Shown here: positions 1 through 64,000 of the stretch, piece by piece
Layout of the letters: every line of letters starts with the position of its first letter
Position numbering within the stretch: position 1 is the stretch's first letter
Origin: Sulfurimonas sp. HSL-3221
Lineage (GTDB): Bacteria; Campylobacterota; Campylobacteria; Campylobacterales; Sulfurimonadaceae
Reading direction: 5' to 3'
Length of the DNA stretch: 64,000 nucleotides
NCBI RefSeq assembly: GCF_021044585.1
Contig: NZ_CP087998.1
Location: 124,001-188,000 of the forward strand
The notes under the pieces: model-generated
What the model saw: the letters and a program-made list of their open reading frames with translations, nothing else
Told to the model about the DNA's origin: nothing
Database searches by the model: none
Made by a program: the position numbers and the translations under genes

Positions 1-320
1 GTGAATTTCCCCTGGAATGGACGCAGGAAGAGTACCTGCGCGAAAAGAAGCGTCTCGAGGCCGAAGGTGTCAGGGTCCTGTTGATCGACACGATCCTTAA
101 CCCCATCGACCATGCCGAGACGGTCACATACAATCCGCCGATGCTGGAGCAGGAGCCGGAGGGCTCCGTTTTCGTCTTTTACTGCGACACGGGCAAGGCC
201 TCCAAAGAGCGTCTGCCGGAGTTCCGCAAGCGGTTCCCCGGCAAGCACTGCATCTCCCTGCGGGGCGGGCGCGGCTACTGGCGCAAATACCTTCAGGTCA
301 AAGACAATGCTGACGCGTGA
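1..320 (+). CDS. rhodanese-like domain protein, C-terminal part (5' truncated)
   Basis: The reading frame is open from base 3, so the true start lies upstream of the window; about 105 codons are visible. The segment GSVFVFYCDTGKAS followed by a Lys/Arg-rich stretch and RGGRGYW resembles the active-site half of a rhodanese sulfurtransferase domain, with the Cys of YCDTGKAS at the expected catalytic place. The TTG near base 81 is inside the domain and is not a likely start. The stop overlaps the ATG of the next gene by 14 bases, so the two are probably co-transcribed. The substrate is unknown and the family call rests on the motif only. Confidence 0.55.
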   Translation, partial: EFPLEWTQEEYLREKKRLEAEGVRVLLIDTILNPIDHAETVTYNPPMLEQEPEGSVFVFYCDTGKASKERLPEFRKRFPGKHCISLRGGRGYWRKYLQVKDNADA

Positions 321-624
321 ACACGTCGACGCGTTTCTCGCCTGCCTGGACGAGGAGCGCTATTACGACGCCCACGAGGCGCTGGAAGATATCTGGTTTC
401 CCGTGCGCTCGCAGAAGACGCCGGAGATCCTGCTGCTCAAAGGGCTGATCAACGCCAGCGTCAGTTTCGAGCTGCACAAGCGCGGCCGGCCGCATAAATC
501 GCCCGGCCCGTGGGGCGTCTATCTGAAATACCGTGCGCATCTGCCGCAGATCGGCGGGCAGAACCCGCTCTATTTCGAGCTGGACGATGCCGTCCATGCC
601 GTCCAAAGGAGACTCGGTGACTGA
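307..624 (+). CDS. DUF309 family protein
   Basis: A 105-residue protein starting at an ATG that overlaps the preceding gene. The stretch RYYDAHEALEDIW near residues 17-29 is the hallmark of DUF309, a small helical family of unknown function in which the His-Glu and Asp-Trp positions are conserved. It has no signal peptide or membrane segment, so it is probably cytosolic. It overlaps the next gene by 8 bases, so it sits in a rhodanese-DUF309-nitroreductase run. An open frame reaches back to base 112, but that part only shadows the upstream gene. Confidence 0.75.
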   Translation: MLTREHVDAFLACLDEERYYDAHEALEDIWFPVRSQKTPEILLLKGLINASVSFELHKRGRPHKSPGPWGVYLKYRAHLPQIGGQNPLYFELDDAVHAVQRRLGD

Positions 625-1234
625 TTTTGCCGACGCGATGGCCTTCCGCCACGCCTGTAAACGTTTTTCGGATCAGCAGATCCCTGAAGCGACCTTTGAA
701 CAGGTCCTCGAATTCGGTCGGATGTCCCCCTCGTCGTTCGGGATGGAGCCGTGGCGCTTTCTCGTGGTGGCGGACACGGCCTTGCGCGAGGCCCTGCGCC
801 CGCTCTGCTGGAACCAGCCCCAGATCACCGAATCCAGCCACCTGCTCATTATCACGGCGGACAACGAGTGCATCAAACCGGGCACGGAGTACGTCCGTGC
901 GATGTTTGCGCGGCGGGGACTCCCCGAGGAGGCTTACGAGCGCTACCTTGGCGTCTACGCCGACCATATGGGGCCGCAGTTCCACAGCCGCGAGGCGATC
1001 GAGGCGTGGACGCACAAGCAGTGCTACTTGGCCGCGGCGAACATGATGACGGGGGCGGCATCGCTGCAGATCGACAGCTGTCCCATCGAAGGGTTTGAAA
1101 AAGCGAAGGTCGAAGCGCTGCTTGCGATGGAGCCTGCCCGTTCCGTCGCCCTGATCGTCGCCTTCGGCTACCGCCTGAACCCCCAGCCCGAGCATTATCG
1201 GCTCGATCTCGACGACGTCGTCGAGCGGCGGTAA
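617..1234 (+). CDS. nitroreductase family NAD(P)H-dependent oxidoreductase
   Basis: A 205-residue protein starting at GTG 617, chosen because AAAGGAG lies six bases upstream at 605-611. FRHACKRFSD, RMSPSSFGMEPWRFLVV (about residues 35-51) and the C-terminal GFEKAKVEALL / VALIVAFGYR pattern fit the nitroreductase-like FMN flavoprotein fold, in which dimers bind FMN and reduce nitro compounds, quinones or similar acceptors with NAD(P)H. Length matches the short members of the family. The physiological substrate cannot be told from sequence. It is the last gene of the first cluster. Confidence 0.82.
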   Translation: MTDFADAMAFRHACKRFSDQQIPEATFEQVLEFGRMSPSSFGMEPWRFLVVADTALREALRPLCWNQPQITESSHLLIITADNECIKPGTEYVRAMFARRGLPEEAYERYLGVYADHMGPQFHSREAIEAWTHKQCYLAAANMMTGAASLQIDSCPIEGFEKAKVEALLAMEPARSVALIVAFGYRLNPQPEHYRLDLDDVVERR

Positions 1235-1272
1235 CCCCGCGCACCCCCCGATCCGTTTTTAGCCGAATCGGC

Positions 1273-1278
1273 TATAAT
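1273..1278 (+). promoter_or_regulatory. -10 promoter box for nnr
   Basis: TATAAT lies 20 bases before the nnr ATG. It sits at the edge of the short palindrome AGCCGAATCGGCT (1261-1273), which could end transcription of the upstream nitroreductase. No convincing -35 is seen. Confidence 0.5.
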
Positions 1279-1298
1279 ATGCTAAAAACGGAATCCCC

Positions 1299-2690
1299 AT
1301 GCAGAACCTATTCGACGAAGTAGACTCCCTGGACAGACGCTGTTACGACGCCTATGGACTCAGCGAAGAGCTGTTGATGGAGCATGCCGCCGAAGCGATG
1401 GCGGGTGCAGTCAGGGAGCGCTTCGGCGCGGGCAGCCGCGTCGTGATCGTCTGCGGCCCGGGCAACAACGGTGCCGACGGATTGGCGCTGGCCCGTCTGC
1501 TGCATGGGGTCTACCATGTCGAAGTCGTGCTGCCGCTGGAGGTGAAATCGCCGATGGCCCGTCTGCAGTATGAGCGACTGCAGAAGCTGGGCGTGCCGGT
1601 CGTCGACGCGATTACACCGTGCGATGTGCTCGTTGACGCCATCTTCGGCAGCGGCCTGGGACGGCCGCTGGGCAGCGGGATCATCGGGCTGATCAAGCTG
1701 ATGAACGCCCTAGGGGCTTTCAAACTCGCCTGCGATATACCGACGGGGCTGCGCAGCGGAGGGAGTTGCGATACGGTGGTCTTCCGTGCCGACCTGACGG
1801 TGACGATGGGCGCGCTCAAGCGCGGCATGTTCAGTGACGCGGCTAAAAACGCCGTCGGCGAGATCACGGTAGCCGAGCTCGGCGTGTCGCGCAGCCTCTA
1901 CGAAAAAGAGACACCCTGGAAGCTGCTGGAGCGTGACGACCTGCACCTGCCGCTGCGCGAAAACGCCGATGTGCACAAAGGGAGCTTCGGTCATCTCGGC
2001 ATCGTCTGCGGCGAAAAGAGCGGGGCGGCCATTATTGCCGGCAAGGCGGCCCTGCGCTTCGGCGTGGGGCTGGTGACCCTGCTCTCGAACGAGGAGGTCG
2101 CCATCCCCTATGAACTGATGCAGTCGCACCTGCGTCCGAAAACGGTCAACGCCGTCGCCATCGGGATGGGGCTGGGGCAGGAGTTCGCCGAACAGGAGCT
2201 GCGGGAGCGGATAGACAATGACATCCCCCTGGTCTGCGACGCGGATATCTTCGCGCACCCGATGCTGGGGGAACTCCTGAAGCGCAAGCGCATCGTCCTT
2301 ACCCCGCACCCCAAAGAGTTTACGACCCTGCTGAGCCGAACGGGCATCGCCACGACCGATGTGCGGGGCCTGCAGCAAGACCGCTTCAAATTTGTCGAAG
2401 CTTTCTGCCGTGCCTACCCCGATGCGGTGCTGCTGCTCAAGGGTGCCAACGTCATTATTGGGCAGGGGGATCAGTTCTATGTTAATCCCCACGGCACCAA
2501 CGCCCTGGCCAAGGGTGGCAGCGGTGACGTCCTTTCGGGCCTTGTCGGGGCCCTGCTGGCCCAGGGGTACACGCCGCTTGATGCTGCGATCCACGCCTCT
2601 TTGGCGCACACGGAGGCGGCACGGCGCTTTAAGGGGCAGCAGTATGCCCTGACGCCGGACGACCTGATCGAAGGGGTTTGCTGCCTATGA
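1299..2690 (+). CDS. nnr: bifunctional NAD(P)H-hydrate epimerase / ADP-dependent NAD(P)H-hydrate dehydratase
   Basis: A 463-residue fusion that repairs hydrated NADH and NADPH. The N-terminal YjeF_N epimerase domain (about residues 1-205) carries the nucleotide-binding motif CGPGNNGADGLALAR at 52-66. The C-terminal dehydratase domain (about 215-460) has LTPHPKEF and the ribokinase-like signature AKGGSGDVLSG near 404-414. Length is slightly shorter than E. coli Nnr (about 515). The stop overlaps purN (ATGA), indicating coupled translation. The start is the first ATG behind a TATAAT box; the domain begins directly after it. Confidence 0.93.
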   Translation: MQNLFDEVDSLDRRCYDAYGLSEELLMEHAAEAMAGAVRERFGAGSRVVIVCGPGNNGADGLALARLLHGVYHVEVVLPLEVKSPMARLQYERLQKLGVPVVDAITPCDVLVDAIFGSGLGRPLGSGIIGLIKLMNALGAFKLACDIPTGLRSGGSCDTVVFRADLTVTMGALKRGMFSDAAKNAVGEITVAELGVSRSLYEKETPWKLLERDDLHLPLRENADVHKGSFGHLGIVCGEKSGAAIIAGKAALRFGVGLVTLLSNEEVAIPYELMQSHLRPKTVNAVAIGMGLGQEFAEQELRERIDNDIPLVCDADIFAHPMLGELLKRKRIVLTPHPKEFTTLLSRTGIATTDVRGLQQDRFKFVEAFCRAYPDAVLLLKGANVIIGQGDQFYVNPHGTNALAKGGSGDVLSGLVGALLAQGYTPLDAAIHASLAHTEAARRFKGQQYALTPDDLIEGVCCL

Positions 2691-3280
2691 AGCCGCGCGT
2701 CGTCATTTTGTTCAGCGGGGAGGGGACAAACCTCCAGAAACTGCTGGAGGCCCTCCCCTCCCACGGCATTGAGATCGCCGCGGCGATTACGAACCGGCCC
2801 CAGGCCCCCGGCATAAAGCGGGCGGAAGCGTTCGGGGTCCCTGTGGAGGTGATCGATCATACGCTTTATGAAAGCCGCGAGGCGTTTGATGCCGTGCTCG
2901 TTGAACGGATCGAGAAGTACGGCCCCCACCTGACGGTGACAGCGGGTTTTATGCGCATCCTGACCCCCGTCTTTACCGACCGCATTCGCGCCGTCAACAT
3001 CCACCCCTCGCTGCTGCCCAAGTACAAAGGGGCGCGGGCGATCGAACAGGCCTACGAGAGCGGGGACACCGTCTGCGGCGTCAGCGTCCACTGGGTGACG
3101 GGAGAGCTCGACAGCGGTACCGTAATCGCCCAGTCCTCCTTCGAACGCACGGAAACGATGGATGCCGCCGCCTTTGAAGCGGCCGTCCACGACCTCGAGT
3201 ACGAGCTGCTCCCCCGGACCGTCGCTGCCCTGCTGGAGGGCGGGGACGGATTAGAGGGTGCCGTTAGGGCTTTAGCGTAA
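2687..3280 (+). CDS. purN: phosphoribosylglycinamide formyltransferase 1
   Basis: A 197-residue cytosolic enzyme of purine biosynthesis that transfers the formyl group of 10-formyl-tetrahydrofolate to glycinamide ribonucleotide. LFSGEGTNLQKLL near residues 8-20 is the phosphate-binding loop (usually GxGSNL, here GEGTNL). NIHPSLLPKYKG carries the catalytic Asn and His, and GVSVHWVTGELDSG the catalytic Asp. The ATG at 2687 overlaps the nnr stop. A TTG nine bases earlier is in frame but sits on the Shine-Dalgarno-like AAGGGG at 2671-2676, so I reject it. Confidence 0.93.
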   Translation: MKPRVVILFSGEGTNLQKLLEALPSHGIEIAAAITNRPQAPGIKRAEAFGVPVEVIDHTLYESREAFDAVLVERIEKYGPHLTVTAGFMRILTPVFTDRIRAVNIHPSLLPKYKGARAIEQAYESGDTVCGVSVHWVTGELDSGTVIAQSSFERTETMDAAAFEAAVHDLEYELLPRTVAALLEGGDGLEGAVRALA

Positions 3281-3333
3281 GATACGTTATAGATTAGCTG
3301 TGTTATAACCCGGAAACTTTTTGGAGAGAGACA

Positions 3334-4113
3334 ATGAGCGATACACTTAAAATCGGAAAATACGAGTTCAACAGCCGCCTCATCGTGGGCAGCGGGAAAT
3401 ACAAGGATTTCGAAACGACGAAGGAGGCGACACTGGCTTCGGGATCGGAGCTGATCACCGTCGCGGTGCGCCGTTTGAACATTACGGACCCGAACAAGGA
3501 GAACCTGCGCGACACCTTCAAAGGAACAGGCGTGCAGTTCCTTCCCAACTCTGCAGGGTGTACGACGGCCGAGGAGGCGATCACGACCTTCCGCCTGACC
3601 CGCGAGGCGACGGGCATCGACCTGATCAAGCTCGAGGTCATCGGCGATACGCAAAAGACACTCTACCCGGACGTGCTTGAGACAATCAAGGCGTGCGAGG
3701 TCCTGGCCAAGGACGGTTTTACGATCATGGCTTACACCTCCGACGACCCGATTATGGCCAAGCGCCTTGAAGATGCCGGCGCGCACGCCATCATGCCGTT
3801 GGCGGCGCCCATCGGTTCGGGTCTGGGGATCCAGAACCGCTACAACGTCGTCTTTGTCCGCGAAGCGGTCAGCGTTCCGGTCATTGTCGATGCGGGCATC
3901 GGTTGTGCTTCCGATGCGGCGGCGGCGATGGAACTGGGGGCCGAAGGGGTCCTCACCAACACGGCGATCGCCCAGGCATCCGACCCGATGACGATGGCGG
4001 TGGCGATGAAGCATGCCGTCATGGCGGGCCGCATGAGCTACCTCGCCGGGCGTATCCCGAAACGCCCCTATGCGACGGCGTCATCTCCGATCGACGGGAT
4101 GATTCAGTTCTAA
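3334..4113 (+). CDS. thiG: thiazole synthase
   Basis: A 259-residue TIM-barrel enzyme that builds the thiazole phosphate of thiamine from 1-deoxy-D-xylulose 5-phosphate, dehydroglycine and ThiS thiocarboxylate. Lys99 in [10 protein letters not shown] is the Schiff-base lysine; [16 protein letters not shown] and [25 protein letters not shown] form the phosphate-binding half. A GGAGAGA ribosome site lies just upstream of the ATG. ThiS, ThiF and ThiH are not adjacent in this window. The 53-base leader is too short for a TPP riboswitch. Confidence 0.95.
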
Positions 4114-4139
4114 GGGACTGTTGCTCTTTTTCATGTAAA

Positions 4140-4275
4140 GGCACCTTTTCCGTAGCTTTGTTCCCCTTCTTTTTTACGACGAGGCATTTAGTGCCTCGCA
4201 GGCATTGCGCTTTAGCGCTTATGCTCGTACAAAAAAGAAGCCGAACCGGGAAGAAAAAAGTACGAAAAGGCTGCC
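4140..4275. repeat. large nested imperfect palindrome between thiG and ackA
   Basis: Outer arms at 4140-4154 and 4261-4275 pair around inner arms at 4166-4179 and 4225-4240, each with one or two unpaired bases. Inside sit two short hairpins: CGAGGCA/TGCCTCG (4180-4198) and GCAT-GCGC/GCGC-ATGC (4202-4224), both with loops containing TTTA. The flanking genes converge, so a two-way transcription stop is possible, but the branched shape is more elaborate than an ordinary terminator and could be a MITE-like or REP-like element. No credible gene lies in 4114-4366. Confidence 0.5.
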
Positions 4276-4366
4276 GCGCCGTATAACTTCCTAAATGCCT
4301 TTCAAATGTCACAGCTGTGTTGGACGTTCCATGGGTGCAGTCAACCGTAATATATTCTGTCTGTCC

Positions 4367-5560
4367 CTATCTTCCCTGTGTGAGATACGGTAGGCATTGC
4401 CGTGCGATGGAGTGCTCTTCGTCCGTGGGGATGACATGCAGCTGGCTGCGGCTCCCTTCGGCGTGGAATGCGCCTCCCTCCTCCGTCAGATTCTCGTTTT
4501 TCATCTTATCGGTCTCGATCCCTAGGATATGCAGCCCTTTGCAGACGGCATGGCGGACGGCGCTGCTGTGTTCGCCGATGCCGCCGGTAAAGACGACGGC
4601 GTCCACGCGGTCAAGCAGCACGGCGTAGGCGCCGATGTATTTTCGGATGCGGCGCACAAAGAGTTCGAAGGCGAGCAGGGCCTCGGGCTCTTCGTCGCGC
4701 ATCCGGTTTTCGATATCGCGCATATCGTTGGTCCCGGCGATTCCCTTCAGACCGCATTCACGGTTGAGGAGGGTATCGAGTTCCTCCGCATCCATACCCG
4801 TTTCGCGCGACAGATAGGCGAGCAGGCCCGGGTCGATGTCGCCGCTGCGCGTTCCCATGACGAGTCCTTCGAGGGGGGTGAAGCCCATCGACGTATCGAT
4901 GCTGCGGCCGTTGCGGATGGCGCAGGCGCTGGCCCCGTTGCCCAGGTGCAGGGTAATGAGGTTGACGGCGTCAAGGGATTTTCCCATCCGCGCCGCGCAT
5001 TCGGCGGCGACGTAGGCGTGGGAGGTACCGTGAAAGCCGTAGCGCCGGACGGAGAGCTCGCTGTAGAAACGCGCCGGCAGGGCATAGCGGAAGGCGGAGG
5101 GCGGCATGGTGTGGTGAAACGCCGTGTCGAAGACGGCGATCTGCGGGACATGGGGGGCGAGGTTCCGCATGGCCCGGATCCCTTTGGCGTTGGCCGGGTT
5201 GTGGAGGGGGGCCAACGGACTGAGGGCTTCGATGGCTTCCAGGACGGTGTCGTCGAGGCGGACGGGGCCGCTGAAACGCTCGCCGCCGTGTACGACACGG
5301 TGGCCTATTCCCTCGAGGGCGTCGAAACTGTCGATGAAGCCGTTGTCGATCAGCAGGTCGCGGACCGCGGCAAGCGCGGCGTCGTGGTCGGCGACGGGAA
5401 GGTCGAGGCGGACGTGCTCTTGGCATCCGTGAAGGATGGCGTGGGCGTCGCCGCGGCCGATATTTTCCACGAGGCCTGAGACGATCACCTGCTCCGAGCG
5501 CATTTCAAAGAGTTTGAACTTCACCGACGAACTGCCGGCGTTGATGACGAGGATCTTCAC
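4367..5560 (-). CDS. ackA: acetate kinase
   Basis: A 397-residue kinase that interconverts acetate plus ATP with acetyl phosphate plus ADP. The ASKHA-fold landmarks are present: VINAGSSSVKFKLFE near residue 5, GHRVVHGGERF, VFDTAFHHTMP, GFHGTSHAYV, and LHLGNGASACAI with FTPLEGLVMGTRSGDIDP, then VFTGGIGEHSS near the C-terminus. Length is normal. The start codon overlaps the pta stop by four bases (ATGA), so the pair is an operon transcribed as pta-ackA. Confidence 0.96.
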   Translation of the reverse strand: MKILVINAGSSSVKFKLFEMRSEQVIVSGLVENIGRGDAHAILHGCQEHVRLDLPVADHDAALAAVRDLLIDNGFIDSFDALEGIGHRVVHGGERFSGPVRLDDTVLEAIEALSPLAPLHNPANAKGIRAMRNLAPHVPQIAVFDTAFHHTMPPSAFRYALPARFYSELSVRRYGFHGTSHAYVAAECAARMGKSLDAVNLITLHLGNGASACAIRNGRSIDTSMGFTPLEGLVMGTRSGDIDPGLLAYLSRETGMDAEELDTLLNRECGLKGIAGTNDMRDIENRMRDEEPEALLAFELFVRRIRKYIGAYAVLLDRVDAVVFTGGIGEHSSAVRHAVCKGLHILGIETDKMKNENLTEEGGAFHAEGSRSQLHVIPTDEEHSIARQCLPYLTQGR

Positions 5561-7662
5561 GATGGCGTCTCCTGGGCCTGGATGGCAGTAATGGCGACGG
5601 TGTTGACGATGTCGGCGACGCTGCAGCCGCGGCTGAGGTCGTTGACGGGACGGTTCAACCCCTGCAGCACGGGACCGATGGCGACGGCGCCCGCGGAGCG
5701 CTGGACGGCCTTGTAGGTGTTGTTGCCGGTGTTGAGGTCGGGAAAGATGAAAACGGTCGCCTGCCCCGCCACCGTGCTGCCGGGCATCTTCTGCGCCCCG
5801 ACCTCCGGGTCGATGGCCGCGTCGTACTGGATGGGACCGTCCACGGCAAGTTCGGGGCGCTGTTCCCGGACGAGCTTTGTCGCTTCGCGCACTTTTTCAA
5901 CGTCGCTCCCGACCCCGGAGTCCCCGGTGGAGTAAGAGAGCATCGCCACACGCGGTTCAATGCCGAAGCGTCGGGCCGTCTCCGCCGACGCGATCGCGAT
6001 TTCCGCCAGTTGGGCCGCATCGGGGTCCGGGTTGACGGCGCAGTCGGCATAGACGAGGACCCGGGTGTCGAAGCACATGAAAAAGCAGCTCGATACGATG
6101 TTCTGCCCCGGCGCCGTTTTGATCGTCTGCAGGGCCGGGAGGATTGTTTCGCGGGTCGTATGCGTCGCCCCGCTGACCATGCCGTCGCACTCCCCCTGCG
6201 CCACCATCATCGTCGCGAAGAGGGTCGTGTTGCCCAGGGCGTCGTAGGCGGCTTCGAGGGAGACGCCTTTGTGGGCGCGCAGTTTGGCATAGGCCTTGGC
6301 CAGGCGGCGTTTTTGCTGTTCGTCTTCGGGGTCGACGATGGTCGCATTGCGCAGATCGAGCCCCAGGGCGGCGGCCCGGGCCGCAATGTTTTCCGCCGAG
6401 CCCAAAAGGGCGATGCCGACGGCCCGCCGGCGCAGCAGGATGTCGGCGGCCCGGAGGATGCGGTCGTCGGAGGTTTCGGGCAGGATGATCGTCTTGCGAT
6501 CCCCCGCGGCCCGGGCGAAGAGACGGTGCTCGAACATGGCCGGGGTGACGATCCCGGCCGACGCCGCGGCGAGCTTGGTCTCAATCAGTTTCGCGTCGAC
6601 GTTCTGGTTGAAGACCCCCAGCGCCGTGGCGATCTTTTTCGGCGATGCGGCATCGATGCGGGCGGGAAAGGCGCGCACCATCTGGGCAACCTCGACCGTC
6701 TCTTTCGGGAGGTGCAGCAGCGGTATCTGCATGGCGTCAAGGCCCTTGAGGAGCTCAATGACGCTTTGTGCAGGGGGTGTTTCGCCTGTCAGGAGCACGG
6801 CGCTGACCGCCGGAAAATTCCCGGCGTAGTTCGCGGCCGTCGCGCCGAGGATGATATCGGCGCGGTCCGAGGGGGTAATGATGAGGTCGTCGGTCCTGAT
6901 ATGCGTCAGGAAATGTTCCAGGTGCATGGCGGCGATACGGGGCTGGGCGATAAGGCGGTGAAGCTGCTCGTTGGTGCCGATCAGTATGTCCGCGCCCAGT
7001 CCTTCGGCAAGCTGGTAGACGTTGGGGCGGTCGAGCGTCGTGACTTCGGGCAGCAGGACGACCGGTTCGGGGATCTCCGGGCAGACGTTCTGGTCCCGGC
7101 GGTGGGCTTCATAAAGCGCGGCGTCGCAGCGGTTTGCAAAGAGCATCAGCAGGGAGACGCCCTGTTTCTTGATGGCGTAGCTCCAGAGCCGTAGCGCCTC
7201 TTTGAGCCCGGTTTCATCCATGCCGCGGGCCGGGACGACGCCGACGACGGGCGCGGCGAGGTTCTTGGCGATCTCGACGTTGAGGTCGAAGTCGATCAGC
7301 TGGGAGAGCGCATCGTCGACCACCCCCTGGCAGAGAACGAAGTCGTAGGTTTCCAGCAGGGCGTCGTGCCGTTCGATGATCGTCTCGATCAGCCGGTCGA
7401 TCTTTCCTTCGGAGAGCAGGGTTTCGGCCTCGGAGACCGTCAGGCCGACGGCACTCTCGTAGGGCTGCTCCAGCGCGAAATGGCTGAGAATGGTCAGGGT
7501 ATCCGGATCTTTCCCGGCGGCGTCGGCGATCAGCGGCCGGAAAAAGGCGACCCTGCCGTGCAGCCGCAGCAGCAGTTCCGTCATGCCGAGTGTGACAAGG
7601 ATACTCCCTGCATTGCGGGTTTTGGAAACGATATAGAGCGAGCGTACGGTTTCGGCATTCAT
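5557..7662 (-). CDS. pta: phosphate acetyltransferase
   Basis: A 701-residue long-form Pta converting acetyl-CoA and phosphate into acetyl phosphate. The first ~210 residues form a BioD/AAA-like regulatory domain, followed by a DRTGG-type region near 215-330 and the catalytic PTA_PTB domain (about 375-700) with HRLFARAAGDRKTIILPE, CDGMVSGATHTT, VSSCFFMCFDTRVLVYAD, and MLSYSTGDSGVG. The upstream gap to the divergent DUF748 gene is 79 bases and holds promoters for both. Its ribosome site is weak. Confidence 0.95.
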   Translation of the reverse strand: MNAETVRSLYIVSKTRNAGSILVTLGMTELLLRLHGRVAFFRPLIADAAGKDPDTLTILSHFALEQPYESAVGLTVSEAETLLSEGKIDRLIETIIERHDALLETYDFVLCQGVVDDALSQLIDFDLNVEIAKNLAAPVVGVVPARGMDETGLKEALRLWSYAIKKQGVSLLMLFANRCDAALYEAHRRDQNVCPEIPEPVVLLPEVTTLDRPNVYQLAEGLGADILIGTNEQLHRLIAQPRIAAMHLEHFLTHIRTDDLIITPSDRADIILGATAANYAGNFPAVSAVLLTGETPPAQSVIELLKGLDAMQIPLLHLPKETVEVAQMVRAFPARIDAASPKKIATALGVFNQNVDAKLIETKLAAASAGIVTPAMFEHRLFARAAGDRKTIILPETSDDRILRAADILLRRRAVGIALLGSAENIAARAAALGLDLRNATIVDPEDEQQKRRLAKAYAKLRAHKGVSLEAAYDALGNTTLFATMMVAQGECDGMVSGATHTTRETILPALQTIKTAPGQNIVSSCFFMCFDTRVLVYADCAVNPDPDAAQLAEIAIASAETARRFGIEPRVAMLSYSTGDSGVGSDVEKVREATKLVREQRPELAVDGPIQYDAAIDPEVGAQKMPGSTVAGQATVFIFPDLNTGNNTYKAVQRSAGAVAIGPVLQGLNRPVNDLSRGCSVADIVNTVAITAIQAQETPS

Positions 7663-7708
7663 AGCGGTAATTTACCATAAAACGGTTAGGAGTTCATTAC
7701 CGCTGGGG

Positions 7709-7714
7709 TATAAT
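7709..7714 (+). promoter_or_regulatory. -10 promoter box for the DUF748 gene
   Basis: TATAAT lies 27 bases before the ATG at 7742 and upstream of the AAGGAG at 7730-7735. It lies in the short region shared with the divergent pta gene. Confidence 0.5.
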
Positions 7715-7741
7715 GTGAGCAGAGACGATAAGGAGACGGTC

Positions 7742-10700
7742 ATGAAACGGTGGATCTGGCGAACGTTACTCGGCGTCATCGCCCTTTATCTTTTGACGGC
7801 GGTCATTGCCGTCCCCTACCTGATCCGCACGAAAGTGCCGGAACTGGTCGGGGAGATGACGGGGGGATCCCTGGAGATCGACCGGGCCCTGTTCAACCCT
7901 TTCATTCTTGACCTGACGGTCGAAGGGATCCGCTTTGCCGATCCCGAGGGGGCGCCGCTGGCCAGTCTGCGGCGCCTTGACGTCAATGTCGACGTCCTCC
8001 ACCTGATATGGGGGGAGATCTCCGTCGAGTATTTCGGGCTGCGGGGACTGCGGCTCTCCGTCGTGCAGGAGCGTGACGGGCGGTTCAACTTCGACTGGCT
8101 GACGCACCTGGGGAGCGGCGACGCCGCGGAGACGGCTCCGGCGGAGACGAACGGGAGTGCCATGCCCTCGCTGCGGCTGGAGACGTTCGAGCTTGAAGAC
8201 GGCGGGATCACCTTTACCGACCTCTCCCGACCCGTCCCGCTGCAGCTGGACTTCTCGCCGATCGGCCTCGATCTGCACGATATCGATACGGGAGGCGGCG
8301 GCGAGAACGAACTCCACCTCTTTGCCCACACCGAGGAGGGCGGACTGCTGGACGTCAAGAGCCGCGTGCACTCTTTTGAACCCTTTGCACTGTCGGGGAC
8401 GGTCGATTACGATGCCGGGCGGCTCTATGACGCCTGGCATTTTCTGCGCGAGATCAGCGCCCTCGAGGTGGCCGACGGCCGGATGGAGCTGCACTTTACC
8501 TATGACGTCAACCTCGCGGAGCTGAATGCGACCACCGTCGACGATTTGCGCTTCGCGCTGAAGCGGCTGCGGGTCAAGCCCAAGGCCGAGAACGCGGACG
8601 TACTGCGGGTGGCGTCGCTGACGGTCGAAGGGGGACCGATACGGCCGCTTGCGCAGTTCGGCCGTATCGACACGGCGGGCATCGACGGCCTCTATGTCGA
8701 TCTGCAGCGGCGCAAAGACGGCAGCCTCAACTGGGCGCACTACTTTCCCAAGGGGAATGAGGCCAATGTTTCGGCCGCACCGGCCGGCGATACAGCGGCA
8801 GCCTCCGCGCCGTGGGATATGCTCATCAACCGGGTGACGCTGCGGCATATACGGGGGCGTTTCGACGACGGCAGCGTCCGCCCGGCCGTGCACCTTGCCC
8901 TGGATGATTTCAACCTGACGGCGCGCCATGTCAGTGCGCTCCCGGCGACACCGCTCGCCTTTGACGCGGCGCTGCAGCTTAACAAAAAGATGCAATGTAA
9001 AGCGGCAGGGAGGCTTTCGCACTCGCCGCTGGACGCGACCGCCCTGGCGTCGTGCGGCGGATTGGACGTGACCTGGTTCAACCCCTACATCGATGCCGCC
9101 GCCGATGCCGCCCTGGCACGGCATGACGTGGTACTGCGCAGCGCCGTACTGGGCGCGGCCGCGGACGTCAGCGCCCGGGAAGCAAACGCTTCGGTCGCCG
9201 TCACCGTCAACGATGCCAATGCGACGCTGCAGTCGCTGCTGTTGACGCCCAGAGGCTCGAAACGCAAACTGGCCGCTTTCGATACCCTCTCCGTCACGGG
9301 GGTAACCGCATCGACGGCGGCGAAGAAGGCCGGGGTCGAGCGGATTGTGCTTGAGAAGCCCCAGGTCAACCTGCGCCGCGAGCGCGACGGCAGCATCGAC
9401 GCCACGCAGCTGGTTAAAGCGAAACCGGCGGCACCGGCAAAACGCGGCGCCGCTGAAAAGGCGCAGCAGGCGGAGACGCCCTGGAGCACCGCCATCAAGA
9501 AGATCCAGGTCCGAAGCGGCGCCGCCTCGTTCCGCGATGCCGCCATCGCGCATACGACCACGACGCGGGTGCAGCGCTTTGATCTGGACGTGAACGGCGT
9601 CACGACGGACCCTTCCCGTGCGATCGGACTGCAGGGCAGCTTCCGCATCAACGGCGACGGGCGGGTGCGTGCGAAAGGGTCGCTTGTGCCGGAGCCGCTG
9701 AAGGCGACAACGGATTTCAGCGTCTCCGGGCTGCGCCTGAAGCCTTTCAGCCCCTACGTGGAGGAGGGGATGTTCGTCAAGATCGACGACGGGCGCGTCG
9801 GCCTGAAGGGGCAGACGCGCTACCGCCCCTCGAAGCGCTCCGCGGACCTGCGGCTGCGCGGCGATTTCAACCTGAACGATTTGCTGGTCAACGACAGCCG
9901 CGACGCGACGCCACTGGTCTCTCTGAAGACGCTGGAGGCGAAAAAGCTTCTTTTCACACTCTCCCCCGATCAGTTCTTTGTGGACAACGTGACGATGGGC
10001 GGGTTTTTCAGCTCGATCCTGATCGATGCGAACAAAACATTGAACCTTTCGACGCTCATGCGCCCTTCGGAGAGGACCGCGGCACCGCAAGGGGCTGAAA
10101 AAACGGCCGAGGCGGCCAAGCAGCCCTTTCCCGTACGCATCATGAAGTTTACGCTCTATAACGGGGCCGTGCACTTCGCCGACGAGTCGCTTCCGCTCCC
10201 CTTCGACACGCAGATCCATGATGTCAACGGCGAGGTGCTGGGGATTTCGACGCTGCCCGAAGATACGACATACCTGCAGGTGGCGGGGGAGATCGACGAG
10301 TACGGTACCGCCAAGGCCGAGGGGAGCCTCAACACGGGTGACCCGAAGGCCTTTACGGACATCGGAGTGAATTTCCGCAATATCGAGCTCAAATCCTATA
10401 CCCCCTACTCGGGCAAGTTCGTCGGCCGGGCGATCGACAGCGGGAAGCTCTCGGTGACGCTGCGCTACCGGATCGTCAAGGGCGCGATGCAGGGGGACAA
10501 CGGGATGATCATCAACAAGATCGTGCTCGGCGACAGTATTGAAAGCAACGATTCGGTAAGCCTGCCGCTCGATTTCGCCATCGCCCTGCTCGAAGACCGC
10601 GACGGCGTCATCGACATCGACATGCCGGTCGAGGGGGATGTGAACAATCCCAAGTTCCGCTGGGGCAAGGTCGTCTGGAAGGCCTTCGTCAACCTGCTGA

Positions 10701-11317
10701 CCAAGGCGGTCACGGCGCCTTTTGATCTGATTGGTTCCATGCTGGGCATCGAAGGCGACAGCCTCAAGGAGGTTGCGTTCGCTACGGGATCGCCGACGGT
10801 TGACGCCGTGGCGCGGGAACGGCTCGATATGCTGGCCAAGGTGATGATCAAACGGCCGAAACTCGCCATGACGGTGCAGGGGACGTACGACCCGAAAGCG
10901 GATACCCATGCGCTGAAGCAGCAGGCGCTCATCAGCGAGGTGCTGGCACAGAGCGGCGAGGATGCCGCTTCGACGGAGAATGCGCTGATACCGAAACTGC
11001 TGGAACCGCTGTTTGAAAAGCGGCTGGGCAAGGAGGCACTCGATGCGCTCGAAGAGGAGATTGATGCGATGGATGCGGACAGGAAAACGCGGCGGCGGAT
11101 CTATCGGGAGAAGCTGGTGGCAATGATGATCGAGAGCCAGCCGCTGCCCGACGGGGCGCTGGAAGCATTGGCCCATGCCCGGGCGGCGGCGATCCGCAAC
11201 TACATGATCGCCACGCACGGCATGGAAGCGGGCCGGATCACGGAGCGCGATCCGGAAGCCCTAAGCGGCGAGAAGGGCGAGGTGCCGTCGCACCTCGGCC
11301 TTGACGCGGCAAAATAG
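7742..11317 (+). CDS. DUF748 (AsmA-like) envelope protein
   Basis: About 1191 residues. The ATG at 7742 is chosen over an in-frame start at 7715 because AAGGAG sits six bases before it. The first ~25 residues contain one hydrophobic anchor (TLLGVIALYLLTAVIAVPYL). The rest is periplasmic, rich in beta-strand repeats such as DRALFNPF and LDVNVDVL, typical of DUF748/AsmA-type proteins implicated in outer-membrane lipid transport or envelope integrity. The last ~170 residues (FATGSPTVDAVARERL, then a charged helical stretch) resemble a degraded OmpA-like end. A pair of Ala/Lys-rich linkers splits the beta regions. Function here is inferred only from family. Confidence 0.8.
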   Translation: MKRWIWRTLLGVIALYLLTAVIAVPYLIRTKVPELVGEMTGGSLEIDRALFNPFILDLTVEGIRFADPEGAPLASLRRLDVNVDVLHLIWGEISVEYFGLRGLRLSVVQERDGRFNFDWLTHLGSGDAAETAPAETNGSAMPSLRLETFELEDGGITFTDLSRPVPLQLDFSPIGLDLHDIDTGGGGENELHLFAHTEEGGLLDVKSRVHSFEPFALSGTVDYDAGRLYDAWHFLREISALEVADGRMELHFTYDVNLAELNATTVDDLRFALKRLRVKPKAENADVLRVASLTVEGGPIRPLAQFGRIDTAGIDGLYVDLQRRKDGSLNWAHYFPKGNEANVSAAPAGDTAAASAPWDMLINRVTLRHIRGRFDDGSVRPAVHLALDDFNLTARHVSALPATPLAFDAALQLNKKMQCKAAGRLSHSPLDATALASCGGLDVTWFNPYIDAAADAALARHDVVLRSAVLGAAADVSAREANASVAVTVNDANATLQSLLLTPRGSKRKLAAFDTLSVTGVTASTAAKKAGVERIVLEKPQVNLRRERDGSIDATQLVKAKPAAPAKRGAAEKAQQAETPWSTAIKKIQVRSGAASFRDAAIAHTTTTRVQRFDLDVNGVTTDPSRAIGLQGSFRINGDGRVRAKGSLVPEPLKATTDFSVSGLRLKPFSPYVEEGMFVKIDDGRVGLKGQTRYRPSKRSADLRLRGDFNLNDLLVNDSRDATPLVSLKTLEAKKLLFTLSPDQFFVDNVTMGGFFSSILIDANKTLNLSTLMRPSERTAAPQGAEKTAEAAKQPFPVRIMKFTLYNGAVHFADESLPLPFDTQIHDVNGEVLGISTLPEDTTYLQVAGEIDEYGTAKAEGSLNTGDPKAFTDIGVNFRNIELKSYTPYSGKFVGRAIDSGKLSVTLRYRIVKGAMQGDNGMIINKIVLGDSIESNDSVSLPLDFAIALLEDRDGVIDIDMPVEGDVNNPKFRWGKVVWKAFVNLLTKAVTAPFDLIGSMLGIEGDSLKEVAFATGSPTVDAVARERLDMLAKVMIKRPKLAMTVQGTYDPKADTHALKQQALISEVLAQSGEDAASTENALIPKLLEPLFEKRLGKEALDALEEEIDAMDADRKTRRRIYREKLVAMMIESQPLPDGALEALAHARAAAIRNYMIATHGMEAGRITERDPEALSGEKGEVPSHLGLDAAK

Positions 11318-11336
11318 ATTATGGTAGAGTGGAAAT

Positions 11337-12509
11337 ATGATAAATGGAAGCAGTGACCCGGTTCTGATCCTGGAACATTTTTTGGACAAACTCGTCGAGA
11401 AAGAGGGAAGTGACCTCTTTGTCAAAAGCAGTGCCGTCGTGACGGCGCGGATCGAGGGGGATCTGACCCCGCTTACGACCGAGACGCTCAGCGCCTTTGC
11501 CGTCGAATCGATCGCCCGCCACATACTCGGGGCGCAGTATGAGACCTTCGAGCAGCAGTTCGAATACGACACGATGTACGTCCTCAACGCCGAAAGTCGT
11601 TTCAGGGTGAACCTTTTTTGGCACCTCGACGGGATCGCGATGGTCTTCCGACTCGTCCCTCTGGAGATCAAAACGATCGAAGCGCTGAACCTGCCCGATC
11701 AACTGCACCGTCTGACGAAGCTGCAGCGGGGGCTGGTCCTGGTGACGGGAACGACGGGGAGCGGTAAATCGACGACGCTGGCGTCGCTCATCGAGGAGAT
11801 CAACCGGGAGCGCCGCAAGCATGTCATCACGATCGAGGACCCGGTCGAATTCGTCCATATCGACAAAAAGTGCGTCATCGAGCAGCGCAACGTCGGACTG
11901 CATACGAAGGGCTTCAACCAGGCGCTTCGGGCGGCGATGCGCGAGAACCCAGACATCATCATGGTCGGCGAAATGCGCGACCTTGAAACCGCCGAAAACG
12001 TCCTGCAGGCCGTCAATACAGGACACCTCGTCTTTTCGACCCTCCACACCCTCGATGCCAAGGAGACGATCGACCGTCTCATCGCCATCTTCCCGCCCTT
12101 TGAGCAGGAGCGGGTGCGCCTGAACCTCGCCAGCAACCTCGAAGCGGTCGTTTCCCAGCGCCTCATCCACGACAAGAACGGTGCGTTGGTGCCCGCTTGC
12201 GAGATGCTCTTCCGCTCGCCGATGGTCGAGCACCTGATCCGCACCAAGCGGGACTTCGAGATCAATGATATTATGGCCAACGAGCACTCGCATTTCGGTT
12301 CGACGACCTTCAACCAGGCCCTCTTCGAACTCTGCCTCAAAGACGTGATCTCCGAAGAGGTGGCTTACAGCCAAAGCGGCAGCCCGACGGACCTGCAGCT
12401 GATGTTCGCGCAGAGCAGCGAGTACCAGAAGAAGATCGGCAACACGCTCGAGAACATCAAGGATGAAGTGGGCCTCAAGCAGCCGCCGCCGCTTGTGGAA
12501 CCGGAGTAG
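11337..12509 (+). CDS. PilT/PilU-family type IV pilus retraction ATPase
   Basis: A 390-residue hexameric secretion-type ATPase. Walker A is GTTGSGKST at 138-146; the Asp box ITIEDPVEF (165-172), the Walker B region DIIMVGEMRD (206-215) and the His box HLVFSTLHT follow. The N-terminal PAS-like half (1-110) and absence of the typical PilT AIRNLIRE-type motif suggest it may be nearer PilU than PilT. It acts at the cytoplasmic face of the pilus machine. No other pilus gene is nearby. The start lies only 19 bases after the DUF748 stop. Confidence 0.85.
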   Translation: MINGSSDPVLILEHFLDKLVEKEGSDLFVKSSAVVTARIEGDLTPLTTETLSAFAVESIARHILGAQYETFEQQFEYDTMYVLNAESRFRVNLFWHLDGIAMVFRLVPLEIKTIEALNLPDQLHRLTKLQRGLVLVTGTTGSGKSTTLASLIEEINRERRKHVITIEDPVEFVHIDKKCVIEQRNVGLHTKGFNQALRAAMRENPDIIMVGEMRDLETAENVLQAVNTGHLVFSTLHTLDAKETIDRLIAIFPPFEQERVRLNLASNLEAVVSQRLIHDKNGALVPACEMLFRSPMVEHLIRTKRDFEINDIMANEHSHFGSTTFNQALFELCLKDVISEEVAYSQSGSPTDLQLMFAQSSEYQKKIGNTLENIKDEVGLKQPPPLVEPE

Positions 12510-12511
12510 GC

Positions 12512-13003
12512 TTGGAGCAGTTCTTATCGCTTTTTACGCCGCAGCCCGGCTACAAGATCCTCGACGTTACCGCCCACAGCGATGCGCTGACGGCGGCGCT
12601 GTTGCGGCGCCTCGGCCCAGTGCACGGCCGGTTGGCGCTGGCGCAATACCCGGGGGAGCATCTCCCGCTCCCGGAGGGGACGGGGGCGACGCTGCAGCAG
12701 CAGACGGTGCCCGATTTCGATAAACCCTTCCGGGCCCTGCCGCGGGATAACGACATCGTCTTTATCCGCGACGTTCTACACCGCCACAGCCAGCCCGAAC
12801 GCATCCTGCGCGCCATCTATACGACCCTGGCCAATGCCGCCGAGGTGATCATCGTCACGGAAGCGGGAGCTGCCGACACCGAGGCGCAGCTTGCACTGCT
12901 GGAGCGGACCGATTTCCGTGCCGGCAACGTTATCGAGGAGGTCGCCGAAGGGGTGACGGTCATTATGGGGAAGAAGATGCACATGTGGGGGAACGGGCTC
13001 TGA
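12512..13003 (+). CDS. conserved hypothetical protein, degenerate methyltransferase-like
   Basis: A 163-residue protein with a TTG start two bases after the pilus ATPase stop; GGAG lies at 12503-12506. The beginning, GYKILDVTAHSDALTAALL, looks like a worn SAM-binding motif I, but the glycine-rich DxGxGxG loop is absent. NDIVFIRDVLHRHSQPERIL resembles the later strands of a class I methyltransferase. It could be an inactive or non-SAM relative. It overlaps mnmD by one base (TGATG), so the three genes look co-translated. Confidence 0.6.
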   Translation: MEQFLSLFTPQPGYKILDVTAHSDALTAALLRRLGPVHGRLALAQYPGEHLPLPEGTGATLQQQTVPDFDKPFRALPRDNDIVFIRDVLHRHSQPERILRAIYTTLANAAEVIIVTEAGAADTEAQLALLERTDFRAGNVIEEVAEGVTVIMGKKMHMWGNGL

Positions 13004-13767
13004 TGCCGCATTTCGACGATGCCCTGCACCAAAGCGTGCGCAGCGAAGACGGTACGAATACCGCCTATTCGGTCGAGTACGGGGAACACTACCACTCCAC
13101 CAAGGACGGGGCGCTGACGGAGTCGCTGCAAAAGCACGTCATCCCCGCCTTCTCCTGTTTCGAAGCGGCGCCGTCGCTGCGCATCCTCGACATCTGTTTC
13201 GGGCTGGGGTTCAATACGCTCGCGACACTCTACTATCTGCGTGAACAGGGGATCGACAAACGCATCGAGATCGTCTCCCCCGAACTGGACGAGGCGCTTA
13301 TACGGTCGCTGGCTGTTTTCGAATACCCCGAGATCTTCCGTCCTTTCCTGTCGATCATCGAAGCGATCAGCGAAACGGGCAGCTACGAAGACGAAAAGGT
13401 GAAAGTCACGGTACTGTTCGGTGACGCACGTCAAACACTCCCGGGGCTGACGGAACCTTTCGACATCGTCTACCAGGACGCCTTCAGCCCGGAGCACAAC
13501 CCGATCCTCTGGACCTCCGAGTATTTTGCGCAGCTGGCGCGGCTGACCCATGACAAAAGCGTCATTACGACCTACTCGACGGCCCTTCGGACCCGTTTGG
13601 CCCTCTATGAGAACGGTTTCAACATCTACCTGAACAAGGGGGAAGGGTACCGCAATGCGACGGTGGCGTGCAAGGGCGAACTGCCGCGCTTCGAGAAGGT
13701 CGATATGGCGCACAAGATCGCCTGCAATCCGGATGTGAAAAGTCTGCGGGATGCCGATCTGGTTTGA
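13003..13767 (+). CDS. mnmD: tRNA 5-methylaminomethyl-2-thiouridine methyltransferase, MnmD type
   Basis: A 254-residue SAM-dependent methyltransferase equivalent to the MnmC1 half of MnmC; it makes the last methylation of mnm5(s2)U34 in tRNA anticodons. SAM motif I is LDICFGLGFNT at 62-72 and the family-specific QDAFSPEHNPILW at 158-170 is intact. The FAD-dependent MnmC2 oxidase domain is missing, as in other stand-alone MnmD enzymes. The ATG at 13003 overlaps the preceding stop and has GGGGGA at 12987-12992; an earlier in-frame ATG at 12985 is less likely. Confidence 0.85.
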   Translation: MPHFDDALHQSVRSEDGTNTAYSVEYGEHYHSTKDGALTESLQKHVIPAFSCFEAAPSLRILDICFGLGFNTLATLYYLREQGIDKRIEIVSPELDEALIRSLAVFEYPEIFRPFLSIIEAISETGSYEDEKVKVTVLFGDARQTLPGLTEPFDIVYQDAFSPEHNPILWTSEYFAQLARLTHDKSVITTYSTALRTRLALYENGFNIYLNKGEGYRNATVACKGELPRFEKVDMAHKIACNPDVKSLRDADLV

Positions 13768-13813
13768 TGGTTTTGTACAATGAAAGATTTTTTGATTGGG
13801 AAAAGTTTGATGA

Positions 13814-13900
13814 TGGTGCGCTCGAGAGGACTTGAACCTCCACGGCCGTTAAGCCACTAGAACCTGAATCTAGCGTGTCTACCAATTCCACCACGAACGC
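13814..13900 (-). tRNA. tRNA-Leu (anticodon CAG)
   Basis: 87 bases with encoded CCA. The acceptor stem GCGTTCG pairs with CGAGCGC, the anticodon loop TTCAGGT sits in a CTAGA/TCTAG stem, and a long variable arm marks it as class II Leu. Upstream on the minus strand is a TATAAT -10 at 13926-13931 inside the palindrome GCGTAATTATACGC. Confidence 0.96.
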
Positions 13901-14072
13901 ACATTGGTAATTAAAAGAGAGCGTAATTATACGCTACAATCCTTAAAATAAACAAAAATACGGTCGCCCTCTTCGGGTGGTGTTGCGTTTTGCGGAGCGC
14001 TCCCGGGTGGCCTGCACAAAAAATATTCAAAACGGTTTTGGTGATGTCATGCAATTGGTTTACAATCTGACT

Positions 14073-14546
14073 ATGAAAAGTCTCGTTTTTGCGTTACTGC
14101 TGATCGTCTCCATTGTCCATGCCGAGCAAAAGAAGACGCATCTGCAGCTCCCATATGCGAAGGCAATAGCCCTGCTCGATGGGATAAGACAGGATGCCAT
14201 CATCCTGGGAGAGGGGAAGACGGAGGTGTATGTCTTCGTTGACCCGCTCTGTCCCCATTCGCGCAAATTTATCAGGATGGTTTCGCAAAATGCGCAGATG
14301 CTTTCGAAGTACCGCTACTATGTCTACCTCTACAGCATCCCGCGCCTGAAATCGGAACGCACGGTTTCGGCGATTTTCGCCTCCAAGTCGCCTGCGGAGA
14401 CACTGCTGAAAGTGATGGTCGGGGCGGAGCGCCATACGGCGGATGTGACTGCTCCGACACAGAAGCGGGTCGACGAGATCGCGGCCGTCGCCCGGGCAAT
14501 GGACGTCTACAAGCGTCCCTATCTCATGGTCGCACTGCGCCCCTAG
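14073..14546 (+). CDS. periplasmic thioredoxin-like (DsbC/DsbG-like) protein
   Basis: A 157-residue protein with a signal peptide (MKSLVFALLLIVSIVHA). FVDPLCPHSRKF at 55-66 places a C-P-H-S motif (Cys60) where thioredoxin-fold disulfide enzymes carry CxxC, so only one active Cys remains. Conserved strands VYVFVDP and YYVYLYSIP follow the fold. Its job, perhaps thiol reduction or a chaperone-like role, is inferred. The start follows TACAAT at 14061-14066, with no good ribosome site; ATG 14049 is an alternative. It is ten bases before the RND gene. Confidence 0.65.
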   Translation: MKSLVFALLLIVSIVHAEQKKTHLQLPYAKAIALLDGIRQDAIILGEGKTEVYVFVDPLCPHSRKFIRMVSQNAQMLSKYRYYVYLYSIPRLKSERTVSAIFASKSPAETLLKVMVGAERHTADVTAPTQKRVDEIAAVARAMDVYKRPYLMVALRP

Positions 14547-14555
14547 CGAGTCAGT

Positions 14556-16631
14556 ATGTATTACCAAACCCCCGACGTTACCAAGTATGTCGATGCCGTT
14601 GCCCGCTTCAGGGGCTATATCATCGCCGCCTACCTCCTGCTCTTCTTTGCGGTCCTGGCCGTTTACCACCCCAGGGTCCTCTCATCGGACGCGATGTTCT
14701 GGCTCAAAGACTCCGCCGAGATGCAGCGGAGCGAAGCGAACCGCTACACCCCCCACCTGCTTTCCAAACTGACGGTCCATGTCGATGCCTTCGACGAAAC
14801 GACGAGGGAGGCGCTGCACGAGCTCAATGACCGGCTCGGGGCACTCGAGGGGGTGGACGAGGTCTACTCGCTCTTTAGCAAAGAGCAGAGCGCGATCGGC
14901 GGCACATCGGAGATGGTCGGCGTTGTCAGTACCGGTGACCTGGATACCTTCCGTCTGGAAAAGCTCGTCAAGGAGCGTTTCAATGCCTACGGGAACGTCG
15001 TCGATGCCGATTTTAAAACGTTCCGCTTCTTTATCAGCGCGCAAAGCGCCGTCGACCTCGGCGGCCTGGCAATACCGGGAAGTTACACCTATACCGCGAC
15101 GAATGAGAGCGTTGACTGGCCGGAGCTGATCCGCTACGGGGTCGTCCTGCTGCTGACCATCTTCATGGTTTTTCGGTTTCTTTTCAGAAACTACATCTCC
15201 GCGATCAGCGCGGTTGTCGTCATCACCTTCAGTACGCTCTTTACCTTTGCGCTGATCTACGGGCTGACGGGAATAGCTGCCGTCCACATGACGATGCCCT
15301 TCATCACCATCAGTATCGTTCTCGTGGATTTCCTCTTCTTCTATTACCGCTGGCACGTTTCGCAGTACAAGATCGACAAGCGCAATGCCCTCATCAAGAT
15401 GCTCAACCGCAGCTCCGCACCGGCGCTCTGGACCTCCGTGATTACGGCCCTGGGGCTGGGAAGCCTGCTCTTTATCGATTCGGACATCATCCGGCTGCTC
15501 TGTCTGGGGGTGATTTTCTCCTCCATCGTCGGGTACGTCATCAACCTCACCTTCCTGCCGGCGCTGCTGAGCTACTTTGAGCTGGAGCATACCCATATCC
15601 CCTACGCGAAGATGGGCTATTTTTTCGCGTCGAGCGAGCTGCATTACAACCGGAAGTTCCTCCACCTCTTCCTGGGAGTGACTTTCGGACTTATGGTGCT
15701 CGGCGGGTCGATGATCTACAGCGAAAGCAGCCGTTTCTTCAATCTCAACGTTGTCAACGACCAGATCCAGCTCAAGATCCCCTATGCCCGCATCGACCTC
15801 GAGCTGATCCGCTCCATCGACCGTTTTACGGAGGCGATGGGGGAAAAGTTCGGGGAGGGGTTGGGGGAGGTCGTCTCCCTTTCGACGATCGTGCAGAGTC
15901 TCAACGATGCCAATTCCCAGACGGACACGCTCGACGACGAGGCGCTGATGCAGGCGCTCTTCTACCTCGATCTCTACGGGATGCGGGAGAGCTACTACGA
16001 TGCGGATGCGGTCAATATCCGGATCAACCTCTTCGATGTCGACAAACTGGAACTGATCGACTGGCTGGCGCGCTACAGTGCGTTGGACATCTACTTCGTG
16101 GACAAGGAGACGCTCCTCGACAGCGCGAAGTTCAACAAGACGCTACTGCTCTCCACGTCGCTCTTTTCGGCCCTGCTAGTTATCGGGCTCATTACGGGGT
16201 GGATCTTCCGTTCCGTGGCGATGGTCTTTGTCGGCTTCATCGTCAATGCCGTACCGATCGCCTGGTTCGGCCTGCTGGTGCGGCTGCTCGACGTGCCGCT
16301 GAGCCTGGAGATGCTCATTGCCATGACCATCGCCGTCGGACTGGCCTCGGACGCGACGATCCACTTCGCGTACAAGTATTTCCGGGCACGTTATATCGGG
16401 AGGAGCCGGAAACACGCGCTGGAGAAGATGTATTTTTATTCGGGGATCCCGGTCATTATCGGGTCGGCGGTGCTCATTGCTGTCTTCGTGGCGCTCTACC
16501 TCTCTTCACTGCAGTCGCTGCAGCTCATCGGTCTCTATAGCGCCGTGCTCGTGTTTATCTCGCTGCTGACGGACCTCTTCGTCCTGCCGGTCATGCTGCT
16601 CTTTATCGACCGGTTCGACCGGGGAAGATAA
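14556..16631 (+). CDS. RND superfamily (MMPL-type) membrane transporter
   Basis: A 691-residue inner-membrane protein with two copies of the RND half: a first TM near residues 22-42, a large periplasmic loop (about 45-185), a five-TM bundle (about 190-345), a TM near 370, a second loop and another five-TM bundle (about 528-685). The helices contain FITISIVLVDFLFF and MTIAVGLASDATIHFAYKYFRARY, the latter typical of MMPL/hopanoid-type exporters. Substrate is unknown; lipid or hydrophobic export is usual for the family. It lacks adjacent membrane-fusion or outer-membrane partners. A related C-terminal fragment lies at 17045-17176. Confidence 0.82.
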   Translation: MYYQTPDVTKYVDAVARFRGYIIAAYLLLFFAVLAVYHPRVLSSDAMFWLKDSAEMQRSEANRYTPHLLSKLTVHVDAFDETTREALHELNDRLGALEGVDEVYSLFSKEQSAIGGTSEMVGVVSTGDLDTFRLEKLVKERFNAYGNVVDADFKTFRFFISAQSAVDLGGLAIPGSYTYTATNESVDWPELIRYGVVLLLTIFMVFRFLFRNYISAISAVVVITFSTLFTFALIYGLTGIAAVHMTMPFITISIVLVDFLFFYYRWHVSQYKIDKRNALIKMLNRSSAPALWTSVITALGLGSLLFIDSDIIRLLCLGVIFSSIVGYVINLTFLPALLSYFELEHTHIPYAKMGYFFASSELHYNRKFLHLFLGVTFGLMVLGGSMIYSESSRFFNLNVVNDQIQLKIPYARIDLELIRSIDRFTEAMGEKFGEGLGEVVSLSTIVQSLNDANSQTDTLDDEALMQALFYLDLYGMRESYYDADAVNIRINLFDVDKLELIDWLARYSALDIYFVDKETLLDSAKFNKTLLLSTSLFSALLVIGLITGWIFRSVAMVFVGFIVNAVPIAWFGLLVRLLDVPLSLEMLIAMTIAVGLASDATIHFAYKYFRARYIGRSRKHALEKMYFYSGIPVIIGSAVLIAVFVALYLSSLQSLQLIGLYSAVLVFISLLTDLFVLPVMLLFIDRFDRGR

Positions 16632-16641
16632 TGCCTGCCCG

Positions 16642-16896
16642 TCAGTGGCAAATGGCGTCGGTCACCGCGAAGGTTTCATCGGGGGTGTAACTGCAGTCGG
16701 CGAGGTCGCTGCGCACGGAGGGAGCCGTGCGCGGTTCGGCCGTCTCGCTAATTGCGGCCTTGCCGTCGCTAGTCGGGGAAGCCGTAGCCGCTACTTTGAT
16801 ACGGGGCTCCTGGGGCGTTTCATGGGCCAGAGCGAATGCCGGAACGAAAAGCAGTCCGGCCAACAGCAGTGAGGCGATAGAGCGGTTCCGCTTCAT
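16642..16896 (-). CDS. small secreted hypothetical protein
   Basis: 84 residues, starting at the ATG 16896 behind a perfect AAGGAGA (16901-16907, minus strand). MKRNRSIASLLLAGLLFVPAFALA is a clear signal peptide; the mature ~60 residues are rich in Ala, Thr, Pro and Glu and end in DAICH with a second Cys in LADCSY, so an intramolecular disulfide is possible. A TATCCT -10 lies at 16930-16935. It converges on the RND gene with only ten bases between stops. No recognised family. Confidence 0.6.
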   Translation of the reverse strand: MKRNRSIASLLLAGLLFVPAFALAHETPQEPRIKVAATASPTSDGKAAISETAEPRTAPSVRSDLADCSYTPDETFAVTDAICH

Positions 16897-17016
16897 TGCG
16901 TCTCCTTGAGTGTTCTGATGCAGTAATGTAGGATAAATTTTCTTGTTTGCGGTTTTCGTTACGGCGTTAAGGAAATGCTTAAGGATCGGAAAAAATAAGA
17001 AGGGAAGTAAAAAAAG

Positions 17017-17043
17017 TGGTGCGGACGAGAGGACTTGAACCTC
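17017..17043 (-). repeat. tRNA-Leu 3' end remnant, 27-base direct repeat copy 1
   Basis: Identical over 27 bases to the 3' end (CCA end, acceptor and most of the T arm) of the intact tRNA-Leu(TAG) at 18174-18200, and ends abruptly where RND-like coding sequence begins. It cannot fold as a tRNA. The repeat pair brackets 1.16 kb and looks like a site-specific or homologous recombination scar at a tRNA gene. Confidence 0.75.
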
Positions 17044-17044
17044 G

Positions 17045-17176
17045 CAGCTCATTGGTCTTTATGGTGTCATTTTGGTTCTGATCTCGCTGCTGACGGATCT
17101 CTTCGTGTTTCCGGCCATGCTGTTTGTTATCGACCGCTTTGACGGAAAGAAAAAGATGATCGGGATCACCGACTGA
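17045..17176 (+). pseudogene. C-terminal remnant of an RND/MMPL transporter gene
   Basis: An open stretch of 43 codons ending at TGA 17174-17176, without a start. It reads QLIGLYGVILVLISLLTDLF and onward, matching the end of the exporter at 14556-16631 in about 25 of 33 residues and about 77 of 99 bases by my hand alignment, then diverging into a Lys-rich tail. The match begins exactly where the tRNA-Leu remnant ends. It is therefore the tail of a second, older RND paralog whose 5' part has been deleted, rather than a recent duplicate. Confidence 0.7.
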
Positions 17177-17189
17177 AATCGTTCCGCCG

Positions 17190-18101
17190 CTAGAAGGCAA
17201 TAGAGACTATGAAGCCGTAAGGAGTAGGAGAGATGGTGTAAGTTTGCGCCTTTTCTCCGTGCGCGGTTTTGGTGTAGCTGTAGACGGTTTCATGCCCGAT
17301 CCAGGTTCCGATGATGCCGCCGGCTACGAGATCGCTGACCCAGTGCTGATGCCCTTTGATAGCGGATGCAAACAAAACACCGGCACCCAGATAGGGGAGC
17401 CAATACGAGTCGTAGACTTCGGCGACGACGCGTGCGACGCTAAAATACATTGTCGTATGAAACGAGGGCATGGAAGTTCCGTCCTGCTCCGTGTTAAATG
17501 TCGGTGGCCAGTGCCAGTTCCCGAAATCATAGGGGTCACAGGTATGGTAAATGCTTCTTGAGTCTGTGCAGTTTTTCAAATCATCCATCGGGCGCTGTCT
17601 ACCCGTAAGGGTTTTCAGGATGACGTGGCTGATGGCATAAGAGTAAGCCGTAGCTTTTATCGCTAATAATGCGGCAGCCTGTGTTCGTTCGTCACCGAGG
17701 GCAACCCCTCCAAGATAGGAGAAAGCCATGCCGTAGGTCAGCCAGCTGTCGGCGCCGGTGCGCATCAATTTTGTCATACCGCTGTGGGGAAAGATCGTAT
17801 CCAGGGAATAGTCTATATTGGACTCGATATTCTCTTGGTAAAACGTCGTTGTAGGCTTGTCGACCAGAACGAGTCCACCGACGATGCCCAGGGCCGTCAG
17901 CGATTTTTCCGGGTACAAAAAGGGGTCTACCGCAAAGTTGTACAGATCGGTGGGGACGGCGAAGAGGACTTTTTTGAAGGTTTTTGAGGCGACCCCCATA
18001 TCAAAATAGGTACCGTTTTGATACTGATAATCTTGCGCGGCGGCAAATGTGGAAAGGGTTAATATAGCGAGTAAATAGCATTGTCGGAGTTTTTGATACA
18101 T
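17190..18101 (-). CDS. PAP2 superfamily phosphatase-like protein
   Basis: 303 residues with a signal peptide (first ~22 residues, ending FAAA). The phosphatase motifs are recognisable: KTLTGRQRP at 163-171 (motif 1), PSFH at 212-215 (motif 2; Phe replaces the usual Gly) and S246...H253...D257 in SAIKGHQHWVSD (motif 3, where the customary Arg after Ser is Ala247). Members dephosphorylate lipid phosphates at the membrane or periplasm. The coding sequence is visibly AT-richer than its neighbours and lies between two tRNA-Leu sequences, so lateral transfer is plausible. Activity is uncertain given the altered motif 3. Confidence 0.78.
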   Translation of the reverse strand: MYQKLRQCYLLAILTLSTFAAAQDYQYQNGTYFDMGVASKTFKKVLFAVPTDLYNFAVDPFLYPEKSLTALGIVGGLVLVDKPTTTFYQENIESNIDYSLDTIFPHSGMTKLMRTGADSWLTYGMAFSYLGGVALGDERTQAAALLAIKATAYSYAISHVILKTLTGRQRPMDDLKNCTDSRSIYHTCDPYDFGNWHWPPTFNTEQDGTSMPSFHTTMYFSVARVVAEVYDSYWLPYLGAGVLFASAIKGHQHWVSDLVAGGIIGTWIGHETVYSYTKTAHGEKAQTYTISPTPYGFIVSIAF

Positions 18102-18173
18102 GATTAGACAGCCTACAGTATTAGGGTGCGATCATTTTAAGAAAATAAGCTTAAGGATTAAAGCGTATGAAGA

Positions 18174-18259
18174 TGGTGCGGACGAGAGGACTTGAACCTC
18201 CACACCTTTTGGGCACCAGATCCTAAGTCTGGCGTGTCTACCAATTCCACCACGTCCGC
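18174..18259 (-). tRNA. tRNA-Leu (anticodon TAG)
   Basis: 86 bases with encoded CCA. The acceptor GCGGACG pairs with CGTCCGC; CCAGA/TCTGG encloses loop CTTAGGA giving anticodon TAG; a long variable arm is present. It is the last gene of the five-tRNA operon, and its 3' 27 bases are repeated at 17017-17043. Confidence 0.96.
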
Positions 18260-18325
18260 ATAATCGTTCAGAGGTTTGAACGGATATGATTTTTTCATCG
18301 GAAACAGCGAAGCATATTTCCAAAA

Positions 18326-18399
18326 GCACCAAGGGTGCGCGAGCCTGCTGCTGAAGTAAACACAGCGTTAGCGTAGTCAAACGGGCTTTTGCTCGTTTG
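18326..18399. other. two hairpins between tRNA-Leu and tRNA-Arg
   Basis: GCACC/GGTGC (18326-18338, loop AAG) and a nine-pair hairpin with loop TTTT (18378-18399, arms CAAACGGGC and GCTCGTTTG, one G-T pair). They lie in the 154-base spacer of the tRNA operon and may be processing or termination signals. No gene is seen in the spacer. Confidence 0.35.
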
Positions 18400-18413
18400 G
18401 CGTATAAATCAAG

Positions 18414-18490
<77 letters not shown>

Positions 18491-18513
18491 ATCTGTAAAT
18501 GGGGAAGCCCCGG

Positions 18514-18590
18514 TGGTACGCCCGATAGGATTCGAACCTATAACCGTCGGATCCGAAGTCCGATACTCTATCCAGTTGAGCCACGGGCGC
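18514..18590 (-). tRNA. tRNA-Arg (anticodon TCG)
   Basis: 77 bases with encoded CCA. GCGCCCG acceptor, TCGGA/TCCGA anticodon stem with loop CTTCGGA. It reads CGA, and probably other CGN codons by wobble. Confidence 0.95.
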
Positions 18591-18654
18591 TTCCATAGTG
18601 TAAAAACGTATGGTGTATCAAAAAAAAAATATTATCGGGAATGTTGTCAAAACA

Positions 18655-18732
18655 TGGGGTGGGTAATGGGGTTCGAACCCACGACCCCCAGTGCCACAAA
18701 CTGGTGCTCTAACCGACTGAGCTATACCCACC
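18655..18732 (-). tRNA. tRNA-His (anticodon GTG)
   Basis: 78 bases including the encoded G-1 and CCA. Acceptor GTGGGTA pairs with TACCCAC; G-1 faces discriminator C, the His identity pair. Anticodon loop is TTGTGGC in a CCAGT/ACTGG stem. Confidence 0.96.
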
Positions 18733-18751
18733 ATGAAGAATGTTGTAGAGG

Positions 18752-18829
18752 TGGTCGGGGTGAAAGGACTCGAACCTTCGGCCCCTTGGTCCCAAACCAA
18801 GTACTCTAACCATACTGAGCTACACCCCG
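18752..18829 (-). tRNA. tRNA-Pro (anticodon TGG)
   Basis: 78 bases with encoded CCA. Acceptor CGGGGTG pairs with CACCCCG; CTTGG/CCAAG encloses loop TTTGGGA. It is the first gene of the operon, nearest the promoter at 18872-18900. Confidence 0.96.
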
Positions 18830-18871
18830 ACCTTGTCACCTCACACGGATAATCCGGATAAGTGAGGCGAA

Positions 18872-18900
18872 ATTATAACTGATGTTAAGCCCTTTGTCAA
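18872..18900 (-). promoter_or_regulatory. consensus sigma70 promoter of the tRNA operon
   Basis: On the minus strand TTGACA (18895-18900) and TATAAT (18872-18877) are separated by 17 bases, both perfect consensus. The discriminator that follows is GC-rich (CGCCTCAC), as is common at stringently controlled stable-RNA promoters. It is the only promoter I found here with full -35 and -10 elements. Confidence 0.85.
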
Positions 18901-18950
18901 TACTTTTTTGTTTAAATAGACCGGGTATACAACGAACCTAGGAAACCTTG

Positions 18951-20297
18951 ATGAAAATAGCACGTTTTAGCCGAATAGGATTTATCCTTGCTGCCGCAGG
19001 GAGTGCGGTCGGGCTGGGCAATATCTGGAAATTCCCCTACATCACCGGGGAGTACGGCGGCGGTGCCTTCGTCATGGTCTATCTTTTTACCGTGATGCTC
19101 ATAGGGTTTTCGGTCATGATCGCCGAACTGCTTATCGGCTACCTCAGCCGCCGCGACACGCTGACGGCGTTCGAAGAGCTGGCCCCGCGGCACAAAGCTG
19201 CGTGGAAATGGGGCGGTTTCATGGCCTTTACCGGCCTGCTCATCATGACCTTCTACTCCGTGGTCATCGGCTGGATATTCAACTACATCTTTGTCTCGCT
19301 CGGTAATCTTCCCTCCTCGCCGGAGGAGGCCGCGGGGCTCTTTAAAACGATGCTGGGATCGGACCTCAAAACCCAGATTTTCTACCACACCCTTGCGTTT
19401 CTCATCATCACCGTCATCGTTATCCGCGGGATCAAGGGCGGTATCGAGAAGCTGAACCTTGTGCTGATGCCGATGCTTTTCCTCATTGTCGGCGGGATGT
19501 TCCTCTACGCGACGACCCAGGCTGGGTTTACTCAGGCGTGGAAGTTCATGTTCAGCGCCGACTGGAGCAAGCTCAATTCCGAGGCCTTCGTCACCGCCGT
19601 CGGGCACGCCTTTTTTACCCTCTCGCTCGGGATGGGTTCCCTGCTCACCTACTCGGCCTCCCTGCCCAAGGAGAGCAGCCTCGTCAAAAGCGCCCTCGTC
19701 GTCGTGGCGCTTGATACGGGCATTGCCCTGCTGGCGGGGCTGATGCTTTTTACCTTCCTCTACCAGTACGGTGCGGAACCCTCTGCCGGTCCGGGCCTCG
19801 TCTTCATCTCGCTGCCGGCGGTCTTTTACGAGATGGGGACGCTGGGCAACGTTTTTGCCGTGCTCTTTTTTATCTCCCTCGCCTTTGCGGGGCTTACCTC
19901 CGCCGTCTCCCTCGTCGAGCCGATGGTCCAGCTGGCAATAGACCGTTTCGGCTGGAGCCGTTTCAAGGCATCAGCGACGATGGGGCTCTTTTTCTACCTC
20001 GTGGGTATCGTTGTCATCTATTCGGGGAGCAGTGATTACGGCGCGCTGCTCACCTGGGGCGGCAAGAACCTTTTCGACTGGATCGACTACGTCACCGCGG
20101 CGATCCTGCTCCCCACGGGGGGGCTCGTTATGGCGATCTTTATCGGTTACGTCATCGAACCCAACCGCGTCGAAGCGGCGGTGAAGCATCAGCTGGGCTT
20201 TGCCTATGGCATCTGGCACTTCAGCCTGCGCTACGTCGCGCCGGTGGCGCTGGTCATCGTCATGCTGAATATGATGGGAATATTGAAGCTCAATTGA
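18951..20297 (+). CDS. neurotransmitter:sodium symporter (NSS/SNF) family transporter
   Basis: A 448-residue LeuT-fold inner-membrane symporter. The N-terminal FILAAAGSAVGLGNIWKFPY is the unwound TM1 sodium and substrate site, and YGGGAFVMVYL follows. About eleven to twelve membrane segments are visible to residue 445. The substrate is likely an amino acid, but cannot be specified. ATG 18951 is preferred to the adjacent TTG 18948 because AGGAA lies at a proper distance. It stands alone, divergent from the tRNA operon and convergent with ribE. Confidence 0.92.
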   Translation: MKIARFSRIGFILAAAGSAVGLGNIWKFPYITGEYGGGAFVMVYLFTVMLIGFSVMIAELLIGYLSRRDTLTAFEELAPRHKAAWKWGGFMAFTGLLIMTFYSVVIGWIFNYIFVSLGNLPSSPEEAAGLFKTMLGSDLKTQIFYHTLAFLIITVIVIRGIKGGIEKLNLVLMPMLFLIVGGMFLYATTQAGFTQAWKFMFSADWSKLNSEAFVTAVGHAFFTLSLGMGSLLTYSASLPKESSLVKSALVVVALDTGIALLAGLMLFTFLYQYGAEPSAGPGLVFISLPAVFYEMGTLGNVFAVLFFISLAFAGLTSAVSLVEPMVQLAIDRFGWSRFKASATMGLFFYLVGIVVIYSGSSDYGALLTWGGKNLFDWIDYVTAAILLPTGGLVMAIFIGYVIEPNRVEAAVKHQLGFAYGIWHFSLRYVAPVALVIVMLNMMGILKLN

Positions 20298-20313
20298 TTG
20301 TACGATATCCGAG

Positions 20314-20364
20314 CAAAGCCCGGATATCTACGTTAACACTGGGTTTCGCTCGGCGCGAGACCCA
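20314..20364. terminator. tandem hairpins between convergent genes
   Basis: GATATCCG (20314-20321) pairs with CGGATATC (20331-20338). A second ten-pair hairpin spans 20340-20364 (TGGGTTTCGC/GCGAGACCCA, one G-T pair, five-base loop). Placement between the ends of the NSS gene and ribE suggests bidirectional termination, although no long T-run adjoins the stems. Confidence 0.5.
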
Positions 20365-20416
20365 CGCGCAGTTAAACCGCGCTCGACTGTTTTGCAAATC
20401 AATTCATTATACGTAG

Positions 20417-21028
20417 TTAGTAAAGCGCCGTGAAGCGCTCGGCGGTTTCCCAGTCGAGTTTCGCATCCTTGTGCGAAAGGAAGTGGGCGATGTAGCGGGC
20501 GAACATATCCGTTTCGATATTCACCTTCGTACCGTTTCGGTAGCTGCCGAAGAGGGTTTCGCGCATCGTGATGGGGATGATGGTGAGACGGAAGCTGCTC
20601 TCATAAACGTCATTGACGGTGAGGCTGACGCCGTCGATGGCGATGGAACCCTTGGGAACGATGTAGGGGATGAACTTCTTGTCGACGTCGATGACGACGT
20701 CGTAGCTGTTGCCGTTGTCGCTGATGCTCTTGACGGTGCCGACGGTGTCCACGTGCCCCTGGACGATGTGCCCCTCCAGCCGGTCGCCAAACTGCATGGC
20801 CGGTTCGATATGCACGCGCCCTTTGAGGTTCTCGGTGGCGATGATCCCCTGTGTTTCGGGGGAGAGCTCGACGGTAAACCCGTCGCTCTCCAGGGAGACG
20901 ACGCTGAGGCAGGCGCCGTTGATGGCGATGGAGTCGCCGAGTTTCGGACGGTAGGCGGCCTTGAGGCTCAGGCGGTCCCCGCTGAACCGTTTTACCGTTG
21001 CCATCTCCCGAATCAACCCTGTGAACAT
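20417..21028 (-). CDS. ribE: riboflavin synthase, alpha subunit
   Basis: A 203-residue enzyme joining two 6,7-dimethyl-8-ribityllumazine molecules into riboflavin. It has the start MFTGLI and two lumazine-binding barrels: residues 1-90, with IAINGACLSVV, and 91-190, with GHIVQGHVDTVG and IAIDGVSLTVN. Length and motif order are normal. The ATG is directly followed by the invariant MFTG. Other rib genes are not in the window. Confidence 0.95.
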   Translation of the reverse strand: MFTGLIREMATVKRFSGDRLSLKAAYRPKLGDSIAINGACLSVVSLESDGFTVELSPETQGIIATENLKGRVHIEPAMQFGDRLEGHIVQGHVDTVGTVKSISDNGNSYDVVIDVDKKFIPYIVPKGSIAIDGVSLTVNDVYESSFRLTIIPITMRETLFGSYRNGTKVNIETDMFARYIAHFLSHKDAKLDWETAERFTALY

Positions 21029-21118
21029 CTCTATACCTTTTTGGTTTGCTAAACGCTCATTATATAGGAAAACAGGCGCGCTTTACCTGTTGTGAAGTCC
21101 GCCGCAGAGCGGCGGGGG

Positions 21119-21805
21119 TTAGAAAACAATCTTACCTTCGTCCTGCAGACCCTTGATGATCTCTTTGGCTTTTTCGTGACCGTTGTAGGCGGCTTTGCGG
21201 CACCACTCGAGCGCCTTGTCGTGGTCCTCTTCAACGCCGAGCCCCTGGTCGTAGAGGAGGCCGAGGTTGAACTGCGCCTGGGCCAGCCCCGCCTCCGCGG
21301 CGCGGGAGAAGCAGACGTAGGCGCGCCCGAAATCCTGGTGGACGCCGTGGCCCTCTTTGTAGAAGACGCCGAGGTTGTTGAAGGCTTCGCGGTGGCCGCG
21401 CTTGGCAGCCTCTTCATACCAGAATGCCGCTTCGGAGTAGTTCTGCACGCAGCCCAGTCCCCGTTCGAGCATCATCGCGGTCTCGTACATCGCCTGCGGG
21501 ACTTCGTGCACGGCGGCATCGAGGTAGTACTCGTGGGCTTTGAACTGGTCGTGTGCGACGCCGCCGAGGCCGTTGGCGTAGAGGATGGCGAGGTTGAAGA
21601 GCGCATAGGGCTGTTTCTGCTCGGCGGCTTTTTCGTACCATTTCAGCGCTGCGGCATCATCGACGGCCGTGCCCTGTCCCTGCTGGTACATATACCCCAG
21701 CGAGACCTGCGCATCCGCGTTCCCGGCTTCGGCGAGGTCGCTGTAGAGGGCGAAGGCGGTGGCAAAATCCTGTGCGTTGTAGGCGTTATGGGCTTCTTGA
21801 ATCAT
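21119..21805 (-). CDS. SEL1-like repeat protein
   Basis: 228 residues consisting of about six tandem 36-residue SEL1/TPR-like helical repeats (for example AQVSLGYMYQQGQG, ALFNLAILYANGLGG, AFNNLGVFYKEGHG, AQFNLGLLYDQGLG), each A-x-x-x-L-G-x-x-Y-x-x-G-x-G. Such proteins act as protein-binding scaffolds. There is no signal peptide, so it is likely cytosolic, unlike the secreted Cys-rich Hcp proteins of Helicobacter. ATG 21805 is preferred over TTG 21811. Partner unknown. Confidence 0.82.
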   Translation of the reverse strand: MIQEAHNAYNAQDFATAFALYSDLAEAGNADAQVSLGYMYQQGQGTAVDDAAALKWYEKAAEQKQPYALFNLAILYANGLGGVAHDQFKAHEYYLDAAVHEVPQAMYETAMMLERGLGCVQNYSEAAFWYEEAAKRGHREAFNNLGVFYKEGHGVHQDFGRAYVCFSRAAEAGLAQAQFNLGLLYDQGLGVEEDHDKALEWCRKAAYNGHEKAKEIIKGLQDEGKIVF

Positions 21806-21873
21806 GAACAAATCCCGGGAATTTTTCCGCGATTGTAGATTAAGGCGGTTTAAGGAGGGGTTAGTCCGGGGCG

Positions 21874-22071
21874 TTAACGCCGGACTTTACGGTTACCGCG
21901 GTTTTTTTCTTTGAGGCGGGTAATCACATCCTTGAGGCGCTCTTTTTCCGCCAGCAGATCGTCGCGGATCAGGTGCTCCTCACCGCCGTCCACTTCCGGG
22001 TCATACTCCACCACTTCGGGCTCGTAATCCTTGTAGGGGTCGTTTGGGGGTGTTTTATTTTCCTTGCTCAT
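21874..22071 (-). CDS. small conserved-type hypothetical protein
   Basis: A 65-residue, strongly charged protein: an acidic N-terminal half (YKDYEPEVVEYDPEVDGGEE) and a basic helical C-terminal half (LAEKERLKDVITRLKEKN) ending RKVRR. No Cys, no signal, probably cytosolic and partly disordered with a short coiled coil. Divergent from the lipoprotein gene. No family recognised. Confidence 0.55.
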   Translation of the reverse strand: MSKENKTPPNDPYKDYEPEVVEYDPEVDGGEEHLIRDDLLAEKERLKDVITRLKEKNRGNRKVRR

Positions 22072-22193
22072 AATTATTATTTTAAATGGCTTCGGCTTAG
22101 ATTCGCCAAAAACGTAAAGACTACAAATGTTTTTAACCGAAGGACGTTTCGCAAGGGGGCGTTTCCGTTCACGTTATGCTCACGTTTTTACAC

Positions 22194-22199
22194 TATACT
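22194..22199 (+). promoter_or_regulatory. -10 promoter box for the lipoprotein gene
   Basis: TATACT lies 18 bases before the ATG at 22218, so transcription would begin almost on the AAAGGAGA ribosome site (22206-22213), leaving a very short leader. Confidence 0.45.
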
Positions 22200-22217
22200 A
22201 CAGAGAAAGGAGATGCC

Positions 22218-22667
22218 ATGCGAAGTTTTCTCATCCTAGCGACGGCACTGATGCTCGTGCTCGGCGGCTGTGCCACCCGACAGGGGGCCGATTACGACGG
22301 CCGGACCTACCGGCAGGTGAAGCACTATCTTGTGGGCGTGGTGGTCGAGGAGCGGCCGGTACGGATCTCCGACGACGGTTCGGGGGCCTTTATCGGTGCA
22401 CTGATCGGAGCCATTTTCGGTTCGACCGTCGGCCGCGGACCCGGCCGGGGGATTGCGACGCTGGGCGGTGGATTGGCCGGCGCCTATGTCGGCGGCGCGG
22501 CGGGGCAGTCCAACGCCCAGGAGCTGACCGTGCGGCTCGACAGCGGGGAGCACATCGTCATCGTCGCCAAGGGCGAGCTGCGCTTCCTGCCCGGCGACCG
22601 CGTCAAGATCATCAAGCAGGGCAACACCGTCGAGCGGGTCGACCGCCTGCCGAACTATCCCTATTGA
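22218..22667 (+). CDS. glycine-zipper (SlyB-like) outer-membrane lipoprotein
   Basis: 149 residues. The signal peptide ends in lipobox LGGC with Cys18 as the lipidated residue. Residues ~57-98 hold a glycine-zipper hairpin (GAFIGALIGAIFGSTVG, then GGGLAGAYVGGAAGQ), as in SlyB/Pcp-type lipoproteins, followed by a beta-rich tail. AAAGGAGA at 22206-22213 fixes the start; an in-frame ATG at 22176 lacks such a site. Likely a structural envelope lipoprotein. Its stop overlaps that of the convergent Cys-rich gene by seven bases. Confidence 0.85.
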   Translation: MRSFLILATALMLVLGGCATRQGADYDGRTYRQVKHYLVGVVVEERPVRISDDGSGAFIGALIGAIFGSTVGRGPGRGIATLGGGLAGAYVGGAAGQSNAQELTVRLDSGEHIVIVAKGELRFLPGDRVKIIKQGNTVERVDRLPNYPY

Positions 22668-23092
22668 TCGCGGCGGCACGCTGCCATGATCCGCTCCCAC
22701 TCCGTATCGAACACCTTGTCGATATAGTCGCTGTGGTGGGGCACCGTACAGCCGGAGCAGTCCTGGTGTACGGCATCGCCGTACACCGCGGTTTTCCCGT
22801 CCTTTGAAGCGATCGCGCAGCTGCTATAGACCGTTTTGCCTTCACGCCTTTCCATCCCGGCATCGCTGAAGCGGAAATTGGGGCAGGCGCAGAGGTAGCA
22901 GTTGAGCTTTTCCATATCGTGACACTTCTTCTTTTCCGCGTAGAGCGGGCAAAACGCCGGCTCCGCTTCCACCATGTTGTCAAAATCGAAATAGTCGATG
23001 ATCTCCGCTTTGCCGAAGCCGCGGGCAAGCAGTTTCTCCACGATCTTTTTGTGCGCCGTGGCATGCGCTTCGAACCACGCCGTATAGGTCAT
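22661..23092 (-). CDS. cysteine-rich putative metal-binding protein
   Basis: 143 residues with nine cysteines. The core C48-P-L-Y...C57-H58...C65-x2-C68-x-C70-P fits the Cys-rich small domain (PF04071 / COG2158 type), a zinc-finger-like module that I recall in cobalamin-related proteins in some genomes (recollection, not checked). DCSGC near residue 113 could be an additional metal ligand pair. No signal peptide. It overlaps the upstream membrane-protein gene by four bases and is the last gene of the TonB-receptor operon. Confidence 0.65.
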   Translation of the reverse strand: MTYTAWFEAHATAHKKIVEKLLARGFGKAEIIDYFDFDNMVEAEPAFCPLYAEKKKCHDMEKLNCYLCACPNFRFSDAGMERREGKTVYSSCAIASKDGKTAVYGDAVHQDCSGCTVPHHSDYIDKVFDTEWERIMAACRRDQ

Positions 23093-23676
23093 AAGCCTCT
23101 CCTTTCGGCGGGATGGAACGCCCGGTAGAGATAGTAGATGACGACGATTTCCGCGACCAGCAGCACGTAGTGGACGAGGTAGACCTGTATTCGGCTTTCA
23201 TCGATGCCCGCGGTGTACTCCAACGTCTTGTAGAAGAGAAACGAGACGAGCATCCCGGCGAGGTAGCCCGCCTGCTTGTAGACGTCGAGGTAGGTCAGCG
23301 CTTTGGCTTTTTCGATCAGGATCGTCTCGGCGCGCACCAGGTAGGAGCCGAAGGCGAAGGTGAGCTGGTAGCCGGCATAGACGAAGAGCGCACTGGCGTA
23401 GCTGTACGAAAAGAGCAGGAAGTAAAGCACGAGCAGCAGCATGACGATTTCGACGGTGAGGGAGATGCGCCAGAACCAGGTCCGGTTGAGAATGCGGGTG
23501 TAAAAACGCGCAATAACGAGCATGGCCAGCGCCAGAAGGATCCCGCCGAGGGAGTAGACGTAGGGCTGCAGGGGCGCGTAGATGATAAAGATGCTCCCCA
23601 CCGAGATGCCCGTGAAGAGGGCGTTATAAAACTTGTACCAAATGAAAGGTCTCAGGGCGAGGTTGCGGGCCTGCAT
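23089..23676 (-). CDS. polytopic membrane protein, half-transporter-like
   Basis: 195 residues with about six membrane helices, for example SVGSIFIIYAPLQPYVYSL, GGILLALAMLVIARF and VEIVMLLLVLYFLLFSY. The pattern RPFIWYKFYNALFTG followed by an R-x-Y-x-R segment between helices 2 and 3 is reminiscent of one half of a major facilitator protein. It would need to dimerise to transport. Three bases separate it from the CobT-like gene upstream, so a role with corrinoid uptake is suggested by context only. Confidence 0.6.
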   Translation of the reverse strand: MQARNLALRPFIWYKFYNALFTGISVGSIFIIYAPLQPYVYSLGGILLALAMLVIARFYTRILNRTWFWRISLTVEIVMLLLVLYFLLFSYSYASALFVYAGYQLTFAFGSYLVRAETILIEKAKALTYLDVYKQAGYLAGMLVSFLFYKTLEYTAGIDESRIQVYLVHYVLLVAEIVVIYYLYRAFHPAERRGL

Positions 23677-23679
23677 CGG

Positions 23680-24435
23680 TTACGCCCCGCGCTCGGCCCG
23701 CGCAGTGATCTGCGCAATGGTCAGCCCCTGCATGGTGCCGTAGGCAAGGGCCGCGCCGGCGTAGGATTCCCCTTTGTCGTAAGAAGGGAGCTCCACGTAG
23801 AGGGTCCGCGGGCGGAAGTCGAGTTGCCCCAGCAGCGACAGCGTCACCGACCGTTCCGTTTCCGCGATCCCCTCGGCCGTGCAGAGGGTGAGCTTGCGCG
23901 GGTCCATCGGCAGGCCGTCGCGGCGCACGACCCGGTTGGCGATCAGCAGTGCCGCCGCCATTCTGCTTCCGCCGCCGAGGACGACGGGGAAGCGGCGGCA
24001 CGCCTCGAGCATGAAGCCCGCGGCGAACATCAGGAAACCGTCCGCCGTGCGGCCGAGCTGTTCGAAGAGCCCCATGCCGGGGAGCGGTTTGAGAAGGGCC
24101 GCGGCGTCCGCGGCCTCCGGGGAGACGCTTTCGCCAAGGATGACGTAATCGCCAGCAGGTTTGTAGTAGCGCCCGAATTCGCGCCCCTTTTCAAAAGATG
24201 CCTTTGCATTGAAGGCGCCTTGTGGGTCAATGCCGAAGGTCACGGTTCCGTACGTTTCCGATTCGGACGTAAGGCCCAGGTCGAGGATGCGCATGACGGC
24301 AAAAGGGGTGAGGGCCTCGACTGACAGGGTCAGCGGACCGGGGGCAGGCGTAACCGGGCCTGCCGCGGCCAGCAGGAAGTCGGCGCGTCCCGCAGGCAGC
24401 GCACTCTTCTCGCGGTCCTGCAGGGTACGGATCAT
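23680..24435 (-). CDS. CobT-like nicotinate-nucleotide phosphoribosyltransferase family protein
   Basis: 251 residues. FPVVLGGGSRMAAALLIANR near residues 149-168 and GESV near 102 resemble the CobT/TIGR00303 family, which activates lower-ligand bases during cobalamin nucleotide-loop assembly. The usual Gly-Gly-Thr-Thr-Thr stretch after GES is replaced by SPEAADAAAL, so catalysis may be altered or lost. It follows a BtuB-like receptor gene by two bases, supporting a corrinoid role. The family call is moderate; a profile search is the deciding test. Confidence 0.5.
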   Translation of the reverse strand: MIRTLQDREKSALPAGRADFLLAAAGPVTPAPGPLTLSVEALTPFAVMRILDLGLTSESETYGTVTFGIDPQGAFNAKASFEKGREFGRYYKPAGDYVILGESVSPEAADAAALLKPLPGMGLFEQLGRTADGFLMFAAGFMLEACRRFPVVLGGGSRMAAALLIANRVVRRDGLPMDPRKLTLCTAEGIAETERSVTLSLLGQLDFRPRTLYVELPSYDKGESYAGAALAYGTMQGLTIAQITARAERGA

Positions 24436-24437
24436 AT

Positions 24438-26396
24438 TTAGAACTTCAAGGTGGCGCCGACGAGGGCGGTGGTGGTGAAATTGACGGGGTAGATGGCGTC
24501 GTCTGCGACCCAGAGGCCGTTGGGATTATTGAACATGTTGTTGATTTTAGCAAAAAGTGCATAAGAGGCCGCGTCGTAGTTGAGGACGACATCGGTGCTG
24601 TTGAAGGCGCGTTGCTTCTGCGTATAGCTGTTGCCGAAGTCGTTCATGGCGTAGGCCTGGGATCGGTAGGTGTGCGAGAGGGTAAAGCTCAGCGCGTCCG
24701 TCGGCAGGATCGTGAGGGCCGCTTTCACGGTGTGGGGGCTGACGCCCGGAAGGTCGTTACCGCCGAAATCCTCGCCGTTCTGGACCTCTTTGTCGATAAT
24801 TGCCTGCACGTAGTTGTAGTTGAGCGAGAGGGCGAAGCGCTCGGTGACTTTCCACTGCTCGAAGAGGTCGACGCCGACCTTGTGGGAACGGTCGATATTC
24901 GTGTTGACCGAGGCGATGTACGCGGGGTCGCTGTAGTAATAGATCTCGTTTTTAAGCGCGGCGTAATAGGCGGAGAGCTTGAACTTGTTCGCTGCCGTCA
25001 CCGCCGTATAGCCCGCCGTGACGGTGTCGGAGGTCATCGGGTCGATAAAACCGTTAAAGGTGACGTTGCCGCTGAAATCCCTGTTGAAGAAGCGGTCGAC
25101 GTCGGGTGCCTGGTAGGCGTGGGCGTAGCTGACAAAGAGCGAACGTTCCGGGCTGAGACGGAAGTTGTAGCCCGCTTCGACGCCGTGAAGGGTTTCGGAG
25201 CGCGCGAGGGAGTTGTTCGCGTCGCTGTAGTCGTACTTGGCGGTCTCATAGCGGTAGCCCGCCTTGAGGGTATGGGCTCCCGCACGGTACTGGGCCAGCG
25301 CGTAGGCCGCGGCATTCTGCTTGGTCGTTTCGTTGGCGATCGCGAACGCCGTCGCGCCGCCGTTCCGGCTGCCGTCGAAGAGCGTGCCGCCGAGGGAGAG
25401 CTGCAGCCCGCCGTGTGTGTAGTCAAGGGCCAGCGCCGCCGTGCGGTAGTCGTAGGTGGCCGTGCTGCGGTAGAACCAGGCGGGGAGATCGTAGACGGAC
25501 TTTTTCTTCTCAACGGAGGTATCGAGCGAGACGGAGAGGTCGGCTGTCGGAAAGAGGGTCAGGCCGGTGCTGAAGGCATCGATGTCGTATTGCTGGTACG
25601 CCGGGGCCGGGAAGGCGCCTGGTTGGGCGGGATCGTCGTTGAACTCGCTTTGGGTCAGGGTGCTTCCGTAGGCGGCGTCGATGCGGCTTGACTGGGCGCC
25701 GAGGCGGAATTCGAAGAGATCGCTTGGCGTCAGCGCAAGATCGAAAGTGCCGTTTGCCAGTTTCTGTTCGTCCCGGTTCTGCGCCGCATCGATATGGCGC
25801 GTTCCGGCGGTGTGGTAGGCTTCTCCGGAGGCTGAAACCGTCAGAAGGTCGTCGCTGTGGCCGACACGGAACGCCGCATCGTAGGTGCCGTAAATGCCGC
25901 CGTAGAAACGTACCTCTTTGCTGCTGTCGTTCTTGGTGACGATGTGGATCGCCCCGGCGTTGGCGCCGTCGCCGCCGAGGACGATCCCGCCCCCTTTGAC
26001 GATCTCGAGGCGTTCGATGTCGGAGGGGGCGATGGCGCTGAGCAGTTGCGGGACCATGTCGACGTTGTTGAGGCGGCGGCCGTTGAGGGTGACGACGATG
26101 TTCTGGTAGCCGTTCTCGATGCCGTAGCCGTGGAGGTCGAGCCGCTGGGCCATCGGATTGCCGTAGGAGGGCAGGGCGAAGAGGGAGGTCTGCAGGGTGA
26201 TGAACTCGTAGAGCGACTGCACGTGGGCCTTTTCGATCTCCTCGGCGGTGTAGACCTCGACGCTGTCGGCGGCGTTGAGCTCGGTGCTGTGCAGGGGGCT
26301 GGAGATGACGGTCAGGGCTTCGAGGGTGATACCTTCGGCGCAAAGGGTGCCGCTCAACAGGGCGGTTGCGGCAAGGGAGAGTGCGATGGGTTTCAT
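24438..26396 (-). CDS. TonB-dependent outer-membrane receptor, BtuB-like
   Basis: 652 residues. A signal peptide ends at LCA near 20; a TonB-box-like LEALTVISSP follows; a plug domain spans about 40-155 (VEVYTAEEIEK, IVVTLNGRRLNNVD, IERLEIVKGGG, NAGAIHIVTKN) and a 22-strand barrel fills the rest, ending in the expected aromatic TTALVGATLKF. Length and plug fit BtuB/siderophore receptors; neighbours suggest cobalamin or related corrinoids. Its ATG overlaps the stop of the small upstream gene (ATGA), so translation is probably coupled. Confidence 0.85.
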   Translation of the reverse strand: MKPIALSLAATALLSGTLCAEGITLEALTVISSPLHSTELNAADSVEVYTAEEIEKAHVQSLYEFITLQTSLFALPSYGNPMAQRLDLHGYGIENGYQNIVVTLNGRRLNNVDMVPQLLSAIAPSDIERLEIVKGGGIVLGGDGANAGAIHIVTKNDSSKEVRFYGGIYGTYDAAFRVGHSDDLLTVSASGEAYHTAGTRHIDAAQNRDEQKLANGTFDLALTPSDLFEFRLGAQSSRIDAAYGSTLTQSEFNDDPAQPGAFPAPAYQQYDIDAFSTGLTLFPTADLSVSLDTSVEKKKSVYDLPAWFYRSTATYDYRTAALALDYTHGGLQLSLGGTLFDGSRNGGATAFAIANETTKQNAAAYALAQYRAGAHTLKAGYRYETAKYDYSDANNSLARSETLHGVEAGYNFRLSPERSLFVSYAHAYQAPDVDRFFNRDFSGNVTFNGFIDPMTSDTVTAGYTAVTAANKFKLSAYYAALKNEIYYYSDPAYIASVNTNIDRSHKVGVDLFEQWKVTERFALSLNYNYVQAIIDKEVQNGEDFGGNDLPGVSPHTVKAALTILPTDALSFTLSHTYRSQAYAMNDFGNSYTQKQRAFNSTDVVLNYDAASYALFAKINNMFNNPNGLWVADDAIYPVNFTTTALVGATLKF

Positions 26397-26770
26397 TGGG
26401 TTCCTTTGGAAATGGGTAATGGGGTTAAGTAGCAGGGCGCTGCGGGCGGCGAGAGGGTCGAACGGGTGTGGCGGAAGGGGTTGCGGGGGCGTCGCGGACG
26501 GTCATGCGTGCGCAGGCGTCTGCAGGCGAGGCGGTGAAAATGGAGGTTGCAGTGGCAGGGGCGGCGTCGGCCGCCGGGAAGCTCCGCCGCGGCGAGTTCC
26601 GGTGCAGCTTCCTCGTCTTCGAGACCCTTTTCGTCGTCGCTTTCGTCGCTGACCATACCGTGGTGCGCCAGGGTACGGTTCTCATGGCGCTGCAGGGTGG
26701 TGACGGCACTGTAGGCCTGGATGGCGCTGAGCGTAAAGTAGCGTTTTCCGAACCCTCTCGGTGCGCGCAT
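26393..26770 (-). CDS. uncharacterised leader gene of the TonB-receptor operon
   Basis: 125 residues behind a perfect AAGGAGG (minus strand, just upstream of the ATG at 26770) and ending in a four-base ATGA overlap with the receptor gene; both signs argue that it is translated. Residues 1-40 are mixed, about 39-62 are acidic (SDESDDEKGLEDEEAAPE), and the rest is rich in Arg, His, Cys and Pro (RRRPCHCNLHFHRLACRR). No membrane segment, no family known. A second frame in the distal half is also open, so a frameshift cannot be excluded. Confidence 0.5.
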   Translation of the reverse strand: MRAPRGFGKRYFTLSAIQAYSAVTTLQRHENRTLAHHGMVSDESDDEKGLEDEEAAPELAAAELPGGRRRPCHCNLHFHRLACRRLRTHDRPRRPRNPFRHTRSTLSPPAAPCYLTPLPISKGTQ

Positions 26771-26793
26771 CCGGCCTCCTTGAATGAATATCG

Positions 26794-26799
26794 GAAGTA
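26794..26799 (-). promoter_or_regulatory. -10 promoter box of the five-gene TonB-receptor operon
   Basis: TATACT (minus strand), preceded by GTGC, lies 23 bases upstream of the ATG at 26770. The 116 bases between this operon and the MotA-like gene hold both divergent promoters; I see no gene and no B12-box-like riboswitch there. Confidence 0.5.
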
Positions 26800-26886
26800 T
26801 AGCACAGGGCGCGCTCGGCGTGCCCGATGTGCAGGTTTCTTAGATGATTTAGGATAGTATGGCCCAAACGCATCCGGGAGTGGGAA

Positions 26887-28191
26887 ATGGTTATTGAAGA
26901 GGATCTCGCGGCGCTGTCCCAGCGCTTTAATCGCCACACTGTCTGCGGTATCCGCCTGTTCTGGCTGATGTCGCTGCCGCTGCTGCTCTGGCTCTTCGCC
27001 ATGGCGGGGTTTGCGGGGCTTGTCAACTTCAAGGTTGAAGCGCACAGTGTCATTATGATGGGGGCCATCTTCCTGATCTGGCTCTTTTTCGCCCCGCACA
27101 ACGCCTTCTACGCCTCGTGCAAGCTCCGGCGGGGTTTCAGCGGTATCCAGCGGGCGCTGGCGGCCTTCATCAACAAGAACATCCTCGCCGTCGCCGGGAC
27201 AGAGAAGGCGAATGCGACGCTGGATGATTTCCTGGCCGAGTCTGCGGGGACGATACGCAACGAGAACTTCTCCTCCGTGGCCGCCGGGATCTTCCCGACG
27301 CTGGGGATCCTGGGGACCTTTATCAGCATCGCCATCTCGATGCCCGACTTTTCCGCCCAGACCTCCGAAGTGCTTGAGCAGGAGATCTCCCGGCTGCTCG
27401 GCGGGGTGGGGACGGCCTTTTACGTCTCCATTTACGGTATCTTCCTCTCCATCTGGTGGATCTTTTTCGAAAAGAGCGGCATCAGCCGCTTCGAACGGGA
27501 CGTGGCGGAGATCCGCGAGGTGACGCGCCCCTTCTTCTGGGAGAAAACGGAAATGGAGCAGACCTACTACCGCCAGAGCCTGGCCCATTTCGAGAAGCTC
27601 GACACGCTCTTCGACGCGATGGCTTCGCGCGATTTCGTTGCGGAGGTGAACCGTACCCTGGAGCAGCGCCTGCACATTTTCGGCCAGATCATCGACCGGG
27701 AGCAGCAGGCGGCGGAAACCTTCGGGCAGCTGATGGCGCAGAGCGGTACGCTGTTCGACCGCCTTGCCAAAGAGCAGACCGCTTCGGCGGAGGCGCTGCA
27801 GCGCGTCGGCCTGGGGGTCGAGCGCTTTGCGGCGCAGATGCGCGAAGAGCATGAGCGGATGGAGCAGCGCCAGCACACCCTGGCCCGGGAGTATCAGCAC
27901 GGTGTGACCGTCGCGGAGACCCTGGGCGGCGAGATTGCGCGGCTCAGCGAGGCGCTGGCCAACCTTAACGCCGGCAACGTCCGGGAGCTTTACAGCGGAG
28001 TGCTCTCCAACATCGAATCGATGAAACAGGAGATCGACCGGGTCGGTGTGCAGTTTGATGAGCATATCCGCGGCTTCGATGCGCAGTTCCTGGAGAAACT
28101 GCAGCGTACCCTGAAGCTGATCGATTCGGAGACGGCCCAGATCGTCGAGCAGATTGCCCGGCTGAACAAAAGCGACGGGGAGACGCGCTGA
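26887..28191 (+). CDS. MotA/TolQ/ExbB-type proton channel protein with long coiled-coil tail (ZorA-like)
   Basis: 434 residues. Four membrane segments: about 23-45, 56-75, 133-155 (FPTLGILGTFISIAISM) and 174-196 (VGTAFYVSIYGIFLSIWWIFF), the last two being the conserved TolQ/MotA core. The remaining ~235 residues form a long cytoplasmic coiled coil, as in ZorA-like stators. It should assemble as a pentamer around a MotB-like dimer and use proton flow. Three bases before the partner gene. Target of the force is unknown. Confidence 0.75.
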   Translation: MVIEEDLAALSQRFNRHTVCGIRLFWLMSLPLLLWLFAMAGFAGLVNFKVEAHSVIMMGAIFLIWLFFAPHNAFYASCKLRRGFSGIQRALAAFINKNILAVAGTEKANATLDDFLAESAGTIRNENFSSVAAGIFPTLGILGTFISIAISMPDFSAQTSEVLEQEISRLLGGVGTAFYVSIYGIFLSIWWIFFEKSGISRFERDVAEIREVTRPFFWEKTEMEQTYYRQSLAHFEKLDTLFDAMASRDFVAEVNRTLEQRLHIFGQIIDREQQAAETFGQLMAQSGTLFDRLAKEQTASAEALQRVGLGVERFAAQMREEHERMEQRQHTLAREYQHGVTVAETLGGEIARLSEALANLNAGNVRELYSGVLSNIESMKQEIDRVGVQFDEHIRGFDAQFLEKLQRTLKLIDSETAQIVEQIARLNKSDGETR

Positions 28192-28193
28192 GC

Positions 28194-29348
28194 ATGCTGC
28201 GGCGACGGGACAACGGCGAGCGGGAACAGAACTTCTGGATCTCCTATGCCGACCTGATGGCGGGGCTGCTCTTCGTCTTTATCCTGCTGGTGGGAGCGAT
28301 CGTCGTCAAAACAGTATTGATGCGTTCGGATCTTTTCGCGATCCGCGCAGACCTGCAGGCGCAGAAAACGGCGCTCGGGCTAAGCGAGAAGGCGCTCTCC
28401 GAGAAGAAAAAGCGGCTGCGAGAGATCCAGGCACTGCTGGCCGCCTCTCGGGAGGCGAACGCCCACCTCAGCATGGAACTGGCCCTGCTGCAGAGCGAAG
28501 CGGAGGGGCTGAGGCTCTCTGTAGATGATTTGAATACGACCCTGCATGAGCGGACAACCGCACTGGCGCTGACCCGCGGGGAGATGGAGCAGCTCAAAGC
28601 CCTGCTGCTGGAGACGGAGACGCAAAGAGCTACTTTGCAAAGCGAGGCGGAGCGGCTCGCTTCTGAGCTGGAGACGGCCGAGAAACAGCATGCCGAAGAC
28701 ACGAACCTGATCAAACTGCGCGACGACGAGATGGCAGAGCTGGAGAAGGCGCTGCTGTTGAAAAAACGCGCCTACCAGAAGGTGGTGGAGGATCTGAACC
28801 TCACCCGCATCAAGATCAAGAACCTCACGGGGATCAAGGTCAAGGTCGTACAGCATCTCAAAGAGGAGCTGGGCGATTCGATCAGCATCGACCCCAAGAG
28901 CGGTTCGCTTCGCTTTGCGTCGAACGTGCTTTTCAACCAGGGGGAGGCGACGCTCAAACCCGAAGCGAAGCAGGAACTGAGCCGGGTGCTGGGGCAGTAC
29001 ATCGACGCCCTGCTCAGCGACAAGCAGATGCGGCGCTATATTGACCGGATCATCATTGAGGGGCATACGAACTCCGACGGCAGCTACCTTTTCAACCTGG
29101 AGCTCTCCCAGCAGCGTGCCCTGGCGGTGATGACCTTCCTCTACACTCAGTACCCGCAGAACCGGAAGCTTTTCCGGCAGTACCTGAGCGCGAGCGGCCG
29201 CAGTTTCACCGAGCCGGTGCTGGGGACGAACGGCAAAGAGGACAAGCAGGCATCGCGCCGCATCGAGATCAAGTTCCGCATCAAGAACGAAGAAGCAGTA
29301 AGGGAGCTGATGAACTACCTCAACGCGCAGGGGGACGGCGGTGCGTGA
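28194..29348 (+). CDS. MotB/OmpA-family stator partner protein (ZorB-like)
   Basis: 384 residues. WISYADLMAGLLFVFILLVG has one membrane helix with Asp20 at the site of the proton-carrying Asp of MotB. A charged coiled coil spans about 45-205, followed by an OmpA-like peptidoglycan-binding domain (about 230-370) with FNQGEATLKPEAKQEL, IIEGHTNSDG and the LSQQRALAVMTFL helix. Pairs with the upstream MotA-like protein. The coiled coil between helix and OmpA domain is unusually long, so the anchor can reach far into the periplasm. It overlaps the next small gene by eight bases. Confidence 0.78.
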   Translation: MLRRRDNGEREQNFWISYADLMAGLLFVFILLVGAIVVKTVLMRSDLFAIRADLQAQKTALGLSEKALSEKKKRLREIQALLAASREANAHLSMELALLQSEAEGLRLSVDDLNTTLHERTTALALTRGEMEQLKALLLETETQRATLQSEAERLASELETAEKQHAEDTNLIKLRDDEMAELEKALLLKKRAYQKVVEDLNLTRIKIKNLTGIKVKVVQHLKEELGDSISIDPKSGSLRFASNVLFNQGEATLKPEAKQELSRVLGQYIDALLSDKQMRRYIDRIIIEGHTNSDGSYLFNLELSQQRALAVMTFLYTQYPQNRKLFRQYLSASGRSFTEPVLGTNGKEDKQASRRIEIKFRIKNEEAVRELMNYLNAQGDGGA

Positions 29349-29487
29349 CGAAGAGCTGCTGGTCCGGCCCGAGAAGCTCGAAGCCCTGCGCAAAGAGCTG
29401 ACGCTGCAGGCCGAACGCCGCGAACGCATGCGCAAAGTCCTTGACCCGGCACGGAAAAAACCGTGGTGGCGGCGCCTCTTCTTCTAA
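29341..29487 (+). CDS. 48-residue basic protein downstream of the stator pair
   Basis: A short frame starting at GTG inside the end of the MotB-like gene and ending TAA 29485-29487. It reads as a charged helix (VRDEELLVRPEKLEALRKEL) followed by Arg/Lys-rich sequence ending KKPWWRRLFF, which would suit a membrane-surface amphipathic helix. It has no Cys and no known family. Overlap with the stator gene suggests co-translation. It is easily missed by automated callers. Confidence 0.5.
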   Translation: MRDEELLVRPEKLEALRKELTLQAERRERMRKVLDPARKKPWWRRLFF

Positions 29488-29499
29488 CGCCCCCTGCGC

Positions 29500-29505
29500 T
29501 ATAAT
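29500..29505 (+). promoter_or_regulatory. -10 promoter box for the NFACT gene
   Basis: TATAAT ends only seven bases before ATG 29513, so transcripts would be nearly leaderless, or the gene may be served mainly by read-through from the stator operon. Confidence 0.4.
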
Positions 29506-29512
29506 GCGCCCT

Positions 29513-30859
29513 ATGAAACTCTCCCACCTGCGCCAGATCGCCGAGTACCTTCAGGCCTTCAAACATATCAATGCCATCCACCGTGTGAATGACACGACGA
29601 TCAAGGTCGTCCTGGGGGAGAAGAGCCTCTATGCCAACATGCAAAAGGGCCACAGCTACCTGGCGATGTGCCGCCACGACATCCGGCGCAGCAAGGTCTA
29701 CCAGGCCCCCTTTGACGTCGTGCTGGCCAAGCGGTTCAACCGCGCCGTCATCACGGACATTTCGCTCTACAACGACGACAAGATCCTTCGTATCGAAGCG
29801 GCGCTCAGCGGAGCGTACAAGCACTCCAAGACCGTCCTGCAACTCGAATTCACCGGCAAAACGACCAACGCGATCATCCTCGATGAGGATGAGGTCGTCC
29901 TCGAGGCGCTGCGCCACATCGATGCATCCACCTCCTACCGGGTCGTGCGCGTCGGCCAGCCCCTGCTGCCGCCCCCGCCCCTGGAGTTCACGCCGAAGGA
30001 GTACCCCCTCGATGACGTGGAGGCTTACCTCTACGAAGTGTGCGACCGGGAGCAGGCGGCGCGGCTGGCGGCGCTCAAGCAGCAAAAAGTCGGCCTGCTG
30101 CACAAAAAACTCCGACGGCTCGAAAAGCACCTCGAAGTCCTTGAAGACGAAGCGGCGCTGGAGGCGGAGGCGGCACGATTGCAGCACCTGGGCAACCTTG
30201 CCCTGGCCAACCTCTACAAGATCAAGCCCTACCAGACGCGTCTCACGCTGGACGACTACGACGGCAGCCCCGTTGAAGTCGAGCTTCCGCGCGCTTTCGC
30301 CTCCGCCCACCAGGTGAGCGACCACTTTTTCAAGCTGGCGAAGAAGACGAAGCAGAAGGCGGCGAACATGCATATCGAGCGCGAAGGGCTGGAAGGGAAA
30401 GTCAGCCACTTCGAGCACTTTATCGCGACGGTCGAGGGGGCGGCGACGGTCGAAGAGATCGCCCGCCTCTTCCCGCCGAAGCAGACGGGACGCACCAAAG
30501 AGAAGAGCGACGATGCGGTCGAGACCTTCTGGATTGAGGGGTACAAGGTGCAGCTGGGCAAGAACGAACGGGGCAATATCGCGCTGCTGCAGCGCGCCCG
30601 GGCCAGGGACATCTGGCTTCACCTGCGCGACCGTCCCTCGACCCACGTCATCATCACGACGGACAAGCAAAAGGTGCCCGAGAGCGTCCTGGAGGCGGCG
30701 GCAAAGCTCTGCGTCGATTTCTCGGTAATGAGCCCAGGGGTATTCGAGGTCGATTACACCCCGAGACGCGAGGTGAAGATCCAGGAGGGGGCGAACGTGC
30801 TTTACAACAAGTACGAGACGATGACCGTCTCCAAACAGGCCGCTGCTCCCGGGTCATAG
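29513..30859 (+). CDS. NFACT family protein, RqcH-like ribosome quality control factor
   Basis: 448 residues. NFACT-N occupies about 1-160 (MKLSHLRQIAEYLQ), a helical coiled-coil region about 175-325, and NFACT-R about 345-430, where DIWLHLRDRPSTHVII is the signature. Homologs bind obstructed large ribosomal subunits with peptidyl-tRNA and direct Ala tailing. The start ATG 29513 begins at the domain; extension upstream has no ribosome site. Its exact role outside Firmicutes is inferred from homology. Confidence 0.78.
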   Translation: MKLSHLRQIAEYLQAFKHINAIHRVNDTTIKVVLGEKSLYANMQKGHSYLAMCRHDIRRSKVYQAPFDVVLAKRFNRAVITDISLYNDDKILRIEAALSGAYKHSKTVLQLEFTGKTTNAIILDEDEVVLEALRHIDASTSYRVVRVGQPLLPPPPLEFTPKEYPLDDVEAYLYEVCDREQAARLAALKQQKVGLLHKKLRRLEKHLEVLEDEAALEAEAARLQHLGNLALANLYKIKPYQTRLTLDDYDGSPVEVELPRAFASAHQVSDHFFKLAKKTKQKAANMHIEREGLEGKVSHFEHFIATVEGAATVEEIARLFPPKQTGRTKEKSDDAVETFWIEGYKVQLGKNERGNIALLQRARARDIWLHLRDRPSTHVIITTDKQKVPESVLEAAAKLCVDFSVMSPGVFEVDYTPRREVKIQEGANVLYNKYETMTVSKQAAAPGS

Positions 30860-30880
30860 GGGCGTACAGCCTACTTGTAG

Positions 30881-30886
30881 TATAAT
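30881..30886 (+). promoter_or_regulatory. -10 promoter box for cdsA
   Basis: TATAAT lies 21 bases before ATG 30908, directly after the end of the NFACT gene. No clear -35 element is present. Confidence 0.5.
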
Positions 30887-30907
30887 CGCTTTAAAAACGG
30901 GACGAAA

Positions 30908-31660
30908 ATGGCAGCAACGGAGACGACAAAAAGGGTAGTAACGGGGGCCGCGCTGATCGGGGCGGTGATCCTGCTGGGCTGGATTGACAACTTCATTTTG
31001 ATGTGGGCGGTCCTCGGCGGCGTCTACCTGCTCGCCTTCTACGAGGCGGCCAACCTCTACGGCCTGCACCACAACGCCTCTTTCGCTTTCGCGGCGATGC
31101 TCTGGCTTCTTGCCGCCGTCTACCCCTACCCGGATGACCTTTTCGTGTTGATGGGCGTCGTCTTCGCCGCCTATGCCGCTTACAAACCCCGCACCGACTG
31201 GCGCCTCTTCCTCCCCTTCGCGTACCCGACGGCGGGGATGCTCTTTTTCCTGACCCTTTATCAGGATTACGGTCTCGTGGCGATGGCCTGGCTGATCGTC
31301 GTCGTCGCTGCGGCGGATATCGGGGCCTACGTCGTCGGGAAAAGCATCGGGAAGACGAAGTTTTCCGAGACGAGCCCGAACAAGACGCTCGAAGGGGTTG
31401 TTGGCGGGATCGTCATCGCCACCATTGCCGGGGTCTTCGTTGGGCTGCGCGTCGTGAACGTCGAGGTCGCTATTGCCGTGTCGCTGGCGACGGCGATCAG
31501 TGCCGTGTTCGGCGACCTCTACGAGAGTTACCTCAAGCGCCGGGCCGGCGTCAAAGACAGCGGCAACGTCCTGCCGGGCCACGGCGGGGTACTCGACCGT
31601 ATCGACGGCTACCTGTTCGGTGCCGTTGTTATGGTGATTTTACTGCGGGGACTCGTCTAG
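30908..31660 (+). CDS. cdsA: phosphatidate cytidylyltransferase
   Basis: A 250-residue inner-membrane enzyme making CDP-diacylglycerol from CTP and phosphatidic acid, the entry to phospholipid synthesis. About seven membrane helices precede the complete family signature between residues 201 and 236: SAVFGDLYESYLKRRAGVKD followed by LPGHGGVLDRIDG. It is immediately followed by dxr (one base gap), a usual cdsA-dxr pairing. Confidence 0.95.
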   Translation: MAATETTKRVVTGAALIGAVILLGWIDNFILMWAVLGGVYLLAFYEAANLYGLHHNASFAFAAMLWLLAAVYPYPDDLFVLMGVVFAAYAAYKPRTDWRLFLPFAYPTAGMLFFLTLYQDYGLVAMAWLIVVVAAADIGAYVVGKSIGKTKFSETSPNKTLEGVVGGIVIATIAGVFVGLRVVNVEVAIAVSLATAISAVFGDLYESYLKRRAGVKDSGNVLPGHGGVLDRIDGYLFGAVVMVILLRGLV

Positions 31661-31661
31661 C

Positions 31662-32735
31662 GTGATTATTCTCGGTTCGACCGGTTCTATCGGTGTCAAC
31701 GCCCTGGCGATTGCCGAGCGCTTTTCGCTCAACGTTGAGGCCCTCGTTGCCGGTAACAGCATCGACCGGCTCAACCAGCAGATCGAGAAGCACCGCCCCA
31801 ACTGGGTCGTCATCGCGAACGAGGCAGATATCCCCAGGGTCAACCACCCCAATGTCCTGAGCGGGGAAGAGGCGATCCTGCGGGTGATCGAAGAGGCGGA
31901 TTCGGAATTCGTCGTTAACGCCCTGGTGGGCTTCCTGGGGCTGCGCCCGACCCTCAAGGCGCTGGAGCGGGGCAAAAAGGTCGCCCTGGCGAACAAGGAG
32001 TCCCTGGTGGCGGCGGGCGCCTTTATCGATACCTCCCGCATCCACCCCATCGACAGCGAACACTTCGGGCTCTGGTACCTCCTCAATGACAGCCGCCCGG
32101 TCAAAAAGATGACCATCACCGCCAGCGGAGGGGCATTTCGCGACTGGCCGCTCGAGAAACTCGCCACGGCGACGCTGGAGGACGCCCTCAAGCACCCCAA
32201 CTGGTCCATGGGGCAGAAGATCACGATCGACAGCGCCTCGATGATGAATAAACTCTTCGAACTGCTCGAAGCGCGCTGGCTTTTCGGGGAGCTCGACTAC
32301 GATGCCATCATCGAGACCCGTTCGCTCATTCACGCCTTTGTCGACTTCGCCGACGGTTCAACGACGGCGCACATTGCCGGGGCGAATATGCAGCTGCCGA
32401 TCGCCTACGCCCTGATGGGCAAGGTCGAGGAGCAGATCCTGGAACCCGTGGACCTGCTCAAAGTCGGCGGCCTGGAGTTCCGCGAGATCACGCAGGAGCG
32501 CTACCCGGTCTGGCAGATCAAAGCGGCGCTACTGCGTGAACCCCAGCGCGGGGTCGTCGTCAATGCCGCCAACGAGGCGGCCATTGCCCAATTTATCGCC
32601 GGCAAGATCGGCTTCCTCGATATCTCCCGCAGGGTCGTCGACGCCTTCGAGCATTTCGACCGGATGCCCCGGAGTGTCGAAGAGGTCTTCTCCATCGACG
32701 AAGAGGTGCGCGCTTACGTGGGAGCAGTGTCATGA
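31662..32735 (+). CDS. dxr: 1-deoxy-D-xylulose 5-phosphate reductoisomerase
   Basis: A 357-residue enzyme of the MEP isoprenoid pathway, converting DXP to MEP with NADPH. The GTG start gives MIILGSTGSIGVNAL, the NADPH loop. Metal and substrate residues sit in ANKESLVAAG, ITASGGAFRDWP and the segment LKHPNWSMGQKITIDSASMM (a continuous family block). NEAAIAQFI lies near the C-terminus. The N-terminus is a few residues shorter than in E. coli. It overlaps the next gene by four bases. Confidence 0.95.
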   Translation: MIILGSTGSIGVNALAIAERFSLNVEALVAGNSIDRLNQQIEKHRPNWVVIANEADIPRVNHPNVLSGEEAILRVIEEADSEFVVNALVGFLGLRPTLKALERGKKVALANKESLVAAGAFIDTSRIHPIDSEHFGLWYLLNDSRPVKKMTITASGGAFRDWPLEKLATATLEDALKHPNWSMGQKITIDSASMMNKLFELLEARWLFGELDYDAIIETRSLIHAFVDFADGSTTAHIAGANMQLPIAYALMGKVEEQILEPVDLLKVGGLEFREITQERYPVWQIKAALLREPQRGVVVNAANEAAIAQFIAGKIGFLDISRRVVDAFEHFDRMPRSVEEVFSIDEEVRAYVGAVS

Positions 32736-33271
32736 GCAAAAAGGTCCTTCTGCTGCACGGCTGGGGCGGCAGCGACTACCCGCACTGGCAGAGCTGGCTG
32801 GCGGGGGAGCTGGCCAGGGATTACGGCACGGTCTGCTTTCCGCTGCTCGACCATCCTCACTTCCCTTCAAAAAACCGCTGGATGCGCCAGGTGAAAGCGT
32901 TGCTGGAGGAGTTCACACCGGACGTCGTCATCTGCCACTCCCTGGCGAACACCCTCTGGTTTCATCTCTGCCAGGAAGGGGAGATCGTACCGGTAGAGCA
33001 TCTTTTTCTCGTCGCTCCACCGCGCCTTGACTGTGAGATCGAGACGATCAAAAGCTTCTTCCCCATCACACCGCCCGCAAACCTTTTTGCCGAGAACATA
33101 CAGCTGGTGACGTCGACGACGGACCCCTATATGACCCCGGAGGAGGCGCAGGCGTTGCAAGGCGCATTGAATGTGCCGATGATGGTGCTGGAAGCGGCCG
33201 GCCATATCAACGCAGACAGCGCTTACGGCGAATGGCCGTGGATCCTGGAACAGGTAAAGGGCCTAGGGTGA
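32732..33271 (+). CDS. RBBP9/YdeN-family alpha/beta hydrolase
   Basis: A 179-residue small serine hydrolase. [18 protein letters not shown] begins the fold; [12 protein letters not shown] carries the nucleophile Ser (GHSLG in most members, here CHSLA); [13 protein letters not shown] holds the acid Asp and EAAGHIN the His. The substrate is not known. It lies between dxr and tsaD with overlaps on both sides, so it is expressed with them but no shared function is implied. Confidence 0.82.
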
Positions 33272-34245
33272 TTCTTTCCATCGAAAGCAGCTGCGACGAC
33301 AGCTCAATTGCCATCACCGAGATAGCGACGAAGAAACTCGTCTACCATAAGAAGATATCCCAGGAGCTGGAGCATGCCGTATACGGCGGGGTCGTACCGG
33401 AGCTGGCATCGCGGCTGCACGCCGAGGCACTGCCGAAGATCCTGGAGGAGTGCAAAGGGTGGTTCGGCCAGCTCAAGGCCGTCGCCGTCACGAACGCCCC
33501 GGGCCTCTCGGTAACTCTGGTCGAGGGGGTGACGATGGCGAAGGCGCTCAGCCTGACGCTGAAGATCCCGCTCATCGGCGTCAACCACCTCAAGGGGCAT
33601 ATCTATTCGCTCTTTATCGAGAAGGAGACGCGGTTCCCGCTGACGGTGCTGCTTGTCTCCGGCGGGCATACCCAGGTGATCGAGGTGGAGAGCCTGGATC
33701 GGATGGAAACGGTCATGCGGACGATGGACGACAGCTTCGGAGAGAGCTTCGACAAGGTTGCGAAGATGATGGGGCTAGGGTACCCCGGCGGCCCGGTCAT
33801 CGAGAAGCTGGCGCTGAAGGGCGACCGGGAGCGCTACCCCTTCCCCATCCCCCTGCAAAAGCGCGGCGAGATGGCGTTCAGCTACTCGGGTCTCAAGAAC
33901 GCCGTTCGTCTGGCCGTCGAGGAGGGCAATGAAGCGGACTACCCCGACATCGCCGCTTCCTTTGAGCACATTGCCACCGAGCACCTCTTCCGAAAGTTAC
34001 GAAAATATTTCAAAACCCGCCCGCCCAAGCGTTTTGCGATCGTCGGAGGCGCCAGCGCCAACCGCTACCTGCGCGGGCGCATTGAGGAGCTTCTGGCCCC
34101 TTTCGGCGCCGAACTGCTGCTGGCGGAACTGCAGTACTGCTCGGATAATGCGGCGATGATCGGGCGGATTGCCGTTGACCTCTACGAGGACAAATCCTTC
34201 ACCTCCATCGACGAGCTCCATAGCGCACCCAAATCTGACTTTTAA
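33268..34245 (+). CDS. tsaD: tRNA N6-adenosine threonylcarbamoyltransferase
   Basis: A 325-residue ASKHA enzyme transferring threonylcarbamoyl to A37 of ANN-decoding tRNAs. Start GTG 33268 overlaps the preceding stop (GTGA). Family marks: [15 protein letters not shown] (residues 2-16), [10 protein letters not shown] with the metal-binding His pair, [43 protein letters not shown] and the C-terminal CSDNAAMIG. Slightly short of E. coli TsaD (337). TsaB and TsaE are not in the window. Confidence 0.95.
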
Positions 34246-34341
34246 ACTCAACTTAAGAGTTCCCAGGTTGGGGGCTATTAAGACAAAAGTTATCCGAATT
34301 ATGTAAAACTCCTGCATCTCAAAAAAAACAGGAGCCTCAAT

Positions 34342-34845
34342 ATGGCAACTACAATGCTCAAAGGTAACACAGTTAACCTCGCAGGTAACGAAGTAAACGT
34401 TGGTGATAAAGCACCGGAAGTTACAGTTGTAAACTCTAATGGTCTGGCAGACAAAGTTGTCGGCGGCGCGTCCGGCAAAAAACAGCTGATCGTTGTTGTC
34501 CCGTCCCTCGACACACCGGTGTGTGCAACGGAAACTCGTAACTTCAACAAGCAGGCAGCAGAGCTCGGTGACATTGACCTCACGATCGTTTCTATGGACC
34601 TTCCGTTCGCGGGCGGCCGTTTTTGTTCTACAGAAGGTATCGAAAACCTGACAGTCGCTTCCGATTTCCGTAACAAAGATTTCGCGAACGCTTACGGTGT
34701 TCTGATCGCTGACGGCCCGCTGGCCGGCGTTACTTGCCGTGCTATCTTTGCAGTAGACGCTGAAGGTACGGTCACTTACAAAGAGATCGTTCCGGAAATT
34801 ACAGAAGAGCCGAACTACGACGCTGCACTCGCAGCCGTAAAATAA
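34342..34845 (+). CDS. tpx: thiol peroxidase
   Basis: A 167-residue Prx5-type atypical 2-Cys peroxiredoxin that removes hydroperoxides using thioredoxin. Peroxidatic Cys61 in PSLDTPVCATETR and resolving Cys95 in GRFCSTEG are both present. Codon use (many GTT, GCA, GGT) is more AT-ended than neighbours, consistent with a highly expressed gene. It is preceded by 96 bases with a weak -10 (TATGTA region near 34300) and an AGGAG site before the ATG. Confidence 0.96.
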   Translation: MATTMLKGNTVNLAGNEVNVGDKAPEVTVVNSNGLADKVVGGASGKKQLIVVVPSLDTPVCATETRNFNKQAAELGDIDLTIVSMDLPFAGGRFCSTEGIENLTVASDFRNKDFANAYGVLIADGPLAGVTCRAIFAVDAEGTVTYKEIVPEITEEPNYDAALAAVK

Positions 34846-34851
34846 GCCGCA

Positions 34852-34867
34852 CCCTCCTCGCGGAGGG
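34852..34867 (+). terminator. possible terminator after tpx
   Basis: CCCTCC (34852-34857) pairs with GGAGGG (34862-34867) around TCGC, seven bases past the tpx stop, followed by a pyrimidine-rich tract rather than a clean T-run. Confidence 0.5.
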
Positions 34868-34933
34868 ATTCCCCTTTCCCCCGTATCTCCTTTCTGTGAT
34901 ATAGTATGCCTACCTGATGAAAGGTTGTACCCT

Positions 34934-35692
34934 ATGGATAATCTGCTAAAAATTGTCATTTCACTGTTGCTCTTTTCCCTGCAGGGATTCTCCCAAGCGC
35001 TGGAGGTTGAAGCGGGTGGCGGTGCCTGGATGCAGACGCCGAAGGGGACGGTGGCCTATTCGACGTCAAACGGATCGGGAGATAGTACGTGCCGGGAGAC
35101 AGAGGCAGCGATCGGGTATGCATGGCTCTATATCCGGCATCCGATTCCTGTTTTTCCGAACATTCGTCTGGAGTACAGTGCCGCCGGCAGTGACGGCGAT
35201 GCGACGGTTGACCTTATTGCCCCGCTCGGAGTGATGGCCACTACCACAAGCCATTTTGACGTGAAGGCGTATGATGCAATCCTTTACTACAACCTGCTGA
35301 ACAGTACCTTCTGGACGACCCTGGATCTGGGGCTGGATGTCAAGGTGGCCGGTTACACATACGACGTTGTTCCGACCGATGGCCTTCTTGCCTACGGCGG
35401 CTACAGCAGAAGCGGTACCCTGATTCTGCCGCTCGTCTATACACGGTTACGCGTCGACATCCCCGGCACGGGGCTCGGTATCGAAGGATTAGGCAGCTAC
35501 ATCACCTATGAAAAGTCGTATGTGTACGATGCGCGGATCAAGGCTGACTGGACGCTGATCTTTGTCCCGGGTGTCCAGCCCGGAATCGAGGTCGGTTACC
35601 GGATGCAGAAGGTCAAGATAGATGACGATAAAGAGCTGAAAGGCGATGTCGATTTCAGCGGCCTCTTCGTCGGTGCATTTTTGCGTTTCTAG
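34934..35692 (+). CDS. TIGR04219 family outer-membrane beta-barrel protein, copy 1
   Basis: 252 residues with a signal peptide (about 1-22, LLFSLQGFSQA) and a barrel of alternating strands. AWLYIRHPIPVFPNIRLEY, ILYYNLLNSTFWTTLDLGLDV and PGIEVGYRMQKVK are shared blocks of the family; it ends in a C-terminal Phe (GAFLRF) needed for outer-membrane insertion. A TATAGT -10 lies at 34900-34905. Function unknown. It is the diverged sister of the next gene, with an extra loop near residues 90-105. Confidence 0.82.
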   Translation: MDNLLKIVISLLLFSLQGFSQALEVEAGGGAWMQTPKGTVAYSTSNGSGDSTCRETEAAIGYAWLYIRHPIPVFPNIRLEYSAAGSDGDATVDLIAPLGVMATTTSHFDVKAYDAILYYNLLNSTFWTTLDLGLDVKVAGYTYDVVPTDGLLAYGGYSRSGTLILPLVYTRLRVDIPGTGLGIEGLGSYITYEKSYVYDARIKADWTLIFVPGVQPGIEVGYRMQKVKIDDDKELKGDVDFSGLFVGAFLRF

Positions 35693-35745
35693 TGCCCTGT
35701 AAAGAGGTTCCTCCCCTTTGACTCCCGAGCGAAATTTTTTTCTGA

Positions 35746-35751
35746 TATACT
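35746..35751 (+). promoter_or_regulatory. -10 promoter box for the second TIGR04219 gene
   Basis: TATACT lies 31 bases before ATG 35783, so the two barrel genes are probably transcribed independently. Confidence 0.45.
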
Positions 35752-35782
35752 CTGTTTTGATAACTTTGTAATAATGGAGTAG

Positions 35783-36466
35783 ATGATGTCTATGAAAATG
35801 AAAACGGCGGCGGCACTGGTCGCGGCACTTTTCTCCCTGAACGCGTCGGCGGATTTTGTACGTGCTGAGGCCGGTATCGGTGCTTTCAATGCCGCACCCG
35901 GCGGTACGTTTGAACCGAAAAATGGTGGTGCTGCTACAGACCTTAAAGATGCGGGTATTGATACGGAGAACGATCTCTATGTCTGGGCCTATGTCAAGCA
36001 CCCGGTACCGGTCATCCCCAACGTCCGTCTGGAGTACCTGAACCTGACGCATAACCCGAACGGGAGCAGTTCGTTCAACGTCAGCGAGCTTGACGGGATC
36101 CTCTACTACAACATTCTCGATGATACTTTCTTCGTCACCGTTGACATCGGTCTCGACGTCAAATACGTGACGTCAGGCAGCAAGGGCTTTGATGACTCGG
36201 AGACACTGGCGCTCGCTTATGCCCGCGCACGGGTAGAGCCGCTCGACTCCCTCGGCCTGGAGACGCTGGTCAAGGTGACGAACTACCAGGATAACAAGGG
36301 GTATGATTTCCGTATCAAGGCGGATTACACAATGACGTCCCTCCCCGTCATCCAGCCGGGCCTGGAGATCGGTTACCGTATTCACAAGGTGCAGTACGCG
36401 ATCGGTGATTACATTAACAAGGGTGAATATACCGGTGTCTACGGCGGTCTGATGCTGCGCTTCTAA
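35783..36466 (+). CDS. TIGR04219 family outer-membrane beta-barrel protein, copy 2
   Basis: 227 residues, signal peptide ending NASA near 24. It aligns with copy 1 over VWAYVKHPVPVIPNVRLEY, ILYYNILDDTFFVTVDIGLDV, RIKADYTM and PGLEIGYRIHKV, and also ends in Phe (LMLRF). GGAG at 35776-35779 supports ATG 35783; the ATG one codon later is possible. The stop overlaps that of the convergent murB by three bases. Confidence 0.82.
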   Translation: MMSMKMKTAAALVAALFSLNASADFVRAEAGIGAFNAAPGGTFEPKNGGAATDLKDAGIDTENDLYVWAYVKHPVPVIPNVRLEYLNLTHNPNGSSSFNVSELDGILYYNILDDTFFVTVDIGLDVKYVTSGSKGFDDSETLALAYARARVEPLDSLGLETLVKVTNYQDNKGYDFRIKADYTMTSLPVIQPGLEIGYRIHKVQYAIGDYINKGEYTGVYGGLMLRF

Positions 36467-37251
36467 AGCCAGCGCCGGTCGATTACAATCACTTCCCGCT
36501 CCAGCAGGATGCCCTCACGCTCCTGCACGCGCCGCTGCGCCAGTTCCAGCAGAGTAGCCGCTTCCTCAAACGTTCCACTCCCCAGATTGACCAGAAAATT
36601 CGCATGCATGGTGCTGAAGGCCATATCCCCGATGTGGTACCCCTTGAGACCGACGGATTCGATCAGCCGTCCGGCATAATCCCCCGGCGGGTTTTTAAAG
36701 GCGCTGCCGGCGCTGGGGTCGGAGGGCTGGTTGGCCCGCATCTGTCTGAACAGTTCGATTTTGGACGGGTCGAATCCCGGTGCGATCTCGAACATTGCTT
36801 CAAAAACGACTTCGTCAATTCCGGTGGTGCGGTAGCCGTGGGGCACCTCCGCTTTCGCATGCCAACCGCTTTTCGTACGCAGGGCGATGAGGTGGTTGAA
36901 AATCTCGTATTCCTTCAGCCCCGCGTTCATCTTCAGCATGCCGCCGAGGGTACCGGGGAGGTGGGCGAGAAACTCGAAGCCTCCGATATTGTGTTTCTTG
37001 CAGAAGGAGACGACCTTGCCGCCGGGGGTCGCGGCCCCGATGTGCAGAATACCCGTTTCGATGCGGATGAAATCGTAGGTTTTGGAGAGCTTCATTAGCG
37101 GAGGGAGCTCCGTGCCGAAGAGGACGTTGTTGGCAGCTCCGATGAGGTAGGCATCAGTGGGATAGTCGTCGCCGTCGATCATGTAGACCTCGGCGACGGG
37201 TCCGATGCCGATGGAGCTGAGGCGGGCCAGGTCGATCGATTTGTAGGGCAT
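36463..37251 (-). CDS. murB: UDP-N-acetylenolpyruvoylglucosamine reductase
   Basis: 262 residues; reduces the enolpyruvyl group of UDP-GlcNAc-enolpyruvate to lactyl with NADPH and FAD, making UDP-MurNAc. FAD contacts fall in IDGDDYPTDAYLIGAANNVL and GFEFLAHLPGTLGGMLKMNA; GSAFKNPPGDYAGRLIE holds the catalytic Ser. It is the short form usual in Campylobacterota. ATG 37251 follows the mqnD stop by one base (TGACATG); longer in-frame starts only read through mqnD. Confidence 0.93.
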   Translation of the reverse strand: MPYKSIDLARLSSIGIGPVAEVYMIDGDDYPTDAYLIGAANNVLFGTELPPLMKLSKTYDFIRIETGILHIGAATPGGKVVSFCKKHNIGGFEFLAHLPGTLGGMLKMNAGLKEYEIFNHLIALRTKSGWHAKAEVPHGYRTTGIDEVVFEAMFEIAPGFDPSKIELFRQMRANQPSDPSAGSAFKNPPGDYAGRLIESVGLKGYHIGDMAFSTMHANFLVNLGSGTFEEAATLLELAQRRVQEREGILLEREVIVIDRRWL

Positions 37252-37252
37252 G

Positions 37253-38116
37253 TCAGCTGTGGCGGTAGTCCAAGTACTCGCGGGGGATCGTATACTCCTC
37301 GGCACGGATGGGCGCGTCGTAAAAACCGTGTTCGAAACCGAGTTCATAGAGTTTGTCGATCGCTTTGTACTGCAGGTCGCTCAGTTCGACGGACTCGTCG
37401 TTGGCATAGAGCTCCAGGTAGCGGTCCAGCGTCGGGGCGTCGATGCGCACGAGCTTGTTTTCCAGCAGCAGTTCGCACAGCTCCGCTTTGCGTTCGCGGG
37501 CGACGCGGACGGCGTCGGTGAGCGTCTGTTCATAGGCGATGGCTGCGGTGAGCGGCAGGGAGCGTCTGATCGCCATGCCGCCCAGCGGCAGCGGAAGGTC
37601 GGGCCCGGCCAGTTCCTGCCAGACGTCCCACAGTTCGCGTTCGACCTCGAGGGTGTCGTCGAAGGTGAGGATGCTTTCATGGATCAGGACGCCGGCGTCG
37701 ACGGTGCCGTTCTTGACAGCCTCCTCGATCTCGAGGAAGTTCATGTAGACGATGCGCGCATCGGGGTAGGCGATGCGGAAGAGCATCGCGTTGGTCGTGT
37801 AGCGGCCGCTAAGCGCGACTTTGAAACGGCGTTTCAGTTTTTCGCCTTTGCGTTTGATCAGCTTGGGACCGTACCCCTCGCCGAAGCTGACGGCGGTGCG
37901 CAGCAGGGCATATTCGTCGCGGATATGCGGGTAAAGAGCGAAGCTGATGGCGGTGATATCGTAGGTCCCTGCAAGCGCTTCGACATTGAGGGTTTCGATA
38001 TCGAGAGGGATATTGTCGAAGGCAACGTCGGGCTGGGTGACCCATCCGAATTTGACGGCATAGTACATAAAGATGTCGTCGGCATCCGGGGAGTGGGCAA
38101 TCAGCATTTTTTTCAT
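37253..38116 (-). CDS. mqnD: 1,4-dihydroxy-6-naphthoate synthase
   Basis: 287 residues of the futalosine route to menaquinone: MqnD converts cyclic de-hypoxanthine futalosine to 1,4-dihydroxy-6-naphthoate. MLIAHSPDADDIFMYYAVKF at the N-terminus is the diagnostic block; GPKLIKR and GMAIRRSL follow within the periplasmic-binding-like fold. Cytosolic. Coupled with murB. Menaquinone is the respiratory quinone of this phylum. Confidence 0.92.
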   Translation of the reverse strand: MKKMLIAHSPDADDIFMYYAVKFGWVTQPDVAFDNIPLDIETLNVEALAGTYDITAISFALYPHIRDEYALLRTAVSFGEGYGPKLIKRKGEKLKRRFKVALSGRYTTNAMLFRIAYPDARIVYMNFLEIEEAVKNGTVDAGVLIHESILTFDDTLEVERELWDVWQELAGPDLPLPLGGMAIRRSLPLTAAIAYEQTLTDAVRVARERKAELCELLLENKLVRIDAPTLDRYLELYANDESVELSDLQYKAIDKLYELGFEHGFYDAPIRAEEYTIPREYLDYRHS

Positions 38117-38265
38117 TAAAGACCCTCGCGTTTCATTACGCCCATTTTAGCCAATGCGCGCTAAAATGCCGGAACGAATCGGCTATGAAAATATGGCTGT
38201 ATGACATATTGTTTTTGATAAATTTCATTTTGCAATAAAATGTTCCAAAACCACCAAAAGGCTCT

Positions 38266-40574
<2,309 letters not shown>

Positions 40575-40607
40575 TCCTGCGCCGCGCTCCTGCGGCACTG
40601 CCTGCCT

Positions 40608-40901
40608 ATGAAGTCCGCTGACACCCCCCCCGAAGAAAACGATGTTGCGTCATCCGCACCCGACATCATTGAACAGTATCTCGGATTCAAGACCAAACAT
40701 TTTCTGATGGCGCTGGCGGGGGTCGTCATCGGCGCGTTTTACCTCAGCAACCTTCTTTTCGGCAACGCCTCGCTTGAAGTCCTGCTCCAGCTGGAGAACT
40801 ATGAAGGGCATCTGACCAGTGAAATTGCAAGATTGAAGCAAGAAAATGCCACACTGCAAAAAGAGTATTTCGAACTCAAAGAGCTTGAACCATCGGAGTA
40901 A
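40608..40901 (+). CDS. FtsB/DivIC-like septum formation protein
   Basis: A 97-residue bitopic protein with a cytoplasmic N-terminus, one membrane helix near 32-52 (FLMALAGVVIGAFYLSNLLF) and a short coiled coil (about 60-92: LENYEGHLTSEIARLKQENA). This is the architecture of FtsB/DivIC divisome proteins, but sequence alone is weak evidence. Position behind eno and ahead of an AMIN protein supports a cell-envelope role. Confidence 0.65.
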   Translation: MKSADTPPEENDVASSAPDIIEQYLGFKTKHFLMALAGVVIGAFYLSNLLFGNASLEVLLQLENYEGHLTSEIARLKQENATLQKEYFELKELEPSE

Positions 40902-40905
40902 ATGC

Positions 40906-41379
40906 GTGAAATTTTTCCTGATCCTGTTGACAATCACCGCTGCGACCCTGCTGAGTGCAAGGGACAACCCCTTTCTGCCGTCATCTTCATCGCCGGAACC
41001 GCTCCCGGCGGAAATAAAAGAAATACCGGTCAAAGAGACAGTTGTTAAAGAGCTGCCTGTGAAAGAAACGCACTCCTTGGCGACACAGACCGTGAATTTT
41101 CAGCAGGCCCGATTTCTCTTCTCGGAGGGGAAAGTACGCATTGAAAGCCGTGACAAGCTCGCAAAGCATTTTGTCATCCGTAAGCCGACGCGCATTATTC
41201 TCGATTTTGAGGCGAATGTCGACTTCCCGACACGCAAGCGCGAGGTCAATGTCGCGCCGTTCAAAGAGATCCGAATGGGCATGCATCCGGGTTATTACCG
41301 TATCGTGATCGAGTTGGAGAAGCGTGCCGACTATGGCATCGAACCGTCGAAGTACGGATACACTCTGACCCTGAAGTAA
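40906..41379 (+). CDS. AMIN domain-containing periplasmic protein
   Basis: 157 residues from GTG 40906 with CGGAG about eight bases before it. Signal peptide KFFLILLTITAATLLSA; a Pro/Glu/Lys repeat region (EIKEIPVKETVVKELPVKET) near 36-55 resembles a linker; an AMIN-like beta domain (about 68-156) includes PTRIILDFEANVDFP and GYYRIVIELEK. AMIN domains target proteins to peptidoglycan or the septum. An earlier ATG at 40846 lies inside the FtsB-like gene and is rejected. Confidence 0.72.
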   Translation: MKFFLILLTITAATLLSARDNPFLPSSSSPEPLPAEIKEIPVKETVVKELPVKETHSLATQTVNFQQARFLFSEGKVRIESRDKLAKHFVIRKPTRIILDFEANVDFPTRKREVNVAPFKEIRMGMHPGYYRIVIELEKRADYGIEPSKYGYTLTLK

Positions 41380-41415
41380 CAGGCGGCAGAGGGTTACAGA
41401 AACCTCATAGCCACA

Positions 41416-44400
41416 CTACACGTTATAGTATGTCGCTTCCTTGTGGTGGATGACGATGGCTGACGTCGACTGCTCCGGATGGATCTGGTAGGTTTCGCTC
41501 AGTTCAATCCCGAACTCCTCCGGTTTCAGCAGGTCGAAGAGCGGGCGGTTGAGCTCCAGGTCCGGGCAGGCGGGGTAGCCGAAGCTGTAGCGCGCTCCCT
41601 GGTAGCGGTTCATGCGGACATCGGCGAGGGTCGGCCCTTCATTGTCGGCGATATTGAGATCGAGCCGGATCTGCTTGTGGGCAATCTCGGCAAGGGCCTC
41701 GGCCAGCTCCACCCCCAGACCATGTACCTGGTAGTATTCATTGTATTTCCCCGCATCATAGAGCTCTTTTTCATAGGTACTCAGACGGCTGCCGGCGCTG
41801 ACGCAGGAGAGTGCCACGACGTCATGGCGGTCATGGCGGAAGAAGTCGCTGAGTGCGCGGTGGGGCTGTTTGCGCTGGCGTGGGAAGGTAAAGGCGCATT
41901 CGGCATCACCGATGATCTGTTCCAGCGGTTCGCGACTGGCGTCAGCATCGCGGTGCCACCCCTCCGTTTCCGGGAAAACAAGCAGGGTGTTGTCATCGGA
42001 ACGGGCCGGCCAGTAGCCATAGAGGATGGTCGGTTCAAAGAGGCCTTCGTCCAGGAAGAGCGCCTTGAGCTTTTCGTAAGCCGGCCAGACAAGCTCGTCG
42101 AGCTGTTTCTCGTAGGCATCTTTCTTCATGCCCTTTGAACTGTATCCCCAGCGCTGTTTGAAGAGGATCTTGTGGTTGATCCACTCGAATGCCATCGCCT
42201 TCTGCGCTTCGGTCAGCTTCAGCTCACGCCGCCCCCAGAAGGGCGGTGTCGGTACGCGGACGTCCCGCGAGGGCATTTTCAGCTCCTTAAACGGCGGGAT
42301 GACGACCTCTTTCTTCTCGGCCTGCTCGGCGACTTCCGGGGCATTCGGGTGGAGGTCGGTGTCCAGGTTGCCCGCTTCGATGCGGCTCATCGCCGTGACG
42401 CCGTCAAAAGCGTCTTTGCAGTAGAAGATCGGGCCGTCGTAGCTGGGGCGGCAGAAATCCTCGATAAAACTGCGTGTGAGCGCCGCACCGCCCAGCAGAA
42501 TGGGAACGGTGATCCCCGCCGCTTTCAGCGCCTCGAGGTTCTCTTTCATCACCTGGGTCGATTTGACGAGCAGGCCGCTCATGCCGATGGCACTGGCACT
42601 GCTCTCTTGTAGGGTTTTGACGAAGTTGTCCAGTTCGACCTTGATCCCGAGGTTGATCACCTTGTAGCCGTTGTTGGTGAGGATGATGTCGACGAGGTTC
42701 TTGCCGACGTCGTGTACGTCCCCTTTGACGGTACCCAGCACGAGGGTTGTGTCGACGGCCTTGTCGACTTTTGGCAGGTAGGGGTTGAGGTGGTCGACGG
42801 CAGTTTTCATCGTTTCGGCGCTCTGCAGCACGAAGGGGAGCTGCATCTGTCCCGAACCGAAGAGCTCGCCGACGACTTTCATGGCGTCAATGAGAATTTC
42901 GTTGACGATCTTTTCCGGGGCGATTTCGCTCCTTGCCTCCTCGACAAGAGGGATCATCCGCTCCTTGTCACCGTCGAGCAGGAGCTTCGCGATCTTCTCT
43001 TCGGTCGAGAGTGCGTTGTAGGCTTCATCCTCCGCGGCACTGTCGACGGCCTCTCTGTTGCCGAAATGGTCGATGAAATCGAACAGTGACTGTCCCTCCG
43101 GTTTCTTGTCGAAGAGGAGGTTCTCGCACGCTTCGAGGTCCTCGTCACTGATCTTCGCCATCGGGATGATGTGCTTGACGTTGATGATGACGGAGGTGAG
43201 CCCCGCTTCGATACAGTGGTGCAGGAAAACGGAGTTAAGGTAGGGTCGGGCGTCCTTGTCCAGGCCGAACGAGATATTCGAAAGCCCCAGGATCGCCCCG
43301 ACCTCCGGATGGCGGGTGCGGAGTTCGCGGATCGCCTCGATCGTCTGGACGGCCGCATCGCGGTACTCTTCGTCCCCACTGCCCACGGTAAAGGTAAGAA
43401 CGTCGAAGACGAGGTCCTCGGGGTTGAGCCCGTGCTTCTCGGTAGCCAGGGTGTAGATACGTTCGGCGACCTCGAGTTTGCGCTCGACCGTTTTGGCCAT
43501 CCCCTCTTCGTCGATCGTCAGACAGACGAGGGCAGCCCCGTATTTTTTCGCCAGCGAACAGACGGTATCAAACTTCTCGATCCCGTCTTCGAGGTTGACG
43601 GAGTTGATGATCGGCTTGCCACCGATCAGCTTGAGCGCTTCTTCGAGTGCCGGGGTCTGGGTGGAGTCGGGCATCAGCGGCAGCGGGATCTTCTGGGCGT
43701 AGAGGCCCATCACCTTGTTCATGTCCTTTGTTTCGTCGCGGCCGGCGAAACCGACGGAAACGTCGAGGACGTGGGCCCCGGCCCGTACCTGCTGCTGACC
43801 GACGCTGAGCGTCCCTTCATAGTCCTCATCGAGGAGGAGTTCCCGGAACGCTTTGGAGCCGGTGGCGTTGGAGCGTTCGCCAACCAGCAGCGGGGCGGGC
43901 TCCTGCATCAGCGGAACGGCGTTGAAGAGCGAGGCGAGCGAGGTCGGCTGGGAACCGGAGGGCGCCTTGGGTGCAGTGGCGTGCACCCGCTCACAGAGCG
44001 CTTTGATATGCTGCGGCGTCGTCCCGCAGCAGCCACCGAGGAAACTGACGCCGTCATAAGAGAGGAAGCTCTCCTGACGGTCGGCGAACTCGTCGGGCCC
44101 CATCGGGTAGTAGGTGTAGCCGCCGCGGTTCTGCGGAAGGCCGGCATTGGCATGGATGGAAATGGGTTTGCCCCAGACGTCGCTTAAGGCCTTGACATGT
44201 TTGGTGTACTGTTCCGGGCCGGTCCCGCAGTTGAAGCCCAGCGAGAGGATGTCAAAGGGTTCCATGATGACAGCGAGGGTCTGGGCATCGGTACCGATAA
44301 GCATGGTACCGGCCAGTTCGATCGTGCCAGAGACCATGACGGGGAGGTCGGTGCCGCGCGACGCGTTGGCCGCCTCGCAGGCGTGCAGGGCCGCCTTGAT

Positions 44401-44907
44401 CTGCAGCGGATCCTGGCAGGTCTCGAGCAGGAACACGTCGCAGCCGCCGTCAATGAGCCCCTGGGCACACTCAGTGTAGCCTTCAAGCATCTCGTCGTAG
44501 TGGATGTGTCCCAGCGAGGGGAGTTTCGTGCCCGGACCGATGGAACCCAGCACATAGCGCGGGTGCTCCGGGGTGCTGAAGGTGTCGCACACCTCTTTGA
44601 CGCGCTGCGCCCCGGCCTTGGAGAGCTCATAGGCGCGGTGCCCGATGCCGTACTCGTCCAGGACCCATGAGAAGGCGCCGAAGGTGTTGGTGGTGATCAT
44701 GTCGGCACCGGCGTTCAGGTAGGCGTGGAAGATGTCGCGCATGATCTCGGGAGCGGTGACGTTGAGCAGTTCGTTGCACCCCTCATTGCCTTCCCATGCC
44801 GCTTCGGGGATCTGCTCATGGCGCTGTTGCAGCTGCGTACCCATGGCGCCGTCAATGATAAGCGGCCGCCGTTTGATGGTTTCTAAAATGGCGTTTTTTA
44901 CGGACAT
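41416..44907 (-). CDS. metH: cobalamin-dependent methionine synthase
   Basis: 1163 residues in the standard order: homocysteine-binding barrel (about 1-320; zinc Cys in LGFNCGTGPEQ near 224 and GGCCGTTPQH near 290), methyl-tetrahydrofolate barrel (about 335-600), cobalamin cap and Rossmann module (about 630-860; cobalt-ligand motif GDVHDVGKN near 728-736), and the C-terminal SAM-dependent reactivation domain (about 905-1163, with RYSFGYPACPDLE). Complete. It needs corrinoid, which fits the TonB-receptor operon at 22661-26770. No B12 riboswitch is evident in the short 5' leader. Confidence 0.96.
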   Translation of the reverse strand: MSVKNAILETIKRRPLIIDGAMGTQLQQRHEQIPEAAWEGNEGCNELLNVTAPEIMRDIFHAYLNAGADMITTNTFGAFSWVLDEYGIGHRAYELSKAGAQRVKEVCDTFSTPEHPRYVLGSIGPGTKLPSLGHIHYDEMLEGYTECAQGLIDGGCDVFLLETCQDPLQIKAALHACEAANASRGTDLPVMVSGTIELAGTMLIGTDAQTLAVIMEPFDILSLGFNCGTGPEQYTKHVKALSDVWGKPISIHANAGLPQNRGGYTYYPMGPDEFADRQESFLSYDGVSFLGGCCGTTPQHIKALCERVHATAPKAPSGSQPTSLASLFNAVPLMQEPAPLLVGERSNATGSKAFRELLLDEDYEGTLSVGQQQVRAGAHVLDVSVGFAGRDETKDMNKVMGLYAQKIPLPLMPDSTQTPALEEALKLIGGKPIINSVNLEDGIEKFDTVCSLAKKYGAALVCLTIDEEGMAKTVERKLEVAERIYTLATEKHGLNPEDLVFDVLTFTVGSGDEEYRDAAVQTIEAIRELRTRHPEVGAILGLSNISFGLDKDARPYLNSVFLHHCIEAGLTSVIINVKHIIPMAKISDEDLEACENLLFDKKPEGQSLFDFIDHFGNREAVDSAAEDEAYNALSTEEKIAKLLLDGDKERMIPLVEEARSEIAPEKIVNEILIDAMKVVGELFGSGQMQLPFVLQSAETMKTAVDHLNPYLPKVDKAVDTTLVLGTVKGDVHDVGKNLVDIILTNNGYKVINLGIKVELDNFVKTLQESSASAIGMSGLLVKSTQVMKENLEALKAAGITVPILLGGAALTRSFIEDFCRPSYDGPIFYCKDAFDGVTAMSRIEAGNLDTDLHPNAPEVAEQAEKKEVVIPPFKELKMPSRDVRVPTPPFWGRRELKLTEAQKAMAFEWINHKILFKQRWGYSSKGMKKDAYEKQLDELVWPAYEKLKALFLDEGLFEPTILYGYWPARSDDNTLLVFPETEGWHRDADASREPLEQIIGDAECAFTFPRQRKQPHRALSDFFRHDRHDVVALSCVSAGSRLSTYEKELYDAGKYNEYYQVHGLGVELAEALAEIAHKQIRLDLNIADNEGPTLADVRMNRYQGARYSFGYPACPDLELNRPLFDLLKPEEFGIELSETYQIHPEQSTSAIVIHHKEATYYNV

Positions 44908-45071
44908 GATCTGCTTTTTTTCTGCTTATTTTATCGCAGGGGAGCATAAAAGCGGATGAGATATGACGGCCAGCTTTTTCACCTAAAAGACGCGTTTTGA
45001 AACAAAATCACAAACGGTCATACACTATTCTAAACATTGACCTGTTAAAATTGTTGAAAAAAGGGTAATGC

Positions 45072-47636
45072 ATGCGCCTTCATGCGGTTTTGCTGGTATT
45101 ACTGTTCTTGTCGCTGGCGCTGAGGGCGCATGAAGCGCGTCATGAGCACATCGTGCTGCAGCTGCAGTGGCTGCCCCAGTTCCAGTTTGCCGGCTACTAT
45201 GTTGCCAAGGAAAAAGGGTTTTATACCGACGCCGGCCTCGACGTCGAGATCCGCGTCATGAAACCGGAAACGGACGTGGAGCAGGAGGTTCTGAGCGGCC
45301 GGGCGCAGTATGGGACGGGAAGGACATCGCTCCTGGTCAATTACGAGAGCGGTGCACCGCTTGTGGCGATGGCGGCCATTTTCCAAAGTTCGCCGATGAT
45401 GCTTCTGGTGCGGGAGGATTCGGGCATCCGTACGATCAAGGACCTGCGCGGCAAGCGGGTCATGATGACCAGCGATGTCCAGACGGCGGCATCGGTCCAG
45501 GCGATGCTTCGCAATGCAGGCATGAAGGAAGAGGACCTCGTGCTGATCCACCACACTTTTGACCCATTGTCGCTCGAGCGGAATGAAACGGATGCGATGG
45601 CGGCGTACTCCTCCAATGAGCCCTATGTCCTTGCGCAGCGCGGCATCAAGACCTTTGCGATCGACCCGAAAGTTTCGGGATTTGATTTTTACAACGACAT
45701 TCTTTTCACCTCCCAGGCGGAACTGAAGCAGTATCCCGAACGTGTCAAACGCTTTTATGAGGCGAGTCTGAAAGGGTGGCGCTACGCCTTCGCCCATATC
45801 GACGAGACGGCGGAGATGCTTTTCGAGAAATACAACATGCAGCATAAGAGCCTTGATGCGCTGCGTTTCGAAGGGGAAGCCCTCAAAACGTACGCCCTGA
45901 AAGACGATACGCCGCTGGGGGATCTGAGCATCGAGCGCCTCAAAGCGATCTACCAGGCGTATGTGCTGCTGGGATACATTAAGGGTAGCCGGGATATCGG
46001 TGCCTTCGTCTATCACCCGGAGCGGCTGCGGCTTACGGCAGAGGAACAGGCGTGGCTCGGGCAGCACCCCATCCTCCGTGTCGGCGTGGACCCGGTGTGG
46101 CCGCCGATCGAGTTCATGTCGCGAAAGGGCGTGTACGGCGGCGTCTCTTACGGGTTTATGCGGCGTGTCGCGGAAAAACTGGGGGTGCGCATCGAAGCGG
46201 AGCCGAAGCGGAGCTGGCAGGAGGTTGACGAGGCGTTGAATGCACGGGAGCTGGATGTCGCCGCCGCCATCATGGCCGTGCCCGAGCGGCACGCCTATAT
46301 GAACTTTACCCGCCCCTACCTGACCCTGCCGATGGTCATCGTCGGCGGCGAATCGTTTCAGTATGTTGGGGATCTGACGGTACTGAAGGGCAAACGTGTC
46401 GCCGTGGTGAAGGATGATGCAGCCGATATCTTTTTAAAGCGCGATTTCCCGCAGATCCAGCGGATCCAGACGAAGAGTCTACCCGATGCGCTAAGGATGG
46501 TCGCCTTCGGACGGGCCGATGTCGCGGTGGATGCGCTGGCCGTCGCCAGCTACGTGATCGCGAAGGAGGGGCTGAACAACCTGCGTATCGTCGGACAGAC
46601 GCCCTACGACTACGAGATCGCGATGGGTATCCGCAGCGATTGGCCCGAACTGCAGGCGCTGATGCAGCGCGCCATTGACAGTATCGGGGACGAGGAGCGC
46701 GAGGCGATCTACCGCCAGTGGGTACCGACGGTCTACAAACACCAGTTCGACTACGCCCTGCTGTGGAAGATACTGGGCGTCCTGGCCGTGATCGCGCTGC
46801 TGTTCGGCTATAAGTACATCCGTCTCGATGAGCTTGTAAGACGCCGTACCCGTGAACTGACGGAGCTCAATGCCACACTGAATGAGCGGGTCGAAGAGGC
46901 GGTGGGCGAAAACCGGGACAAGGAGCGGATGATGATCCAGCAGGCGAAAATGGCGACCATAGGGGAGATGATCGAATCCATCGCCCACCAGTGGCGCCAG
47001 CCGCTCAACGTCATGGGAATAGGCATTGCCAACCTCGACCTCAAACGTCAGCTGGGAAAGGTCGACGACGAGGAGGTCGACAGGCTGATCGATATCGTGC
47101 ACCGCCAGGTGGACTACATGTCCCAAACCATCGACGACTTCCGCAACTTCTTCAAAAAAGACAAACAGCTCGAAACGGTCCGGCTTCGCACCCTGGTCGA
47201 TGAGGTGCTCGGGCTGGTGATCCCCGCGTTGGAACAGAAGAAGATCGACGTGGTAGTCGATGTGCCGGAGCAGATCGAAGCGGAACTCTACCCCAACGAG
47301 CTCAAGCAGGTGATCCTCAACCTTGTCAGCAACGCCAAAGACGTGCTCCTGCAGCACGGGGCCGAGGCGAAAAAGATCAGGATCACGGGAAAAGAGGAGG
47401 GCGGGGATCTCCTGCTTTTTGTGGCGGACAACGGCGGCGGCGTGCCGGAGGAGATTATGGAGAAGATCTTCGATCCCTATTTTACGACCAAGTTCGAGTC
47501 GCAGGGAACGGGTATAGGGCTCTATATGTCAAAAATCATTACGGAGAAAAACCTTAAAGGGCACATTTCGGTCGAAAACAGGGACGGCGGCGCAGAGTTC
47601 GTCATCCGGTTGCCCAAAAGGCAGAAGGGGGCGTAA
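45072..47636 (+). CDS. sensor histidine kinase with two periplasmic binding domains
   Basis: 854 residues: signal peptide (1-19), an NMT1/THI5-like binding domain (about 27-300, beginning LQLQWLPQFQFAGYYVAKEK), a second SBP_bac_3-type domain (about 332-555), one membrane helix near 563-582 (LLWKILGVLAVIALLFGYKY), a coiled coil, a HisKA region with phospho-acceptor His639 in IAHQWRQPLN, and a HATPase domain (about 730-852; DNGGGVPEEIMEKIFDPYFT, GTGIGLYMSK). It should sense a small periplasmic ligand, possibly a thiamine-pyrimidine-like or amino-acid-like compound. No response regulator is adjacent. Confidence 0.85.
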   Translation: MRLHAVLLVLLFLSLALRAHEARHEHIVLQLQWLPQFQFAGYYVAKEKGFYTDAGLDVEIRVMKPETDVEQEVLSGRAQYGTGRTSLLVNYESGAPLVAMAAIFQSSPMMLLVREDSGIRTIKDLRGKRVMMTSDVQTAASVQAMLRNAGMKEEDLVLIHHTFDPLSLERNETDAMAAYSSNEPYVLAQRGIKTFAIDPKVSGFDFYNDILFTSQAELKQYPERVKRFYEASLKGWRYAFAHIDETAEMLFEKYNMQHKSLDALRFEGEALKTYALKDDTPLGDLSIERLKAIYQAYVLLGYIKGSRDIGAFVYHPERLRLTAEEQAWLGQHPILRVGVDPVWPPIEFMSRKGVYGGVSYGFMRRVAEKLGVRIEAEPKRSWQEVDEALNARELDVAAAIMAVPERHAYMNFTRPYLTLPMVIVGGESFQYVGDLTVLKGKRVAVVKDDAADIFLKRDFPQIQRIQTKSLPDALRMVAFGRADVAVDALAVASYVIAKEGLNNLRIVGQTPYDYEIAMGIRSDWPELQALMQRAIDSIGDEEREAIYRQWVPTVYKHQFDYALLWKILGVLAVIALLFGYKYIRLDELVRRRTRELTELNATLNERVEEAVGENRDKERMMIQQAKMATIGEMIESIAHQWRQPLNVMGIGIANLDLKRQLGKVDDEEVDRLIDIVHRQVDYMSQTIDDFRNFFKKDKQLETVRLRTLVDEVLGLVIPALEQKKIDVVVDVPEQIEAELYPNELKQVILNLVSNAKDVLLQHGAEAKKIRITGKEEGGDLLLFVADNGGGVPEEIMEKIFDPYFTTKFESQGTGIGLYMSKIITEKNLKGHISVENRDGGAEFVIRLPKRQKGA

Positions 47637-47638
47637 CA

Positions 47639-47767
47639 CTAGCGGCGTCTGCAGGCGCCGTCAACCATCCAGGCGGTCGACGCTGTTCGGCAGAGGCGTT
47701 TGAGTTTAGCCTGTTCGGCGGAGGTGAGGTTGCGTTCGGTGGCATCGGTTTTGTGGCTGTAAATCAT
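47639..47767 (-). CDS. 42-residue hypothetical protein
   Basis: ATG 47767 is preceded by a perfect AAAGGAG on the minus strand, and a TATACT -10 lies at 47816-47821. The peptide begins MIYSHKTDATERNLTSAEQ, continues as a basic helix, has two Cys and ends CRRR. It converges on the kinase gene with two bases between stops. Control signals make translation likely, but there is no recognised family. Confidence 0.55.
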   Translation of the reverse strand: MIYSHKTDATERNLTSAEQAKLKRLCRTASTAWMVDGACRRR

Positions 47768-47815
47768 GGACTCTCCTTTATGCATGCAGGGTGCTGCGCA
47801 TCCAAAGGGCATCAT

Positions 47816-47821
47816 AGTATA
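47816..47821 (-). promoter_or_regulatory. -10 promoter box for the 42-residue gene
   Basis: TATACT on the minus strand, 48 bases upstream of ATG 47767. It lies in the 182-base interval that also carries the promoter of the divergent DUF507 gene (TAAAAT near 47885). Confidence 0.45.
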
Positions 47822-47949
47822 GTCGCGTTAATGCGGCGTAACGGGAGCGTTGCGCGTTCTAACCTCATTGTAATCGAATACCCGCTAAAATAGCGAAAAA
47901 ATCTGGGTGCACGTTCCTGTGAAACGGGGCGCCCGCAAGGGTATGGGCT

Positions 47950-48501
47950 ATGAAAGTGACACTCGCGCAGATACCGCATCTCGCCAACCGCGTCGCCATC
48001 GAACTGGCACGCAGCGGACTGGTGACAATGACGCAGGGGATGGACCCTATTGTCGCCGAAGCGAAAAAGATACTTGAAGAGAGCGTAAAGCAGGAAGCAG
48101 CCCTCGAAGCGCGCGTCAAGGAGATCGTCAACGACAACGAGGACGAGATCGACTTTTACCAGGCAGATGACCGCCAGCTCTTCTTTATGATCAAGAAGAA
48201 GCTCGCGCCCGAATACGGTGTCATTCTCTCCTACGAAGACCGCTTTTCGGACCTGGCGCACAAGATCCTCGATGCGATCTACGAAGAGGACCTGATGAAC
48301 TACGACGTCAGCGAAAACAGGCTCAAAAACATCATCTATGATGCGATCACCTCCTTTATCGCGGACAACGACGAGATCGAGCGTGCGGTGAACGAGAAGA
48401 TGAAGTCGTTCCAGAAACAGCTCATCCCGGGCACGGATGAGTACGAACTGCGGTTTGAAAAACTCTACCGCGAAGAGCTGACCCGGAGGGGGCTTGCATG
48501 A
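47950..48501 (+). CDS. DUF507 family protein
   Basis: A 183-residue, highly charged helical cytosolic protein: MKVTLAQIPHLANRVAIELA begins the family, and the segment SYEDRFSDLAHKILDAIYEE repeats related helices. It has no enzymatic motif. It overlaps carA by four bases, an arrangement often seen in this phylum, though its relation to carbamoyl phosphate synthesis is not established. Confidence 0.8.
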   Translation: MKVTLAQIPHLANRVAIELARSGLVTMTQGMDPIVAEAKKILEESVKQEAALEARVKEIVNDNEDEIDFYQADDRQLFFMIKKKLAPEYGVILSYEDRFSDLAHKILDAIYEEDLMNYDVSENRLKNIIYDAITSFIADNDEIERAVNEKMKSFQKQLIPGTDEYELRFEKLYREELTRRGLA

Positions 48502-49625
48502 AAACAGCATGGATCTATCTTGAGAACGGCACCTACTTCGAAGCGATGAGTTTCGGTGCCGAGACGACGGCGGTCGGCGAGATCGTTTTCAATACCTCGA
48601 TGAGCGGGTACCAGGAGATCGCGACGGACCCCTCCTACGCGGGACAGTTCGTCACCTTCACGATGCCCGAGATCGGCAACGTCGGTGCGAACGCCGAAGA
48701 TATGGAGAGCACGGCGGCCCATGCGAAAGGGATTATCGTCCGCCAGTACCAGCCGCGCTACTCCAACTTCCGCGCCGAGGAGTCCCTTGACGCGCTGTTG
48801 AAGCGTCACGGCGTCATGGGCATCTGCGACATCGATACCCGCTACCTCACGAAGATGCTGCGCACGGAGGGGGCGATGATGATGGTCGCTTCCACCGAGA
48901 TCAGCGACAAGGCCGAACTCAAGAAGGTGCTGGAGAGCTCCCCGCGCATCGAAGAGGTGAACTACATCGAGCAGGTCAGCACCAAAGAGGCGTACAAGCA
49001 TACGAACGGTACCTACGATGCTGTCAATTTCCGTTATAACGATGCCCCTGAAACGCAGGCGCGCATTGTCGCGATGGACTTCGGCGTCAAACGCAACATC
49101 CTCAACGAGCTGACCCAGGCGGGGATGGCCGTCGAGGTCGTGCCCAATGCGACCTCTGCCGAGACGCTGATCGCGCGCTACGAGGCCAAAGAGATCGACG
49201 GCGTCTTCCTCTCCAACGGGCCGGGGGATCCGCTGGTTCTGAAAAAGGAGCAGGAGACGATCAAGCAGCTGATTGCGGCAAAAGTGCCGATGTTCGGCAT
49301 CTGCCTCGGGCATCAGCTGCTCTCCATCTCCCACGGCTACGACACCTTCAAGCTCCGGTTCGGCCACCACGGTGGCAACCACCCGGTGAAGAACGTCAAA
49401 ACGGGTATGGTCGAGATCACGGCGCAGAACCACAACTACAACGTGCCCGAAAACATCACCGAGATCGCCTCGGTCACGCATACGAACCTCTTTGACAGCA
49501 CGATCGAGGGGCTGCGTTACAACGACGCTCCGATCTTTTCGGTGCAGCACCACCCCGAAGCGAGCCCGGGACCGAAAGACAGCGAATACGTCTTCGGCGA
49601 ATTCCTCGCGCTGATGAAGCGCTGA
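48498..49625 (+). CDS. carA: carbamoyl-phosphate synthase small (glutaminase) subunit
   Basis: 375 residues; hydrolyses glutamine and channels ammonia to CarB. The N-terminal CPSase_sm domain (about 1-135, FNTSMSGYQEIATDPSYAGQ) is followed by a class I glutamine amidotransferase domain: SNGPGDP, the nucleophile Cys in FGICLGHQLLS, and the His-Glu pair in SVQHHPEASPGP. GGAGGGGG precedes the ATG. carB is not in the window. Confidence 0.96.
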   Translation: MKTAWIYLENGTYFEAMSFGAETTAVGEIVFNTSMSGYQEIATDPSYAGQFVTFTMPEIGNVGANAEDMESTAAHAKGIIVRQYQPRYSNFRAEESLDALLKRHGVMGICDIDTRYLTKMLRTEGAMMMVASTEISDKAELKKVLESSPRIEEVNYIEQVSTKEAYKHTNGTYDAVNFRYNDAPETQARIVAMDFGVKRNILNELTQAGMAVEVVPNATSAETLIARYEAKEIDGVFLSNGPGDPLVLKKEQETIKQLIAAKVPMFGICLGHQLLSISHGYDTFKLRFGHHGGNHPVKNVKTGMVEITAQNHNYNVPENITEIASVTHTNLFDSTIEGLRYNDAPIFSVQHHPEASPGPKDSEYVFGEFLALMKR

Positions 49626-49652
49626 GTTAATTCTGGCCTAACACTCAGAGGC

Positions 49653-49658
49653 TATACT
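49653..49658 (+). promoter_or_regulatory. -10 promoter box for the TauE/SafE-like gene
   Basis: TATACT lies 24 bases before GTG 49682, between the carA stop and the membrane-protein gene. Confidence 0.45.
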
Positions 49659-49681
49659 CTGTAAAAACAGTGGGAGCGACA

Positions 49682-50455
49682 GTGACATCAATAGAGTGGA
49701 CGGCCATTATCACCTTCGCCCTGCTGGGCTCCATTGGTCACTGCATCGGCATGTGCGGAGGCTTTATCGTTACGTACACGACCGCAAAGATCAAACCCCG
49801 CTTCTCCAAAACCCAGAGTGCTTTTTACCACTTCCTCTATAATATCGGGCGTATTACGACCTATACGCTCTTCGGTGCGCTGTTCGGTTATTTCGGATCG
49901 TTCTGGGACGTCAGCCCCCTGACGCGCTCCATTATGTATGCCGTGGCGGGGGTGATGATGATCCTTATGGGACTCTCCTTTGCCGGAAAGCTCAAGTTTC
50001 TCACCTCCATCGAGGTGCCGATTACGAACTACAGTTGGTTCAAGCGGGTCTTCACGGCGCAGCTGACGTCGGCGACGCCGATGAGTTTTTATATTCTGGG
50101 CGTTTTGAACGGCCTTTTTCCCTGCGGCCTCGTCTATACGATGCTCGTGACGGCGACAACGACGCAGTCGGCACTCTACGGCGCGGCGGTGATGGCGATC
50201 TTCGGGCTCTTTACAATCCCGACGCTCTTCTCCTTTGCCTACGTCGTCGGGTTCTTCTCCCAGACAAAATTCCGCAGCGTCATGATTCAGCTCGCCGCCG
50301 TGACGGTGATCGCATTTGGCGGCTGGACACTGATGAAAGCGTACCTGCAGTTCGAGACGTGGTACAACGCGCCACAGAAGGGGCAGCCTCACGGTATTTC
50401 GCGGAGCGATACCCCCTCAGAGTGCCCTGAAATGGTAATCAAAACTATAAGCTGA
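49682..50455 (+). CDS. TauE/SafE-family (COG2836-type) membrane protein
   Basis: 257 residues, about six membrane helices. GSIGHCIGMCGGFIV near 17-31 with a paired Cys and GLFPCGLVYTM near 145 resemble the DsbD_2/COG2836 group, whose members act in metal (often copper) handling for cytochrome oxidase. GTG 49682 is chosen over GTG 49670 because GGGAG lies six bases before it. Position just upstream of ccoN supports a role in oxidase assembly; this is inference. Confidence 0.7.
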   Translation: MTSIEWTAIITFALLGSIGHCIGMCGGFIVTYTTAKIKPRFSKTQSAFYHFLYNIGRITTYTLFGALFGYFGSFWDVSPLTRSIMYAVAGVMMILMGLSFAGKLKFLTSIEVPITNYSWFKRVFTAQLTSATPMSFYILGVLNGLFPCGLVYTMLVTATTTQSALYGAAVMAIFGLFTIPTLFSFAYVVGFFSQTKFRSVMIQLAAVTVIAFGGWTLMKAYLQFETWYNAPQKGQPHGISRSDTPSECPEMVIKTIS

Positions 50456-50562
50456 TACGATTTTACCCACGAAGATGAAATTAAACTTAAAAATTTAGTT
50501 AAACTATCAATATCTCTCACATTTTAAAAAATTTAAGATTCATTAAATATTTCCGCTGTTAA

Positions 50563-50568
50563 TATGAT
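50563..50568 (+). promoter_or_regulatory. candidate -10 box of the cbb3 oxidase operon
   Basis: TATGAT in an AT-rich stretch (50456-50580), 110 bases before ccoN. The 223-base interval 50456-50678 holds no gene; it contains this box and the leader hairpins below. I see no perfect FNR-type palindrome. Confidence 0.4.
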
Positions 50569-50597
50569 GGGGTCAAATAGTCTCGGAAATGGAGCGT

Positions 50598-50646
50598 CTG
50601 CAAAACCGTAAGCGTGCTTTTGGTTTTGCAGGTGCCCGTCCGGGAC
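50598..50646 (+). promoter_or_regulatory. leader hairpins upstream of ccoN
   Basis: CTGCAAAACC (50598-50607) pairs perfectly with GGTTTTGCAG (50622-50631) around 14 bases; GTCCGGGAC (50638-50646) forms a second small hairpin. Both lie within the transcribed leader, 20-70 bases before the TAAGGAGG ribosome site, so they could stabilise the mRNA or attenuate it. Confidence 0.5.
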
Positions 50647-50678
50647 CTTTTACGCTTTGAAATCTAAGGAGGCTTGTA

Positions 50679-52157
50679 ATGGAAAATCGTCCATTGGAGT
50701 ACGACTATACAATTGCCAAATTGTGGATGTTTATGACAATTGTATTGGGTATTGTCGGAATGCTGATCGGTGTCATCTTGGCATGGGAACTGGCATTTCC
50801 GAGTGTGAACCTGATTGCCGGGGAAGGGCTCGCTGAGTTTACGAACTTCAGCCGTCTGCGCCCGCTGCATACAGATGCAGTCATTTTCGGGTTTACGGTT
50901 AGCGGTATCATGGCGACGTGGTTCTACGTTGGCCAGCGTGTACTGAAGGTGTCTATGGCGGAATCGAAGTTCTTGATGGTAACAGCAAAACTTCAGTTCG
51001 CCCTCTATCTTCTCGCGGTCGTTGCGATCGTTGGTTCACTGCTTTTGGGGATCACGACGTCAAAGGAGTATGCAGAGTTTGAATGGCCGATCGATATTCT
51101 GATCGTTGTTATCTGGGTCCTGTTCGGTATTCAGATCTTCGGTCTCATCGGTATCCGCCGTGAGAAATCACTGTATATCTCTGTCTGGTACTACATCGCA
51201 ACTTTCCTCGGTATCGCTATGCTTTACCTCTTCAACAATATGGAAGTTCCGACGGCGCTGCTCTCCGGTGCGGGTGCATGGTACCACTCTGTTTCCATGT
51301 ATGCGGGTACGAATGACGCGCTTGTTCAGTGGTGGTACGGTCACAACGCCGTTGCCTTCGGGTTCACGGTTCCTATCGTTGCAATGATCTACTACTTCCT
51401 CCCGAAAGAGTCCGGTCAGGCGGTTTATTCCTATAAGCTCTCCCTGCTCGCATTCTGGGGTCTGATGTTCGTTTACCTCTGGGCCGGCGGTCACCACCTG
51501 CTCTTCTCTACGGTACCTGACTGGATGCAGACAATGGGTTCTGTCTTCTCTGTCGTCCTGATTCTGCCGTCTTGGGGTTCTGCGATCAACATGCTGCTTA
51601 CGATGAAAGGTGAGTGGAACCAGGTTGCGACCAACCCGCTGATTAAGTTCATGGTTCTTGCGTCTACGTTCTACATGTTCTCTACGCTCGAAGGTCCGAT
51701 CCAGGCGATCAAATCTGTTAACGCACTGGCGCACTTTACTGACTGGATCGTCGGTCACGTACACGACGGTGTTCTCGGTTGGGTCTCCTTCATGATCATT
51801 GCAGCACTCCTGCACATGGCACCGCGTGTTTACAAACGCGAGATCTACTCCAAGTCTCTGATGAACACGCAGTTCTGGATCCAGACACTGGGTGTTGTCC
51901 TGTACTTCACTTCCATGTGGATTGCGGGTATTACGCAGGGTATGATGTGGCGTGCACACGATGAGTTCGGTAACCTCGCTTACTCTTTCATCGATACCGT
52001 TACAGTCCTGCACCCGTACTACACGATCCGTGCTGTTGGTGGTACACTCTACTTCCTCGGTATGTTCATGTGGGCATGGAATATGTACAAAACTGCGACT
52101 GCCGGCCGCCGTGTTGAAGAGAGCGAACTGCAAAGCGCTTCGCCGATGGCAGCGTAA
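50679..52157 (+). CDS. ccoN: cytochrome cbb3 oxidase subunit I (CcoN)
   Basis: 492 residues, the catalytic heme-copper subunit of the high-affinity terminal oxidase, with about twelve membrane helices. His ligands occur in RPLHTDAVIFGF, WYGHNAVAFGFTVP, WAGGHHLLFSTVPDW and WIVGHVHDGVLGW. Strong TAAGGAGG ribosome site. Codon use is biased to pyrimidine-ended, lower-GC codons like tpx, fitting high expression. First gene of ccoNOQP. Confidence 0.97.
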   Translation: MENRPLEYDYTIAKLWMFMTIVLGIVGMLIGVILAWELAFPSVNLIAGEGLAEFTNFSRLRPLHTDAVIFGFTVSGIMATWFYVGQRVLKVSMAESKFLMVTAKLQFALYLLAVVAIVGSLLLGITTSKEYAEFEWPIDILIVVIWVLFGIQIFGLIGIRREKSLYISVWYYIATFLGIAMLYLFNNMEVPTALLSGAGAWYHSVSMYAGTNDALVQWWYGHNAVAFGFTVPIVAMIYYFLPKESGQAVYSYKLSLLAFWGLMFVYLWAGGHHLLFSTVPDWMQTMGSVFSVVLILPSWGSAINMLLTMKGEWNQVATNPLIKFMVLASTFYMFSTLEGPIQAIKSVNALAHFTDWIVGHVHDGVLGWVSFMIIAALLHMAPRVYKREIYSKSLMNTQFWIQTLGVVLYFTSMWIAGITQGMMWRAHDEFGNLAYSFIDTVTVLHPYYTIRAVGGTLYFLGMFMWAWNMYKTATAGRRVEESELQSASPMAA

Positions 52158-52175
52158 GAAAGAAGGAGGGGAAAT

Positions 52176-52868
52176 ATGTTTCACTGGTTAGAAAAGCATC
52201 CGTTCTTTTTCGCGGTAGCCGTTTTTGTCACAATTGCGTTTGCGGGTCTCATTGAGAACCTGCCGAACTTTGCGGAGGCTTCCCAGCCGACGATCGGTAC
52301 GAAACCGTACTCGACGTTGGAACTGGCAGGCCGCCATGTTTATATCAAGAACAGCTGTAATGCATGTCACTCTCAGCTGATTCGTCCGTTCAAATCCGAG
52401 ACTGACCGCTACGGTCACTACTCCCTCAGCGGTGAGTATGCGTATGACCGTCCGTTCCTCTGGGGTTCCAAACGTACCGGTCCGGACCTGATGCGTGTCG
52501 GTAACTACCGTACGACAGACTGGCACGAAAACCATATGAAAGATCCTGCAGCGATCGTTCCGGGTTCCATCATGCCGGCGTACCGCTGGATGTTCAAAAA
52601 CCTGGCGGATATCGACACCGCTTATGCGGAGCAGGTCACGGTCAACAAGGTGTTCAACGTACCTTATAACAAGCCGATCCCGATGACAGACGGCGGTACG
52701 GCAACGGTCAAACTGGCCGGTTCACTTGACGGTGCGAAAGCCGATGCGCTTGCCGAAGCTAAGCTGATTGCAGCAGACATGAAAGATCAGGATGTCAAAG
52801 ATATGGTCGCCAACGGCCAGGTTCCTGAAATTGTTGCTCTGATTGCATATCTGAACAGCCTGAAGTAA
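52176..52868 (+). CDS. ccoO: cytochrome cbb3 oxidase subunit II, monoheme cytochrome c (CcoO)
   Basis: 230 residues. An N-terminal membrane anchor (HPFFFAVAVFVTIAFAGLIE) precedes a periplasmic cytochrome c domain with heme motif CNACH at 61-65 and axial Met in SIMPAYRW. AAGGAGGGG ribosome site. Lies 18 bases after ccoN and ten before ccoQ. Confidence 0.96.
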   Translation: MFHWLEKHPFFFAVAVFVTIAFAGLIENLPNFAEASQPTIGTKPYSTLELAGRHVYIKNSCNACHSQLIRPFKSETDRYGHYSLSGEYAYDRPFLWGSKRTGPDLMRVGNYRTTDWHENHMKDPAAIVPGSIMPAYRWMFKNLADIDTAYAEQVTVNKVFNVPYNKPIPMTDGGTATVKLAGSLDGAKADALAEAKLIAADMKDQDVKDMVANGQVPEIVALIAYLNSLK

Positions 52869-52878
52869 GGACTAGCGC

Positions 52879-53094
52879 GTGGATGTCAACACCTTTTCGG
52901 CGTATGCCTACTTCTTCTTTACGGTGTTCTTGGTGGTGGTGCTATATAGCTACATCTACCACCTCTATAGCAGCGAGAAGAAAGGGCGTCGCAATTACGA
53001 GAAGTATGGTGATATGGCGCTCAATGACGATATTACCGATAATCCGGTAGAAAGCGTCTCGGAAAACGAAGAGACGAAAAAAGAGGAGGCATAA
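52879..53094 (+). CDS. ccoQ: cytochrome cbb3 oxidase subunit CcoQ
   Basis: A 71-residue single-pass protein from GTG 52879. The helix is at about 8-28 (YAYFFFTVFLVVVLYSYIYH), followed by a charged cytoplasmic tail ending in many Glu and Lys. CcoQ is thought to stabilise the complex. The stop abuts the ccoP ATG. Confidence 0.88.
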   Translation: MDVNTFSAYAYFFFTVFLVVVLYSYIYHLYSSEKKGRRNYEKYGDMALNDDITDNPVESVSENEETKKEEA

Positions 53095-54012
53095 ATGAAT
53101 AAGCTGTATATTTTAGGTGCCCTGTTCATTGTGATCCTGCTGGGAATCACATGGCAGATGGCCGGGGGCATTCTCGGCGGCAAGGACTATATGGGTGCAC
53201 TGGCGCTTCTGGGTGCGGCAGCGACGGCGATCATCGCGGTTGTTGTGGTTACCAAGTATGTTCGCCAAATGCAGATGGACACCGCTTCTGGTGAACTTGC
53301 AGAAGAGAACTGGGACGGCATCGGTGAGTATAAAAACGAACTGCCGTTCGGCTGGGCGATCATCTTCGCCGGCCTGGTCATCTGGGCGGTTTGGTACTTT
53401 GTTGCCGGCTACCCGGTCAACGCCTATTCACAGATCGGTGAATACAATGAAGAAGTGGCAACGCATGACGCGGAGTTCAACGCGAAATACGCTGACATGG
53501 ACGCTGATACGAAAGTTGAGATGGGGAACTCGGTCTTTATCGTTCAGTGTGCTCCGTGTCACGGTCTCGCGGCAGACGGTATCGACGGCAAAGCGGCGAA
53601 CCTGAACCAGCGTCTTGAAGTCACCACGGTCAAATACGTTATCGAGAACGGTTCCAACAACCAGCTGCTCGGTACGGAAATGCCGATGCCGGATCGCAAC
53701 GGTCTGTTCAATGCGAACACGGGTGCGCTGATCACGGATGCGGAGATCGACACGGTTTCCAAATACGTTGCTAACGGCATGAAAGGCGCCGGTGCTGATA
53801 TCTTTGCCGGAACTTGTGCGGCATGTCACGGTGCGGACGGTATGGGTCAGCCTTACGTTGCGCCGAGCGTTGCAGCATTTACGCCGGAACTGGTTGTCAA
53901 TGTTCTGAACCACGGTAAGAAGGGTGCGATCGGTGCAATGCCGGCCTTTGCCAACCTGACCGACATTCAGAAAGAAGCGCTGGGTGCATACGTGACCAGC
54001 CTGAGTAAATAA
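53095..54012 (+). CDS. ccoP: cytochrome cbb3 oxidase subunit III, diheme cytochrome c (CcoP)
   Basis: 305 residues with two N-terminal membrane helices (about 5-28 and 33-55) and a third near 86-106, then two cytochrome c domains with CAPCH at 152-156 and CAACH at 241-245. It passes electrons from periplasmic donors to CcoO. AGGAGG ribosome site inside the end of ccoQ. The extra first helix fits the Campylobacterota form. Confidence 0.96.
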   Translation: MNKLYILGALFIVILLGITWQMAGGILGGKDYMGALALLGAAATAIIAVVVVTKYVRQMQMDTASGELAEENWDGIGEYKNELPFGWAIIFAGLVIWAVWYFVAGYPVNAYSQIGEYNEEVATHDAEFNAKYADMDADTKVEMGNSVFIVQCAPCHGLAADGIDGKAANLNQRLEVTTVKYVIENGSNNQLLGTEMPMPDRNGLFNANTGALITDAEIDTVSKYVANGMKGAGADIFAGTCAACHGADGMGQPYVAPSVAAFTPELVVNVLNHGKKGAIGAMPAFANLTDIQKEALGAYVTSLSK

Positions 54013-54022
54013 GGAGCGATAG

Positions 54023-54235
54023 ATGGAAAATACGAATAGAGGTGTTTTCGCGCTTGACGGCGTCACCGGTATGCTCATCGCAACGGTCCTGCTCCTGGGT
54101 ATCCTGGTCTATCTTACGATGATGGCACTGGGGGCACAGCAGGCTAACGCGGACAAGTTCTACAAAATCGAGAACGAGAAGTCGATCCAGATGATCAACA
54201 AAGATAACGCGGCGAAACGCGTTTTGGTTAACTAA
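54023..54235 (+). CDS. DUF4006 family protein
   Basis: A 70-residue single-pass membrane protein (helix about 16-38: MLIATVLLLGILVYLTMMAL) with a charged tail (QANADKFYKIENEKSIQMIN). DUF4006 is known next to cbb3 genes in this phylum, but its role, perhaps assembly, has not been assigned as far as I know. It is ten bases downstream of ccoP. Confidence 0.85.
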   Translation: MENTNRGVFALDGVTGMLIATVLLLGILVYLTMMALGAQQANADKFYKIENEKSIQMINKDNAAKRVLVN

Positions 54236-54247
54236 AAGGAGGGGTAA

Positions 54248-54349
54248 ATGAAAATTGATATGAACTTTATCATTACGGCGCTGCTGGTTGTCAGCGCTGC
54301 CGTTACCCTTTGGGCGGTACTGACACCGAACCACCTTTTCGTCGGTTAA
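54248..54349 (+). CDS. 33-residue single-pass membrane peptide in the cbb3 cluster
   Basis: ATG 54248 behind a very strong AAAAGGAGGGG site and TAA 54347-54349. The peptide is nearly all one hydrophobic helix (NFIITALLVVSAAVTLWAVL) with the tail TPNHLFVG. Twelve bases after DUF4006 and ten before the next gene, so it belongs to the operon. Size is like the tiny accessory subunits CcoM or CcoH of other cbb3 oxidases, but no motif confirms this. Confidence 0.65.
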   Translation: MKIDMNFIITALLVVSAAVTLWAVLTPNHLFVG

Positions 54350-54359
54350 GGAAACTTAA

Positions 54360-55061
54360 TTGACCTTTCCAAGAGGGCTGGCGGCCCTCATCCTCACGCT
54401 AATCACTTCCCTGAGTCTCCATGCGAATTTTTTATATAAAGACGATGTCGTCCACAACGATCTTTTTGCCAAGCAGATTGAAGCCTATGGTGACGAGCTC
54501 TATGGAAAAACCGGTGTATCGCTCTATCTGGTCATGTTGCACGATCTGGAGGAAAACCAGACGATTGCCGATCTGAAAAACATACTTGCTGACGAGCTGC
54601 AAGAGCCGTTTGTCGTTTTGGCTTTCGTTGAAGAGCGCAAAGATGTCGAGATTTTCGCACAGCCGTCGTCATTATATAAGGATTTCAACCGCAAGCAGGT
54701 GCTCAGCCCCAACGCAACGTTTGCAGATGCGCTGATCAGTGCCGTGATGTTCGCCCGCAGCTGGGAAAATTACAATGAAATCATGGACAACTACGGCGGG
54801 ACGATCCTGCCGATTCTCGGCCAGAAAACAAAAGGCGTGGATACGGTCAAAAAGTACTCCGTCGCGATGTACAACGGCTATGCGGATATCGCAGACCAGA
54901 TCGCCGAGACCCGCAACGTAGAGCTTAGTACTTCCGCAGGAAACGAAGGTAAGATTTTTCTTGATCTTTTGCGTTTAGTCTTTTATGGCATCATTCTTTA
55001 CGCACTTATAATCTTTATAAGAAATAAGATGAGAAAAAGGAAACAGACTGATGAGCAGTAA
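54360..55061 (+). CDS. TPM-like periplasmic or membrane-anchored protein in the cbb3 cluster
   Basis: 233 residues from TTG 54360 (AAGGA seven bases upstream). Signal peptide to about 22 (SLSLHA); a globular domain (about 25-150) with NDLFAKQIEAYGDELYGKTG that looks like the start of a TPM domain; then a C-terminal membrane helix near 205-225 (LLRLVFYGIILYALIIFIRN) and a basic end. TPM proteins help photosystem or membrane-complex maintenance elsewhere, so a role in oxidase assembly is possible. The family call is tentative. It overlaps the FixH-like gene by eleven bases. Confidence 0.55.
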   Translation: MTFPRGLAALILTLITSLSLHANFLYKDDVVHNDLFAKQIEAYGDELYGKTGVSLYLVMLHDLEENQTIADLKNILADELQEPFVVLAFVEERKDVEIFAQPSSLYKDFNRKQVLSPNATFADALISAVMFARSWENYNEIMDNYGGTILPILGQKTKGVDTVKKYSVAMYNGYADIADQIAETRNVELSTSAGNEGKIFLDLLRLVFYGIILYALIIFIRNKMRKRKQTDEQ

Positions 55062-55557
55062 CCCCGGGAGAAAATGGCCTTGGATCGTGGTCGGAGGCAT
55101 TCTGTGTGTCGTGGGACTGAGCTACTGGACGGTGCAGAAAGCGCTCGACAATCCGGTACAGTTGAGCGATCTCGATATGCAGGACTACCGCCACTTTGAA
55201 CATGACGCCAACGCGATCATCCGTAACAAGATCGCCTTTGACAAGAAGTATGAACTCACCTATGTGACGGAGACATTCAAAGCCGACGGCGCCGTCGTCA
55301 AGTTCAAGCTGCTGACACGCGACGGGACACCCGTGGATGACGCGAATGTCACGCTGCGTCTGACCCGTCCGGGTACCCATGCGTATGACATGACCGTCGC
55401 CCTGGGGACGGTCGAGGGCGGCATCTACACCTTCGAGACGGTCACCCTGCCCAAAGAGGGGCGTTGGGATATCCTCGCCCAGGTCAATATCGGTGACGAC
55501 AAGCGCTACCTGAACCTCAAAGCCGATACCCGCTACCCCAACGTCTTCGAATACTGA
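55051..55557 (+). CDS. FixH-like cbb3 oxidase accessory protein
   Basis: 168 residues with one N-terminal helix (WPWIVVGGILCVVGLSYWTV) and a periplasmic beta domain with KFKLLTRDGTPVDDANVTLR and LPKEGRWDILAQV, the pattern of FixH/CcoH copper-chaperone-related proteins that help oxidase maturation. It closes the cbb3 operon. Confidence 0.75.
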   Translation: MSSNPGRKWPWIVVGGILCVVGLSYWTVQKALDNPVQLSDLDMQDYRHFEHDANAIIRNKIAFDKKYELTYVTETFKADGAVVKFKLLTRDGTPVDDANVTLRLTRPGTHAYDMTVALGTVEGGIYTFETVTLPKEGRWDILAQVNIGDDKRYLNLKADTRYPNVFEY

Positions 55558-55596
55558 CACCGGGTCATCTTTTCCCCTTTTTCAGAACGGTAGCGC

Positions 55597-55602
55597 TATA
55601 CT
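55597..55602 (+). promoter_or_regulatory. -10 promoter box for addB
   Basis: TATACT lies 22 bases before GTG 55624. It separates the recombination genes from the cbb3 operon. Confidence 0.45.
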
Positions 55603-55623
55603 CCTCTTTAAAAAGGGGAGCCT

Positions 55624-57960
55624 GTGACGACGGTATTGCCGACATCCCGCGCCATCAGGGAACAGCTGCTGGAACTGCGCTCCCAAAACACGCTGTTGCA
55701 GCGTTTCATGACGATGGGCGAACTGATGTCGCGGGCGGTCGTCGTCGAGGGCTTCGGGAACGTCGACCCTGACACCCGGACCCTGACGCTGCTTGAAGCC
55801 GCGGACTTCGACGCCTTCTCCGAACTCAAAATCGAGCGCAACTTCTTTACTTTCACCCGCAACGCCGCCTACCTTTTCCGCTTTTTCGAAGAGCTCTCCG
55901 GGGAACTTGTCGACATCGACGCCCTCGACAGCGCAGATACCTACGGGGACTTCGCCGAGCACATCGCCATCTTGAAGCTGCTGCGCGAGCGCTACCGGCA
56001 GCTCTGCTTCGAGCGCAAGATCCTCGACCGCATCTTCGTGCCGGAACTCTACCGGCTGAACCGCGCGTGGGTAGAGGCGCAGGGCGCCATGGAGGTGCTT
56101 GCCGAGGGGTATTTGACGAATTTCGAGCTGCAACTCCTGCGGGAGATCGCCGGACTGGTGCCGCTGACGCTGCGTTTTGATGCGACGCCCTATAACGGGA
56201 AAATGCAGCAGAAGCTTGCTGAGCTCGGGGTGGAGACGGCGGTGGGAAATCAGTACCAGATCGATCTCGCCTCGCTGTCGATCGCGGAGACGGTGCCGCT
56301 GCGGCACGAGGCAAGCATCAAGGCGATGCCGCTCTCCGAGCGGATTTTGCAGTCGGCTTTTGTCAAGCAGAAAGTGTACGAGATGATTTCGGAGGGGATC
56401 GTACCGGAACGGATCGCCGTCGTGCTGCCGGACGAGGGGTTTGTCCCGTTGCTGCGGGGTTTCGATGCGGAAGGGAACTTCAACTTCGCCATGGGCGAAG
56501 GGGTGCAGCAGAGCCTCTTCGTACGACGCTGCGAGGCGCTGATGGCCTTTGCCGAACACCCCGGCGTCGAGAACACGATGCGGCTTGAGCGGCTTTTCGG
56601 GGAGGGGTACCGCGCTATGATCTCGCTGTATGCCGAGGGGTGCGACAGCGACCGCTTCACGGAGGTGACCGAGGCGCTGCTTGAGGGCGAATCCGAAGCG
56701 GTCGGCGCCATCGTGCGCGAAGAGCGTTTCTATTTCGAGCGGCTGATCCCGAGGCTGGGGGAGAGTTCTCTGCGCTCGCTGCTACACCTCTTTATCAACC
56801 GGGTGCGAGGAAGGAGCCTGGACGACGTACGCGGGGGGAAGGTGACCGTGATGGGTGTGCTGGAAACAAGGGGCTGCCGATTCGACGGGGTGATCATCGT
56901 CGATTTCAATGACGCCTACGTGCCCCACAGAAGCGACAAGGATCTCTTCATCAACTCCCTGGTGCGGGGACGGGCGGGGCTTCCGACGACGGGGGAGCGC
57001 GAAGCGCTGCAGAAACAGTTCTATTACCAGCTCATCTCCCGCGCCAGACGGGTGGAGATCAGCTACGTCTCCAACGAGACGACCCTGCCGAGCCGCTTTC
57101 TCAAAGAGATGGGGATCGACACGGAGCGCCGCTACGCCGACGATGCCTGGGCGGAGATTCTCTTTTCCCGCACGCCGAAGCGTTCGCTGCCGGTCGAGGC
57201 AGTCGAAGCCGATTACGATTTTTCCGCCCGGCCGCTCTCCGCGACGGCACTGAAAACCTTCCTGGAGTGCCGCCGCCGTTTCTATCACCGCTACGTTGCC
57301 GCGATTGCGCCCCACGAACTGCCGAGGGAGATGCCCGAGGAGCACGCGATCGGCAACGCCCTGCACAACGCCCTGCGCGACGTCTATGCGGAACAGGAGC
57401 AGTACCGTGATGCGAAAACGCTCAAGGCCGCCGTGGCCCAGGCCCTTGCAGCGCACAGCGGCGGCAGCCCGCTGGAGCGATTTCTGGAGCAGCTGTGGCT
57501 CAAAAAACTGGACCCTTTCTTTGAACATGAGATCAACCGCTTCGCCGAGGTGCGGGTCAAAGCGTGCGAGACAAAGCTGACGATGGAACACGCCGGACTG
57601 ACGCTTGAAGGACGGATCGACCGCATCGACCACGGGCCGGAGGGGTTGGAGGTGCTGGATTATAAAAGCGGGAAGTACCCCCTCTACACGGTCAAAACCG
57701 TCGAAAACGCGACGGATTTCCAGCTGGAGTTCTACGCCCTGCTGTCGGAGCAGCAGGGCGAGGTCGCCTACGCGGGCTATTATGACCTGAACAGCGGGGA
57801 GATTATCTGCGACCCGCTGCACGGCCGCAAACGCGAGCTGCTTAATGAACATTTGGCGGAGCTGCGCGAGACGAAACGCTTCAGTTTCGACATGACTGAA
57901 GAGCTTTCGGCCTGCCGCTTCTGCGACTATGCCCACCTCTGCCAAAGGGAGATGCAGTGA
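55624..57960 (+). CDS. addB: AddB-like subunit of the AddAB helicase-nuclease
   Basis: 778 residues from GTG 55624. The N-terminal SF1-like part (VLPTSRAIREQLLEL; GVLETRGCRFDGVIIVDFND near 415-434) has no evident Walker A, as in inactivated AddB helicases. The C-terminal PD-(D/E)XK nuclease core is LEGRIDRIDHGPEG, then VLDYKSGKY. Iron-sulfur ligands C549, C764, C767 and C773 (C-x214-C-x2-C-x5-C) match AddB. AddAB processes double-strand ends for RecA loading. It overlaps addA by four bases. Confidence 0.88.
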   Translation: MTTVLPTSRAIREQLLELRSQNTLLQRFMTMGELMSRAVVVEGFGNVDPDTRTLTLLEAADFDAFSELKIERNFFTFTRNAAYLFRFFEELSGELVDIDALDSADTYGDFAEHIAILKLLRERYRQLCFERKILDRIFVPELYRLNRAWVEAQGAMEVLAEGYLTNFELQLLREIAGLVPLTLRFDATPYNGKMQQKLAELGVETAVGNQYQIDLASLSIAETVPLRHEASIKAMPLSERILQSAFVKQKVYEMISEGIVPERIAVVLPDEGFVPLLRGFDAEGNFNFAMGEGVQQSLFVRRCEALMAFAEHPGVENTMRLERLFGEGYRAMISLYAEGCDSDRFTEVTEALLEGESEAVGAIVREERFYFERLIPRLGESSLRSLLHLFINRVRGRSLDDVRGGKVTVMGVLETRGCRFDGVIIVDFNDAYVPHRSDKDLFINSLVRGRAGLPTTGEREALQKQFYYQLISRARRVEISYVSNETTLPSRFLKEMGIDTERRYADDAWAEILFSRTPKRSLPVEAVEADYDFSARPLSATALKTFLECRRRFYHRYVAAIAPHELPREMPEEHAIGNALHNALRDVYAEQEQYRDAKTLKAAVAQALAAHSGGSPLERFLEQLWLKKLDPFFEHEINRFAEVRVKACETKLTMEHAGLTLEGRIDRIDHGPEGLEVLDYKSGKYPLYTVKTVENATDFQLEFYALLSEQQGEVAYAGYYDLNSGEIICDPLHGRKRELLNEHLAELRETKRFSFDMTEELSACRFCDYAHLCQREMQ

Positions 57961-60671
57961 GCGGTTTTGTTCCTTTCCAGGCCCTGATGGCCAGTGCGGG
58001 CAGCGGGAAGACCTTCAGCCTTGTCGTGCGCTACCTCAGCCTCCTCTTTATGGGGGAGAGCCCCGACGAGATCGTTGCATTGACCTTTACGAACAAGGCG
58101 GCCAACGAGATGCAGGAGCGTCTGATCGAGGCGTTGACGCATCTGCACGAGCGCGATGAACTGAAAGAGATCGCGGCACTCTGCGGTGCGGACGACACGG
58201 CGATCCTGCAGCGGCGTCCCGAGGTATTGAAACGGCTCTTGGCCGCCGATACGAAGGTGATGACGATTGACAGTTTCTTCGCGCGGATTCTGCGGAAATT
58301 CGCCCTGCACGCGGGGATCATGCCGAACTTCGGCACCTTCGAGGCGCAGCATGAGCTGAAGGTGATGGCGCGTTTTCTGAAGCTCTGCGAGATCGAGGGG
58401 AAGGAGAATACCCTCGTCGCGATGGCGCAAATCAGCGCGAAACGGGTCAGCGATATCTTCGGCCTCCTCGATGCCCTCTACGCCAAGGCGCCGCAGCTGC
58501 GTCATCTGCAGTTCGAGGCGGCGGCGATGGCTCCGCACGAGGCGCGGGCGATGGCGCTGCATGCGCAGCTGGTGGCACTGTTTGGGGGCAAGGCGCTGAG
58601 CGACCGGGGGCGCAAAGCGCTGGAGGCGGAGAGCGTCGAGGCGCTGATCGGCAAAACCTGGACGGTGAAGCCCTCTTTGGAGTACTGGGACTTCAAAAAG
58701 CACCATGATCCCCAGATGGACGTGCTGTTACAGCAGCTGCAGGGGGCGCTTCAGGGGTATATGCAGGCCAAAGAGCAGACCTTCTTCGCCCATCTCTTTG
58801 AACTGCTCGATCTCTATAAGAGTGCGAAGCTCACCGTGGCCAAAGAGGACAATGAGCTCAGCTTCGACGACATCACGGCCCTGGTCTACTACCTGCTGGG
58901 CGAGCGCATCGACCGGGAGTTTCTCTATTTCCGCCTTGACAGCCACATCTCCCACCTGCTACTCGACGAGTTTCAGGACACCTCGGTCCTGCAGTTTGAG
59001 ATTTTGCAGCCGCTCGTGGAGGAAATGGTCTCGGGCAGCGGGGTGCGCGAACACCACTCCTTCTTCCTCGTCGGGGACGTCAAGCAGTCCATCTACCGCT
59101 TCCGCGGCGGCACCAAGGAGCTGTTCGGGGCGGTGACCGGCAGGTACGGGCTCACGGTCGACTCGCTGCGGACGAACTGGCGCAGCAGCGTGAACGTCGT
59201 CACCTTCGTCAACGACACCTTCCGCGGTCGCATCGACGGCTACGAGGATCAGCTCACCAAGCCGGGGGCGCGCCCGGGCTACGTGGAGATCGTCGAGGAC
59301 GAAACGCCGCTGGAGGGGATGACAGCCATCGTCGAACGGCTGCTGGCCCTCGGGGCCGCTCCCGGGGAGATCGCCGTACTGACGGCGACGAACAAGGACG
59401 GCGGCGCCGTCCAGGAGACGCTCAACGCCCGGCAGATCGACGTGGTGACAGAGACGACCTCGCGGCTGATCGCGCAGCGGCGGGTCCGCGCGGTGATCGA
59501 ATACCTCAAATACTGCTATTTCGACGCGGAGATCTATGCCCGAAACTTCTGCGCCCTGGCCGACATCGCGGTGCAGCCGCTGCCGCGGCCCGCGCGCGCC
59601 TTTGACGCGCCGGCGGAAGCCGTACGGGAGGTGACCGTGCGTTTCGGGCTTTTTGACGGGGATCTGAACATCGTCCGTTTCCTGGAGGTGCTGGAGCGCT
59701 TCCGTGACCTGGAGGCCTTTTTGTTCGAACACGAACGTATCGATACGAAGGCCGTCACCCAGGAGCGCGAGGGGGTGCGGGTGCTGACGGTCCACAAGTC
59801 GAAGGGGCTGGAGTACCCCTATGTCGTCGTGCTCGACCGGCTGGGGCGCAAAAAAGCGGACACGGCCCCGATCCTCTATGCCTACGAGGGGGTGGAGCTG
59901 CGCACGCTCTATCTGCGCCAGAGCAAACGGGCCGAGTTCGACCCCGGGTACGCCGCGGCGCTGGAACGCGAAGCCGCCCTGGCGGATGATGATGCCCTCA
60001 ACGCCCTCTATGTCGCCTTTACCCGGGCCCGGGAGAATCTTTATGTCGTGCGCAAACCCAAAGAGTCGATGTTCGAGCGGCTCGGCCTTACGCCGATGAC
60101 GCTGGGCGAGGAGGGGGTGCTGGCCGCCGCGCCGGCGCTGCCGGAGGCGCCGAGGGATATCCCCTATACACCCCTGGCCCTCGGACGGCAGACGGAGGTC
60201 GTTAGCGCCGAAAAGGCGGCCGTCGCGGAGGAGCCCTTCGCCGTCACCTTCGGGCTGGCGATGCATTATGCGCTGGAGATGATGGCCGCCTTCGAGCCCG
60301 AGGCCCTGGCGGCGGCGATGACCGCCGTCACCAACCGCTACGGGGCACTGCTCGACGGCGGCGTATTTGAGACGATACGCGCAAGGCTGACGCGCCTGCT
60401 GGGCGATGAAACCTTCCGCCGCCTCGTCGAGGGGGAGATCGCCCGGGAGCAGCCGCTGATGTATGAGGGGGAGCTGCGCTACCTCGACCTGCTGGTGCGC
60501 CAGGAGGAGCGCTGGGTCGTCATCGATTACAAAAGCGCGCGCCGCTACGAGTCCGAACACCGCGAACAGGTCGGGTTCTACGTCAAGGCGGTTCGGGCGA
60601 TCACGGAGATGCCGGTGGAAGGGTACCTCTGTTATGTGCTGGAAGAGGGGGTGGAGATCGTTGGGGTGTGA
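57957..60671 (+). CDS. addA: AddA-like helicase-nuclease subunit
   Basis: 904 residues from GTG 57957. UvrD-type helicase motifs: ASAGSGKT at 12-19 (Walker A), IVALTFTNKAANEMQERL, HLLLDEFQDTS (Walker B), GDVKQSIYRFRGG, VLTVHKSKGLEYPYVVVLDR and LYVAFTRARENLYV. The C-terminal nuclease module (about 770-900) ends in RYLDLLVRQEERWVVIDYKS. It is shorter than Firmicutes AddA (about 1200), as usual in Campylobacterota. Pairs with AddB. Confidence 0.92.
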   Translation: MSGFVPFQALMASAGSGKTFSLVVRYLSLLFMGESPDEIVALTFTNKAANEMQERLIEALTHLHERDELKEIAALCGADDTAILQRRPEVLKRLLAADTKVMTIDSFFARILRKFALHAGIMPNFGTFEAQHELKVMARFLKLCEIEGKENTLVAMAQISAKRVSDIFGLLDALYAKAPQLRHLQFEAAAMAPHEARAMALHAQLVALFGGKALSDRGRKALEAESVEALIGKTWTVKPSLEYWDFKKHHDPQMDVLLQQLQGALQGYMQAKEQTFFAHLFELLDLYKSAKLTVAKEDNELSFDDITALVYYLLGERIDREFLYFRLDSHISHLLLDEFQDTSVLQFEILQPLVEEMVSGSGVREHHSFFLVGDVKQSIYRFRGGTKELFGAVTGRYGLTVDSLRTNWRSSVNVVTFVNDTFRGRIDGYEDQLTKPGARPGYVEIVEDETPLEGMTAIVERLLALGAAPGEIAVLTATNKDGGAVQETLNARQIDVVTETTSRLIAQRRVRAVIEYLKYCYFDAEIYARNFCALADIAVQPLPRPARAFDAPAEAVREVTVRFGLFDGDLNIVRFLEVLERFRDLEAFLFEHERIDTKAVTQEREGVRVLTVHKSKGLEYPYVVVLDRLGRKKADTAPILYAYEGVELRTLYLRQSKRAEFDPGYAAALEREAALADDDALNALYVAFTRARENLYVVRKPKESMFERLGLTPMTLGEEGVLAAAPALPEAPRDIPYTPLALGRQTEVVSAEKAAVAEEPFAVTFGLAMHYALEMMAAFEPEALAAAMTAVTNRYGALLDGGVFETIRARLTRLLGDETFRRLVEGEIAREQPLMYEGELRYLDLLVRQEERWVVIDYKSARRYESEHREQVGFYVKAVRAITEMPVEGYLCYVLEEGVEIVGV

Positions 60672-60716
60672 CCCTTATACATAACTTAAATTCAGTAAAT
60701 TATAAGTTTAAACGGA

Positions 60717-60722
60717 TATACT
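60717..60722 (+). promoter_or_regulatory. -10 promoter box for rplM-rpsI
   Basis: TATACT in a locally AT-rich stretch between addA and rplM, 33 bases before ATG 60755. Confidence 0.5.
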
Positions 60723-60754
60723 TTCACACTTTTATATTCACTAAGGGTCGCAAG

Positions 60755-61177
60755 ATGAAATTTACGAAAATTGCATCGCCTGAGCAGATCGAGCGCAACT
60801 GGGTGCTGATCGATGCTGAAGGCAAAACATTCGGCCGTCTGATCACGGAAGTCGCGACGCGCCTCCGCGGTAAAGACAAGCCATATTTCACACCGAACGT
60901 TGACTGCGGCGACTTCGTCGTCATCATCAACGCTTCCAAAGCGAAGTTCAACGGTGCGGGCAAAGTCGCAAACAAAGAGTATTTCACGCACAGCGGTTAC
61001 TTCGGTAGCACAAAGAGCGTCAAGATGACCGAGCTTCTCGAGAAGAACCCGGAAAAACTCTACAAGCTGGCTACACGCGGTATGCTTCCGAAAACGAAGC
61101 TCGGCCGTGCAATGCTGAAAAAACTCAAAGTCTATGCAGGCGAGGAACACCCTCACACTGCACAGATCGCTAAGTAA
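60755..61177 (+). CDS. rplM: 50S ribosomal protein L13
   Basis: 140 residues, early assembly protein of the large ribosomal subunit. Family marks: RNWVLIDAEGKTFGRLITEV, GDFVVIINASKAKFNG, YFTHSGYFG and GMLPKTKLGRAMLKKLKVY. AAGGG before ATG 60755 supports this start; the longer frame from 60668 has no ribosome site. Twelve bases from rpsI, the standard pair. Confidence 0.97.
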   Translation: MKFTKIASPEQIERNWVLIDAEGKTFGRLITEVATRLRGKDKPYFTPNVDCGDFVVIINASKAKFNGAGKVANKEYFTHSGYFGSTKSVKMTELLEKNPEKLYKLATRGMLPKTKLGRAMLKKLKVYAGEEHPHTAQIAK

Positions 61178-61189
61178 GGATACTGAATC

Positions 61190-61579
61190 ATGGCAAAAAC
61201 ATACGCAACTGGACGCCGCAAGTCTTCCATCGCAAAAGTATGGCTGACGCCGGGTACGGGCAAGATTACCGTAAACGGTCTCTCCCTTGATGCCTGGCTG
61301 GGCGGTCTCGAAGCAAAAAAACTGCGTGTCAAGCAGCCGCTGGCAATGACGAAGCAGGACAGCTCTGTTGATATCGTCGCCACAACACTCGGCGGCGGTT
61401 TCGGCGGCCAGGCCGACGCGCTTCGCCACGGGATCTCCCGTGCCCTCGTCAAGTACGACGAAACGTTCCGTGCGGTCCTCAAACCGGCGGGTATGATGAC
61501 ACGTGACTCACGCGTCGTCGAACGTAAGAAACCGGGTAAACGCAAAGCACGCCGTTCACCGCAGTTCTCCAAGCGTTAA
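61190..61579 (+). CDS. rpsI: 30S ribosomal protein S9
   Basis: 129 residues, small-subunit protein whose C-terminal tail contacts the P-site t[23 protein letters not shown] opens the protein, [19 protein letters not shown] lies mid-protein, and the tail ends in the conserved Lys-Arg (SPQFSKR). The sequence after the stop has two small hairpins (61570-61583 and 61587-61604) followed by T-rich DNA, suggesting termination. Confidence 0.97.
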
Positions 61580-61604
61580 CGCTTTTTCTGCTCCCTTCGG
61601 GGCA
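61570..61604 (+). terminator. candidate terminator after rpsI
   Basis: AAGCG/CGCTT around the rpsI stop codon, then CTGC-CCC/GGG-CAG (61587-61604, one bulged T), followed by a T-rich tract to about 61645. Either hairpin could stop the ribosomal transcript. Confidence 0.45.
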
Positions 61605-61712
61605 GATATTCACTTTCTTTATCTTTCTTTCACAAAACATTCAACTTTATTTATTTTTCTTTCTTTACCCGTTTCGTTAGAATCTGCGCACTTTTTTTTC
61701 AAGGGTTGGGTA

Positions 61713-63053
61713 TTGAAATATCTAATAAGTGGCATGATGGCCCTTTCGGCGTCGCTGATGGCGGCAGACAACACTGTCGCGGCGTGGTTCGCGGACGGAA
61801 AGGCATACGGCAATATCCGGTACTACTACATTGAGACGGATAAGGATAACGGCGCAGGCACGACCTCTTCGGCCCACGCCAACACGATCGGCGGGGAACT
61901 CGGTTACGAAACGGCGGAGCTGCATGGTCTGAAGATGGGGGCGACCTTCATGACGACCAACCCCTTTGCGCTTCCCAATGTGGTCGATACCTCCATTATC
62001 GGCAAGGACAACGGTGTGCGCGGTGTGGCGGACCCGACGCAGGGCTTCTCCGTCCTGGGGGAGGCCTACCTGCAGTACAGCCGCGGGCCGATGACCCTCT
62101 GGTACGGCCGTAAAAAATATGAGACACCGCTCATTCATACCAAGGAGGTCCGGCTGCTTCCCTCCACGGTCCAGGGGGGGATGGCCGCGGCAACGCTGGG
62201 CGGAGCGACGCTCAGCATCGGCTACCTCGACCGTTTCAAACAGCGCACCTCCAATGACTTCGTCAATATCATCGAACACGCCCTCGGTGCGGACACCGAG
62301 ACGGTAACAGGGCACACTGCCGGTTACGTGGCCCCCGTCAGCATCGTCTACAGCGGCTACGGCGCGAAGCTGGAGGCGTATGACTACTGCAGTCCCGACT
62401 TTATGAATGCCCTCTACGTCGGCGCGGGCTATACGCATGCGCTGGGAACGAGCGGGGCGCTCCTGAACGTGGGGGCGCAGTACATCAACCAGCAGAGCAT
62501 CGGGAACGCCGCGGACAACCTTGAGAGCAACACGTCTATTACCGGCGGAAAGAAGCTGAACAGCAACGCCTTCGGCTTCAAGGCGACGCTCTCCCACCAC
62601 GAGGGGAGCCTCTTTGCCGCCTACACGAAAGTACTTCGCAGTGCGAGCGACCATGACTCGCTCGTGCTTCCCTGGGACGGTACGCCGCTCTTTACGAACA
62701 TGATCACGTCAAATGACCTCTTCCAGTCGCTCTACGGCAGTGCGTTTCAGGCCGACAGCGCCTATATCGGCGGTACCCAGGGGATCAAACTCGCTTATGC
62801 GCAGGGATTCGACTTTACGGGCATCAGCGGTTTCAAGGCGACGGTCAGCTGGGCGCAGTTCAGTAACAACCGCCCCGGGTATGACAAGGACCAGCAGGAC
62901 ATCAACGCTGTGCTGGCTTACAAGCGTGACGCCTTTTCACTGGCGCTCAAGGGGATCTGGGTCAGCAACAACACCGGGGCATCCAAGGACGGCACCGTCA
63001 GTCAGCTCGACAGCCTCACCCAATACCGCGTGATCGCGAACTACACCTTCTAA
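61713..63053 (+). CDS. OprD-like outer-membrane porin
   Basis: 446 residues from TTG 61713 with AAGGG seven bases upstream; earlier in-frame starts only read through rpsI. Signal peptide (LKYLISGMMALSASLMAADN). WFADGKAYGNIRYYYIETD begins the barrel; GGELGYETAELHGLKMGATF and GEAYLQYSRGPMTLWYGRKK match the OprD/Omp50-type porins of this phylum, which admit small nutrients. It ends in Phe (VIANYTF). The solute is unknown. Confidence 0.85.
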   Translation: MKYLISGMMALSASLMAADNTVAAWFADGKAYGNIRYYYIETDKDNGAGTTSSAHANTIGGELGYETAELHGLKMGATFMTTNPFALPNVVDTSIIGKDNGVRGVADPTQGFSVLGEAYLQYSRGPMTLWYGRKKYETPLIHTKEVRLLPSTVQGGMAAATLGGATLSIGYLDRFKQRTSNDFVNIIEHALGADTETVTGHTAGYVAPVSIVYSGYGAKLEAYDYCSPDFMNALYVGAGYTHALGTSGALLNVGAQYINQQSIGNAADNLESNTSITGGKKLNSNAFGFKATLSHHEGSLFAAYTKVLRSASDHDSLVLPWDGTPLFTNMITSNDLFQSLYGSAFQADSAYIGGTQGIKLAYAQGFDFTGISGFKATVSWAQFSNNRPGYDKDQQDINAVLAYKRDAFSLALKGIWVSNNTGASKDGTVSQLDSLTQYRVIANYTF

Positions 63054-63076
63054 CGTCATCATAAAAAGGAGAAGAA

Positions 63077-63823
63077 ATGACACTCAAAACATTGGCACAA
63101 TCCCTGGTCGCGGCGGCACTGATCGCTACGGCCTCCTCTGCGGCGGAACATGAATCGAAAGCGCACCACGAAGCGCACTGGGACTACGCGGAAAACGGTC
63201 CGGCCCACTGGGAAGAGTTCAGCAAGACCTGCGGCATCGGACATCACCAGTCCCCGATCAACATCGTTCCGGGCAAGTCCATCGCTCTGAACCCGCAGTA
63301 TGTGCTCCACCTGGATGAGGATATCCATACGACGGCGGATATCATCGACAACGGCCACTCCATCAAGGTCACGCCGAAAGCCGGGGGAATGATTGAGCTT
63401 AACGGCGAAAAATTCCGTCTGCTGCAGTTCCACTTCCACGGCAAGAGCGAGCACACCGTCGACGGCAAGCGTTACGACATGGTCGCGCACATGGTCCACC
63501 AGAACCCGGAAACGAAGCAGCTGGCCGTGGTCGCCGTCTTCTTCACCGAGGGCAAGAACAACCCGATGCTTGACAACATCGTCGGCAACGTCGGCCGCGA
63601 AGCCCGTATCGACCCTCAGGATCTGCTGCCATCCGATACCGCGCACTACTTCCACTACATCGGCTCCCTGACGACGCCGCCGTGTTCGGAGAACGTACAG
63701 TGGTACCTGCTGAAGACGCCGGTCGAGGCCTCCAAGGATCAGATCGACGCGTTCCGCAAATACTACGTGGACAACGAACGTCCCGTCCAGGAGCTTTTCG
63801 ACCGCTCCATCGAGGCGAACTAA
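63077..63823 (+). CDS. cah: alpha-class carbonic anhydrase, periplasmic
   Basis: 248 residues: signal peptide to about Ala23 and a full alpha-CA domain. Zinc ligands are His119 and His121 in LLQFHFHGKSEH, and His138 in MVAHMVH; the H-Q-S-P-I-N segment near 57-62 and the Cys52 with a second Cys in TTPPCSENVQWYLL form the usual disulfide. AAAAAGGAGAAG precedes ATG. It equilibrates CO2 and bicarbonate in the periplasm, useful for CO2 fixation or pH balance. Confidence 0.95.
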   Translation: MTLKTLAQSLVAAALIATASSAAEHESKAHHEAHWDYAENGPAHWEEFSKTCGIGHHQSPINIVPGKSIALNPQYVLHLDEDIHTTADIIDNGHSIKVTPKAGGMIELNGEKFRLLQFHFHGKSEHTVDGKRYDMVAHMVHQNPETKQLAVVAVFFTEGKNNPMLDNIVGNVGREARIDPQDLLPSDTAHYFHYIGSLTTPPCSENVQWYLLKTPVEASKDQIDAFRKYYVDNERPVQELFDRSIEAN

Positions 63824-63878
63824 GCCTGATTCGCCTCCTTTCGGGGGGCAGCACCCCTTGTTCTAATCTCCGCTTCTG

Positions 63879-63884
63879 TACAAT
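63879..63884 (+). promoter_or_regulatory. -10 promoter box for the 3' partial gene
   Basis: TACAAT lies seven bases before ATG 63891, giving a nearly leaderless start like that seen for the NFACT gene. Confidence 0.35.
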
Positions 63885-63890
63885 GGCGCC

Positions 63891-64000
63891 ATGCGCATTT
63901 TTTACCTGCTGATCTTACCGCTGTACCTGGCCGCGTCGACCCTGCACCTGGCGACCTCTTCCAACCCCGCACGCCTGAACCCGATCATTGCGACGGATAC
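63891..64000 (+). CDS. ABC transporter solute-binding protein, N-terminal part (3' truncated)
   Basis: Thirty-six codons are visible before the window ends. A signal peptide (MRIFYLLILPLYLAAS) is followed by LHLATSSNPARLNPIIATDT, which resembles the start of extracytoplasmic SBP_bac_5 oligopeptide-type binding proteins. Family and substrate cannot be settled from this piece. Confidence 0.55.
   Translation, partial: MRIFYLLILPLYLAASTLHLATSSNPARLNPIIATD

Follow-up and report, generated by a model that had tools for sequence, protein, structure and literature searches.

A duplicated tRNA-Leu 3' end in Sulfurimonas sp. HSL-3221 probably marks the old import of a foreign allele of the same locus

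The direct repeat of a tRNA-Leu 3' end described here is best explained by an old allelic import, in which foreign DNA from the same locus would have been joined to the chromosome by homologous recombination on one side and by illegitimate recombination on the other. We put the probability of this reading, which is drawn from sequence comparisons, at roughly 60%. The duplication is real, and we explain it as an old horizontal transfer, ordinary in kind. The window, that is, the whole stretch of 64 kb that was analysed (G000:C1:124001-188000), belongs to a 2.52-Mb single-contig genome, G000, and all positions given below are those of the window.

By direct sequence comparison, the 27 bases at 17017-17043 (TGGTGCGGACGAGAGGACTTGAACCTC) are identical at 27/27 positions to those at 18174-18200, with an offset of 1157 bases between the copies, and this pair is the sole exact direct repeat of at least 24 bases in the whole 64-kb window. 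The bases next to the two copies do not match, with G/A on the left and G/C on the right. Since ARAGORN calls a tRNA-Leu(tag) on the minus strand at 18174-18259, the repeat represents the 3' end of this tRNA, and the right copy, with T-arm, acceptor stem and CCA, is part of the intact tRNA-Leu(TAG) gene. The 1157 bracketed bases consist of the C-terminal tail of an RND transporter gene (tail B) and a PAP2 gene. Both the exact duplication at this distance and the bracketed content had been reported in the preliminary description and were confirmed here, the latter by a PF01569 match and by 77% identity with the end of the intact RND gene. Plain decay of a tRNA gene at 17017 was rejected, as the other tRNA bases are missing and RND coding sequence is abruptly in their place.

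On the left, the locus begins with an intact resident RND/MMPL-family transporter gene (14556-16631, plus strand, PF03176), which carries tail A at its 3' end and whose protein is 97.4% identical in amino acids to that of G004 and about 89% to those of G005 and G007 at the same locus. Between its stop codon and the ancestral spacer lies a small orphan gene of 84 aa (16642-16896, minus strand) with an N-terminus resembling a signal peptide; searches of Pfam, PHROGs and the remaining genomes of the genus gave no match to it, and within the genus it is unique to G000. Tail B (17044-17176, plus strand) holds, at 17045-17176, the final 43 codons of an orthologous RND gene, apparently from another species, with no 5' part. 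The PAP2 superfamily phosphatase-like gene (17190-18101, minus strand, 303 aa) matches PF01569 with an E value of 4e-11. It had been described as AT-richer, and this holds: its GC content is 50.8% versus 58.6% for the window, and its GC3 is 0.60 versus 0.81 for the RND gene. An intergenic repeat of about 80 bases at 18322-18405 is dispersed, with 12 matches in G000 and 22 in G006; it was present in 8/8 genomes of the genus searched, and an Rfam search gave no match to it.

The ancestral layout could be read from relatives. The locus is shared by four congeners (G000, G004, G005 and G007), each with a single-contig genome. In G005, 110 bp separate the RND gene from a tRNA-Leu 3' end, and in G007 a spacer homologous to that of the window adjoins the RND gene. 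In local alignments, positions 16902-17003 matched the G005 and G007 spacers with z values over shuffles of 11.5 and 8.2, respectively, and we regard this stretch as the ancestral spacer between the RND gene and tRNA-Leu. Because the spacer matches both relatives and that of G005 ends at the tRNA, the alignments firmly indicate that 17017 is the original position of the tRNA-Leu 3' end; the left copy (17017-17043, minus strand) is the ancestral tRNA-Leu(TAG)'s own 3' end, now displaced, and hence the 1157 bases beyond it are an insertion. An empty site is also present, as both G005 and G007 have no PAP2 segment at the locus, and in G005 the spacer leads directly to the tRNA-Leu 3' end. Such a site fits an element integrated into a tRNA, and it also fits homology-facilitated illegitimate recombination (HFIR).

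The inserted DNA is foreign. Homologues of PAP2 were found in only 3/228 genomes of the family (E value of 1e-20 or better), namely G000, G004 and a genome of another genus, which carries a 54% relative at an unrelated locus. No donor of PAP2 was found in GTDB genome contigs, in 399 genomes sampled from the order or in the 228 genomes of the family, nor did plasmids, phages or IMG/VR yield a match. At the DNA level, tail B shares about 77% identity with tail A and with the G005 and G007 tails, the latter two being 88-89% identical to tail A. Its nearest relatives are the same-locus RND genes of the genus (about 76% aa identity), all others reaching 48-67%, and its order and orientation with respect to tRNA-Leu are those of the resident interval. 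This pattern of divergence points to a source in a gene orthologous to the neighbouring RND gene, from a species just outside the four, and together with the collinear arrangement it shows that the insert is a foreign second allele of the RND-to-tRNA interval. A tandem duplication of the RND tail within the lineage was disfavoured, since the gap between tails A and B exceeds that among the four species. The insertion proposed in the preliminary description stands insofar as the repeat marks an insertion edge and the PAP2 segment, found in so few genomes and missing from the locus in G005 and G007, is foreign; its interpretation of the pair as attL and attR is not supported.

The left junction bears directly on this last point. 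RND homology begins at 17044, the first base past the 27-mer. The residue preceding the motif QLIG is Leu in 26/26 other distinct RND tails. In tail B it is Ser, as two of the three bases of that codon are contributed by the tRNA. With tRNA bases in place of a conserved Leu codon, no overlap of the integrase type is visible at the left join, and provided that the Leu codon was retained in the donor, the RND side would lack the bases shared at the crossover. Residue conservation, from which the donor bases were predicted, indicates that the join at 17043/17044 was blunt and made without homology. A tyrosine-integrase product requires several identical bases across the exchange. Between the 27-mers no integrase or mobile gene was found, the RND tail and PAP2 standing there alone, and the four integrase genes of G000 all lie away from the bracketed DNA.

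An integrase element inserted into the tRNA-Leu 3' end, with attL at 17017 and attR in tRNA-Leu and with the integrase and most genes since deleted, would also leave a direct repeat of a tRNA 3' end around the insert, as is found here at 27/27 bases. This origin is unlikely, even though the repeat runs from the T-arm to CCA and nearly fills the T-arm and acceptor stem, a usual target of integrases, and the left side holds the old tRNA end, which is also its place in G005. Moreover, tRNA-Leu(TAG) is targeted in two of the congeners, with tyrosine integrases adjoining the displaced tRNA ends, so that the more general view of the site as an integrase target, put forward in the preliminary description, is borne out. 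In G005, an island of about 21 kb (L036:4197-4254 to L037:8608-8665) is bordered by a repeat of 57-58 bases with copies 20.9 kb apart; a tyrosine integrase lies beside the displaced tRNA end, and a ParA-like protein and a type I restriction-modification system are encoded inside. In G004, a 7-kb element (L035:5214-12353) carries an endonuclease I gene and a DUF6538-type tyrosine integrase, the latter adjoining a displaced tRNA-Leu of almost full length, from whose T-arm 13 bases are missing in the alignment. The hotspot has had three different outcomes among four congeners; the literature was searched for tRNA-Leu as an island hotspot in the phylum, and nothing was found. Nevertheless, as an att residue the window locus would need to carry as cargo the tail of an orthologue of its target's own neighbour gene, in collinear arrangement, and to be joined bluntly against a conserved Leu codon; no mobile genes are left, and PAP2 is unmatched in plasmids, phages and IMG/VR. 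The absence of an integrase, the nature of the insert as a second allele of the interval and the blunt left join argue against the 27-mer pair as attL and attR, and it is probably not such a residue.

An identical blunt join would also result if RND/tRNA-Leu units, or copies of tRNA-Leu, had formerly stood in tandem and a deletion had begun within the first tRNA-Leu and extended into the RND gene of the second unit. A tRNA-Leu(TAG) pair does occur in G031, of another genus of the family, and paired matches were found in G040 and G047 too; the G031 pair is in tandem, at L042:5132-5354. However, an intact double unit was not seen in the genus, and with tails A and B at 77% identity versus about 88% among the four species, any duplication within the lineage would need to be an old one that was lost elsewhere. 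We find this history decidedly improbable.

The age of the import can be judged from G004. Its RND gene is A-type before and B-type after a single switch inside TTATCGACCG, and the 3' end of tail B, PAP2 and a decayed tRNA-Leu follow contiguously. The fusion of the two tails is clear, and it is the pattern that would be expected from recombination between tail A and tail B in a window-like ancestor, dropping the stretch with the 27-mer. Between G000 and G004, dS is 0.291 for RND, 0.292 for an SNF transporter and 0.341 for PAP2. As the PAP2 value is near the other two, PAP2 was vertically inherited since the two lineages split, after one old acquisition, and the segment must already have been there before the split. 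With a dN/dS of 0.07 between the two genomes, PAP2 is under purifying selection. The 7-kb integrase element was taken up by G004 later than the PAP2 import. The preliminary description had named, as evidence against an insertion, relatives with the same segment and repeat at vertical-inheritance distance: G004 has the segment at such a distance and does not have the repeat, and the distance dates the import and does not undo it.

In the G000 lineage, the 27-mer should have gathered about 2 to 4 changes since the split, and the chance of none is about 2-13%, as estimated from the spacer and from G000/G004 divergence. An intact 27-mer is mildly unexpected if it has been drifting since then, which is the chief point for a later origin of the 27-mer arrangement. 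According to such a scenario, the PAP2 allele is old and the arrangement younger and specific to G000, a PAP2-less allele (A-type RND, spacer and tRNA end) having been re-imported and illegitimately joined to a resident B-type tail. The perfect 27-mer and an orphan gene found only in G000 would agree with it. Nonetheless, the RND body of G004 is A-type with ordinary divergence (dS 0.291), so that a separate event would be required, and a single import followed by a single deletion in G004 is simpler. We therefore consider a re-import very unlikely.

Under the preferred reading of an allelic import, the interval in the ancestor of G000 and G004 would have run from RND through a short spacer to tRNA-Leu, which is the arrangement of G005 prior to its island. 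This ancestor would have acquired DNA of a putative congeneric donor in which the same interval read RND', PAP2, tRNA-Leu. On the right side, recombination may have proceeded through the common homology of tRNA-Leu and the tRNA cluster; on the left, the incoming end, broken in the RND' tail, would have been joined without homology inside the tRNA-Leu of the resident chromosome, at a distance of 27 bases from the 3' end of that gene, presumably at acquisition and not by a later deletion. The resident RND gene would have been kept, the intact tRNA-Leu would come from the incoming allele, and the 27 bases would be the remnant of the old tRNA. Natural transformation is a plausible route of uptake, and genes for ComEC and DprA are present in the G000 genome. 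The Leu-Arg spacer proved uninformative as a marker of the donor tract, consisting mostly of dispersed repeat, and the adjoining tRNA genes are too conserved to show the right edge of the import. It is most improbable that an integrase acting in trans on a pseudo-att site in the RND' tail and on the tRNA-Leu core excised a chromosomal RND-tail/PAP2 circle that was then integrated at the tRNA-Leu of a new host, an origin that, if true, would amount to site-specific capture and transfer of plain chromosomal DNA with no element of its own.

A duplicated tRNA 3' end is the customary sign of integrase-mediated insertion. The window locus suggests that it can also come from one-sided homology, through which a foreign version of the locus is pasted in. 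Programs that find genomic islands from tRNA repeats would make a false positive of this locus, and duplication of a tRNA end alone should be taken as no proof of integrase action.

When compared with known systems, the PAP2 protein passes the Pfam cut-off of PF01569 and, held by purifying selection, is an ordinary member of that superfamily. The locus is like tRNA-targeted integrative elements in that its insert stands between an intact tRNA and the displaced 3' end of a tRNA, and unlike them in that its insert has no integrase and no mobile cargo, is collinear chromosomal DNA and has a blunt junction. Tyrosine-integrase products show several identical bases over the exchange, whereas the left join of the window shows no visible shared overlap. 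One-sided homologous and illegitimate integration is a known process, HFIR, in which a homologous anchor on one side and a non-homologous join on the other lead to the addition of foreign DNA (PMC3240628). Unlike HFIR as so defined, the window case is deduced from a fixed, old locus, and its anchor side is not delimited. In common with HFIR, the foreign DNA appears to stem from a homologous locus, tail B being the end of an orthologue of its neighbour, the resident RND gene, and collinear with that gene, and one junction, that at 17043/17044 with the donor bases taken from residue conservation, is non-homologous and likewise without visible overlap.

What the first reader, a model, noticed from the sequence alone, without database searches (positions are those of the whole stretch)
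22661..26799. Five-gene corrinoid-type uptake operon with three unassigned members
On the minus strand a TATACT promoter drives a 125-residue unknown protein, a BtuB-like TonB receptor, a CobT-like protein, a six-helix membrane protein and a Cys-rich protein, with gaps or overlaps of 2-4 bases throughout. The layout suggests one pathway: take up a corrinoid, modify its lower ligand and cross the inner membrane by an unusual half-transporter instead of BtuCDF. The B12-dependent MetH at 41416-44907 supplies a need for the vitamin.
Basis: partly seen in the sequence, partly recalled or inferred. Interest (0 to 1): 0.6.

Follow-up and report, generated by a model that had tools for sequence, protein, structure and literature searches.

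The report
B12 uptake operon with leader peptide
This is a vitamin B12 uptake operon of a Campylobacterota bacterium in which a small six-helix membrane protein appears to replace the usual B12 import pump, and the unknown first gene is a short leader peptide that sits in front of B12-related genes across the group, where other bacteria use a B12 riboswitch.

Summary
The five genes and their spacing are real. Three became interpretable. (1) The 125-residue protein belongs to an undescribed leader-peptide family (KGF..YFxLxxI start, invariant C-terminal Pro-Pro, dN/dS 0.06-0.49). A profile built only from receptor-linked copies found 116 copies in 86 of 149 genomes; of 72 free-standing ones 42 precede metE, 20 a TonB receptor and 7 cbiM. 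The same 149 genomes have no cobalamin riboswitch. The own genome carries a second copy before metE. (2) The six-helix protein is a single-copy family; its predicted structure (pLDDT 93) matches one half of MFS transporters. Of 71 genomes with MetH but no CobS, 54 have it, 13 have a BtuC-clade permease, none both, 4 neither, so it most likely replaces BtuCDF. (3) The CobT-like protein is shrunken, lacks conserved family segments and is absent from a close relative; lower-ligand remodelling is not supported. The receptor is corrinoid-linked by context but lies outside the E. coli BtuB clade. Ligand, ribosome stalling and transport are inferred, not shown. Anti-Shine-Dalgarno arms right after the Pro-Pro codons in a subset of leaders suggest translational attenuation.

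The parts
26796..26801 (-). TATACT, possible extended -10 element of the operon promoter
   Evidence: read; no -35 match, not listed by the scan
26393..26770 (-). p125: leader peptide (KGF-type), SD AAGGAGG at 26775-26781, Pro-Pro codons at 26444-26449, stop overlaps the receptor start
   Evidence: (A3)
24438..26396 (-). TonB-dependent receptor, corrinoid-linked lineage outside the E. coli BtuB clade
23680..24435 (-). shrunken CobT-like protein (251 aa against about 350), probably not a working phosphoribosyltransferase
23089..23676 (-). six-helix inner-membrane protein, predicted half-MFS fold, candidate corrinoid importer
22661..23092 (-). Cys-rich protein, weak PF04071 similarity, linked to B12-using genomes

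Best explanation
The operon takes up corrinoid (vitamin B12) for MetH. A TonB-dependent receptor carries it across the outer membrane, and the six-helix protein, which has the predicted fold of one MFS half and probably works as a homodimer, carries it across the inner membrane in place of BtuCDF. The Cys-rich protein is an accessory of unknown role and the CobT-like gene a lineage-specific, eroded add-on. Expression is set by the leader peptide p125, one member of a family that also precedes metE and cbiM. The most likely mechanism: the nascent leader senses B12 status and pauses at its C-terminal Pro-Pro; the paused ribosome changes access to the next gene's ribosome-binding site. This is a peptide-based counterpart of the cobalamin riboswitch, which these genomes lack. 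Shown here: family, contexts, purifying selection, complementary distribution, predicted fold. Inferred: ligand, direction of regulation, stalling, dimerisation, transport.
For: Importer: receptor immediately upstream of the six-helix gene in 49 of 74 named loci with an upstream gene; MetH within 5 genes in 12 of 77 and CobA/CobO in 5 of 77 (Pfam names of one representative each). Six-helix protein in 62 of 149 genomes; among MetH+ CobS- genomes without strong FecCD, 45 of 49 have it; 4 of 52 MetH- genomes do. Tree of 46 FecCD rows: all 18 rows of the 12 genomes with both lie off the BtuC side (100/100 branch); all 13 MetH+ CobS- FecCD+ genomes without it have a BtuC-side row. Model pLDDT 93.3, pTM 0.88; the 50 rows shown by VIA-align, Z 15.7 to 13.3, are MFS-type carriers, most of them aligned to one half (the MFS label is recalled). 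Leader: A3 was built only from receptor-linked rows, yet finds metE (42) and cbiM (7) among 72 free-standing copies; own second copy precedes a 783-aa MetE. Riboswitch RF00174 in 0 of 149, control 8 of 14. Leader found in 81 of 97 MetH+ and 5 of 52 MetH- genomes. dN/dS 0.06-0.49 in 15 pairs. Post-PP arm pairs with the next RBS better than shuffles at p<0.05 in 12 of 42 metE and 5 of 39 TonB leaders.
Against: No sequence-level link to MFS: no Pfam MFS hit, none in PDB sequences, none by hhalign (a test so weak that MFS N against C halves gave only 6.5%). Foldseek E-values are all above 0.001. Anti-SD pairing is absent in most leaders, in all 7 cbiM ones, in the own metE leader (p 0.417), and is untestable in p125, which overlaps the receptor. 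One leader (G011) precedes an unrelated-looking gene. In 11 Flavobacteriales-type loci the six-helix gene follows GAPDH, not a receptor. Four MetH+ CobS- genomes have neither importer, and 16 of 97 MetH+ genomes show no leader. Genomes are related, so counts are not independent events.
Confidence: 0.7

Rival explanations
1. The leader responds to a metal (cobalt, zinc or copper) rather than B12, as CutF and CruR do for copper; the His/Cys motif PCHC binds the metal.
For: PCHC-type motif in long leaders; CutF/CruR architecture with signal sequence and C-terminal prolines (PMC9973294, passages); cbiM is a cobalt carrier.
Against: metE is the commonest partner (42 of 72) and is classically repressed by B12 (recalled); 18 of the 30 A3 rows are short leaders without the PCHC motif; leader tracks MetH.
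Confidence: 0.2
2. The six-helix protein is an accessory (for example receptor assembly or energising) and another permease imports B12.
For: Six helices alone would be an unusually small MFS-type unit; no transport data.
Against: None of the 71 MetH+ CobS- genomes has both it and a BtuC-clade permease, and 67 have exactly one; two unrelated receptor lineages pair with it.
Confidence: 0.13
3. The six-helix protein is a BtuM/ECF S-component-like solitary transporter rather than a half-MFS.
For: Same size, six helices, both ends probably cytoplasmic, next to a B12 receptor, as stated for BtuM in PMC6072759 (passages).
Against: No Cys among invariant or nearly invariant columns, whereas BtuM has an invariant Cys; the rows shown are MFS-type carriers.
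Confidence: 0.15
4. p125 is an ordinary small exported protein, for example a periplasmic corrinoid or metal chaperone, not a regulator.
For: Signal-like start; in other genomes the same start is the signal peptide of the receptor itself.
Against: Placed directly before three different B12-related genes, invariant Pro-Pro near the end, no mature domain in the short forms of about 52 aa.
Confidence: 0.15

Closest known systems
BtuM (solitary B12 transporter, PMC6072759)
   Same: small six-helix membrane protein next to a B12 receptor in genomes without BtuCDF
   Different: no conserved Cys, predicted half-MFS fold instead of an ECF S-component, other lineages
Major facilitator superfamily
   Same: predicted fold of one six-helix half
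   Different: only one half; no sequence match found
BtuCDF
   Same: inferred role, complementary distribution
   Different: no ATPase or binding protein in the operon; no similarity to FecCD found
CutF / CruR nascent-peptide copper sensors (DUF2946; PMC9973294)
   Same: signal-like start, Cys motif in long forms, C-terminal prolines, directly upstream of the regulated gene
   Different: no DUF2946 hit; B12-related targets; short forms lack the Cys motif
Cobalamin riboswitch (RF00174)
   Same: same target set: B12 receptor, metE, cobalt uptake (target set of the riboswitch recalled)
   Different: a translated, conserved peptide; RF00174 absent from 149 genomes
CobT, TIGR00303 type
   Same: central segment of about 80 residues aligned
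   Different: 251 aa, several conserved segments missing, 26.4 bits against a cut-off of 240

Membership tests
MFS transporter | six-helix half fold | tested here: met
   AlphaFold2 model and VIA-align: Z 15.7 to 13.3 over 50 rows, 165-193 of 195 residues aligned; prediction only
MFS transporter | two halves, 12 helices in one chain | tested here: not met
   195 residues, six helices
MFS transporter | sequence similarity to MFS profiles | tested here: inconclusive
   no Pfam MFS hit, hhalign silent but insensitive
BtuM | six helices, about 22 kDa, next to a B12 receptor | tested here: met
BtuM | invariant cysteine | tested here: not met
   no Cys among the invariant or nearly invariant columns of 70 sequences
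BtuM | ECF S-component fold | tested here: inconclusive
   not among rows shown; absence proves nothing
BtuB (TIGR01779) | equivalog cut-off 599.7 bits | tested here: not met
   58.7 bits
BtuB | groups with E. coli BtuB | tested here: not met
   window lineage is a separate 100/100 group that holds the BtuFDC-linked receptor of G125
CobT (TIGR00303) | score cut-off 240 | tested here: not met
   26.4 bits
CobT (TIGR00303) | conserved segments incl. GESTPSGTTT and KEGVGAGAAL | tested here: not met
   missing or altered in the alignment with three relatives
DUF2946 (CutF, CruR) | Pfam profile match | tested here: not met
   0 of 30 leaders
DUF2946 (CutF, CruR) | ligand-dependent pausing at C-terminal prolines | not testable with these tools
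   invariant PP in 30 of 30 aligned leaders only
Cobalamin riboswitch | RF00174 covariance model | tested here: not met
   no Rfam match in window 20000-30000; 0 of 149 genomes
PF04071 zf-like | Pfam gathering score 27 | tested here: not met
   20.3 bits, profile positions 45-71 of 82

The most novel reading that the evidence does not exclude
Campylobacterota regulate their whole B12 regulon (receptor, metE, cobalt uptake) by a B12-sensing nascent leader peptide that has taken the place of the cobalamin riboswitch, and many of them import B12 with a natural half-size MFS protein that works as a homodimer, a living example of the single half from which MFS transporters are thought to have arisen.
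Probability: 0.4. Interest if true: 0.95.

Novelty: new variant of a known kind. Interest (0 to 1): 0.83.

Why it matters
[quoted passage not shown] this gives a single-gene candidate for 54 of 71 such genomes in this order. The leader family gives a candidate for how a group without cobalamin riboswitches could control its B12 genes, and both claims can be tested with reporter and complementation assays in E. coli.

Tried and rejected
Cobalamin riboswitch under p125: the strand reads CCTGCCACTGCAA, like the riboswitch core (recalled), but Rfam found nothing and synonymous changes prevail per site, so it codes for peptide. First call to genome contigs with the CobT-like protein found no relative. 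Sequence link of the six-helix protein to MFS: none. ECF S-components were not among the structure rows shown; this is no evidence of absence. FecCD of the own genome as BtuC: rejected by tree. RNA stems after the leader as a general rule: z-scores are mixed and only a subset pairs with the RBS. DUF2946 membership: rejected. Paper searches on BtuM, epsilonproteobacterial B12 uptake, half-size or six-helix MFS, MFS and cobalamin, leader peptides with cobalamin, TonB, metE or polyproline, and B12 riboswitches in this group (listings only) listed no report of either feature; the library lacks most subscription papers. The gene calls are greedy and lost the six-helix gene in the window piece, which was therefore handled by coordinates; L147, L152 and L156 were dropped from the counts for the same reason. 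In the FecCD tree the rows of G076 and G107 (MetH+ CobS+) and of MetH- genomes were not included. The cut of E<1e-30 for a strong FecCD hit is mine; weaker hits are taken as ABC-3 relatives. Of 44 leader starts fused to a long ORF, 14 were confirmed as TonB receptors and 30 were not fetched.

Full report
WHAT IS THERE. The window lies in a complete 2.52 Mb genome. An unnamed same-genus genome keeps all five (85-95% identity, p125 83%; dN/dS 0.08 for the six-helix protein, 0.11 receptor, 0.20 Cys-rich, 0.33 p125, 0.33 CobT-like). In L089 (TonB 91% identical) the CobT-like gene is missing and receptor and six-helix gene lie next to each other. So the conserved unit is leader, receptor, six-helix protein and often the Cys-rich protein.

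THE SIX-HELIX PROTEIN. No Pfam family at E<1, yet 62 of 149 genomes of the order carry one copy. A profile scan found relatives in 296 stretches, best 80 kept, mostly Campylobacterota plus Persephonella and records named Flavobacteriales. A TonB receptor is directly upstream in 49 of 74 named loci that have an upstream gene; 11 loci have GAPDH there instead (the Flavobacteriales-type set) and 14 have other genes, three of them CobA/CobO. MetH lies within five genes in 12 of 77, CobA/CobO in 5 of 77 (one representative of each cluster identified by Pfam).

DISTRIBUTION. Over the same 149 genomes: MetH 97, CobS 27, strong FecCD 58 (cut E<1e-30). MetH+ CobS- FecCD-: 45 of 49 have the six-helix protein. 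MetH+ CobS- FecCD+: 9 of 22. MetH+ CobS+: 4 of 26. MetH-: 4 of 52. A tree of 46 FecCD permeases splits at a 100/100 branch: the side with the B12-cluster-linked BtuC references holds no row from a genome with the six-helix protein; all 18 rows from the 12 genomes with both lie on the other side, the own genome included; all 13 MetH+ CobS- FecCD+ genomes without it have a BtuC-side row. Thus of 71 MetH+ CobS- genomes 54 have the six-helix protein, 13 a BtuC, none both, 4 neither (G001, G017, G058, G094). Both solutions occur inside the same families (f1, f6, f7, f9), which suggests repeated exchange, although species are not independent events.

FOLD. AlphaFold2 on 70 aligned sequences gives six helices, pLDDT 93.3, pTM 0.88. 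Foldseek's first 50 rows are MFS-type carriers (probability mostly above 0.9, TM-score over the query 0.42-0.60, but no E below 0.001). VIA-align gives Z 15.7 to 13.3 over its 50 rows, mostly aligned to a single half of the carrier; the tool notes that helical models without a clear match had a best Z of 14 but 6 (up to 13) at rank 50. Charges by eye put loops 2-3 and 4-5 and both ends in the cytoplasm, so two copies could pair in parallel as MFS halves do. There is no sequence-level support. The half-MFS claim is therefore a fold prediction, and dimerisation is inference.

THE LEADER. p125 aligns with leaders upstream of the receptor in related operons: short forms of about 50-62 aa (MKHLKGFxxRYFSLAIIAMYSTLHKL...YHKxAF...KTSPP) and long forms of about 110 aa with an acidic stretch and a PCHC motif; G6, Y11, F12, I17 and both prolines are invariant in 30 of 30. 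In other genomes the same start is the signal peptide of the receptor. Pairwise dN/dS is 0.06-0.49 in 15 pairs; in two further pairs dS was saturated. A3, built only from receptor-linked rows, matches 116 places in 86 of 149 genomes. Of 72 free-standing copies 42 precede metE, 20 a TonB receptor, 7 cbiM (all 7 in CobS+ genomes), 2 neither (one before an unassigned gene in G011, one at a contig end) and 1 has no sequence. Of 44 fused copies 14 were confirmed as receptors and 30 not fetched. The own genome's second copy ends 58 bases before a 783-aa MetE. Leaders occur in 81 of 97 MetH+ and 5 of 52 MetH- genomes. In a draw of 200 genomes from the phylum, 59 have a match, all of them in the same order. 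RF00174 is found in 0 of 149 genomes, control 8 of 14. The partners, B12 uptake, B12-independent methionine synthase and cobalt uptake, are those of the riboswitch elsewhere (recalled).

HOW IT MAY WORK. The invariant Pro-Pro near the end, the direct placement before the next gene and the signal-like start recall CutF and CruR, in which a nascent peptide with C-terminal prolines controls the next gene in response to copper (PMC9973294, passages). In several leaders the bases right after the Pro-Pro codons are complementary to the next gene's ribosome-binding site (for example G147, G125, G141). Against shuffled arms the pairing reaches p<0.05 in 12 of 42 metE, 5 of 39 TonB and 0 of 7 cbiM leaders (combined p 4e-6, 2e-5, 0.53; rows are related). 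A ribosome paused at Pro-Pro would cover that arm and free the site. p125 itself overlaps the receptor gene and the own metE leader shows no significant pairing, so translational coupling or transcription termination are possible there. No pausing was measured.

THE OTHER GENES. The receptor scores 58.7 bits on TIGR01779 (cut-off 599.7); its lineage is separate from E. coli BtuB, while a second receptor lineage in the same operon position groups with BtuB (96/92), and the window lineage includes a receptor next to BtuFDC genes in G125. Corrinoid specificity is inferred from context. The CobT-like protein keeps the core around VVLGGGSRMAAALLIA but lacks other conserved segments; shrunken versions also occur in L093 (242 aa) and L109 (268 aa). 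Its loss of catalytic parts is judged from alignment; the catalytic Glu of CobT is recalled. The Cys-rich protein occurs in 51 of 149 genomes, in 26 of 27 CobS+ and 1 of 52 MetH- ones; the Sulfurospirillum multivorans paper mentions unassigned 8- and 10-kDa Cys-rich proteins in its corrinoid cluster (PMC4585668, passages).

Noticed in passing
L092, L100, L103, L104, L118, L123, L124, L134, L135, L161, L164: In 11 records named as Flavobacteriales or Bacteroidetes the six-helix gene (about 50-60% identical) follows a GAPDH gene with no TonB receptor beside it, which suggests transfer into a new context.
   Followed up: partly
L093:11164-11892, L109:16479-17285: Independent-looking shrunken CobT-like proteins (242 and 268 aa) in other Sulfurimonas records, missing much the same segments as the window's.
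   Followed up: partly
L039, L040, L041, L043, L044, L045, L049, L154, L163: The leader motif KGFxxKYFSLAAI forms the signal peptide of the receptor itself, unusually conserved for a signal peptide, in place of a free-standing leader.
   Followed up: partly
G011:C114:815-979 (L298): One leader precedes a gene for a possible substrate-binding protein instead of a known B12-related gene; it may mark another B12-regulated transporter.
   Followed up: no
window:26887-29348: Divergent MotA/ExbB-like and OmpA-like genes next to the operon promoter; role unknown.
   Followed up: no
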